Shown: positions 1-64,000 of the stretch, piece by piece
How the letters are laid out: every line of letters starts with the position of its first letter
Numbering within the stretch: the first letter of the stretch is position 1
Origin: Skermanella rosea
GTDB lineage: Bacteria > Pseudomonadota > Alphaproteobacteria > Azospirillales > Azospirillaceae
Length of the DNA stretch: 64,000 nt
Direction of reading: 5' to 3'
Assembly (NCBI RefSeq): GCF_016806835.2
Contig: NZ_CP086111.1
Coordinates: 427,501-491,500, forward strand
Position numbers and translations under genes: made by a program
Notes under the pieces: generated by a model
What the model was told of the DNA's origin: nothing
Database searches by the model: none
Seen by the model: only the letters and a program-made list of their open reading frames with translations

Positions 1-1513
1 GGTAGTCGATGGCCGGGATGCCGGTGGTTCCGACATATCCGGCCCAGGTCGCCTGGATCGGCGCCGGCCGGTGGACGAAGGCGCGCAGGCGGTTGTTCGC
101 CGTATGCCCCGACAGGTCCACCAGAATGTCGATGCCGTCGCCGCGGATCCTGTCGGCCAGTTCGGCACCGTCGATGTCGGCGATCTCGTGCCAGTGGTCC
201 GCCAGGCGGCGGAACCGGTCCGTCATGGCATCGCCCTGCCGGCGCGCCGAATAGCAGTGGACCTCGAAGGAGTCGCGGTCGTGGTGCAGGACCACCCCGC
301 CGAGGAAGAAGCCCACCGGATGCTGGCCGAAATCGGCCGAGACGTAGCCGACGCGGAGCCGCCGCTCCGGATCGGGGACTGCCTCCGGGTGCGCCGGCGG
401 CGTCCCGGAGGGCGCGTGGCGCCGGTACCACTCGGCATGGAGGCGGTTCAGGTCGGCCGGGCCGAGCGTCCCGTCATACTGGAGGGTCAGCAGCAGGTTG
501 CTGTGGATCTCCGCGTTTCCGGGTTGCAGCAGGAGGGACCGCCGCACCAGCCGGGCGCCCTCCCGCGGCCTGCCCATGCCGCTCAGCATCACGCCGTATG
601 AATTCAGCGCGAAGGGATCGGCCGGGCCGTGGCACAGGGTGGTGCGGAAGACCGCGTCGGCCGCCGTCAGGTCGCGGACGGCCAGATGGAGCATTCCGAG
701 GCAATGCCTGAGGTCGACGTCCTCCGGCCGGTGCGCCACCGCCAGCGCGGTGATCGGGATCGCATCGCCCGTCCGTCCGGCGTCGCGCAAGGCGATCGCC
801 AGGAGCCGGATCAGGCTGCTGTCGAGCCGTGCCGGATCAAGCCGGGCCTGCCGCTCCACCGCCCGGAGGGCGCCGCCCAGGTCGCCGGCACGGAACCGGA
901 CCACCGCGATCTGGTGAAAGGTCGACGGATTGTCCGGCCGGTACGCGGCGGAATTGCCCAGGGCCGTCAGGGCGGAGTCGGAACGGCCGGCCAGGTGAAG
1001 GGCGATGCCCAGGTTGTGCCAGGCGGGGTCGTGACGGCGGTCGATCCGTAGCGCGCGGCCATAGGATTCGGCGGCGGCGAAAGCGCAGCCGTCGTCGAGC
1101 AGCACATTGCCCAGGTTGTACCAGCCGTCCCGGTCGGCCGGGTCGATCAGCAGCACGCTGCGGCAGCACAGCAGCGCCGCTTCCCGGTTGCCGCTCGACC
1201 GGTGCAGCGAGGCGAGGCTGAGCCAGGCGGCACCGAATCCCGGCTCCGATGCCAGCGCCTGGCGAAAGAGCCGGGACGCGTCGCAGAGGCGTCCTTCCCG
1301 TTCGGCGATCAGCCCGAGAAGGTGGAGGGCGCCGGGGGAGTCGGGCTCGACCTGCCGGATCTCCTCGCACAGCCAAGCCGCCATCACGAGATTCCCGGCC
1401 AGAAGGGACCGTTCGGCTTCGGCAAGCAGCCCGACGCTCAGGGCGCCGGACGGGGGAATGGACGCGGAAGAGGCGGCCCTGGAAGTGGGGGCCGCCGGAT
1501 ACTCATCGGACAT
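1..1513 (-). CDS. TPR/SPINDLY-type O-linked glycosyltransferase, 3' end outside window
   Basis: The reading frame starts at the ATG at 1513 and stays open to the window edge, so 504 codons of a longer gene are visible. Residues ~20-340 form TPR-like repeats (for example GLIAEREGRLCDASRLFRQAL). The start of a GT41 (SPINDLY/OGT) catalytic domain follows, with RLRVGYVSADFGQHPVG, a DLSGHTANNR motif and WAGYVGTTGIPAIDY at the edge. The family transfers a sugar, usually GlcNAc, to Ser/Thr of proteins in the cytoplasm, with the TPR part binding the acceptor. Its catalytic half differs from the two related genes at 2233 and 14544, so it is a separate paralogue. The location beside flagellin genes suggests flagellin as target; that is inference. 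The frame was checked at several points by hand translation and no stop was seen. Confidence 0.85.
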   Translation of the reverse strand, partial: MSDEYPAAPTSRAASSASIPPSGALSVGLLAEAERSLLAGNLVMAAWLCEEIRQVEPDSPGALHLLGLIAEREGRLCDASRLFRQALASEPGFGAAWLSLASLHRSSGNREAALLCCRSVLLIDPADRDGWYNLGNVLLDDGCAFAAAESYGRALRIDRRHDPAWHNLGIALHLAGRSDSALTALGNSAAYRPDNPSTFHQIAVVRFRAGDLGGALRAVERQARLDPARLDSSLIRLLAIALRDAGRTGDAIPITALAVAHRPEDVDLRHCLGMLHLAVRDLTAADAVFRTTLCHGPADPFALNSYGVMLSGMGRPREGARLVRRSLLLQPGNAEIHSNLLLTLQYDGTLGPADLNRLHAEWYRRHAPSGTPPAHPEAVPDPERRLRVGYVSADFGQHPVGFFLGGVVLHHDRDSFEVHCYSARRQGDAMTDRFRRLADHWHEIADIDGAELADRIRGDGIDILVDLSGHTANNRLRAFVHRPAPIQATWAGYVGTTGIPAIDY

Positions 1514-1554
1514 GCTCTAACCGGGGAAGCCTGGATCCGCCATGCCGCCGGGCT

Positions 1555-1971
1555 TCAGCCGGCCGGAAACTCGCGGACCAGGGCATCGTCGAACTGGATC
1601 AGGTGGCGGCAGACCTCCAGCGCGGCGAGGTACTCGCCCTTGCGGCTCAGCTCCGAGATGATCGCCAGGCTGCGCAGCACCGGCTGAAGCTCGGTCGCCT
1701 CCGCCCGGTCGTCGAGCAGCGAGATCAGCTTCTCGTGGTAGATCCCGGCGGAGGCGCTGTCGAGGGTCATCAGCTGAAGCGCGTAATAGATGCGCTTGGT
1801 CGCCGTGTCGGCGTCCTTCTCGTCCAGGATCAACTGTTCGCGGGTCAGGGTCGGGGTGCCCTCGGGGACCATGACCGTGCCGTCGTCCTGCATGTGGATC
1901 GGAACGCCCTTGACGATGACGGTGCCGCCGGGCTGGAGCGGGAGAGCAATCAATTCGATCGTTTCGGTCAT
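1555..1971 (-). CDS. FlbT-like protein (divergent paralogue)
   Basis: 138 residues. It aligns by eye with the FlbT protein encoded at 17030-17446: IVKGVPI against IVVNGALI, a central LTREQLI...TKRIYYALQ segment against LTEKHIM...ARRIYFMIQ, and RKGEYLAALEV against QRGEYYQALKL near the end. FlbT proteins are post-transcriptional regulators of flagellin mRNA in Caulobacter, Brucella and Sinorhizobium. This copy is diverged, so its exact role is open. It lies between two glycosyltransferase genes on the same strand. The start ATG is preceded by GAGGG about ten bases upstream. A non-FlbT small flagellar regulator remains possible. Confidence 0.6.
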   Translation of the reverse strand: MTETIELIALPLQPGGTVIVKGVPIHMQDDGTVMVPEGTPTLTREQLILDEKDADTATKRIYYALQLMTLDSASAGIYHEKLISLLDDRAEATELQPVLRSLAIISELSRKGEYLAALEVCRHLIQFDDALVREFPAG

Positions 1972-1985
1972 TGTAGTGCCACCCT

Positions 1986-2019
1986 CTTGCAGTCGTTGCT
2001 GGCTTGCAGTCGTTGCTGG
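1986..2019. repeat. Perfect 17-bp tandem duplication
   Basis: The unit CTTGCAGTCGTTGCTGG occurs twice with no gap, just upstream of the FlbT-like gene on the minus strand, where it would lie in the leader. The rest of the 1972-2232 gap shows no gene and no clear promoter. A short TTACAC/GTGTAA inverted repeat followed by TACTTTT lies near 2104-2130. Confidence 0.9.
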
Positions 2020-2232
2020 ACATCGCGGGTGGCCTTCGAAGCTTGCCCCGCCCGGTGTTGATGGCCGGGATTATGTCCATCTTCAAAGTAGCTTGCAACA
2101 AGGAGTTACACTATGGGGTGTAATACTTTTGAGAAAAGGCTGGGGTGATCGGGGCCGGGGACAAGGCGGCGCGCGACCACGCGGGGTCAGCCGGGAACGT
2201 TTGCTTCGCTGAAGTTCGGGTTCCGCCGGATT

Positions 2233-3588
2233 TCATTGGGTCCGGAGGATTTCGTTTTCGATGGCCCGGACGCTCTGGGTGTCGTCGAACAGGAGAGGGA
2301 CGCGGTCGAGGACGCGGCGGATGACGTGGGCCCTGCGGTCTGGTTGGCTGGCGAGGTCGAGGGCGATGTCGACATAGTGGGCGTGGTCTCGGGCGACGCA
2401 GTCGTCGAGGCCCATCAGGCGGTAGAAGCCGTGGGTGTGGCGGCCGCGCATGAAGGCTCCGGGCCAGGTGACGATCGGGGTGCCCAGCGCGAAGGCCTCC
2501 AGGCTGGTGTTGCCGCCGCTGTAGTGCAGCGGGTCGAGCATGACGTCGCTGCACGCCACCAAGCTGAGGAAGTCGGGCAGCGGCATCTGGCGCAGGAAGC
2601 GGAAGCGCGCCGCGACGTCCGCTCCGGCGGCGGCGAGCCTGCGGCGCAGCAGGCCGTCCAGGTTGCGGTCGCGCCCCGAGAGCAGCACCACCAGGCCCCG
2701 CGGGTCGCGGCGCAGCAGCTCGACCAGGGCGCGGTCGAAGTCGGGATGGATCTTGAACAGGCTTTGCGGGCAGACATAGAGGCGGGCGTCGTCGGGCAGG
2801 CCGAAGGCGGAGCGCGGCTTGGGCCGGGCCGGCAGGCGGGGCCTCGCGTAGTGCAGGGTGGTCCCGGGCAGGCGGATCAGGCGCTCGGAGTAGTGGCGCT
2901 CGGCACCGTCCGGCTCCATGGCGGCGCACGACAGGAAGCGGTCGAGGTTGCGGATGCCGGTGGTGTCGGGATGGCCCCAGGCCAGGCACTGCAGCGGGGC
3001 GAGCCTGGCGAAGGCGAGGAAGTAGGTCAGGGCGGACATGCCGATGTCGGCGTAGTACAGCACGTCGAGGCGCCGGGTGGCGATCGCGTCGCGGGCGGCC
3101 CTGAGGTCGAGGGGCAGCTCGACGGTCGCGTCGGCGGCGCGGACCAGGGCGTCGCGCATGGCGTCGCCGGCGTGGGGGGTGGTGAACAGGGTGACGTGGA
3201 AGCGCTCGCGGTCGAGGTTCCGGATCAGGCCGAGGTTGAGCTTGGCGATGGTGTGCTGGTGCCAGTACTGGGAGACGAAGCCTACATGGGTGCGGCCGTC
3301 GGGCCGGGCCGGCGGGTCGGCGCGGTCCTGGAGCAGGTCGGGGCAGGCGGCCTCGTACAGGCCGGCGACGGCCTCCTGGAGGGGACGGTCGTCGGCGGCA
3401 TGGTAGGCCAGGTAGAAGCAGGTCTGGCCGACCTGGGCCAGCGGGTCGCGCAGCCGGATGCCCCGTCCGGTCAGCCGCGCCACCCCGTCGGCCAGCCGCT
3501 CCCGCACCTCCCGGATATGCGCCTCCGACTCCGGGATGATCGGGAGCGCCAGCGCCTCCTTCACCTCCAGCCCGGGATCGCCGCACAG
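2233..3588. repeat. Long direct repeat, copy 1 (catalytic half of OGT paralogue A)
   Basis: 1,356 bp match positions 14544-15899 at a constant offset of 12,311. The only difference I found is A at 3400 against G at 15711, a silent His codon change. The match begins exactly at the first base of the reverse-strand stop codon and ends at the TPR/catalytic linker. Sequence on both outer sides differs at once. Confidence 0.95.
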
Positions 3589-4797
3589 GCGGCGGGCCTG
3601 GCGGAAGGCCGTCCGGGCGCGCCCGGTATGCCCCTGGTCCAGCAGGATGTTGCCGAGCATCGTCTGGGCCCGCGCGAAATCCGGCGTCACGGCCAGCGCA
3701 TGGCCCAGCGTCGCGGCGGCGGCTTCGAGCCGGTGGTCGCGCAGGCGGGCGTTGGCCAGGCTGATCAGCGCCTCCGGATGGTCGGGCCGGACCCTGAGGG
3801 TGCGCAGCCACATCGCGACGGCCTCGCCGTGGCGGCCCAGGCCGGCGAGGGCGGCCCCGAGGTTGGACCAGGCGGTGGCGTAGCCGGGATCCACGGTCGC
3901 GGCCCGGGCCAGGGCGTCGCGGGCGTCGCCGTGGCGTCCCAGGCGGTTCAGGCAGAAGCCCAGGTTGTTCCAGGCTTCCACCCCGTCGGGACGCAGCGAC
4001 GCGGCGCGCCGGTATGCCGCCTCGGCCCCGTCCAGCCGGTCCAGGACGAGCAGGATGTTGCCGAGCGTCAACGGGGCAGCGGGGTCGGTCGGGTCGCACA
4101 GGGCCGCGCGGCGGGCGGCGGCCGCCGCCTGTTCCGGCAGTTCGCGCGCGGTCAGGACCATGGCCAGGTCGTGCCACGCGGAGGCGAGCGAGGGCTCGAT
4201 GGCCAGGGCATGCCGATGGACCTCGGCCGCGTCGGACAGGCGGCCCAGCCGGACCAAAGCGGTTCCCAGCCCGGCGAGCGCCGGTACGCCGGACGGATCG
4301 CGCGCCAGGGAGCCGCGGAACGCGGCCTCCGCCCCCGCGGGATCGCCGGCGGCCAGAAGCGCCATGCCCAGGTTCGCATGGGTCGGGGGTTGATCCGGCG
4401 CGAGCGCCGCCGCGGTCCCGAAGGCCCCGGCGGCTTCGGCCGGGTTTCCCTGCTCCAGCAACGCGTGGCCCAGGTTGAGCCAGGCCTCGATCATCCCCGG
4501 GTCCAGGCCGATCGCGCGCCGGTAGGCTTCGGCGGCGGCGTCGGGCCGTCCCTGGTGCCGCCGGGCGATGCCGTATTCCAGCAGGATGTCCGGGTCCCAG
4601 GGACGCGCCGCCACGAGGAGCCCGAAGGCGTCGGCCGCCAGGTCCCAGTCGCCGGCCTGGGCGCCGACCTGGCCGATCACGAGCAGGGTGCCGGCCGGAG
4701 GAGCCAGCGCCATCGCCTGCCGGCACGCCCGTGCCGCCTCGGCCAGGCGTCCCGCTTCATGATGGTGCTGGGCGGTCTTGAGGAGTTCGGCGAGCAT
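2233..4797 (-). CDS. TPR/SPINDLY-type O-linked glycosyltransferase (OGT paralogue A)
   Basis: 854 residues from the ATG at 4797 (MLAELLKTAQ); an upstream in-frame ATG at 4863 is also possible. Residues ~5-400 are about eleven TPR repeats of the form AWLNLGHALLEQGNPAEAAGAF. From residue ~403 to the end lies a GT41 catalytic region with THVGFVSQYWHQHTIAKLN, DVLYYADIGMSALTYFLAF, WGHPDTTGIRNLD and YSGGNTSLEAFALGTPIVTW (the donor-sugar-binding side of the GT-B fold). The catalytic half is virtually identical at DNA level to that of the gene at 14544-16610, while the TPR half is different. Flagellin is the likely acceptor because of the neighbourhood and the precedent of the TPR-bearing flagellin glycosyltransferase FlmG in Caulobacter. 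The actual acceptor and sugar are unproven. Confidence 0.88.
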   Translation of the reverse strand: MLAELLKTAQHHHEAGRLAEAARACRQAMALAPPAGTLLVIGQVGAQAGDWDLAADAFGLLVAARPWDPDILLEYGIARRHQGRPDAAAEAYRRAIGLDPGMIEAWLNLGHALLEQGNPAEAAGAFGTAAALAPDQPPTHANLGMALLAAGDPAGAEAAFRGSLARDPSGVPALAGLGTALVRLGRLSDAAEVHRHALAIEPSLASAWHDLAMVLTARELPEQAAAAARRAALCDPTDPAAPLTLGNILLVLDRLDGAEAAYRRAASLRPDGVEAWNNLGFCLNRLGRHGDARDALARAATVDPGYATAWSNLGAALAGLGRHGEAVAMWLRTLRVRPDHPEALISLANARLRDHRLEAAAATLGHALAVTPDFARAQTMLGNILLDQGHTGRARTAFRQARRLCGDPGLEVKEALALPIIPESEAHIREVRERLADGVARLTGRGIRLRDPLAQVGQTCFYLAYHAADDRPLQEAVAGLYEAACPDLLQDRADPPARPDGRTHVGFVSQYWHQHTIAKLNLGLIRNLDRERFHVTLFTTPHAGDAMRDALVRAADATVELPLDLRAARDAIATRRLDVLYYADIGMSALTYFLAFARLAPLQCLAWGHPDTTGIRNLDRFLSCAAMEPDGAERHYSERLIRLPGTTLHYARPRLPARPKPRSAFGLPDDARLYVCPQSLFKIHPDFDRALVELLRRDPRGLVVLLSGRDRNLDGLLRRRLAAAGADVAARFRFLRQMPLPDFLSLVACSDVMLDPLHYSGGNTSLEAFALGTPIVTWPGAFMRGRHTHGFYRLMGLDDCVARDHAHYVDIALDLASQPDRRAHVIRRVLDRVPLLFDDTQSVRAIENEILRTQ

Positions 4798-4891
4798 CTG
4801 CAGGCATCGTTCCGTGGGGGCTTGGGCCGCCGCACCGTAACACCGGCGCGGCCCCGGTGACATCCCGGTCTTTGCCGCCCGGCGCGGACGG

Positions 4892-6583
4892 TCAGGTGTT
4901 CCCGGCCCGGAACTCGGCGGTGAAGCGGGCCGCCTCGGCGCGCAGGGTGTCGATCTGCCGGGCGATCTGCACGGCGGAGCCGGTCATCCTCCCGACCGCG
5001 TCGTCGGTTTCGCGGATCGCCCGGGTCACGCTGCCGAGCCCGCCGGTGATCTCCCGTGCCGACCCGGCGCTGTCGGCCATGCTCGACGCGATCCGTTCGG
5101 TCGCGGCGCTCTGCTGCTCGACCGACCCGGCGATGGCGGTCGCGATCGCGTTGACCCGCTCGACCGTCGCCGCGACCTCCCGCATCGCCTCCACCGCCAT
5201 GCCGGTCTCCGATTGGATGTCGGCGACCTGGGTCGAGATCTCGGCGGTGGCCGACGCGGTCTGGTTCGCCAGCAGCTTGACTTCCTGCGCGACGACGGCG
5301 AAGCCCTTGCCGGCCTCCCCGGCTCTCGCCGCCTCGATGGTGGCGTTCAGCGCCAGCAGGTTGGTCTGCTTCGCGATGCCGTTGATCAGGCGGACGACGT
5401 CGCCGATCCGCTGCGCCGCGCCTTCCAGGTCCCGGATGCGCGCGGCGGCCTGCCCGGTATGGGCGACCGCCTCCCTCGTCACGGCAGCGGCCTCGGCCGT
5501 GCGGCCGCCGACCTCCTTGACCGACGACGCCAGATCCTCCGAAGCGGAGGCGATGCTCTCGACCGACGACGCGGTGCTTTCGGCGGCGGACTGGACGGCC
5601 ACCGCCTGGCGGCTCGCCGTGGCGGCCTGGGCCGAGATCCCTTCGGCGACCATGCGAAGATCCCGGTCGGCCCCGAGGAGGGCGGCGACGACGCCGGCGA
5701 CTCCGTCGTTGAAGCGGCCGGTGACCTCGGCCATGCGCAGGGCTTCCCGCGACGCCGCGTCCCGCCGCGCGTCCTCCGCCGCGCGCATCGCGTCCAGCGC
5801 GGATGCCTGGGTCTGCATGGTCAGGATCGCCCTGGTGACCTTCCCGAGTTCGTCGTCGGGCCCGGTTCCGTCGAGCGCCACGTCGCGCCGCCCCGCGCCG
5901 ATCGCCTGGATCGCGGCGGCCGCCTGCGCGAGGGGCCGGGTGATCGATCTGACGCTGAGCACCGACAGGACCAGCGCCGCGGCGATGGTCAGCAGCGTGA
6001 TCGCCGCGGTCAGCGCGATCGTGAAGCGGCCGGTCGTGGCGCTGTGCAGGGCACGTTCCGCCTTGCGGCGCCCGATCAGGTCGGAAATGGCGCCGTTGCG
6101 CTCCTCCAGGGTCTCGAACGCCTCGATGAAGTCCGGCATGCGGACCTGGGCCTCGACCGGGCTGGTCCGGGCCAGGCCGACGATCGTCTCCGCCGCGGCG
6201 ATGTAGCGGTTGAGCGCCGGCTCGACCTCCTCCAGGGCCGCCTTGATCTCCTGGTCCAGGCCGGACCGCTCCGCATTGGCCCGGAGCGCCGCGCGGAAGG
6301 TCCCCGCATGCTCGTCGAGCGCTTCGCGCGTCGCGTCATGGTCGCTCTCCTGCGTTCCGTAGGCGCTGGACAGCAGGGCGGTCAGGACGTCGGCGCGCAG
6401 GGCGTCGTGCATCATGTCGCCGAGCAGATGGCTGGCCAGGGCGTCCGACATGACGATCAGGTCGTCGGCGGCCCGGTTGGACGCGACGATACCCGCGGCC
6501 CCGATGCTCCCCGTGACTCCGGCGGCGATTGTCAGGCCGGCGGCAAGGCCGGTCAGGCGTTGGCGAAGCGTCGGGTGTGGCAT
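4892..6583 (-). CDS. Methyl-accepting chemotaxis protein
   Basis: 563 residues from the ATG at 6583 ([12 protein letters not shown]). There is an N-terminal membrane segment (~10-33), a periplasmic helical domain of ~150 residues, a second membrane segment ([22 protein letters not shown], ~190-212), a HAMP region, and a long cytoplasmic hairpin. The hairpin has the conserved MCP tip [19 protein letters not shown] followed by [15 protein letters not shown]. It senses an unknown ligand and controls CheA. An in-frame ATG at 6664 would add 27 residues but lies inside a perfect palindrome and gives a poor N-terminus. The 3' end lies just before OGT paralogue A on the same strand. Confidence 0.93.
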
Positions 6584-6647
6584 GGCTGCGCGGTCCTGGA
6601 CTGGAGTGGACGGGCTGGGGCAGGCGCGGGAGCATCGAATGCAGAAG

Positions 6648-6669
6648 GTTTCATGTCGCGACATGAAAC
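6648..6669. promoter_or_regulatory. Perfect 22-bp palindrome, probable operator
   Basis: The half-site GTTTCATGTCG is followed directly by its exact reverse complement CGACATGAAAC. It lies between the chemoreceptor gene (minus strand, start 6583) and the flgK side, beside an A/T-rich stretch (AAAATTAGTATAAATG) that could hold a promoter. The symmetry is typical of a dimeric regulator site. I do not recognise the regulator. Confidence 0.7.
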
Positions 6670-6742
6670 AAAATTAGTATAAATGACATATGCCTTGTAT
6701 CGGCCGCTCTGCTCCGGCATCCCGGCAAAGCATGCATGCCCC

Positions 6743-6757
6743 CGGCAGATTTTGCCG
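6743..6757. promoter_or_regulatory. Putative FlbD (ftr-like) site before flgK
   Basis: CGGCA-GATTT-TGCCG, embedded in a longer perfect repeat CCCGGCA/TGCCGGG (6741-6759). A weaker second copy, CGGCA-AAGCA-TGCAT, lies at 6723-6737. The sites sit ~90 bp upstream of the sigma-54 promoter, the usual position for an enhancer-binding protein. The same 15-mer recurs before other flagellar operons in this window. Confidence 0.65.
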
Positions 6758-6844
6758 GGACTCCGGGCCGGCGCAGCTTCGTTGCCGACCCCGCGGGCGG
6801 TCGGCAACGCCCCGAAGGCCCTTTGCGGTCGAAGAATTCTCCTT

Positions 6845-6862
6845 CTGGCCCGGAGATTGCTT
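6845..6862 (+). promoter_or_regulatory. Sigma-54 promoter of flgK-flgL
   Basis: CTGGCCCGGAGATTGCTT has the -24 GG and -12 GC separated by exactly ten bases and matches YTGGCMCGNNNNTTGCWT closely. The predicted transcript start (~6872) lies 35-47 bases before the flgK start codon. Confidence 0.8.
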
Positions 6863-6918
6863 GGAGGATCGCCGACAGGCACCGCATCCGGCGGGGCCTG
6901 CGGGTGATGGTGGATCAG

Positions 6919-8394
6919 ATGGGCCTCGACGTTTCCCTGCGCACGGCGATGAGCGGACTCCGGACTGTCCAGCAAGGGCTGGACGTCGTCTCGCGCAACA
7001 TCGCCAATGCCGACACTCCCGGCTATACGCGCAAGATCCAGACCCAGTATACCCAGGTCATCCAGGGCCAGAGCGTCGGCGTCCAGACCGGCAACGTCGA
7101 GCGCGAGGTCGACACCGCGCTTCAGAACGAGGTGCGCAAGCAGGGCAGCCGGGTCGCCAACCTGAGCGTGACGGAGCGGTACCTGGGCCAGGTCGAGACC
7201 CTGCATGGCGATCCCGAGTCGGAAAGCTCCCTGGGCAACGTGCTCAACCAGATGAAGGACGGCTTCACCCGGCTGATGGATTCGCCGAACTCCGTCCCGC
7301 TCCAGAACGAGGTGGTCTCGCTGGCCGACACAGTCGCCCGGACGCTGAACCGGGTGGCCGACGGGATCAACGATATCCGGACCCAGGTCCAGGTCGACAT
7401 CGAGGATGCGCTGACCGACCTGAACAACCAGTTCCAGCGGGTCGACGACCTCAACCGGCAGATCCGCTCGCTGACCGCCACCGGCCAGCCCCAGCCCGAC
7501 CTGGAGGACCAGCGGGACGAGGCGCTGCGGAAGATCTCCGAGCAGATCGAGGTCAACGTGATGCGCCGGGGCGACGGCACGGTCTCGATCCTCGACCGGT
7601 TCGGCCAGCCTTACCTGGAGGCCGGCTATCAGCCCCTGTCCATCTCCCAGGTCTCGATCAACCCGCAGGCGGCATATCCCGGCGCCATCGGCCCGATCCG
7701 CCTGGGCGATCCCTCGACCGGCACCGACGTCACCCCAAGGCTGGCGCAGGGCGGCAACCTGGGCGGGCTGCTCCAGCTGCGCGACCAGACCTTGCCGCGG
7801 TTCCAGGCCCAGCTCGACGAGATGGCCCAGACCATGGGCGAGGCGTTCGAGGGCGCCGGGCTCCTCCTGTTCACCGACAGCACGGGCGTGGTTCCGGTCG
7901 ATGACCCGCTCGCGTCCCCGCCCACCTCGTCGGTCGGCTTCGCCAACCAGATCCGGGTGGCGCAGGACGTCATCGACACGCCGAGCCTGCTGCGCGACGG
8001 ATCGCCGATCGTCCCGGGCACCGCCCCGGCGAACAGCAACCTGCTGCGCACGATCGTCGACAGCGTGCTGGGCGGCGACCAGGCTTTCGATACCACCGGC
8101 CTCGGACCCAACGCCGACCTGGGCACCGTGCTGCCCGGCAGCACGACGCTGGCGTCCTTCGCCGCCGAACTGGTCAGCCACCAGACCAACCTGCGGGCCA
8201 GCACCACCGCCCAGCTCGAACCCGCCACGACGCTGCGCGACCATCTGAGGACCAAGCTGTCCGATCAATCCGGCGTTAACCTGGACCAGGAAGTATCGCT
8301 CCTGATCCAGCTGCAGCGTTCCTATTCCAGCTCCGCCCAGGTCGTCTCGACCAACCGGCAGCTGTTCAACGACCTCATCTCGATCCTGCGCTGA
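6919..8394 (+). CDS. flgK: Flagellar hook-associated protein 1 (FlgK)
   Basis: 491 residues from the ATG at 6919, preceded by GGTGG with five bases spacing; an ATG at 6907 is the alternative. The N-terminus LDVSLRTAMSGLRTVQQGLDVVSRNIANADTPGYTRK (quoted only as far as needed: SRNIANADTPGYTRK) is the flagellar rod/hook-type motif. The C-terminus has the amphipathic helix INLDQEVSLLIQLQRSYSSS typical of FlgK. FlgK forms the first hook-filament junction ring outside the cell and is exported by the flagellar type III apparatus. It forms an operon with flgL (20-base gap) behind the sigma-54 promoter. Confidence 0.95.
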   Translation: MGLDVSLRTAMSGLRTVQQGLDVVSRNIANADTPGYTRKIQTQYTQVIQGQSVGVQTGNVEREVDTALQNEVRKQGSRVANLSVTERYLGQVETLHGDPESESSLGNVLNQMKDGFTRLMDSPNSVPLQNEVVSLADTVARTLNRVADGINDIRTQVQVDIEDALTDLNNQFQRVDDLNRQIRSLTATGQPQPDLEDQRDEALRKISEQIEVNVMRRGDGTVSILDRFGQPYLEAGYQPLSISQVSINPQAAYPGAIGPIRLGDPSTGTDVTPRLAQGGNLGGLLQLRDQTLPRFQAQLDEMAQTMGEAFEGAGLLLFTDSTGVVPVDDPLASPPTSSVGFANQIRVAQDVIDTPSLLRDGSPIVPGTAPANSNLLRTIVDSVLGGDQAFDTTGLGPNADLGTVLPGSTTLASFAAELVSHQTNLRASTTAQLEPATTLRDHLRTKLSDQSGVNLDQEVSLLIQLQRSYSSSAQVVSTNRQLFNDLISILR

Positions 8395-8414
8395 TCCGAC
8401 CAGGGAGTCCGGCC

Positions 8415-9449
8415 ATGACCTCGATCTCGACCAACGGACAGTTCCTGCGGCTCCAAACCCAGAACCTGGCCATCCAGCAGCGCCTGACCGAGACTTCCGC
8501 GCAGGTGTCGAGCGGCAAGAAGACGTCCGTCTACGGCGGGCTGGGCGCCGACGCGCGCCAGTCGATCGACCTGCGCGGCCAGGTGACCGAGCTGGACACC
8601 TACCAGAAGAACATCGCCTCCGCGAAGCTGCGGGTCTCCAGTGCGGTCGAGACCATGGACCGCATCAAGAACGTGGCGCGCGACGTGCGCGAGCAGCTGA
8701 CCAAGCTGACCGGCAACCCGCCGCCCAACCAGACCGTGGTCCAGGACATCGCCCGGCGCGGCTACGAGGAGGTCGTGCAGCTCCTCGGCACCCAGGTGGA
8801 GGGGCGTTATATCTTCGCCGGCAGCGACATCGACAACCCGCCGTTCCCCAACTCCGCCCAGTTCTTCACCGACGTGGAGACGGAAGTGACCGCCTTCGCC
8901 GCCAACGGCGCCGCGGCGACCCTGGCGGCGACCACGGCGATCGCGACCGACGACACCTATTTCTCGACGGCGCTCCAGGCTGCCGATCCGTCGCCGCTCC
9001 GCGCGCGCGTGGACCGCAACCTCGACCTCAGCTACCAGGTCCGAGCCAACGGACCGGAAAGCCCGGCCCCGCCCGCCGGGGAACTCGCGCCGTTCCGCGA
9101 GATCCTGCGCAGCCTGGCGACCGCCGCGACCCTGACCTACGACACGGCCAATCCCGGCTCCTTCACCGACTACACCACCATGCTGGACACCACGCGCAAC
9201 GCGCTGGACAGCGCCGCCAAGAACCTGGACAACCATGTCGGCATCCTCGGCTCCACCTACGAGCGGATGGAGGCGATCGACAACCAGCACGACGTGACCG
9301 CCCAGACGGCCAGGACGAACCTGGGCGACGTGGAGGACGTCGACATGGCCGAGGCGATCACCAAGCTGCAGCTGATCCAGACCCAGCTCCAGGCATCCTA
9401 CAAGGTGACGTCGACCCTGCGGCAGGTGAACCTGATCGACTTCCTGTAA
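8415..9449 (+). CDS. flgL: Flagellar hook-associated protein 3 (FlgL)
   Basis: 344 residues, the second junction protein between hook and filament. It has flagellin-like ends: LRLQTQNLAIQQRLTETSAQ with VSSGKKTSVYGG at the N-terminus and MAEAITKLQLIQTQLQASYK at the C-terminus, plus the FlgL-typical GRYIFAGSDIDNPPF. A good GGGAG ribosome site lies seven bases before the ATG. It lies 20 bases after flgK. Confidence 0.95.
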   Translation: MTSISTNGQFLRLQTQNLAIQQRLTETSAQVSSGKKTSVYGGLGADARQSIDLRGQVTELDTYQKNIASAKLRVSSAVETMDRIKNVARDVREQLTKLTGNPPPNQTVVQDIARRGYEEVVQLLGTQVEGRYIFAGSDIDNPPFPNSAQFFTDVETEVTAFAANGAAATLAATTAIATDDTYFSTALQAADPSPLRARVDRNLDLSYQVRANGPESPAPPAGELAPFREILRSLATAATLTYDTANPGSFTDYTTMLDTTRNALDSAAKNLDNHVGILGSTYERMEAIDNQHDVTAQTARTNLGDVEDVDMAEAITKLQLIQTQLQASYKVTSTLRQVNLIDFL

Positions 9450-9548
9450 CGTCCGTCCCGGCAACGCCGTCCGGCGCGGGAGGAGCCTTCACGACTCGTC
9501 AATCATCCCGGTGCTAACCAGCCGCGTTGACCTCACGCGGGAAGCCTG

Positions 9549-10721
9549 ATGAAGCTCGTCGTCCTCGATCCCGGCCTGGACAGCACGGCCGGCCACCACT
9601 ACCACCTGGACCTCGTGCTGCGGGAGCAGGCGGCCGCCCACGGGATTGAGTCGGTGTTCTACGGGTTCAAGGGAATGGATCCGGCGATCGAGGACCAGTT
9701 CGACGCCCGCCTGATCTTCGACCTGCACTCCTACGCCAAGGTCGCCGGCCTGCCGGAACTGGCGCCGATCCAGAACTGGTCGACCAAGAACACCAGTTTC
9801 TGCCGCAACCTGTGCGACGGCGTGCCGGCCGATTTCGAAGCCGACGACATCGTGGTCATGCACACGGTGCTGGGCAGCGAGATGGTCGGCCTCTATCTGT
9901 GGTACCGAAGCCTGCCGGACCCGAAGCCGCGCGTGTGCCTGGTCCTGCGCTTCCCGCCCTGGTTCCACCTGGCGCGCCCGTATCACGAGATCGCGGTGGC
10001 GCTGGAGCGCTACGCTGTCTCGCTGTGGACCGAGTTCCCGGCGGAGCGCGTGATGATGGCGTGCGACAATGCCGGCCTGGCCCGCTTCTACAGCAAGCTC
10101 GCCGGTTTCGAGATGCCGAGCCTGCCGATCCCGATCCGCTATCCCGCCGTGACTGCCCGGGACGGAAGATCATCGAGACCCCGTTTCGTGTACTTGGGCG
10201 AGGCGCGGGAGGAAAAGGGCATCCACCTGATCGTCGAGTCGCTGCGCCGTCGCCCCGCCGCCCTGGCCGGCATCGACTTCACGATCCAGTGCGGTCGGCC
10301 GGAGCTGCTCGGGCCGCTGCTGGGGGAATGGCGCCAGGACCTCCCCGAGGTCGATTTCGTGGACCGGAACCTGTCCGAGGCGGAATATCTCGATCTGCTG
10401 TCGAGCGCCGACGCGGTGCTGGTTCCCTACCAGCCCGACATCTACGACGTGCGCACGTCCCACGTCTATCTGGAGGCGGTCGGGACCGGCAAGCCGGTGC
10501 TGATAACCTCCGGCTCCTGGATGGACCTGGAGTCCGCCCGCCTCGGCCACACGCCCGCGCGCGCCGCTGATTTCACCGTGGACTCGGTCGAGGAGGCCCT
10601 CGTCCGCCTGGTCGGCGACTGGCGGGATCTGCGGGCGCTCGGGCCTGCCGCGGGCGAGCGGTGCCGGGCATATCACAACCCTGCGACATTTTTTGACAGG
10701 CTGCTTTCCCTTTTCCCGTGA
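9549..10721 (+). CDS. GT-B fold glycosyltransferase
   Basis: 390 residues. The N-terminus VVLDPGLDSTAGHHYHLDL suggests a GT-B enzyme that begins with a substrate-binding loop. The second half contains FVYLGEAREEKGIHLIVES and VLVPYQPDIYDVRTSHVYLEA, the nucleotide-sugar binding segment of GT1/GT4-like families. No signal peptide or membrane segment, so cytoplasmic. It sits between flgL and flagellin, which suggests a part in flagellin glycan building; this is inferred from position only. Good GGAAG ribosome site. Confidence 0.8.
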   Translation: MKLVVLDPGLDSTAGHHYHLDLVLREQAAAHGIESVFYGFKGMDPAIEDQFDARLIFDLHSYAKVAGLPELAPIQNWSTKNTSFCRNLCDGVPADFEADDIVVMHTVLGSEMVGLYLWYRSLPDPKPRVCLVLRFPPWFHLARPYHEIAVALERYAVSLWTEFPAERVMMACDNAGLARFYSKLAGFEMPSLPIPIRYPAVTARDGRSSRPRFVYLGEAREEKGIHLIVESLRRRPAALAGIDFTIQCGRPELLGPLLGEWRQDLPEVDFVDRNLSEAEYLDLLSSADAVLVPYQPDIYDVRTSHVYLEAVGTGKPVLITSGSWMDLESARLGHTPARAADFTVDSVEEALVRLVGDWRDLRALGPAAGERCRAYHNPATFFDRLLSLFP

Positions 10722-10833
10722 GAAGGCGCCGGTAGCCATCGGCGCGCCCCTTCTGGAGGGGCGGGAAACCGCGGAATCCCTGATGTCCCGCATACAACTG
10801 AAGATGCGGATGTCCCTTGCGGGAATCTGGCAA

Positions 10834-10849
10834 TTAAGACTCTTTTTAC
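10834..10849 (+). promoter_or_regulatory. CtrA-like box upstream of flagellin (one mismatch)
   Basis: TTAA-GACTCTT-TTTAC has the TTAA-N7-TTAAC layout with one mismatch. It lies ~60 bases before the flagellin start. I found no canonical sigma-54 motif (GG-N10-GC) in 10722-10910, so the flagellin promoter remains undefined. Confidence 0.35.
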
Positions 10850-10910
10850 GGTCTGAGCTTACCATCGACTCGCGGAAGAAGACCGCAATCTATCCAAAAT
10901 GGAGGCACCG

Positions 10911-11729
10911 GTGGCCAACTCGGTTAATACCAACATCGGGGCGATGATCGCCCTGAAAAACCTGAACAACGTCAGCGACTCGCTGTCGACCACCCAGAAG
11001 CGCATCAGCACCGGCCTGAACGTCGCCGACGCCTATGACGACGGCGCGTCCTATGCCGTCGCGGAAGGCATCCGCAGCGACGTCAAGGCGATCGGCGCGG
11101 TGAACGAGCGTCTCGCGGTCGGCAAGGGCATGATCGACGTCGCCGTCAAGGCCGGCGAAAACATCTCCAAGTCGCTCCAGGACGTCCGCGTCGTCCTCAC
11201 CAAGCTGGCCGACCAGGCGCTGACCGGTGCGGACCGCACGAACTACGAGAACCAGTACAACACGCTGAAGAACGACATCGACAACTTCATCAAGGACGCC
11301 AAGTACAACAACATCACCCTGATCAACACCGACACCAACCAGTCGATCATCTCCAACATCGACGGCGGCAACATCACGGTGACGTCGCAGAACCTGGCGA
11401 CCGCCGTCTATGCCCAGCTTTCCGCCGCGTCGGACTACTCGGCCGCCGCCACGCTGATCGCGACGACCGGCGCTCTTGCCAACGCGGAAAGCAACCTCGG
11501 CCGCGCCATGAACCAGCTGGCCGCCGACAGCCGCCGCATCACGAACCAGATCGGGTTCAACAATGCGATCGCCGACGCGACCAACACCGGCCTGGGCGCC
11601 ATCGTCGACGCCGACCTCGCGAAGGAAAGCGCGCGGCTGCAGTCCCTGCAGGTGAAGCAGCAGCTGTCCAGCCAGGCGCTATCGATCGCCAACCAGTCGC
11701 CTCAGTCGCTGCTGGGCCTGTTCCGTTAA
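10911..11729 (+). CDS. Flagellin
   Basis: 272 residues, a short flagellin with the conserved N-terminal D0/D1 helix (ANSVNTNIGAMIALKNLN, then QKRISTGLNVADAYDD) and C-terminal helix (RLQSLQVKQQLSSQALSIAN ending SPQSLLGLFR). The central region is small and Ser/Thr/Asn-rich, offering possible glycosylation sites. The start is taken as GTG at 10911 because a strong GGAGG lies five bases upstream; the ATG at 10899 overlaps that ribosome site. It is the filament subunit, exported through the flagellar apparatus. flaF follows after a hairpin. Confidence 0.95.
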   Translation: MANSVNTNIGAMIALKNLNNVSDSLSTTQKRISTGLNVADAYDDGASYAVAEGIRSDVKAIGAVNERLAVGKGMIDVAVKAGENISKSLQDVRVVLTKLADQALTGADRTNYENQYNTLKNDIDNFIKDAKYNNITLINTDTNQSIISNIDGGNITVTSQNLATAVYAQLSAASDYSAAATLIATTGALANAESNLGRAMNQLAADSRRITNQIGFNNAIADATNTGLGAIVDADLAKESARLQSLQVKQQLSSQALSIANQSPQSLLGLFR

Positions 11730-11747
11730 GGCCGCGCCCGCGTCCAA

Positions 11748-11775
11748 CCCTCTCCGGGCACCGTCCCGGAGGGGG
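11748..11775 (+). terminator. Hairpin between flagellin and flaF
   Basis: Stem CCCTCTCCGGG / CCCGGAGGGGG (11 pairs, one G-U) with loop CACCGT. It lacks a T-run, so it is more likely an mRNA-stabilising or attenuating hairpin at the flagellin 3' end than a full terminator. Confidence 0.55.
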
Positions 11776-11854
11776 CACGACGGCCTCAAGGCCCTTCCGA
11801 CGGTCCCCTTTCTCCCAAATCATCAGAAAATCGCAGTTCTGAACGGAAGTGGCA

Positions 11855-12253
11855 ATGAACTCGAAGATCAATGCCTACAAGCAAGCGGCGATGATGAAGA
11901 CCGATTATCGTTCGCAAGAGGCCAATCTCTTCAAGCGAGTCACCTTTGGCCTGATCCAGGGCAAGGCGAATCCCAACGGCATGGACCTGGTCCGCGCCGC
12001 CTCGGACGACAAGCTTCTCTGGATGACCATCGTCAAGCTGCTGCAGGACGACCAGAACCGCCTGCCGGCTCCGCTCCGCGCGCAGATCATTTCGATCGGC
12101 CAGGCGGTGATCCGCGAGATCGACCAGAACATCACCGGCACGCTCGATGTCGATTTCCTGATCGACATCAATACCCAGATGATCGAAGGCCTTGCCGCCC
12201 AGCCCGAGACGGCCGCCGCCGCGGGTCTGCCGACCGAAATCCCCTCGGCATAA
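11855..12253 (+). CDS. flaF: Flagellar biosynthesis regulator FlaF
   Basis: 132 residues from the ATG at 11855, which has GGAAG five bases upstream; a GTG at 11849 is in frame. It matches FlaF in size and pattern (KINAYKQAAMM, RSQEANLFKRVTFGLI, WMTIVKLLQDDQNRLP, IISIGQAVIREI). In Caulobacter FlaF supports flagellin synthesis and secretion and opposes FlbT. Its place directly after flagellin agrees with this. Confidence 0.9.
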   Translation: MNSKINAYKQAAMMKTDYRSQEANLFKRVTFGLIQGKANPNGMDLVRAASDDKLLWMTIVKLLQDDQNRLPAPLRAQIISIGQAVIREIDQNITGTLDVDFLIDINTQMIEGLAAQPETAAAAGLPTEIPSA

Positions 12254-12296
12254 GGGAGCCGGTCCCGACGATCAGACGACACCGCGGAGTCCGACC

Positions 12297-13037
12297 ATGT
12301 CCAGCAGCCTCGTCTTCGCCAAGATGCCGGCGATCGCCGCATACAAGCTCGCCCTGAAGCAGGGCGACGCGGCGCTTGAAAAGATGGCGGACCGAAAGGA
12401 CGTCAAGGCCGAGGTGGACTATTTCAACAAGAACATCCAGAGCGTGAAGTCCGTCGACGACCTCTTCAAGGACAGGCGGATGATCCAGTTCGTGCTGGAC
12501 GCCGTCGACCTGGGCAAGGAAACCGGCAAGATGGGCCTGATCAAAAAGGTCCTGACCCAGAAGGCCGACGACCCCGACGCCCTGATGAACAAGCTTGTCG
12601 ACAAGCGCTTCAAGACGGCGGCCAGCCTTCTCAAGCTGGGCGAGAACGGTCTCGGCACGATCCAGCGCGAGAGCACCAAGGCGGATCTGGCCGAGCTTTA
12701 CGTCAAGAACAAGTACGATGCCGGACTGGCATCGCAGAACTCGGCGGTTCCGCTGGCCTTGTACTTCAAGGAGAACGCCTCGTCCGTCAAGAACACGTAC
12801 GAGATCCTCGGCGACCAGCGGATGCGCCACGTCGTGACCACGGCGCTCGGCCTTCCGTTGCAACTCGCCAACCAGTCGGTCGAAGCACAGGCCGCGGCGA
12901 TCGAGAAGCGGCTGAAGCTGTCCGACCTGAAGGACGGGAAATTCGTCGACAAGCTGGCCCAGCGTTTCCTGATGGCATCCGACGACGGCTCCTCGGCGAC
13001 GGGGGCCAACAAGTACATGCTGAACCTCTTTGCGTGA
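12297..13037 (+). CDS. DUF1217 flagellar-associated protein
   Basis: 246 residues from the ATG at 12297 with GGAG eight bases upstream. The sequence has the DUF1217 pattern: KAEVDYFNKNIQSVKSVDDL, KDRRMIQFVLDAVDL and DKLAQRFLMASD. DUF1217 proteins are found in alphaproteobacterial flagellar clusters and their role is unknown. No signal peptide; largely helical and Lys-rich. It is probably co-transcribed with flaF and the following TPR-methyltransferase gene. Confidence 0.8.
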   Translation: MSSSLVFAKMPAIAAYKLALKQGDAALEKMADRKDVKAEVDYFNKNIQSVKSVDDLFKDRRMIQFVLDAVDLGKETGKMGLIKKVLTQKADDPDALMNKLVDKRFKTAASLLKLGENGLGTIQRESTKADLAELYVKNKYDAGLASQNSAVPLALYFKENASSVKNTYEILGDQRMRHVVTTALGLPLQLANQSVEAQAAAIEKRLKLSDLKDGKFVDKLAQRFLMASDDGSSATGANKYMLNLFA

Positions 13038-13130
13038 GATGCCGGACACCCCAGCCCTGGCGGTGGCTTTCCCCCGCGCCGGCGGTGTCCGCCGCAACAC
13101 CGGTCGAGCGCCGGGATCTGGAGAAGATGA

Positions 13131-14465
13131 ATGTCTGCTGAAATGACCATGGAAATGCCGGCCGACGTCGCCAAGTTGGCGGACCTCAAGCAGCGCGCCG
13201 CGATCCTGCTGACGCGCGGCGACCTGGACGGCGCCCGCTCCGCGGTCGATGCCGCGATGATCGATCAGCCCGAGGATGCCGACCTGCTGGCGCTGCGCGG
13301 CACCTGCCGGGCCCGGCAGGGGGAACTGAGCGACGGCATCCAGGATCTCGCCACCGCCGTGATGGCCCGGCCGCGCGACTGGGAACTGCTGAACAGCCTC
13401 GCGGTCCATCTCCAGCAGATGAAGATGTTCGACGAGGCGGTCGTCTTCCATGTCAAGGCGATCAACAATTCCGAACCGGAGCAGCATCCGCAGCTCTACA
13501 TCAACCTGGGCCTCGCGATGATGGGGCAGGGCGAGCACCTTGCGGCGGTGGAGCTGTTCGAGGCGGTCCTGGCGGTCCATCCGGATATGCTGGATGCCGC
13601 GGTCAACCTGTCCAGCGCCTTGAACTCGCTGAAGGAATACGGCCGCAGCGTCGAGGCGTGCCGACGGACCCTGGCGATCGTCGAGGCCCCCGAGCTGTAC
13701 CACAACCTGGGCAACGCGCTGCACCGGATTCCCGGGCGCAACGCCGATGCCCTCGCCGCGTTCCAGCGGGCGGTCGAGCTCGATCCGACGAACTGGAAAT
13801 CGAAGCACATGCTCTCCCTGCTGCGGGACGAGGACATGGACTCGATCCCGGCGAACTTCGTGGAAGGGATGTTCGATGAATATGCCAGCTTCTACGAGCG
13901 GGACGTCATCGAGAAGCTGCGCTATCGCGTTCCCGGGCTGATCCGGCGCTACCTGCTGAAGGCAGTCCCCGGCAGGACCCGCTTCGCCTCCGTGCTGGAC
14001 CTCGGCTGCGGCACCGGCCTGACCGGCGTCATGCTGCGCGACATCGCGGACTTCCAGAAGGGCGTCGATATCTCGCGGAACATGCTGAAGCTGGCCCTGG
14101 AGAAGGAGATCTACGACCAGCTCGAGGCCGCCGACCTGCAGGTTTCCCTGGGGGAGATCGACCGGGCTTATTCCGTCGTCGCCGCCGCGGACGTGTGCGG
14201 CTATATCGGTCGCCTGGAGGAGTTCTTCGCCAAGGTGGAGGCCGTCGTCGAGTCCGAAGGTCTGTTCGCCTTCTCGGTGGAGGAGTCGTTCCTGGCGGAT
14301 TTCGAGGTCTCGGCCGCCGGCCGGTTCGCCCACCGCCGGACCTATGTCCAGAAGGCCCTGGCCGATGCCGGCTTCAAGGTGCTGTCGGTCGCGCGCGAGC
14401 AGCTTCGCAACAGCGGCGGCCGGCCCGTGTTCGGCATGATCTTCGTCGCCCAGAAGACGGCCTGA
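13131..14465 (+). CDS. TPR domain fused to SAM-dependent methyltransferase
   Basis: 444 residues. Residues ~10-230 are TPR repeats (AVHLQQMKMFDEAVVFHVKA, LYINLGLAMMGQGEHLAAVE). Residues ~240-444 form a class I methyltransferase with motif I SVLDLGCGTGLTGVML, as in COG4976-type TPR-methyltransferases. The substrate is not evident. Position after flagellin-flaF-DUF1217 suggests modification of flagellin or of its glycan, with the TPR part recognising the substrate. GGAGAAG ribosome site; a strong terminator follows the stop codon. Confidence 0.85.
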   Translation: MSAEMTMEMPADVAKLADLKQRAAILLTRGDLDGARSAVDAAMIDQPEDADLLALRGTCRARQGELSDGIQDLATAVMARPRDWELLNSLAVHLQQMKMFDEAVVFHVKAINNSEPEQHPQLYINLGLAMMGQGEHLAAVELFEAVLAVHPDMLDAAVNLSSALNSLKEYGRSVEACRRTLAIVEAPELYHNLGNALHRIPGRNADALAAFQRAVELDPTNWKSKHMLSLLRDEDMDSIPANFVEGMFDEYASFYERDVIEKLRYRVPGLIRRYLLKAVPGRTRFASVLDLGCGTGLTGVMLRDIADFQKGVDISRNMLKLALEKEIYDQLEAADLQVSLGEIDRAYSVVAAADVCGYIGRLEEFFAKVEAVVESEGLFAFSVEESFLADFEVSAAGRFAHRRTYVQKALADAGFKVLSVAREQLRNSGGRPVFGMIFVAQKTA

Positions 14466-14494
14466 CCGTCCGGTCCCGGGTAGCGGGCGGCATG

Positions 14495-14529
14495 GGCCGG
14501 AAGAGGGGCAACCCTCTTCCGGCCTTTTT
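14495..14529 (+). terminator. Rho-independent terminator of the flagellin-side operon
   Basis: Perfect 13-bp stem GGCCGGAAGAGGG / CCCTCTTCCGGCC, loop GCAA, then TTTTT. It ends the plus-strand transcript just before the convergent OGT paralogue B. Confidence 0.93.
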
Positions 14530-14543
14530 CGCTGGAGAAAGGC

Positions 14544-15899
14544 TCATTGGGTCCGGAGGATTTCGTTTTCGATGGCCCGGACGCTCTGGGTGTCGTCGAA
14601 CAGGAGAGGGACGCGGTCGAGGACGCGGCGGATGACGTGGGCCCTGCGGTCTGGTTGGCTGGCGAGGTCGAGGGCGATGTCGACATAGTGGGCGTGGTCT
14701 CGGGCGACGCAGTCGTCGAGGCCCATCAGGCGGTAGAAGCCGTGGGTGTGGCGGCCGCGCATGAAGGCTCCGGGCCAGGTGACGATCGGGGTGCCCAGCG
14801 CGAAGGCCTCCAGGCTGGTGTTGCCGCCGCTGTAGTGCAGCGGGTCGAGCATGACGTCGCTGCACGCCACCAAGCTGAGGAAGTCGGGCAGCGGCATCTG
14901 GCGCAGGAAGCGGAAGCGCGCCGCGACGTCCGCTCCGGCGGCGGCGAGCCTGCGGCGCAGCAGGCCGTCCAGGTTGCGGTCGCGCCCCGAGAGCAGCACC
15001 ACCAGGCCCCGCGGGTCGCGGCGCAGCAGCTCGACCAGGGCGCGGTCGAAGTCGGGATGGATCTTGAACAGGCTTTGCGGGCAGACATAGAGGCGGGCGT
15101 CGTCGGGCAGGCCGAAGGCGGAGCGCGGCTTGGGCCGGGCCGGCAGGCGGGGCCTCGCGTAGTGCAGGGTGGTCCCGGGCAGGCGGATCAGGCGCTCGGA
15201 GTAGTGGCGCTCGGCACCGTCCGGCTCCATGGCGGCGCACGACAGGAAGCGGTCGAGGTTGCGGATGCCGGTGGTGTCGGGATGGCCCCAGGCCAGGCAC
15301 TGCAGCGGGGCGAGCCTGGCGAAGGCGAGGAAGTAGGTCAGGGCGGACATGCCGATGTCGGCGTAGTACAGCACGTCGAGGCGCCGGGTGGCGATCGCGT
15401 CGCGGGCGGCCCTGAGGTCGAGGGGCAGCTCGACGGTCGCGTCGGCGGCGCGGACCAGGGCGTCGCGCATGGCGTCGCCGGCGTGGGGGGTGGTGAACAG
15501 GGTGACGTGGAAGCGCTCGCGGTCGAGGTTCCGGATCAGGCCGAGGTTGAGCTTGGCGATGGTGTGCTGGTGCCAGTACTGGGAGACGAAGCCTACATGG
15601 GTGCGGCCGTCGGGCCGGGCCGGCGGGTCGGCGCGGTCCTGGAGCAGGTCGGGGCAGGCGGCCTCGTACAGGCCGGCGACGGCCTCCTGGAGGGGACGGT
15701 CGTCGGCGGCGTGGTAGGCCAGGTAGAAGCAGGTCTGGCCGACCTGGGCCAGCGGGTCGCGCAGCCGGATGCCCCGTCCGGTCAGCCGCGCCACCCCGTC
15801 GGCCAGCCGCTCCCGCACCTCCCGGATATGCGCCTCCGACTCCGGGATGATCGGGAGCGCCAGCGCCTCCTTCACCTCCAGCCCGGGATCGCCGCACAG
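14544..15899. repeat. Long direct repeat, copy 2 (catalytic half of OGT paralogue B)
   Basis: Partner of 2233-3588 in the same orientation: 1,355 of 1,356 positions identical as far as I could compare, including all reading frames. The intervening ~11 kb holds flgKL, flagellin and its accessory genes, so recombination between the copies could delete the locus. Confidence 0.95.
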
Positions 15900-16610
15900 C
15901 TTCCAGGCCTGCCGGAACGAGGCCCTCGCCTCTTCGGTCAGGCCCTGCTGGCGGAGCGCCATCCCGGCACCGGCGAAGGAGGCCGGATCGGCCGGACGGA
16001 CATGGGCCGCCCGGCGGAACTGGGCCAGCGCCTCCCGGAACCGGCCCTGCTCGATCAGCGCATTGCCCAGATTGACCAGGGCCGGCGCGTGGTCGGGCCG
16101 AATCGCCACGGCCATGCCCGCCGCCGCCGCGGCCTCGGCGATCCGGCCGCGCTCGTGGAGCGCATTGCCCAGGTTGCACCAGGTCTCGGGATCGCCGGGC
16201 CTCAGGGCAAGGGCCTGTCGATAGGCCCGGATCGCCTCCTCGAAGCGGCCGAGGCCGGTCAGGGCATTGCCCAGGTTGAACCAGGCTTCCACGAAGCCCG
16301 GCTCCAGGACGGTCGCGCGCCGGTAGGCGCCCAGCGCCTCCTCCGTCCGCGCGAGGCGCCGCAGCGCCATGCCGAGGTCGCACCAGCCGTCGGCGTCGTC
16401 GGGTGCCAGGACAAGGGTCCTGCGGTAGCAGCCCGCCGCCTCCTCGACGCGTCCCTGATCCTCCAGCGCGGTGCCCAATGCACGGTGGAGCGAGGCCACC
16501 GACCCGTCCAGGGCCAGGGCTTGGCGGTAAAGCGCCTCGGCCTCGCCGGGCCTTCCGTCGGTCTGGTGCCGGCGGGCCACCGCCGCAAGCTGTTCGAGCA
16601 TGGCCTTCAC
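14544..16610 (-). CDS. TPR/SPINDLY-type O-linked glycosyltransferase (OGT paralogue B)
   Basis: 688 residues from the ATG at 16610 (MKAMLEQLAAVARRHQ; M4 is an alternative). Residues ~6-235 hold six to seven TPR repeats such as AWFNLGNALTGLGRFEEAIR, different from those of paralogue A. From residue ~238 to the end the protein is identical to paralogue A, including THVGFVSQYWHQHTIAKLN and YSGGNTSLEAFALGTP. It therefore joins the same catalytic module to a shorter TPR adaptor. It is convergent with the flagellin-flaF-methyltransferase operon. A cytoplasmic protein glycosyltransferase, probably acting on flagellin or another flagellar protein; the acceptor is not shown by sequence. Confidence 0.88.
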   Translation of the reverse strand: MKAMLEQLAAVARRHQTDGRPGEAEALYRQALALDGSVASLHRALGTALEDQGRVEEAAGCYRRTLVLAPDDADGWCDLGMALRRLARTEEALGAYRRATVLEPGFVEAWFNLGNALTGLGRFEEAIRAYRQALALRPGDPETWCNLGNALHERGRIAEAAAAAGMAVAIRPDHAPALVNLGNALIEQGRFREALAQFRRAAHVRPADPASFAGAGMALRQQGLTEEARASFRQAWKLCGDPGLEVKEALALPIIPESEAHIREVRERLADGVARLTGRGIRLRDPLAQVGQTCFYLAYHAADDRPLQEAVAGLYEAACPDLLQDRADPPARPDGRTHVGFVSQYWHQHTIAKLNLGLIRNLDRERFHVTLFTTPHAGDAMRDALVRAADATVELPLDLRAARDAIATRRLDVLYYADIGMSALTYFLAFARLAPLQCLAWGHPDTTGIRNLDRFLSCAAMEPDGAERHYSERLIRLPGTTLHYARPRLPARPKPRSAFGLPDDARLYVCPQSLFKIHPDFDRALVELLRRDPRGLVVLLSGRDRNLDGLLRRRLAAAGADVAARFRFLRQMPLPDFLSLVACSDVMLDPLHYSGGNTSLEAFALGTPIVTWPGAFMRGRHTHGFYRLMGLDDCVARDHAHYVDIALDLASQPDRRAHVIRRVLDRVPLLFDDTQSVRAIENEILRTQ

Positions 16611-16747
16611 CCTCCCCGCCGGGGTTGCGCAGGACCGGAGGTGCGCGTCATGGTCGTGCCGGCGGGTGCGGCACCGTCGCGGTCCGCTTGACCCCCGGGG
16701 CCGGTCGCGTCATCTTCCCCGTACGGGACTGATCCGAAGGAAGCAGC

Positions 16748-17017
16748 ATGAGCTACGAACAGGTCGAGCAGGCTTGGCAGCTGAGCGAAGCCGCCCGGGA
16801 CATCGCCGGGACCCTGGGCGCCGATCCCGGCCCGGCGGATTACTGGACCGGGTTCTTCAGCGGTTCCGACCAAGTGGACGTGGAGCGTACGCTTCGCGAG
16901 GGCGGCGACCCGCCCAGCCGGATCTTCCTGAAGTCGCCGTACGGCCTGCGCTGGCGGCCGGAGGAGAAGGACTGGATCCCCTTCCGCCACGGACCCGTCG
17001 AGCCGTTGCCGGTGTAG
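16748..17017 (+). CDS. Hypothetical protein, 89 residues
   Basis: Not recognised. A small acidic soluble protein (SYEQVEQAWQLSEAARDIAG, DYWTGFFSGSDQVDVERTLRE) rich in Trp and Asp/Glu, without signal peptide or membrane segment. A good GGAAG ribosome site precedes the ATG. It is divergent from OGT paralogue B and convergent with flbT. Confidence 0.65.
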   Translation: MSYEQVEQAWQLSEAARDIAGTLGADPGPADYWTGFFSGSDQVDVERTLREGGDPPSRIFLKSPYGLRWRPEEKDWIPFRHGPVEPLPV

Positions 17018-17029
17018 CGCCACGCCGCC

Positions 17030-17446
17030 TCAGGCCCGTCTGGCGTCCTGCCAGCTCGGCTGGTCGAGGAAACGGTCCTCGTGCTTCATCACCGCGTCGG
17101 CCAGTTTCAGGGCCTGGTAGTATTCGCCCCGCTGCACGAGCGAGCGTATCGACTCCAGCGTTTCCTTGATCGCCGGGACCGTCGTCGCCTCATGGAAGTC
17201 GTCGACGAAGCCTTCCAGCGTCTCGAGCAGCGGCGGCCGTTCCTGGTCGGTCGCCATGTATGAATTCTGGATCATGAAATAGATCCGCCGTGCCGGGGTC
17301 GACGCGGACTGCGGCGGCATGATGTGCTTTTCCGTCAGGAACGAGACGTTGTTCAGGAAGATCAGAGTGCAGCGGCCATCGGCCTGGATCAGGGCCCCGT
17401 TGACGACGATGCGTTCTTCCGGTGCCAGGCGAATCTTCAACGACAC
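17030..17446 (-). CDS. flbT: Flagellin mRNA regulator FlbT
   Basis: 138 residues from the GTG at 17446, chosen because FlbT proteins start close to the LKIRLAPEERIVVNGALIQ motif; an ATG at 17485 would add 13 residues. The core NVSFLTEKHIM...ARRIYFMIQ and the C-terminal RGEYYQALKLADAV match the family. FlbT binds the flagellin 5' leader in Caulobacter and modulates its stability and translation. It is separated from flgE by a region with a perfect CtrA-type box. Confidence 0.9.
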   Translation of the reverse strand: MSLKIRLAPEERIVVNGALIQADGRCTLIFLNNVSFLTEKHIMPPQSASTPARRIYFMIQNSYMATDQERPPLLETLEGFVDDFHEATTVPAIKETLESIRSLVQRGEYYQALKLADAVMKHEDRFLDQPSWQDARRA

Positions 17447-17567
17447 TGCGGATACCCGTATGGAAGTGGTGCGGTCGACGAGCACAGTAGCATTTCGCGC
17501 ACGCGGGCACAGCAGTTAGGTGCCCGAATTCGACCGGGCGCCGAAGGGCGCCCGATCCAGTTCAACC

Positions 17568-17583
17568 TTAACGAAATATTAAC
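17568..17583. promoter_or_regulatory. CtrA-type box upstream of flbT
   Basis: TTAA-CGAAATA-TTAAC, a perfect match to the CtrA consensus TTAA-N7-TTAAC. It lies ~120 bases before the flbT start and just after the end of flgE, so flbT is the likely target. Confidence 0.7.
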
Positions 17584-17596
17584 GATCCGTCGGACC

Positions 17597-18898
17597 TTAC
17601 CGGAGCTGGAGCAGTTCGGTCAGCATCTGGTCGGCGGTGCTGATGATCTTGGTGCCGGCCGAGTAGGCCCGCTGGGTCACGATCATGCGCGAGAACTCGT
17701 CGGCCAGGTCCACGTTGGAGGCTTCCAGGGAGGATGTCGCGATCTTGCCCGCCCCGGCGGAGCCGGCCTCGCGCAGGTTGTAGGCGCCGCTCTGGCTGGT
17801 CTGGATATAGACGTTGCCGCTGCGCTCCTGCAGGCCGTTGGGGTTCGTGAAGGTGGCGACCGGCACCCGCGCCAGGTTTTGGGTCAGGCCGTTGCTGAAG
17901 CTGGCGACCACGTTGCCGTCGGCGTCGATCGAGATGCCGGTCCGCAGCCCGAGTTCGGCGCCGTCCTGGTTGATCGTGCCGACGCTGTAGTCCGACGCGG
18001 ACTGGGTGAAGCCCGTGATGTCGATCGTGATGTCCTGGGTGGCGTCGGAGTTGTTGGCCCAGTCGATGTCGGTCAGGTTCAGCTGCAGGTTGCCATCCGG
18101 GTCGCCGGCCGGGTCGAGCACCATGTCGGTCGGGTTGGCCGCCTGGGTGGCAACGGCGTCGATCTTGCCGTTGGTCCCGAACACAAGGGTCATGGACGTG
18201 GTCGGGGTCGCCAGCGTGCCGCCGGCCGGGTCGCTGATGTCGAGGGTCCAGGTGTTCGCGGTGGTGGTCGCCGTGAAGTCGAGCGCCAGCTGCTGCGCTT
18301 GGCCGAGCGAGTCGTAGACGGTCATGCTGCGGCTGAAGTGCGGGCCGGCCAGCGCGGTGTTCTGGCGCGCGTCCAGGTTCAGCACCACGTCCGCCTGGGT
18401 GGTCTGCTTGGTCCGGCCGGACTCGAAGCCGACGCTGACCGGGGTGAGGCTGGCCACGTCGGCGGTGGCGTTCACCAGTTCGCCGTCGTCGCCGATCTCC
18501 CAGCCCATCAGGTAGTAGCCGTTGGAATTCCGCAGGAAGCCGTTCTCGTCCTCCGAGAAGGAGCCGGCGCGGGTATAGAGCGTCTCCTGCGTGCTGCTGC
18601 CGTTCGGGCTCGCCTGGACCACGAAGAAGCCCGAGCCGGAGATCGCGACGTCGGTGGACGACGCGCTCTGCTGCAGGATGCCCTGCTGGTTGACCGTCTG
18701 CTCGGTCGAGGCGCGCACGCCGCCGGGCGAGTACACCGTGCTGCGGCTGGCCTGGGTGACCAGGCTGGAGAAGGCCGCCTCGTTCCGCTTGTAGCCGACG
18801 GTGTTCACGTTGGAGATGTTGTTGGCGATCATGCTCATCGACTGGCTCTGCGCGCTCAGGGCGGAAACGCCGGTGAAGAGGGATCCGAACAGGCTCAT
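17597..18898 (-). CDS. flgE: Flagellar hook protein FlgE
   Basis: 433 residues. The N-terminus has the rod/hook motif MIANNISNVNTVGYKRNEAAF and the C-terminus the FlgE pattern VDLADEFSRMIVTQRAYSA and KIISTADQMLTELLQ. It polymerises into the hook that joins motor and filament. It is third in the fliK-flgD-flgE operon behind the sigma-54 promoter at 21584. The central region is Thr/Asp-rich and of common length. Confidence 0.95.
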   Translation of the reverse strand: MSLFGSLFTGVSALSAQSQSMSMIANNISNVNTVGYKRNEAAFSSLVTQASRSTVYSPGGVRASTEQTVNQQGILQQSASSTDVAISGSGFFVVQASPNGSSTQETLYTRAGSFSEDENGFLRNSNGYYLMGWEIGDDGELVNATADVASLTPVSVGFESGRTKQTTQADVVLNLDARQNTALAGPHFSRSMTVYDSLGQAQQLALDFTATTTANTWTLDISDPAGGTLATPTTSMTLVFGTNGKIDAVATQAANPTDMVLDPAGDPDGNLQLNLTDIDWANNSDATQDITIDITGFTQSASDYSVGTINQDGAELGLRTGISIDADGNVVASFSNGLTQNLARVPVATFTNPNGLQERSGNVYIQTSQSGAYNLREAGSAGAGKIATSSLEASNVDLADEFSRMIVTQRAYSAGTKIISTADQMLTELLQLR

Positions 18899-18988
18899 GA
18901 TACTCTCCTTGGTCTTTGCGGCGGCCTGCTACGCCTGGGCGGAGGCCGGAAGGGAATGGGTCGGGCGAAGGGCTGGGCAGGCGGTGGG

Positions 18989-19681
18989 TCAGGCGGCCGC
19001 GGCGGCCGGCTGGCGGGCGGAAACCACGTCCTCCATCCTGATCGGCACGTTGCCCATCAGCAGGGTGGTGTTGCCGTTGCCCGACTCGATGCCGGAAACG
19101 CGGCCGTAGACGGAGGTCTTGGCGGTAAGCATCTTGCCGTCGGCGTTGGGCGCCACCACCGAGAGGGTGTAGTTGCCGGCGGGCGCCGCGGAGCCGTCGT
19201 TCTTCTTGCCGTCCCAGGTCAGTTCCTGGCGGCTGGCCGAGCGCGACCCCTCGAGGGTCCGGACCACGACGCCCTTCTCGTTCTTGATCTGTATCCTCGT
19301 GGAGGTGGCGGTCTCGGGCAGGGTGTAGGACATCCTGGCCGTGCTCCCGTCGAACGTGAAGGCGCTGCCGCTGGCCTCGACATCGAGCCCGATGAACCCG
19401 AGCGACGCCTGGGTCTGGTTGTTGGTCTGCATGGTCAGCAGCTTCTCCAGCTTGTCGTTCTGGCTGATCTGCTGCTCGACCTGGCTGAACTGCACCAGCT
19501 GGTTGGTGAACTCGGTCGACTCCATCGGCGACAGCGGGTCCTGGTTCTGCATCTGGGTGGTCAGCAGCTTGAGGAAGCTGTCATAGTCCTGGGTCAGCTT
19601 GGCGCGGGAGGCCTCGGTCTTCGTGGTGGCCGCGGCAGTCGTCTGGGCCGCGGTCTGGGCGGTGCTGTTGATCGTCGTCAT
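18989..19681 (-). CDS. flgD: Flagellar hook assembly (scaffold) protein FlgD
   Basis: 230 residues. The conserved FlgD N-terminal part (DYDSFLKLLTTQMQNQDPL, ESTEFTNQLVQFSQVEQQ) is followed by the Ig-like/tudor region with YTLPETATSTRIQIKNEKG and LTWDGKKNDGSAAPAGNY. It caps the growing hook and is removed after assembly. AGGAGAA ribosome site. It lies 20 bases after fliK in the same operon. Confidence 0.95.
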   Translation of the reverse strand: MTTINSTAQTAAQTTAAATTKTEASRAKLTQDYDSFLKLLTTQMQNQDPLSPMESTEFTNQLVQFSQVEQQISQNDKLEKLLTMQTNNQTQASLGFIGLDVEASGSAFTFDGSTARMSYTLPETATSTRIQIKNEKGVVVRTLEGSRSASRQELTWDGKKNDGSAAPAGNYTLSVVAPNADGKMLTAKTSVYGRVSGIESGNGNTTLLMGNVPIRMEDVVSARQPAAAAA

Positions 19682-19701
19682 GGTCGTTCTCCTGCTCGCG
19701 C

Positions 19702-21552
19702 TCAGATGCGGATGTCGAGACGGCTGCGGCTGGCGCCGCCGGGCTTGTACTGGGTCGCGGTGGCGGCCGCTAAACTGAGATCTTCCTCGATCCCGCCGAA
19801 ATTCCTGCCCCGGTGGTCGGCCGGCTGGGTGTAGCCGGCGAACTGGCGCTGGTTGCCTCCCTGTCCCTTCAGGTCGAAGCTCAGGCTGCCCGCGTCGGTC
19901 CGCAGGCCGGCGTCGGCCAGGGCGCGCTCCAGCGTGCGCTGGTCCTTCTGGAGCATCTCCAGGGTCTCCGGACGTTCTGCCCGGATCGAGGCCTTCACCC
20001 GGCCGTCGGCCCCGAAGTCCAGCTTGACCTCGACGTTGCCCAACTCGACCGGCTTCAGGTTGATCACCATCTGGTCGATCCGGCCTGCCGCCGCCTTGCC
20101 GATCTGGACCGAGACCTGCTCGGCCGGCGTATGGGGCATCGGGCTCCGGGCATGGCCGAGGGCGGTGCGGTCCACCGCCTCGCTCTCCGCCGGGCCGCGG
20201 CCGGGAGCCTGAACCGCCAGGGCGGGATCGGCCTCCGGCTCCGCCGGCGCGGCATTGCCGTTGCCGGCGGCGGCGAGGACCTCTTCGAAGCTGCCGGCGT
20301 CCTTGGCGCCGCGTTCCCCGACCAGGCGGCCGCCGTCGGCCGGGTTCGCCGCGGGGCCGGTGACCGGGCCGGCGACCGGGCGGGCTTCCGCGGCATCCGC
20401 CGTCTCGGTGTCGGCGGCAGCGGAGGGCGCGGCGTCGGGAACGCTGCCGGCGTGCTGCTGGGCGGCCCGCTCGTGGCGGTCGGCCTGGCGCGCCGCCTGG
20501 CGGCTGCCGTGCCCGTCGCCCTGGTCCGCGTCTTCGGACATCGGGTCGCCGCCGGCCGGGTCGTCCGACGCCGTCGCGGCGGCGATCCCGGCGCCGTCCG
20601 CCGTGGTTGCGTCCAGCGGAGCTTCCGCGGTCTCCGGCCGGTTCGCGGCCGGGGTGGCCGGGACGACCTGGGCGGCCGGGCGCTCAGCCTGCGGCTGCGG
20701 CTGCGGCTGCGACACCATTGTTTCGCGGGCGGGCGGTGCGGCCGTCTCCGGCTGGCGCTCCGTCCTTGCCGGCTGCTGCGCGGCCGGGTCGCGGGGTGCC
20801 GGGGTGCGAACCACCTGGACCGTGGCCGGCGCCTCGGCGTCGACGCCGCCAATGGCGCCGGCTTCCAGCGGGGCGGTCCTGCCGCGGTCCTGCTCCGGCT
20901 TCGGCTGCACGGCCTCGGCTTGGGGCTGCGCCCTCGTCTCGGCCTGCGGCGCGGGGTGGGCGCCGGCCTGGAGTCTGGCCTTTCCTTCCTCGACCAGCTT
21001 CGCCAGGACCTCCTCGTCCAGCGGCGCGTCGCCCTCCTGGGCACCCGCGTCCGCCGCCGCGGCATTCTCGTCGGCGTCCCGGCCGTCCTGGCCCGGCAGC
21101 GGCGCCATGCCCTTGACGGGGGCTTCGGGGCGCTGGGCCGGTGGCATGGGGAACATGCCGGGCAGGGCGGGCGGCAGCGGATCGGTGCCGGACGCATCCG
21201 CCGGGGGAGCCGGGACGCCGGCGGCGGCGGAGAGACCGCCGGTCGCGGCGCCGGCCTCGGCCGGCAGCTGCTGCTGCGGCACCACCAGGTTGGAGAACAG
21301 GCCCGGCGCGATCAGGTTGAGCAGGCCGTCCGGCACGGTGCCGGCATCCTGGTCGGTCGTGCCGGCCTCTTCCACGGTGGCCCCGGCTTCCGGGGGAAGC
21401 TGCGGGGCGGCGGCTTGGGGAGTCATGAAGTTGGCGACCAGGGCGAGGAAGCCGCCGTCCGCGGTCCCGCCGGCCGCGGGAGCCGCGGCGGTCGCGCCGG
21501 CGCTCCCGGTTGATGCCGCCTGGGGCATCGTTATGGTCTGGGTGATCTCCAC
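19702..21552 (-). CDS. fliK: Flagellar hook-length control protein FliK
   Basis: 616 residues. A long low-complexity Ala/Pro/Gln-rich N-terminal ruler is followed by the conserved C-terminal domain (~480-570) with INLKPVELGNVEVKLDFG and QRTLERALADAGLRTDAGS. FliK measures the hook and switches export specificity through FlhB. The start is a GTG with GAGG five bases upstream. First gene of fliK-flgD-flgE. Confidence 0.9.
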   Translation of the reverse strand: MEITQTITMPQAASTGSAGATAAAPAAGGTADGGFLALVANFMTPQAAAPQLPPEAGATVEEAGTTDQDAGTVPDGLLNLIAPGLFSNLVVPQQQLPAEAGAATGGLSAAAGVPAPPADASGTDPLPPALPGMFPMPPAQRPEAPVKGMAPLPGQDGRDADENAAAADAGAQEGDAPLDEEVLAKLVEEGKARLQAGAHPAPQAETRAQPQAEAVQPKPEQDRGRTAPLEAGAIGGVDAEAPATVQVVRTPAPRDPAAQQPARTERQPETAAPPARETMVSQPQPQPQAERPAAQVVPATPAANRPETAEAPLDATTADGAGIAAATASDDPAGGDPMSEDADQGDGHGSRQAARQADRHERAAQQHAGSVPDAAPSAAADTETADAAEARPVAGPVTGPAANPADGGRLVGERGAKDAGSFEEVLAAAGNGNAAPAEPEADPALAVQAPGRGPAESEAVDRTALGHARSPMPHTPAEQVSVQIGKAAAGRIDQMVINLKPVELGNVEVKLDFGADGRVKASIRAERPETLEMLQKDQRTLERALADAGLRTDAGSLSFDLKGQGGNQRQFAGYTQPADHRGRNFGGIEEDLSLAAATATQYKPGGASRSRLDIRI

Positions 21553-21583
21553 GGCATCCTCGCTGGCTGTACGGGATCCAGTA

Positions 21584-21602
21584 AAGCAAGCCGCGGGCCA
21601 AA
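21584..21602 (-). promoter_or_regulatory. Sigma-54 promoter of fliK-flgD-flgE
   Basis: On the minus strand TTTGGCCCGCGGCTTGCTT: GG and GC separated by ten bases, almost the full consensus. The predicted start is ~20 bases before fliK. Upstream, at 21664-21681, a degenerate version of the ftr-like repeat (GGAAGATTTTGCC against GGCAGATTTTGCC at flgK) is present. Confidence 0.82.
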
Positions 21603-21777
21603 CGTTAGAGATTTGAAATTACTCGATATTCCAGCGGGTAGGCAATTGCCGGCCGGGGTGCCTCGGGAAGATTTTGCCCGGTACCCGGCAGGGCCTTCCC
21701 GGTGGAAACGACGGCGGGCGGGACGCCGCCCGGCATCCCGCCCGCCTGGCCCGGAAGCGTCGAGGCCCCGGGACCGT

Positions 21778-22221
21778 TCACAGCGTCGTGTTGACGGCGA
21801 CCGAGAGCGCCTGCGGCGCCCTACCGGTCGGGTACCGGGCGCTCGGCTTGCCGTAGCCCGCGACCGAGTGCTGCTGCCGGTTCTGCTTGGTCACGTCCAC
21901 GACCATGTCGATCACCCGCTTGGTGGCCTCCTCGGCGGTCTTCAGCGCTGCCAGGTTGGCCTCCGCGATAGCGTTCAGCCGGTTCCACAGCGACTCCAGG
22001 CGCTGCCGGAGCGCCAAGTCGACGCCGGCCACTACCGCCTTGTTGTGCTTAAGCACCTTGAGCTGGTGGTCCAGCCGGCCGGCCAGCGCGGTCTTCGCGT
22101 CGCCCAGCCCGGCGACCTCCTCCAGCCGGCTGGCCTTCACCGCCTCCGTCTCCCGCTCCAGCAGGGTGGCATAGGCTTCCATCGTCTCGCAGGTCTGGCA
22201 AACCGCGGTCGCTGCTTCCAT
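21778..22221 (-). CDS. flgN: FlgN-family export chaperone
   Basis: 147 residues, mostly helical, with the FlgN-like pattern MEAYATLLERETEAVKASRLEEV near the N-terminus and LGDAKTALAGRLDHQLKVL after it (quoted in part). FlgN holds FlgK and FlgL for export and would partner the flgK-flgL genes in this window. It lies three bases after flgJ, at the end of flgI-flgJ-flgN. The C-terminal ~35 residues are unstructured. FlgN proteins are poorly conserved, so the call is moderate. Confidence 0.75.
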   Translation of the reverse strand: MEAATAVCQTCETMEAYATLLERETEAVKASRLEEVAGLGDAKTALAGRLDHQLKVLKHNKAVVAGVDLALRQRLESLWNRLNAIAEANLAALKTAEEATKRVIDMVVDVTKQNRQQHSVAGYGKPSARYPTGRAPQALSVAVNTTL

Positions 22222-22224
22222 GAT

Positions 22225-22557
22225 TCAAACCTCCTGCATCTTCAGCATGGCCTGCTTCACCTGGTCGGCGATGCCGAGCTGGCCGCTCTGCGTGATCATC
22301 TTGCCGTACTCGTTGATCATCAGGCCGCGGAACATCTCCTCGCCGTTGCCGCCGCCGAAATATCCGTCGGTCTCGATGCCCTGCCACATCTGGCTTAGCA
22401 TCTGGGACACGAACTGCGCCTCGAACTCGCCGGCGGCCTTGGCGACCGCCTTGTCGTCCGCCCCGGCCCGGGGGCGGCCCACGGGAGCAGGGTTCGTCAG
22501 GCCGCCGGTCGCCAGGCCCGCGGAGGCGAGGGCCGGAGGGGTCAGGGTGCCGTCCAT
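22225..22557 (-). CDS. flgJ: Rod-binding protein (FlgJ N-terminal domain only)
   Basis: 110 residues. The FlgJ_N rod-binding motif AAGEFEAQFVSQMLSQMWQG and GGNGEEMFRGLMINEYGK is present, but there is no muramidase domain, as usual in alphaproteobacteria. The ATG at 22557 overlaps the flgI stop (TGATG), indicating translational coupling; a GTG one codon earlier is also in frame. Confidence 0.9.
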   Translation of the reverse strand: MDGTLTPPALASAGLATGGLTNPAPVGRPRAGADDKAVAKAAGEFEAQFVSQMLSQMWQGIETDGYFGGGNGEEMFRGLMINEYGKMITQSGQLGIADQVKQAMLKMQEV

Positions 22558-23729
22558 CACATCACCTCGATTTCGGCCTGCAGCGCGCCGGCCGCCTTGA
22601 TCGACTGCAGGATGCTGATCATGTCGCGGGGGCCGATGCCCAGGGCGTTCAGGCTCTCGACCAGTTCCTGCAGGCTGACGCCGTTGGACATGATCGCCAG
22701 CCGGTTGTTCGACTGCTCGTCGACCTGGATGTTGGTCTGCGGGGTCACCACGGTCTGGCCGGCGGCCAGGGGATTGGGCTGGGACACCTGCGGGGTTTCC
22801 GTGATGCGGATGGTCAGGTTGCCCTGGGCGATCGCCACCGTGCTGATCCGGACGTTCTCGCCCATCACGATCACGCCCGACTTCTCGTCGATCACCACGC
22901 GGGCCGGCTGGTCGGGGGTGACGCGGAGCTGCTCGATCTCCGTCATCAGGCCGACGATGTCGCCGCGCCGCATCTGGGGCACCGTCACGACCACGGCGGA
23001 CGGGTCGGTCGCCCGCGCCGTGTTCGCCCCGTACACCCCGTTGATCGCCTGGGCGACCCGCTGCGCGGTGGTGAAGTCGGGGTTGCGCAGCGACAGCCGC
23101 AGGACAGGCAGTTCCGCCAGGGAGAACTCGATCTCCCGCTCGACGATGGCGCCGGCGGAGATCCGGCCCGAGGTCGGCACGCCGCGGGTGACCGAGGCGC
23201 CCTGGCCGGCCGCGCTGAAGCCGCTGACCGCCAGCGGCCCCTGGGCCACCGCGTAGACCTCGCCGTCGGCGCCCAGCATCGGGGTGACCAGCAGGGTCCC
23301 GCCGAGCAGGCTCTTGGCGTCGCCGAGCGCCGACACGACGGCGTCGATCCGGCTGCCCTGGGCCGCGAAGGCGGGCAGGGTGCCGGTCACCATCACCGCG
23401 GCGACGTTGCGGGTCTTCATGGACTGCCCGCGGGTATTGACGCCCAGCCGCTCCAGCATGCCGATCAGGCTCTGCTCGGTGAAGGGCGAGTTGTTGAGGC
23501 TGTCGCCGGTGCCGTTCAGCCCGACCACCAGGCCGTAGCCGATCAGCATGTTCTCGCGCACCCCCTCGACGTCGACGATGTCCTTGATGCGCGAGTTGGC
23601 CAGGGCCGGGCCGGCGACCGCCACGACGACGGCCGCGATGCCCAGCGCCAGGACGGCGCGGGCCGCATGCCGGAGACGGGCCCGGAGCGGCGTCCGAGTC
23701 GCGGCTTCTTGGAGGGGGAACGGGGTCAT
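22557..23729 (-). CDS. flgI: Flagellar P-ring protein FlgI
   Basis: 390 residues with a signal peptide (AVLALGIAAVVVAVAGPALA) followed directly by SRIKDIVDVEGVRENMLIGY, the FlgI N-terminus. GLVVGLNGTGDSLNNSPFT and the C-terminal ALGIGPRDMISILQSIKAAG are diagnostic. It forms the periplasmic ring in the peptidoglycan layer. First gene of flgI-flgJ-flgN with its own sigma-54 promoter. Confidence 0.97.
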   Translation of the reverse strand: MTPFPLQEAATRTPLRARLRHAARAVLALGIAAVVVAVAGPALANSRIKDIVDVEGVRENMLIGYGLVVGLNGTGDSLNNSPFTEQSLIGMLERLGVNTRGQSMKTRNVAAVMVTGTLPAFAAQGSRIDAVVSALGDAKSLLGGTLLVTPMLGADGEVYAVAQGPLAVSGFSAAGQGASVTRGVPTSGRISAGAIVEREIEFSLAELPVLRLSLRNPDFTTAQRVAQAINGVYGANTARATDPSAVVVTVPQMRRGDIVGLMTEIEQLRVTPDQPARVVIDEKSGVIVMGENVRISTVAIAQGNLTIRITETPQVSQPNPLAAGQTVVTPQTNIQVDEQSNNRLAIMSNGVSLQELVESLNALGIGPRDMISILQSIKAAGALQAEIEVM

Positions 23730-23764
23730 GGCGGGTCGGCTCCTCTACTGGCGTCCCATTGCCT

Positions 23765-23781
23765 AGCGAATTGCGTGCCAG
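23765..23781 (-). promoter_or_regulatory. Sigma-54 promoter of flgI-flgJ-flgN
   Basis: On the minus strand CTGGCACGCAATTCGCT: a perfect -24 element CTGGCACG, ten-base spacing to GC, with TCGC instead of TTGC at -12. The predicted start is about 25 bases before the flgI ATG. Confidence 0.72.
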
Positions 23782-23834
23782 TCTCCGGAAACCCGCGCCG
23801 GCGCCGGAAGCGGCCCGGCCGCCGGACGGCCGCG

Positions 23835-23872
23835 CGGCAAGGAGTGCCGGTCCGTCCCGGCAATTCCTGCCG
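23835..23872. promoter_or_regulatory. Pair of putative FlbD (ftr-like) sites between flgI and fliX
   Basis: Two perfect copies of the palindrome: CGGCA-AGGAG-TGCCG at 23835-23849 and CGGCA-ATTCC-TGCCG at 23858-23872. They lie 55-90 bp upstream of the flgI sigma-54 promoter and just before the CtrA-type box of fliX. Confidence 0.7.
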
Positions 23873-23902
23873 ACCTCCGCCTCTGTGACCAGGCAATGCC
23901 CG

Positions 23903-23918
23903 TTAACCGGGTATTAAC
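23903..23918 (+). promoter_or_regulatory. CtrA-type box upstream of fliX
   Basis: TTAA-CCGGGTA-TTAAC, a perfect TTAA-N7-TTAAC match 47 bases before the fliX ATG. In Caulobacter fliX is an early flagellar gene under CtrA control, so this fits. Confidence 0.78.
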
Positions 23919-23964
23919 GCAGATCCGGTCACTCTTGGAAATCGGTATTGGAGCATTTGGTGCC

Positions 23965-24390
23965 ATGAAAGTCGAAGGTCCCGGTTCCCTGCGCAACAGC
24001 GGTGCGGCGAAACGCACCGGCCGTTCCGACGGCAGCCTGGCGAGCGCCTTCGCCCGCGCGCTGCACGGCACCGACGACGCGGCGGCTTCGGGAGTCAACG
24101 GCGCCCAGGCGGCCGGTGCGGTCAACCCGCTCCTTAACCTCCAGGAGGTGGAGGATTCGACCAGCGGCCCGTCTAAAGCGAAGGCCCGGGCGGAGGAGCT
24201 GCTGGACCGGCTGGACGAGATCAGGCACGCCCTGCTGTCGGGCGGCCTGCCGGAGTCGAAACTGAACGCCCTCCAACAGGTGGCCCAAAGCCACCGCGCG
24301 GAAGTCGACGATCCCCGTTTGGTGGAGATTTTGGACGAAATCGACCTTAGGGCGCAGGTCGAGCTTGCCAAGCTGTCGCCCAGAGGGTAG
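23965..24390 (+). CDS. fliX: Flagellar assembly regulator FliX
   Basis: 141 residues from the ATG at 23965 (MKVEGPGSLRNSGAAKRT, the usual FliX start). The second half has PLLNLQEVEDS, AEELLDRLDEIRHALLSGG and a terminal DEIDLRAQVELAKL. In Caulobacter FliX couples early flagellar assembly to activation of the sigma-54 regulator FlbD. Its divergent arrangement with flgI is the same as in other alphaproteobacteria. Confidence 0.9.
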   Translation: MKVEGPGSLRNSGAAKRTGRSDGSLASAFARALHGTDDAAASGVNGAQAAGAVNPLLNLQEVEDSTSGPSKAKARAEELLDRLDEIRHALLSGGLPESKLNALQQVAQSHRAEVDDPRLVEILDEIDLRAQVELAKLSPRG

Positions 24391-24527
24391 CTCATCCCCC
24401 CAGGATTTCGCCGCTTTTCCAAAGGCTTGTATCCGGTCGAGAAGCCCATCCGCGACGGTTGCGGTCGGGCTTGCCGATCCATATACTCCGCGCCGTTTCG
24501 GCAGCCATCCGGTTTGGGTGTTAGAGG

Positions 24528-24947
24528 ATGTCGTCACCGTTTCCGCCGCCTGACTATAGGCCGTCCGAGGACGAGCCTTTCATGAACCCTCAGATGACGG
24601 AGTATTTCCGTCGGAAGCTGCTGAAGTGGCGTTCGGAGCTCCTCCACGAGTCGGAGGAGACGCTGCAAAGCCTACAGGAAGGCGGGCTCCAGGAAGCCGA
24701 CATCGCCGACCGGGCTTCGCTCGAGACCGACCGTTCGCTTGAGCTGCGGACCCGCGACCGCGAGCGCAAGCTGATCTCCAAGATCGACGCCGCGCTGGAG
24801 CGGATCGAGGACGGAAGCTACGGCTACTGCGAGGAAACCGGGGAGCCGATCAGCATCCGGCGGCTGGAGGCGCGTCCCATCGCGACGCTCAGCCTGGAAG
24901 CCCAGGAAAGGCATGAACGGCTGGAACGTACCCACCGTGACGATTAG
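24528..24947 (+). CDS. dksA: RNA polymerase-binding transcription factor DksA
   Basis: 139 residues. A coiled-coil (TEYFRRKLLKWRSELLHESEE to LISKIDAALERI) is followed by the globular tip region DGSYGYCEETGEPISIRRLE and [16 protein letters not shown]. Only one of the four zinc-finger cysteines of the E. coli protein is present, as is typical for alphaproteobacterial DksA. It binds the RNA polymerase secondary channel and modulates rRNA and other promoters with ppGpp. Confidence 0.95.
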   Translation: MSSPFPPPDYRPSEDEPFMNPQMTEYFRRKLLKWRSELLHESEETLQSLQEGGLQEADIADRASLETDRSLELRTRDRERKLISKIDAALERIEDGSYGYCEETGEPISIRRLEARPIATLSLEAQERHERLERTHRDD

Positions 24948-25482
24948 CCGCCCGGTCCGCCGCCTCGTCGTATCCGTCCTGGCGCTCGCCGCATCGTGCC
25001 TGCCGGCCCTGGCCCAGGCGCCGGGCCAGGGGCGCGAGAGCGCCGTGCTGGAAGGCGTCAACATGGCGGTCGTGATGCCGGTCGACCTGGCCTCCAGCGC
25101 CGCCAACGCCGAATGCGGGCTGACCGAGCAGCTGGTCAACGATTCCATCCAGCTCACCGTCCAGTCCGCCGGCCTGCGGACCGAACTGCTGTCGCAGGCC
25201 CAGCCCTTCACCACGGTGACCCCGGGCGTCTACCTGATCCCGACGATCGCGACGCTGCGGGACAGCTCGTCCCTGTGCGTGACCTGGCTGAGCCTGAAGG
25301 CCCAGTCGGCGCATACCCTGACGCTTCCCTCGACCCAGCAGCGCAAGACGGTCCAGGTGCTCTACTGGGACCGCGGCATGCTGCTGAGCACGCCGCGCGG
25401 CAGCCATGCCGGCGCGGTCGCCGCCGGCCTCCGCCAGCTCGCCGCCGACTTCGGGGAGCAGTGGCGGCGCGACCAGCGCTGA
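24913..25482 (+). CDS. Exported hypothetical protein, 189 residues
   Basis: Not recognised. It has a clear signal peptide ([21 protein letters not shown]) and a mature part of ~155 residues with two cysteines (AECGL, SSLCVTW) that could form a disulphide. The start overlaps the end of dksA by 35 bases with AGGA five bases upstream; a GTG at 24937 is an alternative. The mature domain looks like a small periplasmic sandwich, without membrane segments. Confidence 0.75.
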
Positions 25483-25595
25483 GCGGGGGTCCCGGATGCC
25501 GACCGGCCGGGCGGACCGGATCAAGTTCGCCCGTCAACAAATCGTGGTCTAGACTGTTGGATCCAGACCATCGATCCGCTGCTCCGGAAGCTCCC

Positions 25596-27641
<2,046 letters not shown>

Positions 27642-27768
27642 GCGGAAGGACTGCGGTCCGGAACAATCCGATAGGGTGACAATCTCAACGGCAACCGCCA
27701 TGATCCCCCGACATATCGGACCGGCAGGAACGGGTCCGACAAGTCTGCATAGTAGAGAGGGGACTGCC

Positions 27769-28758
27769 GTGAGCTTCATGACAAGAAAAAGCCGCCTGGC
27801 GATCGGGGCGATGCTCGGAGCGATCGCGCTCGGCACCACCGTCGCCATGGCCCAGGCGCCGGCCTTCTTCCGCATCGGGACGGGCGGCACCGCGGGAACC
27901 TACTATCCCGTGGGCGGCCTGATCGCCAACACGATCTCGGCGACCGGCGGCGGCGTGCCCGGACTGGTGGCGACCGCCGTGTCGTCCAACGGCTCCGTCG
28001 CCAACATCAGCGCCGTCAACGGCGGCTCGCTCGAGTCGGGCTTCTCGCAGTCCGACGTGGCCTACTGGGCCTATACCGGCACCGGCCTGTTCGAAGGCAA
28101 GGGCAAGATCGAGAACCTGCGCGCCATCGCCACCCTGTATCCCGAGACGATCCACCTCGTCGCGACCAAGGATTCCGGCATCAAGTCGGTCGCGGACCTC
28201 AAGGGCAAGCGGGTGTCGCTGGACGAGCCCGGGTCGGGCACGCTGGTCGATGCGCGGATCGTGCTCGGCGCCTACGGGCTGACCGAGAAGGACGTGAAGG
28301 CCGAGTATCTCAAGCCCGGCCCCGCGGGCGACCGCCTGCGCGACGGTGCGCTGGACGCCTATTTCTTCGTCGGCGGCTACCCGACCGGCGCCATTTCGGA
28401 ACTCGCGACCTCCAGCGGCATCACGCTGGTGCCGATCGCCGGCCCGCAGGCCGACAAGCTGCTGTCCGAGTACCAGTTCTTCTCCAAGGACACGGTGCCC
28501 GCCGGGACCTACCGCGACGTTCCGGAAACCCAGACCATCTCGGTCAACGCCCAGTGGGTGACCAGCGCCAAGCAGCCGGAGGAACTGGTCTACAACATCG
28601 TCAAGGCGATGTGGAGCGACAGCGCCCGCGCCGCCCTGGACGCCGGCCATGCCAAGGGCAAGCTGATCACCCTGGAGAATGCGACCAACGGCATCGCGAT
28701 CCCGCTGCATCCGGGTGCCGAGAAGTTCTACCGCGAGAAGGGCGTGCTGAAGCAGTAA
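27769..28758 (+). CDS. TAXI-family TRAP transporter solute-binding protein
   Basis: 329 residues from the GTG at 27769, preceded by GAGAGGGG with six bases spacing. The signal peptide (RLAIGAMLGAIALGTTVAMAQA) is followed by FFRIGTGGTAGTYYPVGG, the hallmark of TAXI proteins, and DLKGKRVSLDEPGSGT. It is the periplasmic ligand receptor for the permease encoded next. Ligands of such systems include dicarboxylates and amino acids; this one is unknown. Confidence 0.93.
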   Translation: MSFMTRKSRLAIGAMLGAIALGTTVAMAQAPAFFRIGTGGTAGTYYPVGGLIANTISATGGGVPGLVATAVSSNGSVANISAVNGGSLESGFSQSDVAYWAYTGTGLFEGKGKIENLRAIATLYPETIHLVATKDSGIKSVADLKGKRVSLDEPGSGTLVDARIVLGAYGLTEKDVKAEYLKPGPAGDRLRDGALDAYFFVGGYPTGAISELATSSGITLVPIAGPQADKLLSEYQFFSKDTVPAGTYRDVPETQTISVNAQWVTSAKQPEELVYNIVKAMWSDSARAALDAGHAKGKLITLENATNGIAIPLHPGAEKFYREKGVLKQ

Positions 28759-28765
28759 CCGCCCC

Positions 28766-28811
28766 GGACCCCGCCCTCGCCCTCATTCTCGTAGGGGGAG
28801 GGCGGGGGTCC
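28766..28811 (+). repeat. GC-rich hairpin between receptor and permease genes
   Basis: GGACCCCGCCCTC pairs with GAGGGCGGGGGTCC in a long, slightly bulged stem with no T-run. Such hairpins commonly protect the 3' end of highly expressed binding-protein mRNA and lower expression of the permease. Confidence 0.7.
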
Positions 28812-28853
28812 GTCCTGTTGGGATCCAATCGAAATCATGATTCTGGAATACCG

Positions 28854-30923
28854 ATGAGCGACCCGTCGCGCGAACAGCCGCACCTCACCAAGTCCTCGCT
28901 CGAACTCGACCCGGAAAAGGCGAAGGAGCTTGAGGAGAAATTCGACAGCGAGATCCGCTTCCGTCCGCTGGCGCCCGCCGCCGGCTGGCTGGTCGGCGGG
29001 CTTCTCGTGGCGCTGTCGCTGTTCCATTACTACACGGCGGGCTTCGGGCTGCTGTCGGAGATGGCCCACCGCGGCATCCATCTCTCCTTCGTGCTGGGAC
29101 TGGTGTTCCTGGTCTTTCCGTTCTCCAAGCGGGGTTACGACCAGCCGGCCCGCGGCACGGCCCTGCGTCCGCTCGGCATCTCGCTGCCGGATTGGGCGCT
29201 CGCCGTCGGCGCGGTGGTCGCCGTGCTGCACGTTCCGCTGATACCCCTGGACGACCTGGCTTTCCGGGTCGGCAACCCGACCACGACCGACGTGGTGCTG
29301 GGCGGACTCCTGATCGTCGTCCTGCTGGAGGCGACCCGCCGCTCGGTCGGCTGGCCCTTGCCGATCATAGCGTTGCTGTTCATGGGCTACGCGATCTGGG
29401 GACCGTCGATGCCCGGCATCCTGGTCCATCCCGGCGCCAGCTTTTCCCAACTCGTCGACCACCTGTACCTGACGACCCAGGGCATCTACGGCATAGCGCT
29501 GGGCGTGGTCGCGACCTACGTCTTCCACTTCGTGCTGTTCGGCGTGCTCGCCACCCGCATCGGCCTGGGCCAGCTTTTCCTCGACTGCGCCGCGTGGGTC
29601 GCGGGACGCTATGCCGGCGGCCCGGCCAAGGTGTCGATCTTCGGGTCCGCCCTGTTCGGCATGATCTCCGGCTCGTCGGTCGCCAACACGGTCACCGTCG
29701 GCTCCCTGACCATCCCGGCGATGATCCGGTTGGGCTACAAGCCGCATTTCGCCGGCGCCGTCGAGGCGACCGCGTCCACCGGCGGCCAGACCACCCCGCC
29801 GATCATGGGGGCCGCCGCCTTCCTGATGATCGAGTTCCTGGGGCTGCCCTACACCACGATCATCATCGCGGCGATCGTCCCGGCCTTCATGCATTTCTTC
29901 GGCGTGCTGGTCCAGGTCCATTTCGAGGCGAAGCGTACCGGCCTGCGGGGCCTCCGCCCCGACGAGATGCCGGACGTCAAGGCGGCGCTCAAGCGGGACT
30001 GGCCGACCGTGATTCCGCTGATCGTCCTGGTCGGCATCCTGCTGGCCGGCTACACCCCTTACCTGGCGGCGTTCTGGGGCATCACGCTGTGCATCGCGGT
30101 CGGGCTGCTGAACCCGCGCAACCGCATGAGCATCCCGGACCTGGTGATCGACCTGCGCGACGGGGCCAAGTACGCGCTCGCCGTGGGCGCCGCGGCGGCG
30201 ACGGTCGGGATCATCGTCGGCGTGGTCACCCTGACCGGCGTCGGCTTCAAGATCTCCTTCATCGTCACCTCCACCGCCGCCGAGATGGCCGGCTGGGTCG
30301 GGGCATTCCTGCCGGCGGGCTGGACGGCACCGCAGACGCTGACCCTGCTGTTCACCCTGATCATGACCGGCATCGTCTGCATCCTGATGGGCTGCGGCAT
30401 CCCGACTACCGCCAACTACATCATCATGGCCACCATCGCCGCACCGACGCTGGGACTGCTCGGCGTGGCGCCGATCGTGGCCCATTTCTTCGTCTTCTAT
30501 TACGGCGTGCTCGCCGACATCACGCCGCCGGTGGCGCTGGCGGCCTATGCCGCCGCGGGCATGGCGGGGGCCGATCCGTTCAAGACCGGCAACACGGCCT
30601 TCCGACTGGGGCTGGGCAAGGCGCTGGTGCCCTTCGTCTTCGTGTTCTCGCCGTCCCTGCTGCTGGTCGCCCCCGGCTTTACCTGGACCGACTTCATCAT
30701 CGCCTTCGTCGGGTGCATCGTCGGCATCACCTGCCTGGGTGCGGCCCTGGCCGGCTGGATGTTCACGACGGCCCGGATGTGGGAACGGTTGCTGCTGGCC
30801 CTGGCGGCGATCCTGCTGGTCGCGCCGGAACTCTATTCCACGCTCGCGGGCCTCGTGCTCCTGGCACCGGTGCTGGTGCGGCAGATCACCACCTGGCGGG
30901 CGGAGGCGCCGGCAGCGGTTTGA
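28854..30923 (+). CDS. TRAP transporter permease, fused 4TM/12TM subunits (TAXI type)
   Basis: 689 residues. Membrane segments occur throughout, with the small-subunit part at the N-terminus and the large DctM-like part after. Motifs include GSALFGMISGSSVANTVTVG, EATASTGGQTTPPIMGAAAF and ILMGCGIPTTANYIIMATIA. It forms the sodium-driven uptake channel for the ligand bound by the preceding receptor. Fusion of both membrane subunits is standard for TAXI systems. Confidence 0.95.
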   Translation: MSDPSREQPHLTKSSLELDPEKAKELEEKFDSEIRFRPLAPAAGWLVGGLLVALSLFHYYTAGFGLLSEMAHRGIHLSFVLGLVFLVFPFSKRGYDQPARGTALRPLGISLPDWALAVGAVVAVLHVPLIPLDDLAFRVGNPTTTDVVLGGLLIVVLLEATRRSVGWPLPIIALLFMGYAIWGPSMPGILVHPGASFSQLVDHLYLTTQGIYGIALGVVATYVFHFVLFGVLATRIGLGQLFLDCAAWVAGRYAGGPAKVSIFGSALFGMISGSSVANTVTVGSLTIPAMIRLGYKPHFAGAVEATASTGGQTTPPIMGAAAFLMIEFLGLPYTTIIIAAIVPAFMHFFGVLVQVHFEAKRTGLRGLRPDEMPDVKAALKRDWPTVIPLIVLVGILLAGYTPYLAAFWGITLCIAVGLLNPRNRMSIPDLVIDLRDGAKYALAVGAAAATVGIIVGVVTLTGVGFKISFIVTSTAAEMAGWVGAFLPAGWTAPQTLTLLFTLIMTGIVCILMGCGIPTTANYIIMATIAAPTLGLLGVAPIVAHFFVFYYGVLADITPPVALAAYAAAGMAGADPFKTGNTAFRLGLGKALVPFVFVFSPSLLLVAPGFTWTDFIIAFVGCIVGITCLGAALAGWMFTTARMWERLLLALAAILLVAPELYSTLAGLVLLAPVLVRQITTWRAEAPAAV

Positions 30924-31143
30924 GCACGCAGCCGATGACATGACCAAAGGGCTAATCTATAAGGCGTAGACAGCCCTTATAAATTCGTCGCGAGTTGGTC
31001 ATGGAAATCGGCGTGCTGCCCTCTTGCGACCGTTTCGGGAGCATGTTAATCGTAGCTGTGGATGCGGCAGGTTCGTCTTGTCGCTCCATTTCCGGGGCCC
31101 GCGTAGCAAAATGCGCGGGCTTCCGTGTTTCTGATCGTTGACG

Positions 31144-32085
31144 ATGCATTTCATCGTCTATCTGGATGAATTCGGCCATGATGGCCGCTACATCAGACGC
31201 ACCGATCCCCACCATAATGCCAGTCCGGTATTCGGTTTCGCCGGTTTTGCCATGCCGGTGCCTCGCGTCCGGAGCTTTGCGACCTGGTTCTTTCAGCTCA
31301 AATGCAGGCTTCTGGCCTTGGAAATAGAAAAAGCAGGCGGTCATCCCGCCAAATGGGAGAAGAAAGGAGCTTCTTTATATACAACTCGGAATGTAAAGAA
31401 TTATCCGGAGCTCCGAAAAGCTACGGGGCGTATTTTGAACAAAATCCGATCAGACGGTGGTTTCATTTTTTACTATGGATTGGAGAAGTATGATCCGCAA
31501 AAAGGTCACGACCCGAAATCCCTTTATCAGGTAACCCTCACTAAGTCATTGAGGAGGATAGATAGTTTCATTCTGGGGGATTCCAGTACCTTTCTCCTCC
31601 TGCTGGACGAGCATCAAAACCGCGCCGAGCTTGTCGAAGCAACCTCGAAAACGATGTTCGGCGAGGATGGCGTAAAGTGCTTGATAGAGCCGCCAATCCA
31701 AGCGGAAAGTCATCTTTATCAGACGCTGCAGTGTGCGGACTGGATCTGTGGACTGGTCGGCCGGCTTGGTGCGTTTCGCGTCAGACCTGACGAATACAGG
31801 GACTTCGAATGGGCTGAAAAGTATTTCGGCAATCGGGTGGACTCGGTCGCACGATCAAGCGTAATCCTCAAGAACAAACGTTCCGCGTCCGGGACTCTGG
31901 CCGAGCAAGTCACCCTGACGGAAGTCGCGGTCTTGGCATTGCCTCCTGAGTCCGCAGGGAGCGAGGAGGCAACTGCGATGGGGCAAACGGACCCGACCCG
32001 GGAAGGCCATCGGAATTCGGTGCTTCAGGCAGAGTCCGTCGAACCAAGCCCCCCGCCGGGGTGTTCTCCCTTGCAAGGCATCTAG
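31144..32085 (+). CDS. DUF3800 domain protein
   Basis: 313 residues from the ATG at 31144. It starts with HFIVYLDEFGHDG (acidic DUF3800 motif), has a second acidic motif LLLDEHQNRAELVE and the end motif LQCADWICGLVGRLG. The acidic pattern resembles an RNase H-like nuclease fold; function is unproven. Base composition is clearly less GC-rich than its neighbours and codon use includes many A/T-ending codons, a sign of transfer. The C-terminal ~50 residues beyond the domain look unstructured. DUF3800 genes are often seen in mobile or defence contexts, but no partner gene is present here. Confidence 0.8.
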   Translation: MHFIVYLDEFGHDGRYIRRTDPHHNASPVFGFAGFAMPVPRVRSFATWFFQLKCRLLALEIEKAGGHPAKWEKKGASLYTTRNVKNYPELRKATGRILNKIRSDGGFIFYYGLEKYDPQKGHDPKSLYQVTLTKSLRRIDSFILGDSSTFLLLLDEHQNRAELVEATSKTMFGEDGVKCLIEPPIQAESHLYQTLQCADWICGLVGRLGAFRVRPDEYRDFEWAEKYFGNRVDSVARSSVILKNKRSASGTLAEQVTLTEVAVLALPPESAGSEEATAMGQTDPTREGHRNSVLQAESVEPSPPPGCSPLQGI

Positions 32086-32107
32086 ACCCTGCATGAGGAG
32101 AGCGCCC

Positions 32108-32389
32108 GTGGCGGAAGTCACCGACAATCAAGCGGATAACCGGTACGAGATGGACGTGAAGGGCACCGTTGCCTTCATGGACTACCGGCTGAAGGACGAT
32201 GTCATCGCCCTCGTCCATACCGAAGTGCCCGAGTCCCTGTCCGGACAGGGCGTCGGATCGAAGCTGGTCAGCGGCGTGCTGGACGACGTCCGGCGCCGCG
32301 GCTTGAAGGTTGAGCCGTACTGCACCTTCGTGAAAAGTTACGTCGAGCGTCATCCGGAATACCAGGATCTCGTCCTGCCGATCCGCTAA
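32108..32389 (+). CDS. Small GNAT-like N-acetyltransferase (YjdJ type)
   Basis: 93 residues from the GTG at 32108, with AGGAG seven bases upstream; an ATG at 32093 is in frame but overlaps the ribosome site. It carries the short acetyl-CoA binding pattern PESLSGQGVGSKLVSGVLDD and the family ending LKVEPYCTFVKSYVERHPEY. The family is widespread and the acceptor unknown. Confidence 0.85.
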   Translation: MAEVTDNQADNRYEMDVKGTVAFMDYRLKDDVIALVHTEVPESLSGQGVGSKLVSGVLDDVRRRGLKVEPYCTFVKSYVERHPEYQDLVLPIR

Positions 32390-32429
32390 GCACCGCCGTC
32401 AGACGAAAAAAAGATCAAGGGAGGAATAC

Positions 32430-33443
32430 ATGACGGATGGAACAGCCAGCCGCCGCATCGGCATGCCTGCGCCCGGACCCGACCGGGACACGGAATTCCT
32501 CAAGGACGTCCTCGACGGGCTGGGCCGGCCGGCCAAGGCTCTGCCGGCCAAGCATTTCTACGACCAGCGGGGATCGCGGCTCTTCGACCGGATCTGCGAA
32601 CTGGAGGAATATTACCCGACCCGTACCGAGACGGCCATCCTCGCCCGCTACGCCGGAGACATCGCCGGGAAAGTGGATCGCGGCGTCACGCTGCTGGAAC
32701 TTGGCAGCGGGTCGAGCGTCAAGGTGCGCCTGCTGCTCGACGTGCTGGACGAGCCTGCCGCCTACATTCCGGTCGACATCTCCGGCGCGCACCTGGAAGC
32801 GTCGGCCGCCCGGCTGGCGGCCGACTACCCGGACATCTCGGTGAAGCCGATCCATGCCGACTACAGCCAGGCTTTCCCCCTTTCGGTGAAGGGCGGAGCG
32901 GAGCGTACCCTGGCGTTCTTTCCCGGATCGACCATCGGCAACTTCTCGCCGGAGGAGGCACGGTCCTTCCTGGCACGCCTGGGGCGGCAACTCGGCGCGG
33001 GCGGCCGTCTGCTGGTCGGCGTCGACCTTAAGAAGGACGTCGGACGGCTGGAGGCCGCCTACAACGACGCGGCCGGAGTGACGGCGGCGTTCAACCTGAA
33101 CCTGCTGGAGCGGATCAACCGCGAACTGGACGGCACGTTCGACCTCACGGCCTTCGCCCATCGCGCCTTCTACGACAGGGATCTCGGCCGGATCGAGATG
33201 CACCTGGAGAGCCTCAAGCCCCAGACCGCCCTGGTCGCGGGGGTCCCCTTCCGATTCCAGGCGGGCGAGACCATCCATACCGAGGTTTCGCACAAATACA
33301 CGGTGGAGGAGTTCCGGGACTTGGCGCGCGATGCCGGATGGCGGGCCGACGAGACCTGGACGGACGGCGACCACCTGTTCAGCATTCACCTGCTGACCTT
33401 CCAGGAGCCGCCGACCCGCTTCCGCCGGGCTCCGGAGGCGTAG
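32430..33443 (+). CDS. egtD: L-histidine N(alpha)-methyltransferase EgtD-like
   Basis: 337 residues of the EgtD family: AKHFYDQRGSRLFDRICELE, YYPTRTETAILARYA, LLELGSGSSVKVRLLL (SAM motif I), YIPVDISGAHLEASA and FFPGSTIGNFSPEEA. EgtD trimethylates histidine to hercynine, the first step to ergothioneine. The usual partner EgtB is not next to it in this window, so the pathway is either completed elsewhere or stops at hercynine. GGAGG ribosome site before the ATG. Confidence 0.9.
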   Translation: MTDGTASRRIGMPAPGPDRDTEFLKDVLDGLGRPAKALPAKHFYDQRGSRLFDRICELEEYYPTRTETAILARYAGDIAGKVDRGVTLLELGSGSSVKVRLLLDVLDEPAAYIPVDISGAHLEASAARLAADYPDISVKPIHADYSQAFPLSVKGGAERTLAFFPGSTIGNFSPEEARSFLARLGRQLGAGGRLLVGVDLKKDVGRLEAAYNDAAGVTAAFNLNLLERINRELDGTFDLTAFAHRAFYDRDLGRIEMHLESLKPQTALVAGVPFRFQAGETIHTEVSHKYTVEEFRDLARDAGWRADETWTDGDHLFSIHLLTFQEPPTRFRRAPEA

Positions 33444-33457
33444 CGACCGAAGGCGCT

Positions 33458-34756
33458 TCAGCCTTCCTGCCGCGGTTCGGGTCCGCGGGTCGTGTCCCGC
33501 CCGGCCACCGCCTCGAGGGATACGGGAGCCATGGTGCGGGCGGATTCGTACAGCGCCTCCATCAGGACATGATCCTGCACCCCCTCCTGGCCGGGCGTCC
33601 GCGGCATCCGGTTCTCCTTGACGCAGGAGGCCATGTGGTCGATCTCGAGCGCGAACTGGTTCTGCTGCGGCAGGCGCACCCGCTCGACGATCTCCGCCTT
33701 GCCGCCCCGATGCGCCACCTGCATCTGCTGGCCCTCGTATGCGAAGGCGTTCTCCAGGTCGATCCAGCCCTTCTCCAGCCGTACCCGCAGGTCCTTGCTC
33801 TCGTGGGCGCCGTAGCTGGTCGTGCAGTTGGCGATCGTCCCGGAGGGGAAGCGCAGCATGAAGGAGACGGTTTCCTCTATCTCGCGGTAGCGCGGGTCGC
33901 CTTCCGGGTTGAAGATCCGGGCGAAGACCTCGATCGGCTCCTCCCCGGTGATGGCGCGCGCCGTGTTCAGGCAGTAGAGGCCGATGTCCGGCAGCGCGCC
34001 GCCGCCGGCCAGCGCCTTGCTGAAGCGCCACTGGTCGCCGGGTCCCATCACCTGGGTGTTGGTCGCCTCGATGAACCGTGCGGCGCCCATGTCGCCGGAG
34101 CGAACCCGCTGGATGGTTTCGCGGTTGTAGGGCTCGTACTGGCAGCGATAGGCCACCATCAGCTTGACGCCGGCCCGTTCGCAGGCGGCGACCATGTCTC
34201 GCGCCTCGGCCGAGTTGTTGGCCATCGGCTTCTCGCACATGACGTGCTTCCCGGCCTTCGCGGCGCGCAGCACGTATTCGCGGTGGAGCCCGTTGGGCAG
34301 CACGACATAGACCACCTGGACCCGGGGGTTCTCGGCGATCCGGTCGAAATCCGCGTAGTCGTACACCGCCTGGTCGGGAATGCCGTACTGGGAGGCCACC
34401 AGTTTGGCCTTCTCAGGCGACCCCGAGACCAGAGCCACCGGCCGCGCCCGCTTGCATTCGGCGAAGGCGGGCAGGAGCTGCTCCAGGGACAGGCGGCCGA
34501 GCCCGACGATCGCGAACCCGATGCGCTGATCCGGCGGCAGGGGTGCCGGCGGCGGCGGGGAGGGCCGGTCGGCCTCGCCGCGCCAGTTGGGGAAGGTCAC
34601 CTTGCCGCCTTCCACCTTGCCGGTGTCGAGCGGCGTCGGGCCGGGTACCGCCGGGCCGCCGGCCGCCAGGGCGGGGCCGGCGACGGCGGACAGCAGGCCG
34701 ACGGAGCCGGTCCTGATCAGGCTGCGGCGGGAGAGGAATGGAAGGTCGAACGACAT
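33458..34756 (-). CDS. Gfo/Idh/MocA-family oxidoreductase with Tat signal
   Basis: 432 residues. The N-terminus has a twin-arginine signal (SRRSLIRTGSVGLLSA... to ALAAG), suggesting export of the folded, cofactor-loaded enzyme. IGFAIVGLGRLSLEQLLP is the dinucleotide-binding motif and MCEKPMANNSAEARD holds the conserved EKP lysine. Related exported enzymes oxidise or reduce sugars, like glucose-fructose oxidoreductase. The substrate cannot be told. Convergent with egtD. Confidence 0.92.
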   Translation of the reverse strand: MSFDLPFLSRRSLIRTGSVGLLSAVAGPALAAGGPAVPGPTPLDTGKVEGGKVTFPNWRGEADRPSPPPPAPLPPDQRIGFAIVGLGRLSLEQLLPAFAECKRARPVALVSGSPEKAKLVASQYGIPDQAVYDYADFDRIAENPRVQVVYVVLPNGLHREYVLRAAKAGKHVMCEKPMANNSAEARDMVAACERAGVKLMVAYRCQYEPYNRETIQRVRSGDMGAARFIEATNTQVMGPGDQWRFSKALAGGGALPDIGLYCLNTARAITGEEPIEVFARIFNPEGDPRYREIEETVSFMLRFPSGTIANCTTSYGAHESKDLRVRLEKGWIDLENAFAYEGQQMQVAHRGGKAEIVERVRLPQQNQFALEIDHMASCVKENRMPRTPGQEGVQDHVLMEALYESARTMAPVSLEAVAGRDTTRGPEPRQEG

Positions 34757-34790
34757 CGGCGTGCGCTGGCCCTTGAGTCCCGTGGATGGA

Positions 34791-34871
34791 TCAGATTACC
34801 CCGATCACCAGCAGCACGATGATCACGATCAGCGGGACGCCCATCATCCAAAGAATTCCACCCTTGAGCAT
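34791..34871 (-). CDS. 26-residue single-span membrane peptide
   Basis: A short frame starting MLKGGILWMMGVP followed by a run of Ile/Val/Leu to the end, one clear membrane helix. AGGAG with good spacing lies before the ATG, and the stop falls 34 bases before the oxidoreductase start. Not recognised by name; similar tiny membrane peptides are common in alphaproteobacteria. It is too short for usual gene callers. Confidence 0.65.
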   Translation of the reverse strand: MLKGGILWMMGVPLIVIIVLLVIGVI

Positions 34872-34985
34872 TGCCGGTCTCCTGTCGTCTTCCGTGAAAG
34901 TTCTTGTATTCGAGGAAGTTCAACAGACGCGGCGGTCATTCGTCACGCGTGAGAGCCGGCATCGCCTTCGTTGTTGCCGCCCGAT

Positions 34986-35083
34986 CGTAGGTCGGCGTTC
35001 GCCCGTCAGGGCGAACGCCGACACCCCGCACCAACGGTCCTGCCATGCTGTCGGCGTCGGCCTGCGGCCGAGGTCGACCTACG
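34986..35083. repeat. REP/REPIN-like palindromic element
   Basis: Outer inverted repeats CGTAGGTCG (34986-34994) and CGACCTACG (35075-35083) enclose two hairpins. The first is a perfect 14-bp stem GTCGGCGTTCGCCC with loop GTCA, the second TCGGCC/GGCCGA with loop TGC. No frame of interest lies inside. The layout is that of bacterial interspersed REP doublets. The remaining intergenic sequence (34872-35200) shows no gene. Confidence 0.75.
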
Positions 35084-35206
35084 GTCATAGGGAATGTCTA
35101 CACAGTTCCGTACACAGGAGCAGCACTCGGCCTTTCGATGCGCTCGACTGAAGCGCATGGAGCGATGGGCTCCCGTAGTCCGGCCGTCATCGGCGAAGGG
35201 ACATTG

Positions 35207-35247
35207 AAAAGCGCTTTCCGCCGTGGCTGCACCACGGCGGAAAGCGC
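35207..35247 (-). terminator. Rho-independent terminator of flgF-flgG-flgA-flgH
   Basis: Perfect 16-bp stem GCGCTTTCCGCCGTGG / CCACGGCGGAAAGCGC with a five-base loop; on the minus strand it is followed by TTTTC. It lies ~35 bases after the flgH stop codon. Confidence 0.92.
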
Positions 35248-35280
35248 TCCTTGATTCCATTTGCCTTTCAGGGCCATTCG

Positions 35281-36081
35281 TCAGAACGGCATGATGATGT
35301 CGAAGATCTGCTGGCCGTAGCGGGGCTGCTGGACGTCGGTGATCTGGCCGCGGCCGCCGTAGGAAATGCGGGCCTCGGCGATCTTCTCGTAGCTGATCGA
35401 GTTGGCCGAGCTGATGTCCTCCGGCCGGATCACGCCGGCCAGCAGCAGCTCGCGGACCTCGAAATTGACCCGGACCTCCTGGCGGCCCTGGAGCACCAGG
35501 TTGCCGTTGGGCAGCACGTCGGTGATCAGCGCCGCGACCTGAAGGGTGATCGTCTCACGGCGGTTGATCTGGCCGGTGCCCTTGTTGCTGGTGTCGCTGG
35601 TCAGGCCCAGCAGGTTCTCGCGCCCGCCCGGATCGTACTGGGTCGAGTTGCCCTCCAGCTTGCCTTCCAGCAGCGCCTTGGCGGCGCTGGTGCCGGGCAG
35701 GACCTTGTTCAGGTCGAAGCCGAAGATCTCCGGCATGCCGGCGTTCTCGCTGTTGGCCCGGGTCCGGGTGGTCTGGTTGTTCATCTGGGCCTGATCGTTG
35801 ATGTTGATCGTCACGGTCAGGATGTCGCCGACCCGGCTCGCCCGCTGGTCCTTGAAGAAGGCCCGGGCGCCCGAGCGCCACAGCGAGTTGGCTTCGCGAA
35901 CGCCGGTCTGCGGCGCCGGCATCGGCAGGCTGACCGGGACGAAGCCGGGGGCGCGGTTCGGGTTCTCGATGTGCGACAGGGCCGGCGCGCTGCCGACTTC
36001 GGACAGGCGGCTCGTGGCGTTGCAGGCGGAGAGCGAAGCGGCGGCGGCGGCGATCAGGGCGATGCGGGCGAAGGTCGACAT
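35281..36081 (-). CDS. flgH: Flagellar L-ring lipoprotein FlgH
   Basis: 266 residues. The signal peptide ends in the lipobox LSAC (residues ~17-20), so the protein is anchored in the outer membrane. SLWRSGARAFFKDQRASRVGD and ILTVTININDQAQMNN are FlgH motifs, as is the C-terminal GGRGQITDVQQPRYGQQIFD. Last gene of flgF-flgG-flgA-flgH, followed by a strong terminator. Confidence 0.97.
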   Translation of the reverse strand: MSTFARIALIAAAAASLSACNATSRLSEVGSAPALSHIENPNRAPGFVPVSLPMPAPQTGVREANSLWRSGARAFFKDQRASRVGDILTVTININDQAQMNNQTTRTRANSENAGMPEIFGFDLNKVLPGTSAAKALLEGKLEGNSTQYDPGGRENLLGLTSDTSNKGTGQINRRETITLQVAALITDVLPNGNLVLQGRQEVRVNFEVRELLLAGVIRPEDISSANSISYEKIAEARISYGGRGQITDVQQPRYGQQIFDIIMPF

Positions 36082-36132
36082 GGCGGTATTCCTTGGGGGC
36101 CGGATGTCTCGGCCGGAAATCGGTTCAGGAAA

Positions 36133-37092
36133 TCAGTTCAGGACGGCGGCGCCGGGCCGGGTGACGGAGACCTGGTTGGGACCGACCACGACCGCCTCGA
36201 CGGTGCGGTTGCTCATGGTGTTGACGACGCGGATCACCGCCCCGTCGGATCCACCCTCCAGCGCCTTGCCCTGGGCGGTCAGCATCATCGACTTGTGCTG
36301 CAGCACCATGGTGACCAGCGCGCCCTTGGCGACGACCTGCGGCTGCTGCAGGTCGCGGGCCCGGACCGGGGTGTTGGCGGAGATCTGCCTGCGCGGGGTC
36401 CGGCCGACCAGCTCGTCGGCGTCGCGGAGCAGTTCGGCGCCGATCCGGTTCATCCGCACCTCGGTGTAGCCGATGTCGGAAGCCGTGATGACTTCGCCCG
36501 GCTTGATCCGGCGGGTCAGGACCGGGACCTCGACGATGGCGGCGGCGCGGCCGGAGATCGCTGTGCGGCTCTGCTCCGGTCCTTCGGCGGGTGCCACCAC
36601 GACCGCGCTGAAGCGGCCCTGGATCTGGTCGTAGGTCACGGATTCGAGCTTGAGCGTCGCCGGCTGGCCGCTCGGCAGGTGCAGTTCCAGCAGCTTGTTG
36701 TCCAGGTCGATGTCGAGGCGGTCGGCTTCCGACCGGCCGGCCAGTTCCTGCGCCACCGCGTCGCGGACCCGTTCGGCGTCCACGACCGTGCTGCCGCGGG
36801 TCAGCACCACCCGGTCGTACTGGCTGGCCGGGCGCCAGCCCAGCTGGTGGTAGGAGGCGAGCCGGACCAGGAAGCCGGCGTCGTAGGTGGCGCGGCGGCC
36901 TGGCGCCGGGGCGCGGCCGACCGGCTGCCCGGCCTTGTCGCCGACGTCGTCGAACAGGTCGCCCAGGAGGACGGTGTCGCCCTCGATGGTGGCGTCGGTG
37001 CGCAGGGTCGCGGCATCGGCCGACAGGGCGGCGGCGAAGGACAGCGCTGCGGAGAGGGAGGCGGACAGGGCGATCAGGGAGAGCTTGTTCAT
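36133..37092 (-). CDS. flgA: Flagella basal body P-ring formation protein FlgA
   Basis: 319 residues with a signal peptide (SASLSAALSFAAALSADA). The C-terminal SAF-type domain has VPVLTRRIKPGEVITASDIG, DELVGRTPRRQISANTPVRA and LQQPQVVAKGALVTMVLQHK. It is the periplasmic chaperone for P-ring assembly by FlgI. The N-terminal half is longer than in E. coli, as usual in Rhodospirillales. GGAGG ribosome site. Confidence 0.93.
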   Translation of the reverse strand: MNKLSLIALSASLSAALSFAAALSADAATLRTDATIEGDTVLLGDLFDDVGDKAGQPVGRAPAPGRRATYDAGFLVRLASYHQLGWRPASQYDRVVLTRGSTVVDAERVRDAVAQELAGRSEADRLDIDLDNKLLELHLPSGQPATLKLESVTYDQIQGRFSAVVVAPAEGPEQSRTAISGRAAAIVEVPVLTRRIKPGEVITASDIGYTEVRMNRIGAELLRDADELVGRTPRRQISANTPVRARDLQQPQVVAKGALVTMVLQHKSMMLTAQGKALEGGSDGAVIRVVNTMSNRTVEAVVVGPNQVSVTRPGAAVLN

Positions 37093-37107
37093 CTATCGGT
37101 CCTCCGC

Positions 37108-37893
37108 TCAGCGCAGCTGGCTGGTGGTGTTCATCATCTGGTCGGTCGTGCTGATCACCTTCGAGTTCATCTCGTAGGCGCGCTGCGCGGTGATCAGGTT
37201 GGTGATCTCGGCCACGATGTTGACGTTGCTGGTCTCCAGGGCGCCCTGGACCAGCCGGCCGTAGCCGGGGGCCGAGGGGTTGCCGGGGACGGCGTCGCCC
37301 GACGCCGGGGTCGCCAGCAGCAGGTTGCTGCCGATCGCCTCCAGGCCGGCCTCGTTGGGGAACACGGCGAGCTGGATCTGGCCGACCACCTGGGGCTGGA
37401 TCTGGCCGTCCAGCTTGACCTGCACCTCGCCGCTGCCGTTGACCGTGATGTCCACGGCGTCGGCCGGGACGACGATGCCGGGCTGCACGGTGTAGCCATC
37501 GGCTGTCACCACGGTGCCCTCGGCGTTGATCTGGAACGAGCCGGCCCGGGTATAGGCGGTTTCGCCGTCGGGCAGGGTGATCTGGAAGTAGCCCTGGCCG
37601 TTGACCGCCAGGTCCAGCGCGTTGTCGGTGACCGACAGGTTGCCCTGCTCGTTGATCCGGTAGACGGCGGCGGCCTTGACGCCCGCGCCGATCTGGACGC
37701 CCGAGGGGACGATCGTGCCGGCGTCCGACGAGGTCGAGCCGACCCGGCGCTGGTTCTGGTACAGCAGGTCCTGGAACTCGGCGCGCTGGCGCTTGAAGCC
37801 GGTCGTCGTCATGTTCGCGATGTTGTTCGAGATCGTCTCGACGTTCAGCTGCTGGGCCAGCATGCCGGTGGTGCCGATGCTCAGGCTACGCAT
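37108..37893 (-). CDS. flgG: Flagellar distal rod protein FlgG
   Basis: 261 residues, the usual FlgG length. N-terminus RSLSIGTTGMLAQQLNVETI and SNNIANMTTTGFKRQRAEFQ; C-terminus LVQGALETSNVNIVAEITNL and ISTTDQMMNTTSQL. It builds the distal rod that passes through the P and L rings. The gene follows flgF and precedes flgA. Confidence 0.97.
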   Translation of the reverse strand: MRSLSIGTTGMLAQQLNVETISNNIANMTTTGFKRQRAEFQDLLYQNQRRVGSTSSDAGTIVPSGVQIGAGVKAAAVYRINEQGNLSVTDNALDLAVNGQGYFQITLPDGETAYTRAGSFQINAEGTVVTADGYTVQPGIVVPADAVDITVNGSGEVQVKLDGQIQPQVVGQIQLAVFPNEAGLEAIGSNLLLATPASGDAVPGNPSAPGYGRLVQGALETSNVNIVAEITNLITAQRAYEMNSKVISTTDQMMNTTSQLR

Positions 37894-37928
37894 GGTTGGT
37901 TCCTCTTCTCTCAGGGGTAGCCGGGGCT

Positions 37929-38654
37929 TCAGCTCAGCCGGGACAGCTTGGTGATGGCGTTGCGCTGCCGTTCGTGCTCGGCTTCGATCATTTTCTGGTT
38001 GACCGCGTACTGGCGCGAAATCTCGATCATCTGGGTCATCTCGACGACGGACTGGACGTTGGACTCCTCGACCGCGCCCTGGACGACCTTGGTCTCGGGG
38101 GCCGGCAGTGGCGGCTCGTCGGTGGTGAAGATCCCGCCGCCCAGCTCGGTCATGAACTGCTCGCGCTCGAACCGGACCAGCTTGATGCGGCCGATCTGGC
38201 CCTGGTCGGACGAGACGGTGCCGTCCGCCGCGATGGTGATCGGACCGGAATTCTGCGGGACCGTCATCGGCAGGTCCTGCTCGTTCAGCACCGGCAGGCC
38301 GTTGGTGTCGACGATCTGGCGGTCCAGGTCGAGCTGCAGGCGGCCGTTGCGGGTGAACCGCTGGCCGTCGCGCGTCTCGACGGTCAGGTAGCCGTCGCCC
38401 TGGAGCGCCACGTCGAGGGGGTTGCCGGTCGAGCTGATCGGGCCGACCGCGGTGTTCCGCAGGACGCCGTAGTCCTGCACCATGGAGATCTTCTCGACCG
38501 GGGTGGCCGCCGGCTTCGCCAGGTATTCCAGGAACATCATGCGCTGGTTCTTGTAGGCCGGCGTCGTCATGTTGGCGAGGTTGTTGGCGACCACGTCCAT
38601 CTGCCGGCGCAGCGCGTCCTGACGCGACAGGGCGATGTAGATGGGGTTTTCCAT
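37929..38654 (-). CDS. flgF: Flagellar proximal rod protein FlgF
   Basis: 241 residues. MENPIYIALSRQDALRRQMD and VVANNLANMTTPAYKNQRMM at the N-terminus and EESNVQSVVEMTQMIEISRQ near the C-terminus place it in the FlgF group. First gene of flgF-flgG-flgA-flgH behind the sigma-54 promoter at 38715. Confidence 0.96.
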   Translation of the reverse strand: MENPIYIALSRQDALRRQMDVVANNLANMTTPAYKNQRMMFLEYLAKPAATPVEKISMVQDYGVLRNTAVGPISSTGNPLDVALQGDGYLTVETRDGQRFTRNGRLQLDLDRQIVDTNGLPVLNEQDLPMTVPQNSGPITIAADGTVSSDQGQIGRIKLVRFEREQFMTELGGGIFTTDEPPLPAPETKVVQGAVEESNVQSVVEMTQMIEISRQYAVNQKMIEAEHERQRNAITKLSRLS

Positions 38655-38714
38655 GTCCGACGCTCTCGTTCCTGGTTGCTGACCCGGCGCCGTCCGCCGT
38701 GCCGCGATATCCTT

Positions 38715-38731
38715 TGCATCCCGCGTGCCAG
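38715..38731 (-). promoter_or_regulatory. Sigma-54 promoter of flgF-flgG-flgA-flgH
   Basis: On the minus strand CTGGCACGCGGGATGCA: perfect -24 CTGGCACG, ten-base spacing, and ATGCA at -12. The predicted start is ~50 bases before flgF. Confidence 0.78.
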
Positions 38732-38793
38732 ACCCGGAAACCGCGGGAATGCCTGGGTCCGGGCGCCTCCGACGCTCCGGGGCAGGGATTGCC

Positions 38794-38808
38794 CGGCATA
38801 AATTGCCG
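38794..38808. promoter_or_regulatory. Putative FlbD (ftr-like) site between flgF and fliL
   Basis: Perfect CGGCA-TAAAT-TGCCG, with a one-mismatch copy GGGCA-AAGGG-TGCCG at 38826-38840. The pair sits between two divergent sigma-54 promoters and could serve both. Confidence 0.68.
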
Positions 38809-38905
38809 GTGCCGGGCGGGGCGCGGGGCAAAGGGTGCCGGTGCGGCGCGTCGGCCGGCCGGGCCATCCGCCGGGGGCTTGGCGGAAGATTGCGGAGAAT
38901 TATAC

Positions 38906-38944
38906 TTAAAGATTTCTGAACGGGGAGCTGGTCCGCGTCTTGCA
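38906..38944 (+). promoter_or_regulatory. CtrA-like box and sigma-54 promoter of fliL operon
   Basis: TTAA-AGATTTC-TGAAC (38906-38921) matches the CtrA layout with one mismatch. Seven bases on, CTGGTCCGCGTCTTGCA (38928-38944) has GG-N10-GC spacing and a good TTGCA -12 element. The predicted sigma-54 start is ~38956, about 100 bases before fliL. The two motifs may be alternative controls of the same operon. Confidence 0.6.
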
Positions 38945-39058
38945 GAACGGCAGTAGCGCTTAATAAAGCCGGGTAGCTTCAACGACTTGTTAACTATCCC
39001 GAGCTAAGTGTTTACCTAGTTTTTCGCACGCGCGGCGATCGCAGGGAGCCCAGTGATT

Positions 39059-39631
39059 ATGGCGGGTGCAACCCACGAGGAAGATGAGGGGGCAGGCGGC
39101 GAAGCGCCGGCACGCAAGAAGTTCAGCGGCAAGAAGCTGGTGCTGTTCGTCATATTGCCGCTGCTTCTCGTCCTGGGCGGAGGGGCCGCCGCGTTCTTCG
39201 CCGGCGTCTTCAGCCCCGCCGAACCCGCCGCCGAGGAAGGCCACGGCGAGGCGGCGCCCGCCGACGACGGCCATGGCGCGCCGAAGGACGACGGGCATGG
39301 CGGAGGGCACGGCGCGCCGGGCGGCGGCGGTGTGTTCTTCAACGTGCCGGACCTGGTGGTCAACCTGAACAGCACCGGGCGGCGTCCCAGCTTCCTCAAG
39401 ATCAGCATCAGCATAGAGGTCGGCCGGCCGGAGGATGTGCCGGAAATCGAGAAGGTCATGCCGCGTATCGTCGACAATTTCCAAGTCTACCTCCGCGAAC
39501 TGCGGCTTGAGGACCTGCGCGGTTCCGCCGGGATCTACCGGCTGCGCGAGGAGCTGCTGATGCGCGTCGGCGTCGCCGCCCAGCCGGTGCAGGTCAAGGA
39601 CGTCCTGTTCCGCGAAATGCTGATCCAGTGA
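39059..39631 (+). CDS. fliL: Flagellar basal body-associated protein FliL
   Basis: 190 residues from the ATG at 39059; a GTG at 39053 is closer to the GGGAG ribosome site. One membrane segment (KLVLFVILPLLLVLGGGAAA) is followed by a His/Gly/Asp/Glu-rich linker. The periplasmic FliL domain then has LVVNLNSTGRRPSFLKISIS and ends with VKDVLFREMLIQ. FliL surrounds the stator units and supports torque. First gene of a six-gene plus-strand operon. Confidence 0.92.
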   Translation: MAGATHEEDEGAGGEAPARKKFSGKKLVLFVILPLLLVLGGGAAAFFAGVFSPAEPAAEEGHGEAAPADDGHGAPKDDGHGGGHGAPGGGGVFFNVPDLVVNLNSTGRRPSFLKISISIEVGRPEDVPEIEKVMPRIVDNFQVYLRELRLEDLRGSAGIYRLREELLMRVGVAAQPVQVKDVLFREMLIQ

Positions 39632-39647
39632 GCCGGGGGAGCATGGC

Positions 39648-40733
39648 ATGAGCGACCTTAAGCTGGACGGGCTGAGCGACGAGGAGCGGCTGGCCGCCGA
39701 ATGGGCGGCGCTGGCCGACGAGGGCAGCGACGGCGGCGGCGGCGACGTGGGCGGCGGGACTTCGACCCGCGTGCTCAACCAGGACGAGATCGACAGCCTG
39801 CTGGGCTTCGACAGCGACGGCTCGGGCGACGGCGACAATTCCGGCCTGATGGCGCTGGTCAACAGCGCGCTGGTCAACTACGAGCGCCTGCCCATGCTGG
39901 AGGTGGTGTTCGACCGCCTCGTCCGCATGATGTCCACGTCGCTCCGCAACTTCACCTCCGACAACGTGGAGGTCAGCCTCGACCAGATCTCCTCGGTCCG
40001 GTTCGGCGACTATCTCAACTCCATCCCGCTGCCGGCCATGCTGTCCGTCTTCAAGGCGGAGGAGTGGGACAATTACGGCCTGATGGTGGTGGACAGCGCG
40101 CTGATCTACTCCATCGTCGACGTGCTGCTGGGCGGACGGCGCGGCACCGCCGCGATGCGCATCGAGGGCCGTCCCTACACCACGATCGAGCGCAACCTGG
40201 TCGAGCGCATGGTCCATGTCGTGCTCAGCGACCTGTCCGCCGCCTTCGACCCGCTGTCGCCGGTGACTTTCCGGTTCGACCGGCTGGAGACCAACCCGCG
40301 CTTCGCGACCATCGCCCGGCCGGCCAACGCCGCCGTGCTCGCCAAGCTGCGCATCGACATGGAAGACCGCGGCGGCCGGCTGGAACTGCTGATCCCCTAC
40401 GCGACGCTGGAACCGGTGCGCGAGCTTCTGCTTCAGATGTTCATGGGCGAGAAGTTCGGCCGGGACTCGATCTGGGAAACCCACCTGGCGAGCGAGCTGT
40501 GGATGACCGAGGTCCAGATCAGCGCCGTCCTGGACGAGATCACGGTGCAGCTCTACGACGTGCTGAACTGGAAGGTCGGCACCCGCATCCTGCTCAACGC
40601 CACGCCCGACGACACGATCGAGCTGCGCTGCGGCGACGTGCCCATGTTCGACGGCCGGATGGGGCGCAAGGGCGGCCATATCGCGGTCCGGATCGAACGC
40701 GAGGCCCCGCGCGAGGAGGATACCCGGAGATGA
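39648..40733 (+). CDS. fliM: Flagellar motor switch protein FliM
   Basis: 361 residues. The N-terminal CheY-P binding segment LNQDEIDSLLGFDSD lies at ~residue 43, after an acidic Gly-rich extension that is longer than in E. coli. The middle CheC-like part has YERLPMLEVVFDRLVRMMS and VDSALIYSIVDVLLGGRRG; the C-terminal SpoA domain ends the protein (VGTRILLNATPDDTIELRC). It forms the C-ring and sets rotation direction. Its stop overlaps the next ATG (ATGA). Confidence 0.97.
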   Translation: MSDLKLDGLSDEERLAAEWAALADEGSDGGGGDVGGGTSTRVLNQDEIDSLLGFDSDGSGDGDNSGLMALVNSALVNYERLPMLEVVFDRLVRMMSTSLRNFTSDNVEVSLDQISSVRFGDYLNSIPLPAMLSVFKAEEWDNYGLMVVDSALIYSIVDVLLGGRRGTAAMRIEGRPYTTIERNLVERMVHVVLSDLSAAFDPLSPVTFRFDRLETNPRFATIARPANAAVLAKLRIDMEDRGGRLELLIPYATLEPVRELLLQMFMGEKFGRDSIWETHLASELWMTEVQISAVLDEITVQLYDVLNWKVGTRILLNATPDDTIELRCGDVPMFDGRMGRKGGHIAVRIEREAPREEDTRR

Positions 40734-41362
40734 CCGTCACGCTGCCCCTCATCCTGGACGTCCTCATCGTCGTGCTGCTGTCGGCGACCATCGGCTTCGC
40801 CATCGTGCTGAACCGCCGGCTGACCCGCCTGCGCGACAGCAAGGACGAGCTGGACGCGCTGGTGAAGGGCTTCGCCGACGCCGCCGGCCGGGCCGAGACC
40901 AGCGTCGCCGGGATGAAGGACACGGCGGCCAAGGTCGCCGAGACCCTTCAGAAGTCGATCGACCGGGCCCAGACCCTGCGCGACGAGCTGCAGTTCATGA
41001 TCGAGGCCGCCGACAGCCTGGCGAGCCGCCTGGAAGGGTCGGTCGGCAGCCACACCCTGCGCGCCGCGACCGGCCCCGCTCCCGCCGCGATCAAGGCGGG
41101 GGCCGCGCCGAAGCCGTCCGCGGCGGCATCGCAGCAGCCGTCCGCCGGTCCCGCGCGTCCGGCCAGGGCCGAAGCGCCCGCGCGCCGCCCGCCGCCGCCC
41201 GGCCCGGCGAACGCGGCGCAGCATCCGCCCTTTCAGCATGCCGCGCCGGCCGCCCATCCGGAGCCGCCGCCACCGCCACCGCCACCATCCCCGGCGCCGC
41301 CGCAGGAGGCCCGCTCGCGGGCCGAGCGCGAACTGCTGCGCGCCCTCGAAAACCTGCGCTAG
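40730..41362 (+). CDS. DUF6468-type flagellar-operon membrane protein
   Basis: 210 residues. One N-terminal membrane segment (LILDVLIVVLLSATIGFAIV) precedes a coiled-coil of ~70 residues (DSKDELDALVKGFADAAGRA, KVAETLQKSIDRAQTL) and a Pro/Ala-rich tail ending in AERELLRALENLR. The arrangement matches the DUF6468 family found between fliM and motE in Rhodospirillales. Function unknown; overlap with fliM implies translational coupling. Confidence 0.75.
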   Translation: MTVTLPLILDVLIVVLLSATIGFAIVLNRRLTRLRDSKDELDALVKGFADAAGRAETSVAGMKDTAAKVAETLQKSIDRAQTLRDELQFMIEAADSLASRLEGSVGSHTLRAATGPAPAAIKAGAAPKPSAAASQQPSAGPARPARAEAPARRPPPPGPANAAQHPPFQHAAPAAHPEPPPPPPPPSPAPPQEARSRAERELLRALENLR

Positions 41363-41395
41363 CAGCGCGCCAGATCCAGCGTCGAGCCGACCGCC

Positions 41396-42178
41396 ATGTC
41401 CAAACCCAAACGCCCCGCCAAGACCCCCGCTCCGGCCAAGCCGTCCCGCGCTCCCGCCGGAGCGGCGGCCCCCGTCGCGACGCTGAGCCTGCCGTCCCGC
41501 TTCCGGCCGCGCCTGCTGCCGCTCACCATCTTCGTCGCGGTCCTGATGCTGGGAGTCCGGGTCGGCGACATCTGGCTGGCGATCGGCGGCGGCATGCGCG
41601 ACCCGATCGCCGTCGTCCAGGCCCGGGAGCCCGTAGCGAAGGCCGAGGTTGCCCAGGCCCCGGCCGCCGCTCCCCCGGTTCCGGCGCCGCAGCCTGCGCT
41701 GGCTCCGCCGCCGCCGCTGCGGACCGTGACCGCCTCGACCGGCGAGGGCGACGGGCAGGGCTTCGGCAATGTCCAGGCCGAGGCGTTCCAGCGGCTGACC
41801 GAACGGCGGGAGGAGCTGGACCGGCGCGCCCGCGAGCTCGACCAGCGCGAGGCCCTGCTCACCGCGGCGCAGCAGCGGATCGACCAGAAGGTGGCGGAGC
41901 TGACCGACCTGCGGACCAACATCGAGGGGCTGCTCCGCCAGGTCGACGAGAAGCAGGCGGCCCAGCTCGAAAGCCTGGTCAAGATCTACGAGACCATGAA
42001 GCCCAAGGATGCCGCCCGGATCTTCGAGGCGCTCGACATGCCGGTGCTGCTCGACGTGATGGAGCGCATGAAGGAGGCCAAGAGCGCCCCGATCCTCGCG
42101 GCGATGGACCCGCTGAAGGCCAAGGAGGTCACGACATCGCTCGCCGACCGCAGCGCCCTGCCCACCATACCCCAATAG
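41396..42178 (+). CDS. motE: MotE-family flagellar motor chaperone
   Basis: 260 residues. One membrane segment (LLPLTIFVAVLMLGVRVGDI, ~41-60), a Pro/Ala linker, a coiled-coil (EAFQRLTERREELDRRAREL), and a C-terminal MgtE-N-like domain KIYETMKPKDAARIFEALDM. MotE in Sinorhizobium stabilises the periplasmic motor protein MotC. It lies in the fliL operon, between the DUF6468 gene and cheZ. Confidence 0.85.
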   Translation: MSKPKRPAKTPAPAKPSRAPAGAAAPVATLSLPSRFRPRLLPLTIFVAVLMLGVRVGDIWLAIGGGMRDPIAVVQAREPVAKAEVAQAPAAAPPVPAPQPALAPPPPLRTVTASTGEGDGQGFGNVQAEAFQRLTERREELDRRARELDQREALLTAAQQRIDQKVAELTDLRTNIEGLLRQVDEKQAAQLESLVKIYETMKPKDAARIFEALDMPVLLDVMERMKEAKSAPILAAMDPLKAKEVTTSLADRSALPTIPQ

Positions 42179-42240
42179 TCGACCCCCGAAGACCGTCCCC
42201 CGGGATCGGTCCCGCAGGCCGGCCCAACGAGAAGGCGAAG

Positions 42241-42894
42241 ATGACCACCGCTCCTTTCGGCTCGACCCCGCCGCTCCACCAGCGTCTCGCGCTGGCGCGC
42301 GATGAAATCCGCCAGCCCTTCGCCCGGGAGGAGGTGGCCGGGATCGTGACCGCCGTTCTGACCTCCATGGAGGGCGACGTCTCCGCCGCCGACCTGAAGC
42401 TCTACGGCGAGCTGGAGGCGCTGGCGCGCTACATCCAGCACGCCAAGCGCGAGATCGCGGCGATCCGGCCGGACGACATCGGCAGCGAGCACATCGCCAG
42501 CGCCACCGACGAACTGGACGCCGTGGTCGGCGCCACCGAGGACGCGACCAACCGGATCATGGATTCCTGCGACGTGATCGGCGCCATCGCCGGCAAGGTC
42601 GATCCGGAGAACGGCGCCGCGTTGACCGCCGCCGTCACCGCCATCTTCGAGGCCTGCAACTTCCAGGACATTACCGGGCAGCGCATCACCAAGGTGGTCC
42701 GCACGCTCAAGCATATCGAGGGCAGGATCGACGTGCTGATCCAGGCCCTGGGCGACGAGGTCCAGAAGACCCACCGGAACGCCGCCGCGGCGGCCGACCC
42801 GGGCGACGAGTCCTCGCTGCTGAACGGCCCCCAGCTTCCGGGCAACGCGATCGATCAGAGCGAGATCGACAAGTTGCTCGCCAGCTTCGACTGA
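42241..42894 (+). CDS. cheZ: CheY-P phosphatase CheZ
   Basis: 217 residues. The long helical hairpin contains the active-site motif ACNFQDITGQRITKVV with the phosphatase Gln (QDITGQ). The C-terminal peptide IDQSEIDKLLASFD would bind CheY-P and resembles the FliM peptide in this window. It removes phosphate from CheY to end the tumble or switch signal. Located in the motor-switch operon rather than with che genes, as usual in this order. Confidence 0.88.
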   Translation: MTTAPFGSTPPLHQRLALARDEIRQPFAREEVAGIVTAVLTSMEGDVSAADLKLYGELEALARYIQHAKREIAAIRPDDIGSEHIASATDELDAVVGATEDATNRIMDSCDVIGAIAGKVDPENGAALTAAVTAIFEACNFQDITGQRITKVVRTLKHIEGRIDVLIQALGDEVQKTHRNAAAAADPGDESSLLNGPQLPGNAIDQSEIDKLLASFD

Positions 42895-42900
42895 ACCGAC

Positions 42901-45900
42901 ATGACAACCCGGCTGGGGGCGGCACTGGCGGCCGCGATTCTGCTCGCCGCCGGGTTGTCCGGAGGCTCCGGTCCGGTCGCGGCGCAGCAGCCCGCCCCCG
43001 CGGGTTCCGGCCCGGCGGCCGCCGAGGCGGTGGTCCGGGTCCGCGCGGGCGTGCATCCCGACCGCAACCGGCTGGTGTTCGACTGGCCGGGAGCGGTCGA
43101 CTATTCCGTCGCCCGGCGGGGCGATACCGTCCAGATCACCTTCTCCAGGCCGGGGCAGGCCGATTTCTCGCGGCTTCAGCGAGTCCGCCTGCGCAACGTG
43201 CCGACGGTCGGGCAGGCGGCCGTCGACGGCCGGCTGGTCGTGCAGGTCAGCATCCCGCCCGGCAGCGAGGTCAAGGATTTCCGCACCGGGGCCGGCGGCG
43301 TTGCCCTCGACATCGTCGATCCGCCCCGCCGGGAAGCCGCCGCGCCGGCCACGCCCGCGGCCCCCACGCCCGCGGCGACGCCGGCCCCCGCCCAGCCCGC
43401 CGCTCCGGTGCCGGCCAAAGCTCCGGCTCCGGCTCCAGCTCCAGCCGCCCCGGTGAAATCGGAACGACCGCCGGCACCGCTGCCCCAGCCGCAGGCTGCG
43501 GCTCCGGCTTCCCGCGCGGTGCCGGAGCCGCCGCCGCCCTCGACGGCCCCGCTCCAGCCCGTTGCGGCGCAGCCGCTGTCCCCGGGCGGCGCCGAGACCT
43601 GGCGCGGCACCGTGACGGTGGAGGCGCAGGAGCCCGCGGCGGCGGCCGTCTATGTCCGCGCCGGCTATCTCTACGCCGTGTTCGGAAGGCCGCTGGACCT
43701 GGAGGGCCGCGTCAGGGTGGATGCCCTGATTCCCGGGCTCGGCGGGCCGGAGACGGTGCCGATGCGGGGCGCCACCGCCTTCCGCATGGCCGTGCCCGAC
43801 GGGCTGGAGCCGACCGTGTCGCGCGACGGCAATACCTGGCGGATCGCGCTGGCCCAGCGTGCCGCCACCCGGCCCGAAGGGTTGCCGGTCGATGCCCAGC
43901 GCGATTTCCCGCTCGGCGCCCGGCTGGTGGTCGGCGTGCCCGACGCCCGGCAGGTGATCCAGATGAACGACCCGGTGGCGGGGGACCAGCTCCTGCTGGT
44001 GCCGCTGCCCAATCCGGGGCAGGCCGTGGTCGAGCCGCACGGGTTCGCCCAGCTCCGCCTGTTGCCGGCCGCGCAGGGCATCGTGGTGCAGCCGCTGGAG
44101 GATACGGTCGCGGTCCGGCCGATCCGCGACGGCGTCGAGGTGACCACCGCCGGCGGCCTGATGCTGTCGCCGCCCGGCGACCTGGTCGGCGTCTCGCCGA
44201 CCCGCCTGAGCGGACGGGGCCGCGAGGTCCAGTCTCCGACCGGGCTGTTCGACCTGGCGGGATGGAAGCGCGGCCCCAGCGGCGACTTCAACAAGCTGCG
44301 CCAGGAGGTCCAGAGGGCGGTCGTCACGGCGCCCGAGGCCGAACGCGACCGGGCCCGCATGGACCTCGCGCATTTCTACTTCGCCCACGGCTACGCCGCG
44401 GAGAGCCTAGGCCTGCTGGGATTGCTCGCGGGCAACCAGCCCGACCTGGAGACCCGTCCCGAGTTCCTGGCGATCCGCGGCGCCGCCCGGCTGCTCTACG
44501 GGGACCCGCAGTCGGCTGCCGACGATCTCGCCAACCCGGCGCTCGACGGCAAGGAGGAGGCGATCCTGTGGCGAGCCGCGGTGGCGGCGGAGCGGGGCGA
44601 CTGGCCGGCGGCGGCGCGCGACTTCGACCGCGCCCGTGCCCAGCTCGACGGCTATCCGGATCCGTTCTTCACCAAGCTGGCTGCCCTGGCGGTGGACGCC
44701 CGCATCCGCACCGGCGACCGGACCGGCGCCGCCCGCCTGCTGGATACCCTGGCGCAGCGGACCGGCGGGAATTTCGAGCGCAGGCCGGCCGGGCAGTTCC
44801 GGCGCGCCCAGCTCCAGCAGCTCGCCGGCGACAAGGACGGTGCCGCGGCCTCCTTCCTCGCGGCGGCAAGCGGCACCGACCGGCTCTACCGGACCCGGGC
44901 CGAGCTGGCCCTGGTCGATATCGAGCTGGAGCAGGGCAAGCTGACGCCGGCCGACGCGGCGGCGCGGCTGGAGCGCCTGCGCTTCGCCTGGCGCGGCGAC
45001 GACCTGGAGCTGGACATCCTCCAGCGCCTGGGCGAGACCTACATGAAGGCGAACAACTACGCCGAGGGCTTCAACACGATCCGGCAGGCCGTCGCCCTGT
45101 TCCCCGAAAGCCCGCGGGCCGCCGAACTGTCCCGCGGACTGTCCGACAGCTTCGCCAACCTGTTCATCAAGGACGGTGCTGCGGCGCTCCCGCCGGTCGA
45201 GGCGCTTGGGCTGTACGACCAGTTCAAGGACCTCGCCCCCGAGGGGCCGCGCGGCGACCTGGTGGTCCGCATGCTGGCCGAGCGGATGGTCGAGATCGAC
45301 CTGCTCGGGCGCGCCGGGGACCTGCTCCAGGCCCAGGTCGCGGGCAAGCTCCAGGGGGCGGAGAAGGGCGAGGTGGGCGCCCGGCTGGCCGAGATCAGGC
45401 TTCAGGACGGCAGGCCCGACCAAGCCCTGTCGGCGCTCGACCAGTCCGAGGTTCCCGACCTGTCCGCGGAGATGGTGGCCCGGCGGCGCGTGCTGCGCGC
45501 CCGCGCCCTGGCCGAGCTGAAGCGCTACGGCGAGGCGGTGGCGCTCCTGAAGGAGGACTCCAGCCAGTCGGCGGAACTGATGCGGGTGGATATCGCATGG
45601 CGCGGCGCCCAGTGGGCCGAGGCGGCGGCCGGTCTCGCCAAGGTGATCGGTCCGCCGCCACCGGCCGGCACGCCGCTTTCCAAGGACAAGGCCGACCTGG
45701 TGCTGAACCAGGCGGTGGCCCTGTCCCTGGCCGGCGACAGCGCCGGGCTCGACCGGCTGCGCGGCCAGTTCACCGCGGCCATGGACGGGACGCCCCACGC
45801 CGACACCTTCCGCGTGCTGGCCCGTCCGGGGCAGTCCGGCGGTCTGGTCGACCTGGCCTCGATCCAGTCCCGCGTCAAGGAAGTCGGGACCTTCCAGAAG

Positions 45901-45939
45901 TTCCTCTCCGGCCGCCAGGGCGGGCAGGCGGTGAATTGA
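42901..45939 (+). CDS. Large exported TPR protein of the fliL-cheZ operon
   Basis: 1,012 residues. It begins with a signal peptide (LGAALAAAILLAAGLSGGSG) and an AMIN-like beta-rich region (~40-130). A Pro/Ala-rich linker (~140-220) follows, then a second beta-rich part, then a TPR-like helical region from ~440 to the end (LYGDPQSAADDLANPALDG, MKANNYAEGFNTIRQAVALF). It is probably periplasmic. The gene starts six bases after cheZ. The function is not known; position suggests a scaffold linked to the motor or cell envelope. Confidence 0.8.
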   Translation: MTTRLGAALAAAILLAAGLSGGSGPVAAQQPAPAGSGPAAAEAVVRVRAGVHPDRNRLVFDWPGAVDYSVARRGDTVQITFSRPGQADFSRLQRVRLRNVPTVGQAAVDGRLVVQVSIPPGSEVKDFRTGAGGVALDIVDPPRREAAAPATPAAPTPAATPAPAQPAAPVPAKAPAPAPAPAAPVKSERPPAPLPQPQAAAPASRAVPEPPPPSTAPLQPVAAQPLSPGGAETWRGTVTVEAQEPAAAAVYVRAGYLYAVFGRPLDLEGRVRVDALIPGLGGPETVPMRGATAFRMAVPDGLEPTVSRDGNTWRIALAQRAATRPEGLPVDAQRDFPLGARLVVGVPDARQVIQMNDPVAGDQLLLVPLPNPGQAVVEPHGFAQLRLLPAAQGIVVQPLEDTVAVRPIRDGVEVTTAGGLMLSPPGDLVGVSPTRLSGRGREVQSPTGLFDLAGWKRGPSGDFNKLRQEVQRAVVTAPEAERDRARMDLAHFYFAHGYAAESLGLLGLLAGNQPDLETRPEFLAIRGAARLLYGDPQSAADDLANPALDGKEEAILWRAAVAAERGDWPAAARDFDRARAQLDGYPDPFFTKLAALAVDARIRTGDRTGAARLLDTLAQRTGGNFERRPAGQFRRAQLQQLAGDKDGAAASFLAAASGTDRLYRTRAELALVDIELEQGKLTPADAAARLERLRFAWRGDDLELDILQRLGETYMKANNYAEGFNTIRQAVALFPESPRAAELSRGLSDSFANLFIKDGAAALPPVEALGLYDQFKDLAPEGPRGDLVVRMLAERMVEIDLLGRAGDLLQAQVAGKLQGAEKGEVGARLAEIRLQDGRPDQALSALDQSEVPDLSAEMVARRRVLRARALAELKRYGEAVALLKEDSSQSAELMRVDIAWRGAQWAEAAAGLAKVIGPPPPAGTPLSKDKADLVLNQAVALSLAGDSAGLDRLRGQFTAAMDGTPHADTFRVLARPGQSGGLVDLASIQSRVKEVGTFQKFLSGRQGGQAVN

Positions 45940-45940
45940 C

Positions 45941-45966
45941 GGAACGGACGCCGCCCGGGTCCTGTT
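45941..45966 (+). promoter_or_regulatory. Possible EcfG (general stress) promoter
   Basis: GGAAC (45941-45945) and GTT (45964-45966) are separated by 18 bases, which fits GGAAC-N17-NGTT of alphaproteobacterial EcfG sigma factors. It starts two bases after the TPR gene and ~40 bases before the next start codon. Confidence 0.5.
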
Positions 45967-46004
45967 GAGTTCTCCCGACTGAACGAGATCCGGAGAAGCC
46001 GACC

Positions 46005-46298
46005 GTGTCAGACCATGATCAGAACAGCAGGAACGACGAAACGGAACGGCTGAGGTTCCGCCCCGGCCAGCCTGTGCAGACCGACGCCGACGGCATCAAG
46101 GCCGGGCAGGCGGCCGGCCCGGGCAGCCCGACCGCCGCCGCATCGAGCAGCGGCGGTTCCGGCGATCATGTGGCCCCGGAGCAGAAGGGCGCCAATCCGG
46201 TCGCCGGCGGCACCGAGCGGGCGGATGCCGCTGGCGACGCCGAAAGCAAGGCGGCCGAAGGGGATGGCGGGCCGCGCGGGGAACCCGCCACCTCCTGA
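46005..46298 (+). CDS. Hypothetical hydrophilic protein, 97 residues
   Basis: Not recognised. Low-complexity Gly/Ala/Asp/Glu/Ser-rich sequence (SDHDQNSRNDETERLRFRPG, KGANPVAGGTERADAAGDAE) with no hydrophobic core, so probably disordered. GTG start with GGAGAAG upstream. The possible EcfG promoter and the convergent stress gene suggest a hydrophilic stress protein; this is inference. Confidence 0.6.
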   Translation: MSDHDQNSRNDETERLRFRPGQPVQTDADGIKAGQAAGPGSPTAAASSSGGSGDHVAPEQKGANPVAGGTERADAAGDAESKAAEGDGGPRGEPATS

Positions 46299-46340
46299 CC
46301 GCCCAACTGCTCACCGAACGGGCCGATCGGAAGGACCGGA

Positions 46341-47033
46341 TCAGGACTTGCCGGACTTCCGGTCGATATCCTCGACGGTGACGTCCTGGCGGCGGACGGT
46401 GCCGCTCACGGTGGCCTCGCGCTCACCCGACTGCTTGGTCAGGGCGACCTCCTCGACCACGTGGGCCTGCTTGGAGACGACCGGCTTCTCCTTGATCTCG
46501 GTCATCTCGACGGTCCGGTCCTGGAACGCCTTGTCCGCATCCTCGGGCTTCAGGACCCGGTCGGCCTTGGTGCGCTCGACATCGACGGTTTCCTCGTGCA
46601 GGGTCACCGACTCCTGGACCTCGCGCTCGCTGACGGAAACCTCCAGGCGCTTGCCGCCGGTCGTCCGGGCCTTGCCGACTTCCAGCTCTTCCTCGATCAC
46701 CTGGGCCTTCTCGGTTTCCGAGCCGCCGATCTTCTCCAGCAGGGCCTCCGGGGTCAGGACCTCGAAGCGGCGCATGGTGCTGAGAGCCTTGTCGGCCTTG
46801 TCGTCGGTGGTTTCGGCGACGACGAGCGCACCGCCCTTTTCGACGGCTTCGCCGTAGCTCTTTGCCCGGTCCTCTTCATAGCCGGCGTCGACCAGGCGGC
46901 TGGAAATCTTGGATACCGCGACCCCCTGCAGGATTTCCACCGCCTTCTTGTCGAAGCCGGCCTTGGTCAGTTCGCCAAGAACCTTGCTGGCGACGTCGCG
47001 GCTCTCGAAGAGTCCGATGACGGAAGTGGTCAT
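46341..47033 (-). CDS. YsnF/DUF2382 stress protein with 17M-like N-terminus
   Basis: 230 residues from the ATG at 47033, with GAGGGA eight bases upstream. Residues 1-105 resemble general stress protein 17M domains (MTTSVIGLFESRDVASKVLG, AVEKGGALVVAETTDDKA). Residues ~120-225 form a DUF2382 (YsnF) domain, with LEVSVSEREVQESVTLHEET and PVVSKQAHVVEEVALTKQS. The family is stress-induced; biochemical role unknown. A good EcfG-type promoter lies ~90 bases upstream. Confidence 0.88.
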   Translation of the reverse strand: MTTSVIGLFESRDVASKVLGELTKAGFDKKAVEILQGVAVSKISSRLVDAGYEEDRAKSYGEAVEKGGALVVAETTDDKADKALSTMRRFEVLTPEALLEKIGGSETEKAQVIEEELEVGKARTTGGKRLEVSVSEREVQESVTLHEETVDVERTKADRVLKPEDADKAFQDRTVEMTEIKEKPVVSKQAHVVEEVALTKQSGEREATVSGTVRRQDVTVEDIDRKSGKS

Positions 47034-47118
47034 GAGAAATTCCCTCGCGATGATGTGCTGTGATTGTCTTCGGGCGGCGGGACTGGCCGGTGGCCGGCCG
47101 TCCTCGCACATGCAAACA

Positions 47119-47143
47119 AACATGCTGCACTGCACGGGGTTCC
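47119..47143 (-). promoter_or_regulatory. EcfG-type promoter of the YsnF gene
   Basis: On the minus strand GGAAC (47143-47139), 17 bases, then GTT (47121-47119): GGAAC-N16-TGTT, the general stress response promoter of alphaproteobacteria. The rest of 47034-47382 is A/T-richer than average and shows no gene. Confidence 0.7.
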
Positions 47144-47382
47144 TGAATTTATCTGCCAGGGTCAAAGTTTTATTATTCGTGTACAATAAAGAGTGAGAAT
47201 AATATTAAGTCTCTTTCGGATGGATGACGACATCCGCACTCCGTGGGATGATTAGCCATCACGATCGGGGACGGCTGATTCTTTGTGATATTTGTAAATC
47301 AGAAGCTTCCGTACATTTTCCTTTATTCCGACGGGTCGATCTTTATGGAAACCGACCTCCGGCGATCGACGCCGCCGGATTT

Positions 47383-48165
47383 CTAGGAAATCGTCCCGAA
47401 GCTCTGGACCAGCGTGCCGGAGATCAGGTGCCAGCCGTCCACCAGGACGAAGAAGATGATCTTGAACGGCATGGCGACCGCCGCCGGGGGCAGCATCATC
47501 ATGCCCATCGACATCAGGATCGAGGCGACCACCATGTCGATGATCAGGAACGGCAGGAACAGCAGGAAGCCGATCTCGAAGCCCCGGCGCAGTTCGGAGA
47601 TCATGAAGGCGGGGATCAGCACCTGGAGCGGCGTGTCCTCGGGCGTGCGGATCTCGCCGACCTTGGCGATGTCGGCGAACAGGATCAGGTCCGCCTCGCG
47701 CACGTGCCGCATCATGAAGGCGTGGAACGGCTTCACCGATTGGTCGAACGCCTCCATCTCGTCGATCTCGTTGGCGATCAGGGGGGCGATGCCGTTCGTG
47801 TAGGCCTCGTCCATGGTCGGAGCCATGATGAAGGCGGTCAGGAACAGGGCCAGGCTGATCATCACCGAGTTCGGCGGGGTCTGCTGGATGCCCATGGCGG
47901 TGCGCAGGAACGACAGCACCACGACGATCCGGACGAACGCGGTCACCATGACCAGGATGCTGGGGGCAAGCGACAGAACCGTCAGCAGGGCGAAAAGCTG
48001 GATGATCTGGGACGTGCTGGATCCGCCCGCCCGGTTCAGGTCCAGGCTGAAGCTCTGGGCCAGGGCCGGGGACGCCGCCAGCCATGCGCCAAGTCCCGCG
48101 GCGACGGCCAGCCCCGCGACGACCGCTCCCGCGGGAGTCCCCATCCTGAAGGTCGGCATCCTCAT
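47383..48165 (-). CDS. fliP: Flagellar export gate protein FliP
   Basis: 260 residues with a signal peptide (AAGLGAWLAASPALAQ) and four membrane segments. Diagnostic FliP stretches are FVRIVVVLSFLRTAMGIQQT, PPNSVMISLALFLTAFIMAP and MVVASILMSMGMMMLPPAAV. It forms the core of the export gate with FliQ and FliR (encoded at 50.7-51.8 kb). The start overlaps the fliO stop (ATGA). Last gene of fhlB-126 aa-fliO-fliP. Confidence 0.97.
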   Translation of the reverse strand: MRMPTFRMGTPAGAVVAGLAVAAGLGAWLAASPALAQSFSLDLNRAGGSSTSQIIQLFALLTVLSLAPSILVMVTAFVRIVVVLSFLRTAMGIQQTPPNSVMISLALFLTAFIMAPTMDEAYTNGIAPLIANEIDEMEAFDQSVKPFHAFMMRHVREADLILFADIAKVGEIRTPEDTPLQVLIPAFMISELRRGFEIGFLLFLPFLIIDMVVASILMSMGMMMLPPAAVAMPFKIIFFVLVDGWHLISGTLVQSFGTIS

Positions 48166-48455
48166 GGCACGGTGCTCCCGGCTTCCGCCGCGGGCCGGAT
48201 GCCGCTTTCCAGGACGAGGTCGGCGTTCATCCCGAGCAGCACCAGATGCTCGACGCCGTCGCGCCGGACCAGCACCAGCTTCCGGCGGGCGTCGATCTGC
48301 GCCACCTCGACGATGCCGAGCCGCCGCTCGCGGCCGGGACGGGGCGCTGCGGCTCCGCCATAGCCGAACCGTCTCATGACCCAGGCCGCGACGACGATCA
48401 GGCCCAGCACGAACACGAGGGCCAGGGCGAAGCGCAGATAGGTTTCCATCTCCAT
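48162..48455 (-). CDS. fliO: Flagellar biosynthesis protein FliO
   Basis: 97 residues from the ATG at 48455 (second ATG two codons on). One membrane segment (LRFALALVFVLGLIVVAAWV) precedes the cytoplasmic domain RRLGIVEVAQIDARRKLVLV / RRDGVEHLVLLG, the FliO pattern. It helps FliP complex formation. Overlaps fliP by four bases. Confidence 0.9.
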   Translation of the reverse strand: MEMETYLRFALALVFVLGLIVVAAWVMRRFGYGGAAAPRPGRERRLGIVEVAQIDARRKLVLVRRDGVEHLVLLGMNADLVLESGIRPAAEAGSTVP

Positions 48456-48483
48456 GTCGGTGGGTTCCAGGACTGTCGGGAGG

Positions 48484-48864
48484 CTATTCGCCGGTCGGGC
48501 CGCGCGGCGGCGGCTCCGGCTTGCGGCCATAGGCCAGCGAGGCGCGGTTGCGGGTCGCGACCCGTTCCAGCTCGATAGAGGTGTCGGCCCGGACCTTGTC
48601 GCAGGCGGCCGAGAGCCCGTTGAGGTCTTCCACCAGGGCCAGGAGCCTGGGCAGCAGCGCCCGGGCCGCTTCCGGAGGCCGGGTCTCCAGGGCGGCGCAG
48701 ATGGCGGCGATCCGGTCGTCCAGTCCGGCCAGGTCGATCACGCCGCCGCCGCTCAGCGCCACCTGCGCATCGGCCACCGCCAGCACGATCCCCTCCAGCT
48801 CCCGCTCGATCGCCTGCATGTCCGCGGCATCCGGAAGGGTCGGGGCCGGTGGGTGCCCGGTCAT
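48484..48864 (-). CDS. Hypothetical protein in the fliOP operon, 126 residues
   Basis: Not recognised. A helical, acidic soluble protein (AIERELEGIVLAVADAQVAL, LPRLLALVEDLNGLSAACDK) with a disordered Pro-rich C-terminus. It overlaps the fhlB stop (ATGA) and lies 28 bases before fliO, so it is co-expressed with export genes. It may be a flagellar chaperone-like protein; no direct evidence. Confidence 0.7.
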   Translation of the reverse strand: MTGHPPAPTLPDAADMQAIERELEGIVLAVADAQVALSGGGVIDLAGLDDRIAAICAALETRPPEAARALLPRLLALVEDLNGLSAACDKVRADTSIELERVATRNRASLAYGRKPEPPPRGPTGE

Positions 48865-49220
48865 GGCTGGCCTCCGCAGGGCGGCAGCTTGCCGTTCGCC
48901 CGATAGATGTAGGCGAGGATCTCGGCCACCGCGACCAGGGCGTCGGCAGGGATCTCCGAATCGAGCTGGACCACCGACAGCAACTCGGCGAGATCGGCGT
49001 CCTCGCGCACCTTCACGCCGGAGGCGAACGCCATTTCCAGGATCTGCTCCGCGACATGCCCCTGTCCGCTGGCCACCACGCGCGGCAGGGACGGGCCGTC
49101 CAGTTCGTACTGGAGAGCCACGGCGATGGGGCGGCGCGGCTTGGCGTGCCGGCTGCGGGAACGGCCCGCGTCTGAGGGGTCCGGATAGGCCACGGAGGTC
49201 TCGACCAGGTTTTGCGACAT
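48861..49220 (-). CDS. fhlB: FlhB C-terminal domain homologue (FhlB)
   Basis: 119 residues: RRPIAVALQYELDGPSLPRV, GHVAEQILEMAFASGVKVRE and DSEIPADALVAVAEILAYIY match the FlhB cytoplasmic domain, but there is no membrane part and no NPTH autocleavage motif. Stand-alone FhlB proteins can partly replace the FlhB C-terminal domain in export-specificity switching. The full-length FlhB is encoded at 51867. Start ATG at 49220; first gene of the minus-strand operon. Confidence 0.85.
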   Translation of the reverse strand: MSQNLVETSVAYPDPSDAGRSRSRHAKPRRPIAVALQYELDGPSLPRVVASGQGHVAEQILEMAFASGVKVREDADLAELLSVVQLDSEIPADALVAVAEILAYIYRANGKLPPCGGQP

Positions 49221-49300
49221 TGCCCGCTTGCGCGGGCCGGCCGTCACCCTAATCCGGTCATGCTTAACCAAATCTGAAGGAGGGCGCGGCAATCTTGACC

Positions 49301-49315
49301 CGGCAGGAATTGCCG
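49301..49315. promoter_or_regulatory. Putative FlbD (ftr-like) site before flgB
   Basis: Perfect CGGCA-GGAAT-TGCCG, 60 bp upstream of the flgB sigma-54 promoter. A CtrA-like near match TTAA-CCAAATC-TGAA lies at 49264-49278, on the fhlB side. Confidence 0.68.
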
Positions 49316-49375
49316 CAGTGCCGGCCGCCACCGGCCTGCGACGGGACGATCCTCGGGAATCCGGGGCTTCCGGCG

Positions 49376-49393
49376 TTGGCTCGCGACTTGCTT
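49376..49393 (+). promoter_or_regulatory. Sigma-54 promoter of flgB-flgC-fliE-fliQ-fliR-flhB
   Basis: TTGGCTCGCGACTTGCTT: GG-N10-GC with a full TTGCTT -12 element. Predicted start ~49403, about 100 bases before flgB. Confidence 0.82.
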
Positions 49394-49438
49394 GGGGGAT
49401 GGGGGCGGCCGGAGTTCGGTCGGGCCGCCGCCGCGGCG

Positions 49439-49454
49439 TTAACGGCAAATTAAC
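49439..49454 (+). promoter_or_regulatory. CtrA-type box upstream of flgB
   Basis: TTAA-CGGCAAA-TTAAC, a perfect match. It lies between the predicted sigma-54 start and flgB, so it could drive a second promoter or block the first. Confidence 0.7.
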
Positions 49455-49501
49455 GCGGGCGGGCAATTCTGGAACCTTGCGTTGCAAAGGGTGGTGGCAC
49501 C

Positions 49502-49912
49502 ATGGATCTGGGCAATACGGGGCTCTTCAAGCTCATGAAGGGCAAGCTGGACTGGCTGACCGAGCGCCAGCAGGTGCTCGCCCAGAACATCGCCAATGCC
49601 GACACGCCGCGCTACCGCCCGAGCGACCTGACCGGGTTCACCTTCGACAACGCGCTCAGCCAGACCCGCCAGCTGGCTCCCCGGATGACGGCGGTCGGCC
49701 ACATGTCCGGTTCGGTCGCGGCGCGCGGCAACGATGTCCGCGAGGACCGGCCGAAGAGCAATTTCGAAGTCGCGCCGGACGGCAACTCGGTGGTGCTGGA
49801 GGAGCAGATGAGCAAGGTCGCCGACACCGGCATGACCTACCAGCTCGTCACGAACCTGTACCGCAAGCATGTCGGGCTGATGCGCACGGCCATCGGCCGC
49901 GGCGGCGTCTGA
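49502..49912 (+). CDS. flgB: Flagellar basal-body rod protein FlgB
   Basis: 136 residues with the rod motif QVLAQNIANADTPRYRPSDL and a C-terminal helix TGMTYQLVTNLYRKHVGLMR. It forms the proximal rod with FlgC and FlgF. First gene of the export-gate operon. Confidence 0.96.
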   Translation: MDLGNTGLFKLMKGKLDWLTERQQVLAQNIANADTPRYRPSDLTGFTFDNALSQTRQLAPRMTAVGHMSGSVAARGNDVREDRPKSNFEVAPDGNSVVLEEQMSKVADTGMTYQLVTNLYRKHVGLMRTAIGRGGV

Positions 49913-49946
49913 CTGCTGAAACCCGACGCCAGGAGGAGGACAACAC

Positions 49947-50357
49947 ATGGATCTGCGCGACAGCCTGAACGTCGCCGCCGCCGGCATGAAGGTCCAGGGG
50001 GCCCGCATCAAGGTCATCGCCGAGAACATGGCCAACGCCAACTCGACGGCCGAGACGCCCAACGACCTGCCGTACCGGCGCAAGGTCATCACCTTCGAGA
50101 ACGCGCTCGACCGCGAGATGGGCGTCGAGACCGTGCGGGTGCGCAAGATCGACAAGGACCGCAGCGACTTCCAGAGGCGCTACGACCCGACCCACCCGAG
50201 CGCCAATGCCGAAGGCTACGTCCTGTTCCCCAACGTCAACACGCTGGTCGAGACCAACGACATGCGCGAGGCGCAGCGGAGCTACGAGGCCAACCTGAGC
50301 GTCATCGAGGCGTCCAAGACGCTGCTGATGCGCACCATCGAGATCCTGCGCGGCTGA
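49947..50357 (+). CDS. flgC: Flagellar basal-body rod protein FlgC
   Basis: 136 residues: NVAAAGMKVQGARIKVIAEN, then MANANSTAETPNDLPYRRK, the FlgC-specific loop, and the C-terminal EAQRSYEANLSVIEASKTL. Proximal rod subunit. AGGAGGA ribosome site; 34 bases after flgB. Confidence 0.97.
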   Translation: MDLRDSLNVAAAGMKVQGARIKVIAENMANANSTAETPNDLPYRRKVITFENALDREMGVETVRVRKIDKDRSDFQRRYDPTHPSANAEGYVLFPNVNTLVETNDMREAQRSYEANLSVIEASKTLLMRTIEILRG

Positions 50358-50395
50358 CCCGCGCGGCTGAACCGCCCTTGTCCGGAGCCTGAACC

Positions 50396-50701
50396 ATGGT
50401 CGCCACCGTCGCCAACGCCGTCAACGCCTATGCCAAGATGGCAGCCACCGGCACCACGCCCGGCATGGCGCCGCGCGACGCCGGCCCGTCCTTCGCGACG
50501 TTCGTCCGCGAGGCGGCGGAGACCGGCATCGGGCAGCTTCACCGGAGCGAGCAGGTCAGCGCCGCCGCGGTCGTCGGCAAGGCCGACCTGACCGAGGTCA
50601 TCACCGCGGTGACCAACGCCGAGCTGACGCTGCAGACGGCGACCAGCGTGCGGGACAAGGTGGTGCAGGCCTACCAGGAAATCCTGCGGATGCCGATCTG
50701 A
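50396..50701 (+). CDS. fliE: Flagellar hook-basal body complex protein FliE
   Basis: 101 residues with SFATFVREAAETGIGQLHRS and the FliE signature ADLTEVITAVTNAELTLQTA followed by RDKVVQAYQEILRMPI. It links the MS ring to the rod. It stands after flgC, as in most bacteria. Confidence 0.95.
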   Translation: MVATVANAVNAYAKMAATGTTPGMAPRDAGPSFATFVREAAETGIGQLHRSEQVSAAAVVGKADLTEVITAVTNAELTLQTATSVRDKVVQAYQEILRMPI

Positions 50702-50740
50702 GCCTTCCCCGAAGCCGAAGCCGAAGCCGGTGCCTGGCCC

Positions 50741-51013
50741 ATGAACGAGACCGACGTGATGGAGGTCGTCCGCGAATCGATCGTCGTGACGCTGAAGATC
50801 GGCGGCCCGATCATGGTCCTGACGCTGGTCGTCGGGCTCGTGATCTCCCTGTTCCAGGCCTTGACGCAGATCCAGGAAATGACGCTGACCTTCGTGCCCA
50901 AGGTGGTCCTCGTGTTCGGCGTCCTGCTGCTGCTGATGCCCTACATGCTGTCGACCCTGATCACCTTCACCCAGCAGCTGGCCGACCGGATCATCGGCAT
51001 GGGAGCCACATGA
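50741..51013 (+). CDS. fliQ: Flagellar export gate protein FliQ
   Basis: 90 residues with two membrane segments: GGPIMVLTLVVGLVISLFQA and VVLVFGVLLLLMPYMLSTLI, joined by TQIQEMTLTFVPK. Component of the FliPQR export channel. Ends four bases before fliR. Confidence 0.96.
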   Translation: MNETDVMEVVRESIVVTLKIGGPIMVLTLVVGLVISLFQALTQIQEMTLTFVPKVVLVFGVLLLLMPYMLSTLITFTQQLADRIIGMGAT

Positions 51014-51017
51014 TCCC

Positions 51018-51794
51018 ATGCCGATGGAGCTGCTGAGCCTGAACGAGGCGCTGACCGGACAGATCTACGCCTTCATCGTGATTTTCTCGCGGATCGGCAC
51101 CGCCTTCATGCTGCTGCCGGGTTTCGGCGACGCCTACGTCTCCGCCCGCATCCGGCTGCTCCTGGCGCTTGCCATCACCCTGGTGGTCCAGCCGATCCTG
51201 ATGCCCATGCTGCCGCCGGTCCCCGCGGGCGCCCTGGGATTGACCGTGCTGATCGTGAAGGAGGGCTTCATCGGGGTCTTCCTCGGCACCGTCACGCGGT
51301 TGCTGACGGCGGCGCTTGATATCGCCGGGACCATCATCTCCATGCAGATCGGCCTGTCCAACGCCTTCATGTTCAATCCGGCGCTGGCGGCCCAGGGCAC
51401 CCTGATCGGCGCCTACATGGGCTATATCGGCATCGTCCTGCTGTTCGTCACCGACCTCGACCATCTCCTGATCCTCGCGGTGGTCGGGAGCTACGAGGTG
51501 TTCGTCCCGGGCGCCGTCCTGCCGATGGGCGACTTCGCCGAAATGACGACGAAGATGGTCGGGCAGAGCTTCGCGATCGGCGCCCAGATGGCCGCACCTT
51601 TCCTGGCGGTCGGCATCATGTTCAACCTGGCGATCGGCCTGCTTCAGAAGATGATGCCGCAGTTCCAGGCCTTCAGCGTGATCATGGGCGGACAGGTCGC
51701 CCTTGGCCTGGGACTGTTCGCGATCGTCATCTCGGCGACCATGCTGTTCTGGCTGCGGACGGTCCAGGACACCCTGATGGGATTGCTCGGCTGA
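51018..51794 (+). CDS. fliR: Flagellar export gate protein FliR
   Basis: 258 residues, about six membrane segments. FSRIGTAFMLLPGFGDAYVS and LDIAGTIISMQIGLSNAFMF are FliR signatures; the C-terminus has VALGLGLFAIVISATMLFWL. It closes the FliPQR complex and contacts FlhB, encoded next. Confidence 0.96.
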   Translation: MPMELLSLNEALTGQIYAFIVIFSRIGTAFMLLPGFGDAYVSARIRLLLALAITLVVQPILMPMLPPVPAGALGLTVLIVKEGFIGVFLGTVTRLLTAALDIAGTIISMQIGLSNAFMFNPALAAQGTLIGAYMGYIGIVLLFVTDLDHLLILAVVGSYEVFVPGAVLPMGDFAEMTTKMVGQSFAIGAQMAAPFLAVGIMFNLAIGLLQKMMPQFQAFSVIMGGQVALGLGLFAIVISATMLFWLRTVQDTLMGLLG

Positions 51795-51866
51795 GCCCGC
51801 TCCGGACACGCGGTCGTCCCGGCCCCGAAACGGCCGGTGGACCGCCTCGGCTGCTTGGAGGTGCCG

Positions 51867-52943
51867 ATGGCCGAGGAAGATGATGATGCTTCCAAAACGG
51901 AAGACCCGACCGGAAAAAAGCTGAGCGACGCCCGCGAGAAGGGCAACGTTCCGATGAGCCAGGAGGCCAAGAACTGGCTGATGCTGCTCGGCGGGCTGGT
52001 GGTGGTCTCCCTCGTGGCGCCGGCGTCCATCCGGCGGCTGAGCGACGCGCTCGTGGGATTCTTCGAGCGGGCCGGCACCGAACGGCTCGACCAGGGGATG
52101 ATCGGGCTGATCCTGGCCGATACCGTATTGACCGCCCTGCTGGCGATCCTGCTGCCGGTGATCATCATGGCGGCGGCCGGCGCGCTGGGCACGCTTCTCC
52201 AGATCGGATGGCTGGTCACCGCGGAGAAGATGAAGCCGGACCTGACCAAGCTGAACCCGCTGCCCGCCTTCATGAGGCTGTTCTCGATGCAGAACAGCCT
52301 GGAACTGGTCAAGGGCTTCGTGAAGATGGCGGTGGTCGGCGTCGTCTGCGCGATCGTCCTGCGGCCGGTGATCACCAGCGTCGAGCACTATGCCGGCATG
52401 CCCATGGACCTGCTGCTGGCCGAGACCCAGTACCTCGTGGTCAAGCTTTTCCTGTGGGTCACGATCATCATGCTGTTCGTGGCCATGGCCGACTTCTTCT
52501 ATCAGCGGTTCGAGTACACCAAGAAGATGCGGATGACCAAGCAGGACGTGAAGGAGGAGTTCAAGCAGCAGGAAGGCGACCCGATCGTCAAGGCGCGCCT
52601 GCGCCAGATGCGCTTCGACAAGGCGCGGCGTCGCATGATGCAGGCCGTCCCGCGCGCCGACGTGGTCGTGACCAACCCGACCCACTTCGCGGTCGCCCTG
52701 AAATACGACCAGTCGGCCATGGCGGCGCCGGTCGTGCTGGCCAAGGGCGCCGACGCCGTCGCCGCCAAGATCCGCGAGATCGCCCGGGAACACGACATTC
52801 CGCTGGTCGAGAACCCGCCGCTGGCGCGCGCGCTCTATGCCGCCGTGGAAATCGACCAGGAGATTCCGCCGGAACATTATAAAGCCATGGCGGAGGTCAT
52901 ATCCTACGTGTTCAAGCTCAAAAATCGCTTCTCGGGACGGTAA
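51867..52943 (+). CDS. flhB: Flagellar export switch protein FlhB
   Basis: 358 residues from the ATG at 51867 with GGAGG five bases upstream. N-terminal DDASKTEDPTGKKLSDAREK, four membrane segments, and the cytoplasmic domain with the autocleavage motif TNPTHFAVALKYDQS. It switches export from rod/hook to filament substrates together with FliK. cckA follows within 20 bases. Confidence 0.97.
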   Translation: MAEEDDDASKTEDPTGKKLSDAREKGNVPMSQEAKNWLMLLGGLVVVSLVAPASIRRLSDALVGFFERAGTERLDQGMIGLILADTVLTALLAILLPVIIMAAAGALGTLLQIGWLVTAEKMKPDLTKLNPLPAFMRLFSMQNSLELVKGFVKMAVVGVVCAIVLRPVITSVEHYAGMPMDLLLAETQYLVVKLFLWVTIIMLFVAMADFFYQRFEYTKKMRMTKQDVKEEFKQQEGDPIVKARLRQMRFDKARRRMMQAVPRADVVVTNPTHFAVALKYDQSAMAAPVVLAKGADAVAAKIREIAREHDIPLVENPPLARALYAAVEIDQEIPPEHYKAMAEVISYVFKLKNRFSGR

Positions 52944-52963
52944 CCGTACCTCGCGCGGAACGC

Positions 52964-55621
52964 ATGCAAGTAGTAGGATCGATACTTAATCATTGGCATG
53001 GGGCAGCAGTGCAGGAGCAGGTTTCTTCATCCGCCCTCGACCTTGCGGGGCCGAGGCTGTCCACCCTGGAGAAGCCGGCGAGCGACGGCGTCCTGGCCCG
53101 CACCGCCGTCTTCGGCGCGGGCGGGCTGGCGGCGGTCGGCGCCGCCGGGCTGGGGCTGGCGGCAGGGGGGATCGTGACCGATCCCGTGGCCCTGAGCGGC
53201 GGCATGTTCGCCCTTCTCGCCGCCGGCGGCGCCGCGCTGGCGAGCAGGATCTCGTCGCTCCAGGCATCTGGCCGGGGACGGACCGATGGCGAGCGGGCGA
53301 TGCTGGCCAGCGCCTTCCAGGCGGGGGCGGTAGGGCGCATGATCACCGGCCGTGACGGCCGCGTCGTGCAGGTCAACGCCGTCTTCCGCCATCTGGCCGG
53401 CGGGGCCGGCAAGGACGAGCTCGAGTCGTTCCGGCTGCGTTTCGATCATGACCCGGAGATGGCCGCCGGCATCCGCAAACTGGTCGATGCGGCGTTGCGC
53501 GGCGACGCGGCGTCCGCCGAGCTGGCCTTCGAGCCGGGCCGGCCATGGTTCCTGGTCCAGGTGATGCCGCTGACCGATGCGGATCCGGCCGCCGACGGCC
53601 CGGACTCCGGGGAGAAGCTGGTCAAGTGGGTGGTCGAGGACATCACCGAACGCAAGCTGGCCGAGCAGCAGTTGCGTGACGAACAGGCGAACCTGTCCGA
53701 CTTCATGGGCAGCGCGCCGATCGGCTTCTATTCCGTCGATCAGGACGGCCGCTTCCTGTACGCCAACGCCACCCTGGCCGAATGGCTCGGCTGCACGCCG
53801 GCCGACCTGGTCGGCAGCCAGGTCAGGCTGCACGACGTCCTGGCCGAACCGCCCCCCGGCGCGTCGGCGGCGCACAGCCCGTTCCCCGGTGCCGAGAGCC
53901 GCGGCGACGTGACCATGAAGGGCCCCGGGGGGCGGCGGTTCCAGGCATCGATCGTCCAGACCGTGGTGGCGTCGGGCGACGGCCGGTCGCTGCGGACCCG
54001 CTCGGTGGTGCGGGACCTGACGCCCGAGCGGGAGTGGCGCGAGGCCCTGCACCTGTCGGAGCAGCGGTTCCAGAGCTTCTTCGAGGAGGCGCCGATCGGC
54101 ATCGCGCTGATCGACGAGGGCGGCAGGCTGGCGGAATGCAACCAGGCATTCCTGACCATGGTGGGACGCCCGCTGCGCAGCATCATGGGATGCCCCTTGG
54201 CCGAGCTGTTCAGCGCGGGCGAGCGGTCCACGGTGGTCGCCCGCCTGGAGCAGATCAAGTCCGGCTCCGACATGATCGCTCCGTTCGAGGTCAACCTGCG
54301 CGCCCAGGGCCGCGACAAGAAGATGGCGCAGCTCTACGCCCGCCGGATGGCCGGCGGGTCGGGCAACGGATCAGGGAGCGGCGAGGCCGGGCCAGGTTCC
54401 GGCTCCGGAATGATCCTTCACTTCATCGATCTGACCGAGCAGAAGAGCCTGGAGGCGCAGTTCGCCCAGAGCCAGAAGATGCAGGCGATCGGGCAGCTCG
54501 CGGGCGGCGTGGCCCACGACTTCAACAACCTGCTGACCGCGATGATCGGCTTCTGCGACCTGCTGCTGCTCCGGCACAAGCCGGGCGACCAGTCGTTCAG
54601 CGACATCATGCAGATCAAGCAGAACGCCAACCGGGCGGCCAACCTGGTGCGCCAGCTGCTGGCCTTCTCGCGCCAGCAGACGCTGCAGCCGCGGGTGCTC
54701 AACATCACCGACGTCCTGGCCGAGCTGTCGAACCTGCTGCGCCGGCTGATCGGCGAGAACATCGAGCTGAAGATGACCCACGGCCGCGACCTGGGCCTGA
54801 TCAAGGTCGACCAGGGCCAGCTCGAGCAGGTCATCATCAATCTCGCCGTCAACGCCCGCGACGCCATGGCGGGCGGCGGGCGGCTGACCATCCAGACCAG
54901 CAACGTCTCGACCGACGGCCCGACCCGACGCGAGCACGAGGAGATGCCGCCCGGCGAATATGTCGCGATCGAGGTGTCGGATACCGGCATCGGCATCCCG
55001 AAGGAAAACATCGCCCGCATCTTCGAGCCGTTCTTCTCGACCAAGGAGGTCGGTTCCGGCACCGGCCTCGGCCTGTCCACCGTGTACGGCATCGTGCGCC
55101 AGACCGGCGGCTTCATCTTCGTCGACAGTGCCCCCGGCGAGGGCGCCAAGTTCACCATCTACCTGCCGCGCCACCAGTCGGCGAAGGCCGCCGGCGCCAC
55201 GGCCGAAGCCGAGAGCGAGGCCCGGGAACGGTCGGCCGGGGACCTGACGGGGACCGGGACCATCCTGCTGGTCGAGGACGAGGACGCGGTGCGCGTGTTC
55301 AGCGCCCGGGCGCTCCGCAACAAGGGCTACCAGGTGCTGGAAGCCCGCAGCGGCGAGGCGGCCCTCAGCCTGCTGAACTCCGAGTCGAACCGGGTCGACC
55401 TGCTGGTCAGCGACGTGGTGATGCCGCACATGGACGGGCCCACGCTGATCCGGCACGTCCGCGACAAGCGTCCGGAAATGAAGGTGATCTTCATCTCCGG
55501 CTATACCGAGGACAAGTTCCGCGACCAGATCGACGCCGGCGAGCACATCCATTTCCTGCCCAAGCCGTTCAGTCTCAAGCAGCTTGCCGGCAAGGTGAAG
55601 GAGGTCCTGCGCGACGGGTGA
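52964..55621 (+). CDS. cckA: Hybrid histidine kinase CckA
   Basis: 885 residues. Two N-terminal membrane segments (~40-90), three PAS-like domains (IGFYSVDQDGRFLYANATLA; IGIALIDEGGRLAECNQAFL), then a HisKA domain with the phospho-His in GGVAHDFNNLLTAMIGF (~518). The HATPase domain has FEPFFSTKEVGSGTGLGLST. A C-terminal receiver carries the phospho-Asp in DLLVSDVVMPHMDG (~815). This layout and the HDFNNLLTAMIGFCDLLL segment are typical of CckA, the start of the CckA-ChpT-CtrA relay that controls cell cycle and motility. It is placed directly after flhB. Confidence 0.92.
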   Translation: MQVVGSILNHWHGAAVQEQVSSSALDLAGPRLSTLEKPASDGVLARTAVFGAGGLAAVGAAGLGLAAGGIVTDPVALSGGMFALLAAGGAALASRISSLQASGRGRTDGERAMLASAFQAGAVGRMITGRDGRVVQVNAVFRHLAGGAGKDELESFRLRFDHDPEMAAGIRKLVDAALRGDAASAELAFEPGRPWFLVQVMPLTDADPAADGPDSGEKLVKWVVEDITERKLAEQQLRDEQANLSDFMGSAPIGFYSVDQDGRFLYANATLAEWLGCTPADLVGSQVRLHDVLAEPPPGASAAHSPFPGAESRGDVTMKGPGGRRFQASIVQTVVASGDGRSLRTRSVVRDLTPEREWREALHLSEQRFQSFFEEAPIGIALIDEGGRLAECNQAFLTMVGRPLRSIMGCPLAELFSAGERSTVVARLEQIKSGSDMIAPFEVNLRAQGRDKKMAQLYARRMAGGSGNGSGSGEAGPGSGSGMILHFIDLTEQKSLEAQFAQSQKMQAIGQLAGGVAHDFNNLLTAMIGFCDLLLLRHKPGDQSFSDIMQIKQNANRAANLVRQLLAFSRQQTLQPRVLNITDVLAELSNLLRRLIGENIELKMTHGRDLGLIKVDQGQLEQVIINLAVNARDAMAGGGRLTIQTSNVSTDGPTRREHEEMPPGEYVAIEVSDTGIGIPKENIARIFEPFFSTKEVGSGTGLGLSTVYGIVRQTGGFIFVDSAPGEGAKFTIYLPRHQSAKAAGATAEAESEARERSAGDLTGTGTILLVEDEDAVRVFSARALRNKGYQVLEARSGEAALSLLNSESNRVDLLVSDVVMPHMDGPTLIRHVRDKRPEMKVIFISGYTEDKFRDQIDAGEHIHFLPKPFSLKQLAGKVKEVLRDG

Positions 55622-55689
55622 AACGGGCCGCGGCCGCTTCCACAGATCGGGCTCCTCCGGACGGCTGCGGAATATGGAACGGGCAATTC

Positions 55690-55704
55690 GTTCTCTTTAT
55701 GTTC
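55690..55704 (+). promoter_or_regulatory. LexA (SOS) box upstream of recA
   Basis: GTTC-TCTTTAT-GTTC, a perfect alphaproteobacterial LexA site (GTTC-N7-GTTC), about 90 bases before the recA start. A second, weaker ATTC-TCTTCAC-GTTG lies near 55742. Confidence 0.88.
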
Positions 55705-55793
55705 TGATTGTCCCTTGGCAGGGAGGAACGGAAAGAGTACATTCTCTTCACGTTGCACTCCTGCCGACCGTATGAGAGAAGAGGGGCCCCAGC

Positions 55794-56870
<1,077 letters not shown>

Positions 56871-56917
56871 TCCGCACCGCGCGATACCCTGCCCGGGGTA
56901 TCGCGCACCGGAAAGCG

Positions 56918-56950
56918 AGCCGCGCGGGCCTTCGGGACCGCGCGGCTTTT
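56918..56950 (+). terminator. Rho-independent terminator of recA
   Basis: Stem AGCCGCGCGG / CCGCGCGGCT, ten-base loop, then TTTT. A separate hairpin GCGCGATACCC/GGGTATCGCGC without T-run lies just after the recA stop. Confidence 0.88.
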
Positions 56951-57098
56951 CCGTTTGGGCATTCCCCGGGGCTTCGGTCGGGCATCGGTGGACATCGGCC
57001 CCACCGGCACGGTACAAGCAGGTAAACCCGTGTCGGCCGAAACCTTTGAACAGAAGACGGGCCGCACCATACCTGCGTCCTGGGAACCGAGCGCCATC

Positions 57099-59759
<2,661 letters not shown>

Positions 59760-59760
59760 G

Positions 59761-60630
59761 ATGACCCCTCCTGAATCGAAGAAGTTCACCGGCACCGACA
59801 ACTACGTCGCCACCGAGGACCTGCGGGTGGCGGTCAACGCCGCGGTGGCGCTCCAGCGCCCGCTGCTGGTCAAGGGCGAGCCCGGCACCGGCAAGACGAT
59901 CCTGGCCGAGGAGATCGCGCGGGCGCTGGGCCGCCCGCTGATCCAATGGCATATCAAGTCCACGACCAAGGCTCAGCAGGGCCTGTACGAGTACGACGCC
60001 GTCAGCCGCCTGCGCGACAGCCAGCTGGGCGACGAGCGGGTTCGCGACATCGCGAACTACATCGTCAAGGGCAAGCTGTGGGAGGCGTTCGACGCGCCGG
60101 AGGCGCCGGTGCTCCTGATCGACGAGATCGACAAGGCGGACATCGAGTTCCCCAACGACCTGCTGCTCGAACTGGACCGGATGGAGTTCTTCGTCTACGA
60201 GACGCGGCAGGTGGTGAAGGCGCGCCGGCGTCCGGTCGTGATCATCACCTCGAACAACGAGAAGGAACTGCCGGACGCCTTCCTGCGCCGCTGCTTTTTC
60301 CATTATATCCGCTTCCCCGAGCCGGAGACGATGGCGCGCATCGTCGAGGTCCATTACCCCGGACTGAAGGGCGACCTGCTGCGGGAAGCGCTGACCCTGT
60401 TCTACGAGGTCCGCGAGACTCCCGGCCTCAAGAAAAAGCCCAGCACCTCGGAGCTGCTGGACTGGATCAAGCTGCTGATGGTCGAGGACGTGTCGCCGGA
60501 AACCCTGCGCACCCGCGACGCCAAGAAGCTGATCCCGCCGCTCCACGGCGCCCTGCTGAAGAACGAGCAGGACGTCCACCTGTTCGAGCGTCTAGCCTTC
60601 CTCAGCCGGCGCGAACGGGGAGGCGGCTGA
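59761..60630 (+). CDS. MoxR-family AAA+ ATPase
   Basis: 289 residues. Walker A VKGEPGTGKTILAEEIA (~38-50), Walker B VLLIDEIDKADIEF, sensor 1 RRPVVIITSNNEKELPDAFL and arginine finger RRCFFHYIRFPEP. MoxR ATPases act as chaperones together with VWA proteins for metal-cofactor insertion or complex assembly. The VWA partner is encoded at 61180. Starts one base after the alaS stop. Confidence 0.93.
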   Translation: MTPPESKKFTGTDNYVATEDLRVAVNAAVALQRPLLVKGEPGTGKTILAEEIARALGRPLIQWHIKSTTKAQQGLYEYDAVSRLRDSQLGDERVRDIANYIVKGKLWEAFDAPEAPVLLIDEIDKADIEFPNDLLLELDRMEFFVYETRQVVKARRRPVVIITSNNEKELPDAFLRRCFFHYIRFPEPETMARIVEVHYPGLKGDLLREALTLFYEVRETPGLKKKPSTSELLDWIKLLMVEDVSPETLRTRDAKKLIPPLHGALLKNEQDVHLFERLAFLSRRERGGG

Positions 60631-60719
60631 AGGGAGAGGGCATACCTCGAAAGTTCGTGACGAATGCGGTCGTAACGGTTAGAGTCAGCCAGTGACTTCC
60701 GTCGGAAGATGCCCGCGAC

Positions 60720-61106
60720 ATGGAAAAGCCGGATGAAGCGCTTGTAATCCTCAATCGGCTTGAGCCGATGCTTTCCACCATCCTGGAACAGCAGGAACGC
60801 ATTCTTTCGGAACAGGGCCGCATGTCCGCAGAGCTGGTCTGCATGAACCAGGAGTTGGTCCGCCTGTCAGCGGAACAGGGCCGCACGAACCAGGAGTTGA
60901 CGCGCCTCGGGCAGGAGCAGGTCCGGATGTCCGACACCTTGATCCGGCTGGAAGCCCGGATGACCTCGGGGGAGGATCGCCTGCGGCGGATCGAGGAGCA
61001 CCTGGACGTGGCGGAGTTGCGTGGCCGGGTCGAGGAGATCAGCCGCCGGCTTCCCACCAGCCTCGCCTACGTGCCGCCTCCCGCCCGCAAGGATCCGGGG
61101 AAATAA
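60720..61106 (+). CDS. Coiled-coil protein, 128 residues
   Basis: Not recognised. Almost the whole protein is a coiled-coil with a repeating pattern of about 14 residues (QERILSEQGRMSAELVCMNQ, ELVRLSAEQGRTNQELTRLG), then a short Pro-rich tail. No membrane segment. It sits between moxR and its VWA partner, which are normally adjacent. Confidence 0.75.
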   Translation: MEKPDEALVILNRLEPMLSTILEQQERILSEQGRMSAELVCMNQELVRLSAEQGRTNQELTRLGQEQVRMSDTLIRLEARMTSGEDRLRRIEEHLDVAELRGRVEEISRRLPTSLAYVPPPARKDPGK

Positions 61107-61179
61107 GGGCGGAATCATCGGGCCGAAACATGGCACTATGCGGGCCTGACCCATTCAGCCCGAAATTCACCGACGAGCC

Positions 61180-62367
61180 ATGTTCACGACTTTCTTCTAC
61201 GAGCTGCGCAAGGCGCAGGTGCCGGTATCCCTGAAGGAGTACTTGGCGCTGATGGAGGCGATGCGCCAAGGCATCGCCGACTACAGCGTCGAGGATTTCT
61301 ATTATCTCTCCCGCACCTGCCTCGTGAAGGACGAGCGCAACCTGGACAAGTTCGACCAGGTGTTCGGCCATGTCTTCAAGGGGCTGGAGGGTACGGCCGA
61401 GGGGGGCGAGCCGGTCACCGCCGAGATTCCCGAGGAATGGCTGCGCAAGCTCGCCGAGAAGTACCTCACGGAGGAGGAGAAGCGGCAGATCCAGTCGCTC
61501 GGCGGCTGGGACAAGCTGATGGAGACGCTGGCCCAGCGGCTGGCGGAGCAGAAGGGGCGCCATCAGGGTGGCTCCAAATGGATCGGCACGGCCGGCACCT
61601 CGCCGTTCGGCGCCTACGGCTACAATCCCGAGGGTGTCCGCATCGGGCAGGAGGGCAGCCGCCATCGCCGGGCCGTGAAGGTTTGGGACAAGCGCGAGTT
61701 CAGGAACCTGGACGACACGGTCGAGCTGGGCACCCGCAACATCAAGGTGGCGTTGCGCCGGCTGCGCAAGTTCGCCCGCGAAGGTGCCGCGGAGGAACTG
61801 GACCTGCCCGACACGATCCGCTCGACCGCCCGGAATGCCGGTACGCTCGACCTCAAGATGGTCCGGGAGCGGCACAACAGCGTCAAGGTGCTGCTGTTCC
61901 TGGACGTCGGCGGCTCCATGGACGACCATATCCGGATCTGCGAGGAGCTGTTCTCGGCCGCGCGGGGCGAGTTCAAGCACCTGGAATATTTCTATTTCCA
62001 CAATTGCGTCTACGAGGGCCTGTGGCGCGACAATCGCCGACGGCACGCCGAGCGCACGCCCACGTGGGACGTGCTGCACACCTATGGGGCGGACTACAAG
62101 CTTGTCTTCGTCGGTGATGCCGCGATGAGCCCCTACGAGATCGTCTATCCCGGCGGCAGTGTCGAGCATTGGAACGAGGAGGCCGGGCAGGTCTGGCTCC
62201 AGCGCCTGCTGAACACCTACAGCCGCTCGATCTGGCTCAATCCCTCCCCCGAAGCCTATTGGAGCTACACGGAGAGCACCCGCATCCTTCAGAGGCTGAT
62301 GGGCGGGCGCATGTATCCGCTGACCATCGATGGGCTGGACGCCGGAATGCGCGAGCTGAGCCGATGA
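61180..62367 (+). CDS. VWA-domain protein (CoxE-like), MoxR partner
   Basis: 395 residues. N-terminal FTTFFYELRKAQVPVSLKEY is typical of CoxE-like proteins. The VWA domain has the metal-site variant FLDVGGSMDDHIRICEE and later VFVGDAAMSPYEI. It would work with the MoxR ATPase upstream in assembly of a protein complex. The MIDAS motif is DxGGS rather than DxSxS, as in other members of this subfamily. Confidence 0.9.
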   Translation: MFTTFFYELRKAQVPVSLKEYLALMEAMRQGIADYSVEDFYYLSRTCLVKDERNLDKFDQVFGHVFKGLEGTAEGGEPVTAEIPEEWLRKLAEKYLTEEEKRQIQSLGGWDKLMETLAQRLAEQKGRHQGGSKWIGTAGTSPFGAYGYNPEGVRIGQEGSRHRRAVKVWDKREFRNLDDTVELGTRNIKVALRRLRKFAREGAAEELDLPDTIRSTARNAGTLDLKMVRERHNSVKVLLFLDVGGSMDDHIRICEELFSAARGEFKHLEYFYFHNCVYEGLWRDNRRRHAERTPTWDVLHTYGADYKLVFVGDAAMSPYEIVYPGGSVEHWNEEAGQVWLQRLLNTYSRSIWLNPSPEAYWSYTESTRILQRLMGGRMYPLTIDGLDAGMRELSR

Positions 62368-62832
62368 CCGGCAGGGTGCCGGCCCGCGGGCGTGGCGGCG
62401 AAGTCACGGTGCGTAATCGTTTTCATGTCCGGCGCTCGGCTGAAATAGAAAGAACAGTTCATGCAATTGCCTGGAAAGTTATCGCAGTGATATCTTTCCC
62501 TTGCGAATGAGCGCAGGCGTGCGGACCTGCGGGACGCGGCATTCCGTTGGAATGATTGGCATATATCCGGTTCATCCCCCGTATCGCGACAGAATGGTCT
62601 TTCTGTTCGGTCGCGTCTTCGACTTGGCGGCGACTGTGATTTAAACAAATGGTTTACCACCTTTGCATATAAATGTAACAGCAACCCTCTAGGCATGGGC
62701 GGGCTTATCTGGTAGCCTTCCACCGCGTCGGCACTAGATATAGGTTTTTATGGAAAGCGGCACGCCATATGCGGCCCACCATACTCCTGTCGGCAACAAA
62801 TAATAGGGACCCGGATGAGTGGAGACAGCGGC
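62368..62832. other. Intergenic region upstream of gcrA, no gene seen
   Basis: 465 bases, clearly richer in A/T than the surroundings (for example near 62440-62520 and 62635-62690). No convincing frame, RNA gene or repeat was found. It probably holds the gcrA promoter; stretches such as TTGCATATAAATG near 62664 could contribute a -10 element, but I cannot fix it. Confidence 0.6.
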
Positions 62833-63201
62833 ATGAGTTGGACTGACGAGCGGGTAGAGCGCCTGAAGCAACTCTGGGGTCAGGGGATGAGCGCGAGCGA
62901 GATCGCGGACACCCTGGGTGACGTCACGCGCAACGCCGTGATCGGCAAGGCCCATCGCCTTGGATTGTCGGGACGGCCGTCACCGATCAAGAAGAAGCCG
63001 TCGCGCGGCGCCACGATCCTCGCCCTGACCGAGCGCATGTGCAAATGGCCGGTCGGCGACCCCAAGCACGCGGATTTCCATTTCTGCGGCAAGACGGCCC
63101 AGCCCGGCATGCCCTATTGCGCGGAGCATGCCGCCATCGCTTACCAGCCCAGCTCGAAGAAGCGGGACGACGATCGCGAGCGCAAAGTCGGCGCCGCCTG
63201 A
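62833..63201 (+). CDS. gcrA: Cell cycle regulator GcrA
   Basis: 122 residues from the ATG at 62833 (MSWTDERVERLKQLWGQGMS), chosen because GcrA proteins start with MSWTDERV and GGAGA lies seven bases upstream; the ATG at 62815 would add six residues. EIADTLGDVTRNAVIGKAHR is the DNA-binding HTH; the C-terminal part has CKWPVGDP, FCGK and MPYCAEH. In Caulobacter GcrA activates sigma-70 promoters with methylated GANTC sites. Confidence 0.96.
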   Translation: MSWTDERVERLKQLWGQGMSASEIADTLGDVTRNAVIGKAHRLGLSGRPSPIKKKPSRGATILALTERMCKWPVGDPKHADFHFCGKTAQPGMPYCAEHAAIAYQPSSKKRDDDRERKVGAA

Positions 63202-63226
63202 TCCGACCTCCGCGACGCCACCCGAC

Positions 63227-63261
63227 AGCCCGCCGGCACCCCACCGGCGGGCTTCTTTTTT
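63227..63261 (+). terminator. Rho-independent terminator of gcrA
   Basis: Stem AGCCCGCCGG / CCGGCGGGCT, seven-base loop, then TCTTTTTT. Confidence 0.93.
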
Positions 63262-63294
63262 GGGCGGGACGCGGCCCCGCGCCGGCTTCTCGGC

Positions 63295-63323
63295 AAAGAA
63301 AAAGGGGTGCCGGACGGCACCCC
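63295..63323 (-). terminator. Rho-independent terminator of the OmpA-family gene
   Basis: On the minus strand the stem GGGGTGCC/GGCACCCC is followed by TTTTTCTTTG. A further hairpin around GACCCTCCG/CGGAGGGAC lies between it and the gene. Confidence 0.85.
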
Positions 63324-63373
63324 TCTCTCCCGGTGGGACCCTCCGCTCGGAGGGACCCGTGAAACCCGCCCGA

Positions 63374-63952
63374 TTACTGGAAGCGGATTTCGGCGCGACG
63401 GTTGGACGGCTCGCGGACGCCGTCGCCGGTGGCGATCAGAGGCTGCGTCTCGCCGAGGCCGCGGGTGGTGATCTGACCGGCCGGGACGCCACGCTGCACC
63501 AGAGCCTCGCGCACGGCGGTCGCACGACGCTCCGACAGGCGCTGGTTGTAGGCCGGCGAGCCCGAGGTGTCGGTGTGGCCGAGCACGTTCAGGCGGGAGG
63601 CGTTGGTCCGGCGGGCATCGCTGACCACCGTGTTCAGGATGTCCTGGGCCGCCGGGGTGATGGCCGAGCGGTCGAAGTCGAAGAACACGAAGTAGACGGC
63701 GTTGGCCAGCGGAGCGGCCGGCGGAACGGCTGCGGCCGGGGCGGCGGCGGCCGCTGCGGGCGGCGGCGGGCAGTCATAGCTTCCGGCGTGGAGAACGGCA
63801 GTGTTGTTGGCGGCAACCACGGGCTTGCCGGTGGAGTCCACCACCGTGTTGCACTTTTCCGGGGCGCTTTGAGCCAGCACGCTGGCGGGCGCAACCACCG
63901 ACATCGCCAGGAACGCAAAGACGCCCGAGGCAGCGATTTGATTAAGGCGCAC
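63374..63952 (-). CDS. OmpA-family outer membrane protein
   Basis: 192 residues from the GTG at 63952, which has GGGAG six bases upstream; an ATG at 63988 gives a less usual N-terminus. A signal peptide (ASGVFAFLAMSVVAPASVLA) is followed by a short N-terminal region with two cysteines, an Ala/Pro linker, and the OmpA C-terminal peptidoglycan-binding domain: VYFVFFDFDRSAITPAAQDI, LGHTDTSGSPAYNQRLSERR and NRRAEIRFQ. There is no beta-barrel, so it is a periplasmic or lipid-free peptidoglycan-associated protein. Confidence 0.92.
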   Translation of the reverse strand: MRLNQIAASGVFAFLAMSVVAPASVLAQSAPEKCNTVVDSTGKPVVAANNTAVLHAGSYDCPPPPAAAAAAPAAAVPPAAPLANAVYFVFFDFDRSAITPAAQDILNTVVSDARRTNASRLNVLGHTDTSGSPAYNQRLSERRATAVREALVQRGVPAGQITTRGLGETQPLIATGDGVREPSNRRAEIRFQ

Positions 63953-64000
63953 GACCTTCTCCCTTGAGCTGAATTGGTGCATCAACATAACGCGTACACG

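Follow-up and report, generated by a model that had tools for sequence, protein, structure and literature searches.

Species-by-species homogenisation of the catalytic halves of two putative glycosyltransferase genes flanking a flagellin locus in Skermanella

In the stretch of Skermanella rosea DNA considered here (64,000 nucleotides, hereafter the window), a flagellin gene set is flanked on both sides by two genes, A and B, whose catalytic halves are the same sequence except for one silent base, and whose TPR halves are clearly different. The same pair occurs at the same place in two further species of the genus, each with its own homogenised catalytic sequence. We hold with high confidence that this reflects recurrent intrachromosomal gene conversion, i.e., concerted evolution, of the catalytic halves within an old gene pair.

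The repeat and the genes that carry it

Both genes lie on the minus strand. Gene A (2233..4863) codes for 876 amino acids, with a TPR half of 425 residues (3589..4863) followed by a GT41 glycosyltransferase half (residues 426-876 and the stop codon, 2233..3588). Gene B (14544..16610), which has a putative GTG start, codes for 688 amino acids; its TPR half has 237 residues (15900..16610), with 14 helices in the predicted structure, and its catalytic half comprises residues 238-688 and the stop codon (14544..15899).

An earlier note, made from the letters of the window, had described a 1,356-bp match between the catalytic halves with one silent difference, and the alignment agrees: 1355 of 1356 bases are the same, at an offset of 12311. 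The sole differing base (3400, A, vs 15711, G) is the third position of a minus-strand codon, CAT or CAC, that reads His either way, at residue 488 of gene A and residue 300 of gene B. Identity of 99.9% over 1.36 kb greatly exceeds what chance would give. Its borders are sharp, since positions 2232 and 14543 are already unlike, and likewise 3589 and 15900. Compared without gaps, the flank beyond the stop codon (2100-2232) has 98 mismatches in 133 bases, and the flank in the TPR region (3589-3800) has 107 in 212. The TGA stop common to both copies lies inside the tract, so that the match does begin exactly at the stop codon, as the note had stated. The other end, which it had placed at the linker between the TPR and catalytic parts, is right within a few residues, given that the boundary in gene B falls at residue 237/238 and the last TPR helix spans residues 225-239 in the predicted structure. 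The TPR halves themselves, also correctly called clearly different, share 51.3% DNA identity over 711 aligned sites. Besides the tract and the whole-window self-match, a self-BLAST of the window (E<=1e-5) returned only a palindrome of ~40 bp and a 60-bp TPR match. Genome-wide there are two copies of the tract, and the closest proteins after these have identities of 37%, 33%, and 29%.

Regarding the enzyme family, Pfam PF13844 (cut-off 25) matches gene A with 58.4 bits and gene B with 59.5 bits, and no NCBIfam family scored above its cut-off among the matches listed for the two genes. The Caulobacter control genome also has some PF13844 match. Gene B, which alone was modelled, is predicted with a pLDDT of 95 and a pTM of 0.91 as a TPR superhelix followed by a GT-B catalytic domain, i.e., the OGT/SPY fold. 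The best PDB matches of this model are to Arabidopsis SPY (8dth_B, E 4.2e-35; 8dti_A, TM 0.72/0.78); human OGT is matched as well, and XcOGT appears from rank 44 down. An alignment with XcOGT sets query QHTI opposite AHPT and query FKIHP opposite YKLNP. In an alignment of 34 sequences (gene B of the window and 33 of 51 related loci), K516 is invariant and H349 is present in at least 90%; we take these conserved His and Lys residues to be catalytic. By Pfam match, and for gene B by predicted fold as well, genes A and B are putative protein glycosyltransferases of the GT41 (SPINDLY/OGT) type.

The DNA between the two genes (4892..14465) holds the flagellin gene (10899..11729, plus strand), a presumed chemoreceptor (4892-6664), an ORF that is presumably flgK-like and another that is flgL-like, a glycosyltransferase-like ORF scoring just under its Pfam cut-offs (9549-10721), flaF (11849-12253), an ORF with no family label (12192-13037), and a TPR-methyltransferase (13131-14465). 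On the outer sides, both on the minus strand, one FlbT family gene lies upstream of gene B (17030..17485) and a second downstream of gene A (1555..1971). All five genomes compared from the genus carry the flagellin and the flgK/flgL-like genes inside this interval. As the repeats are direct, recombination between them could in principle delete or amplify the flagellin locus.

Homogenisation across the genus

The earlier note had proposed comparing the locus in related genomes. The pair was found at the same place in two further species, G001 (one contig) and G002 (five contigs; the genome of the window has seven, with a completeness of 98.93), with nearly the same tract borders. Inside each of these two species the catalytic halves of A and B are 98.4-98.5% identical (values of 98.66% and 98.68% belong to BLAST pieces that cover less than the full tract), and between species they are 93-95% identical. 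Sites differing between the two copies number 1 of 1353 in the genome of the window, 22 of 1350 in G001 (28 when six gap columns are counted), and 20 of 1353 in G002. The copies resemble each other not just in protein but also at silent sites, with within-species dS of 0.003, 0.028, and 0.029, respectively. The 12 cross-species comparisons of catalytic halves give 69-96 differences and dS of 0.126-0.166, seven neighbouring genes give cross-species dS of 0.074-0.290, and the catalytic protein of the window's species is 91-94% identical to those of the other two.

Over the 1350 ungapped columns of the three species, 1217 are invariant and 34 show other patterns. In 99, A equals B inside every species and the species are not all alike, and in none are all A copies set against all B copies. 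In the tree of catalytic halves (43 hand-picked sequences of the 91 that passed a length filter, with nine duplicate or fragment rows left out beforehand), the two copies from one genome fall together, with supports of 99/92, 99/99, and 98/96. All nine topologies that separate A from B are rejected, with log-likelihoods worse by at least 280 and AU p values of at most 8.03e-6. The earlier note had offered recent gene conversion or module copying; conversion is upheld by the site patterns and the rejected topologies, and a one-off copying is not, since the process recurs in a pair that is old and genus-wide.

The TPR halves group by gene position, unlike the catalytic halves. Compared with those of the window, they share 83-90% amino-acid identity from A to A and 90-91% from B to B, vs 36-45% in the best stretch from A to B. 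The flagellar genes that flank and separate the pair lie in a conserved order in G001, G002, and Arenibaculum. In the last of these the two genes are likewise arranged but are not homogenised, with 58.5% amino-acid identity; the grouping of its copies as a clade is unsure (support 87/63). The pair, its TPR halves, and the gene order thus predate the three species and probably also the split from Arenibaculum. A separate duplication in each species is set aside because the neighbours and TPR halves are the same in three species and the flagellar order is the same in Arenibaculum.

What remains of the A/B differences sits at the edges of the tract: 13 of 22 in G001 and 15 of 20 in G002 fall in the outer 45 columns per side, i.e., in 90 of 1356 columns. 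At one edge (3550..3588, minus strand, the first 13 codons), the B copies of the two relatives hold a B-specific version (..VRMAL..), whereas gene B of the window holds the A version (..VKEAL..). In seven edge columns the B copies of the two relatives have a common base that their A copies lack; six of the seven fit copying from A to B, and alignment column 36 does not. These edge sites point to gene A as the probable donor, and gene B as the recipient, of the most recent event in the window's species.

The mechanism that we propose starts from an old, position-conserved pair flanking the flagellin locus. Repeated intrachromosomal conversion between direct repeats 12.3 kb apart would keep the catalytic halves alike, and the TPR halves, presumably already too diverged to recombine, would evolve separately. 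Each event would span all the shared homology and halt where homology halts, with the stop codon as one limit and the close of the final TPR helix as the other. In the species of the window, the most recent event is a young one and probably ran from gene A to gene B.

Weighing the alternatives

Two readings, both compatible with conversion, concern the reason for which the halves stay alike. In one, selection holds the shared core by continual conversion in a dual-adaptor system, in which two sets of flagellar acceptors would receive the same sugar and the adaptors would be free to specialise; we offer this tentatively, at clearly less than an even chance. In the other, which has a similar, less than even prospect of being right, the likeness follows from the closeness of the two genes as a neutral side effect, and the TPR halves are redundant or a matter of dosage, serving the same acceptors. 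Bacterial direct repeats longer than 1 kb and 12 kb apart convert readily, and the diverged copies of Arenibaculum indicate that identity is not required in every lineage. Against this neutral reading, TPR halves that are conserved by position (83-91% in amino acids) and yet strongly unlike each other (425 vs 237 residues) suggest distinct jobs.

It is very unlikely that the likeness arose in assembly or polishing, with one gene placed twice or homogenised by multi-mapped short reads, even though assemblers are notoriously prone to error at near-identical repeats, the analysis rests on assembled sequence, and short-read polishing could exaggerate the likeness of the window's two copies. The pairs of G001 and G002 retain their 22 and 20 differences, clustered at edges that adjoin unique sequence, which speaks against a general artefact, as does the unlikeness of the TPR halves and outer flanks. 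Moreover, the short-contig drafts of two other members of the genus break at the repeat. In one (G004), the contig ends on either side of the repeat have exactly 51 terminal bases in common, and in the other (G003) one side shows such an overlap, of 49 bases, as a collapsed repeat would leave. Counting the other way, contigs C7 and C13 of G003 have no shared terminal sequence of 15 bases or more on the stop-codon side, and a search of both drafts for the repeat itself gave no match at E<=1e-60; a further search listed only a 78-residue piece, in G003.

A single recent domain-shuffling event, in which the catalytic module would have been copied into a gene that had a different TPR array, is if anything less probable. 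The window by itself would suit it, with one silent difference in 1356 bases and sharp borders; however, G001 and G002 carry the same pair with species-specific sequences, Arenibaculum has the un-homogenised pair in the same order, and the species-specific pairing (99 vs 0 sites) contradicts such an event as the whole story. Purifying selection at the DNA level with no copying has practically no chance, for although the catalytic half is conserved in protein, its cross-species dS lies in the range of the neighbouring genes and its within-species dS far below, so that silent sites can vary, yet do so jointly in both copies.

Acceptors, donor sugar, and known systems

The outcome that we infer is one donor sugar and one chemistry offered through two TPR adaptors to different acceptors, for which distinct flagellins, or flagellar proteins of other kinds, are the most plausible candidates. 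That one enzyme core serves two such adaptors has about an even chance; it fits the gene anatomy and the precedent of FlmG, a cytoplasmic flagellin glycosyltransferase of Caulobacter crescentus described as binding flagellins with its N-terminal TPR half, where substrate specificity is placed, and as carrying a GT-B half at its C-terminus (PMC7591256). The likeness, one of architecture, is the TPR half joined to a GT-B half; FlmG is a single gene, whereas here two genes have a homogenised common core. FlmG uses pseudaminic acid (PMC7591256), which prompted us to consider a nonulosonic-acid donor; this is ruled against by a search for NeuB (PF03102), which gave no match in the window's genome and was positive in nine of 14 control genomes, including Caulobacter.

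As to possible flagellin partners, Flagellin_N matches number six in the window's genome, including the two inside the window; the other four members of the genus have 6, 6, 4, and 4, and Arenibaculum has five (one below the cut-off). One dispersed flagellin was confirmed by the scan (272 aa, at 5.66 Mb of contig C1 of the window's genome). Of three ORFs scanned beside it, two matched metabolic enzymes and one had no match, so that no pairing of either TPR half with a dispersed flagellin emerged. The ORFs were picked greedily by length in a GC-rich genome, and several are probably on the wrong strand; six of nine scanned proteins had no match.

GT41 enzymes of the SPINDLY family (COG3914) also occur in enterobacterial flagellin glycosylation islands, where N-acetylglucosamine derivatives on flagellin have been suggested; these belong to another bacterial class, and the available part of the source describes no homogenised pair (PMC4875605). 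In the Campylobacter jejuni receptors Tlp2, Tlp3, and Tlp4, output (signalling) domains are identical and input domains about 30% identical, and the tree of the signalling domains largely follows that of the genomes, whereas the sensor tree does not. These are receptors, not enzymes, and the account, as far as available, invokes domain duplication and mentions gene conversion once, for pseudogenes (PMC9769880). Gene conversion is reported to homogenise single domains inside the modular enzymes PKS/NRPS, which have many modules in one assembly line, in contrast to two separate genes flanking a flagellin locus (PMC4256081). Finally, 26 prokaryotic genes have been listed as under long-lasting concerted evolution, put down mainly to recurrent gene conversion; the list includes flagellin (fla) of Alteromonadales, in which case the authors also admit separate tandem duplications, and the main text contains no occurrence of "glycosyl" (PMC6053082). 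Genes A and B share with these cases a greater likeness of paralogues within than between species, the mark of concerted evolution, and their flanking TPR parts group by position.

The mechanism is thus a known one, and the domain-limited case is new and clean; no such homogenised glycosyltransferase pair is described in the titles and abstract openings of the papers listed on the subject. The case is an example of conversion restricted to a single domain throughout a genus, for which an outgroup that is not homogenised is at hand, and also serves as a warning that this locus breaks up short-read assemblies. Specificity in protein O-glycosylation has been called poorly understood (PMC7591256), and Skermanella provides a natural experiment, in which two strongly unlike TPR halves are joined to nearly the same catalytic half beside a single flagellin locus; any difference in acceptors would then have to stem from the TPR half.

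Two glycosyltransferases with one catalytic half

Gene A (2233-4863, minus strand, 876 aa) and gene B (14544-16610, minus strand, 688 aa) both consist of a TPR array followed by a GT41 domain. The earlier note had claimed that their catalytic halves, at 2233-3588 and 14544-15899, match over 1,356 bp with one silent difference, and this is what alignment returned: 1355 of the 1356 bases are the same, and the sole mismatch, 3400/15711, leaves His in both copies (CAT/CAC). The borders also fall where they had been placed, at the stop codon on one side and at codon 426 (gene A) or codon 238 (gene B) on the other, with the bases immediately beyond being unlike at both. As both genes are encoded on the minus strand, the two copies, offset by 12,311 bases, are indeed direct repeats. 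The tract occurs only twice in the whole genome, where the next relatives have 37%, 33%, and 29% protein identity.

The label “SPINDLY-type” is justified by several lines of evidence. Pfam PF13844 scores 58.4 and 59.5 bits for genes A and B, respectively (cut-off 25), and the AlphaFold2 model of gene B, built from gene B plus 33 relatives (pLDDT 95, pTM 0.91), finds Arabidopsis SPINDLY and human OGT as its top PDB matches, with Xanthomonas OGT appearing from rank 44. In the alignment with XcOGT, the His and Lys that act as GT41 catalytic residues line up with the window enzyme, and K516 is invariant across the 34 aligned sequences. The TPR half of the model has 14 helices, the last of which (225-239) ends at the tract border.

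Catalytic and TPR halves across the genus

Some match to the catalytic half was found in 41 of the 59 relatives searched, with 92-94% identity reached only by G001 and G002, two other species among the five genomes of the genus (the window's own included). Both have the A-B pair in the same order as the window. Within a genome, the two catalytic halves differ at 1/1353 (window genome), 22/1350 (G001), and 20/1353 (G002) sites, and across species at 69-96 (twelve comparisons); silent divergence is 0.003, 0.028, and 0.029 within these species and 0.126-0.166 across them. Among the 133 variable ungapped columns of the six copies, 99 have A equal to B inside every species with the species not all alike, none sets all A copies against all B copies, and the remaining 34 follow other patterns. 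A 43-row protein tree pairs the catalytic copies by genome with strong support. All nine trees separating A from B copies were rejected (log-likelihood at least 280 lower, AU p ≤ 8.03e-6).

The TPR halves behave in the opposite way, with similarity following gene position: protein identity to the window's is 83-90% for A-A and 90-91% for B-B, and 36-45% over the best stretch for A against B. Their cross-species silent divergence (0.215-0.315) is above that of the tract; seven neighbouring genes span 0.074-0.290, and the tract is therefore not unusually slow between species.

At E ≤ 1e-60, the catalytic half had no match in the draft genomes G003 (280 contigs) and G004 (190 contigs), and contigs of both terminate at the tract. 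Contig C69 of G004 runs from window position 3538 to 14677, and the ends of C30 and C62 fall at 15849 and 2366, respectively; exactly 51 terminal bases are common to the C69 start and C30 end, beyond which the two diverge (30 of the following 60 bases agree), and 51 to the C69 and C62 ends, where 58 of the following 60 agree. In G003, the C13 and C267 ends have 49 bases in common; on the other side nothing is common between the C7 start and C13. We infer that such breaks are the expected residue of a collapsed repeat. Signs of homogenisation are accordingly direct in three genomes and indirect in two, one of the two drafts showing one side only.

Extent and probable direction of the conversion, and age of the pair

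The outer 45 columns on each side hold 13 of the 22 residual differences in G001 and 15 of the 20 in G002. Where the tract meets the TPR half, both species keep a B version of their own, VRMAL, the A version being VKEAL; window gene B carries the A version. Conversion thus spans the shared homology and stops where homology stops. In seven alignment columns (7, 30, 32, 34, 35, 36, and 1349; the first codon column is gapped in 5 of 6 rows), the G001 and G002 B copies have a common base unlike that of their A copies. At six of the seven, the window B base equals those of window A and G001 A, as expected if A was copied into B in the lineage of the window; at column 36, both window copies carry the B base, which does not agree with this. 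Short-read polishing could also make edge sites identical, but is unlikely there because unique sequence lies close by.

The outgroup, Arenibaculum pallidiluteum, carries two genes of this type, ordered as in the window around flaF, flagellin, and flgL/flgK-like genes. Its catalytic halves are 58.5% identical in protein to each other and 56.3-59.2% to the window's, so their mutual identity is no higher. Its B TPR half scores 101 bits against window B vs 71 against window A, and its A TPR half gives a weak signal (52 against 47 bits). We read this as an old pair, homogenised in the window's genus and not in Arenibaculum. The tree joins the two Arenibaculum copies at 87/63 support only, and an older homogenisation may therefore have occurred there as well.

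The flagellar locus and its possible acceptors

Flagellin, flaF, and other flagellar genes are located between genes A and B, and the pair is flanked by one FlbT-family gene on each outer side (1555-1971 and 17030-17485). A third TPR and GT41 gene (2-1513, truncated by the window start) lies close to gene A, with ~33% identity in the catalytic part; each of the genus's four other genomes has a 68-88% match adjoining the small FlbT gene. The interval from flgK to gene A contains a chemoreceptor-like gene (4892-6664), which has a 589-residue match in G002 and only a 53-residue piece in G001 (L086 13132-13290); the pair is spaced by 10.8 kb in G001 vs 12.3 kb in the window. Part of this gene (~5087-5563), presumably its signalling domain, has dozens of matches, with DNA identities of roughly 69-84%, in G003 and G004. 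A glycosyltransferase-like gene slightly under the Pfam cut-offs (9549-10721; further coordinates L088 15760-16920) lies in the flgL-flagellin interval of the window, G001, and G002, adjoins gene A in Arenibaculum, and has its G003 DNA match on a separate contig (G003:C215:9005-10192). Elsewhere, self BLAST located a near-perfect palindrome of ~40 bases (35210-35248).

Bacterial gene conversion and concerted evolution are already known (PMC6053082), as is conversion confined to domains, in PKS/NRPS (PMC4256081), and Campylobacter Tlp2/3/4 combine identical output domains with different input domains (PMC9769880). What is new is a clean two-gene case in GT41 enzymes of a flagellar locus, with an un-homogenised outgroup; no earlier report of such a pair appeared in titles and abstract openings of the mainly open-access literature.

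FlmG of Caulobacter is a TPR and GT-B flagellin glycosyltransferase that binds flagellins by its TPR half (PMC7591256), and GT41 SPINDLY-family genes of enterobacterial islands have been suggested to glycosylate flagellin (PMC4875605). As the window's genome yielded no NeuB-family gene, pseudaminic or legionaminic acid is an unlikely donor. Genomes of the genus have 4-6 flagellin-domain matches each, hook-associated-type proteins counted in, so the two TPR adaptors could serve different acceptors with one enzyme core; equally, the A-B pair may be redundant.
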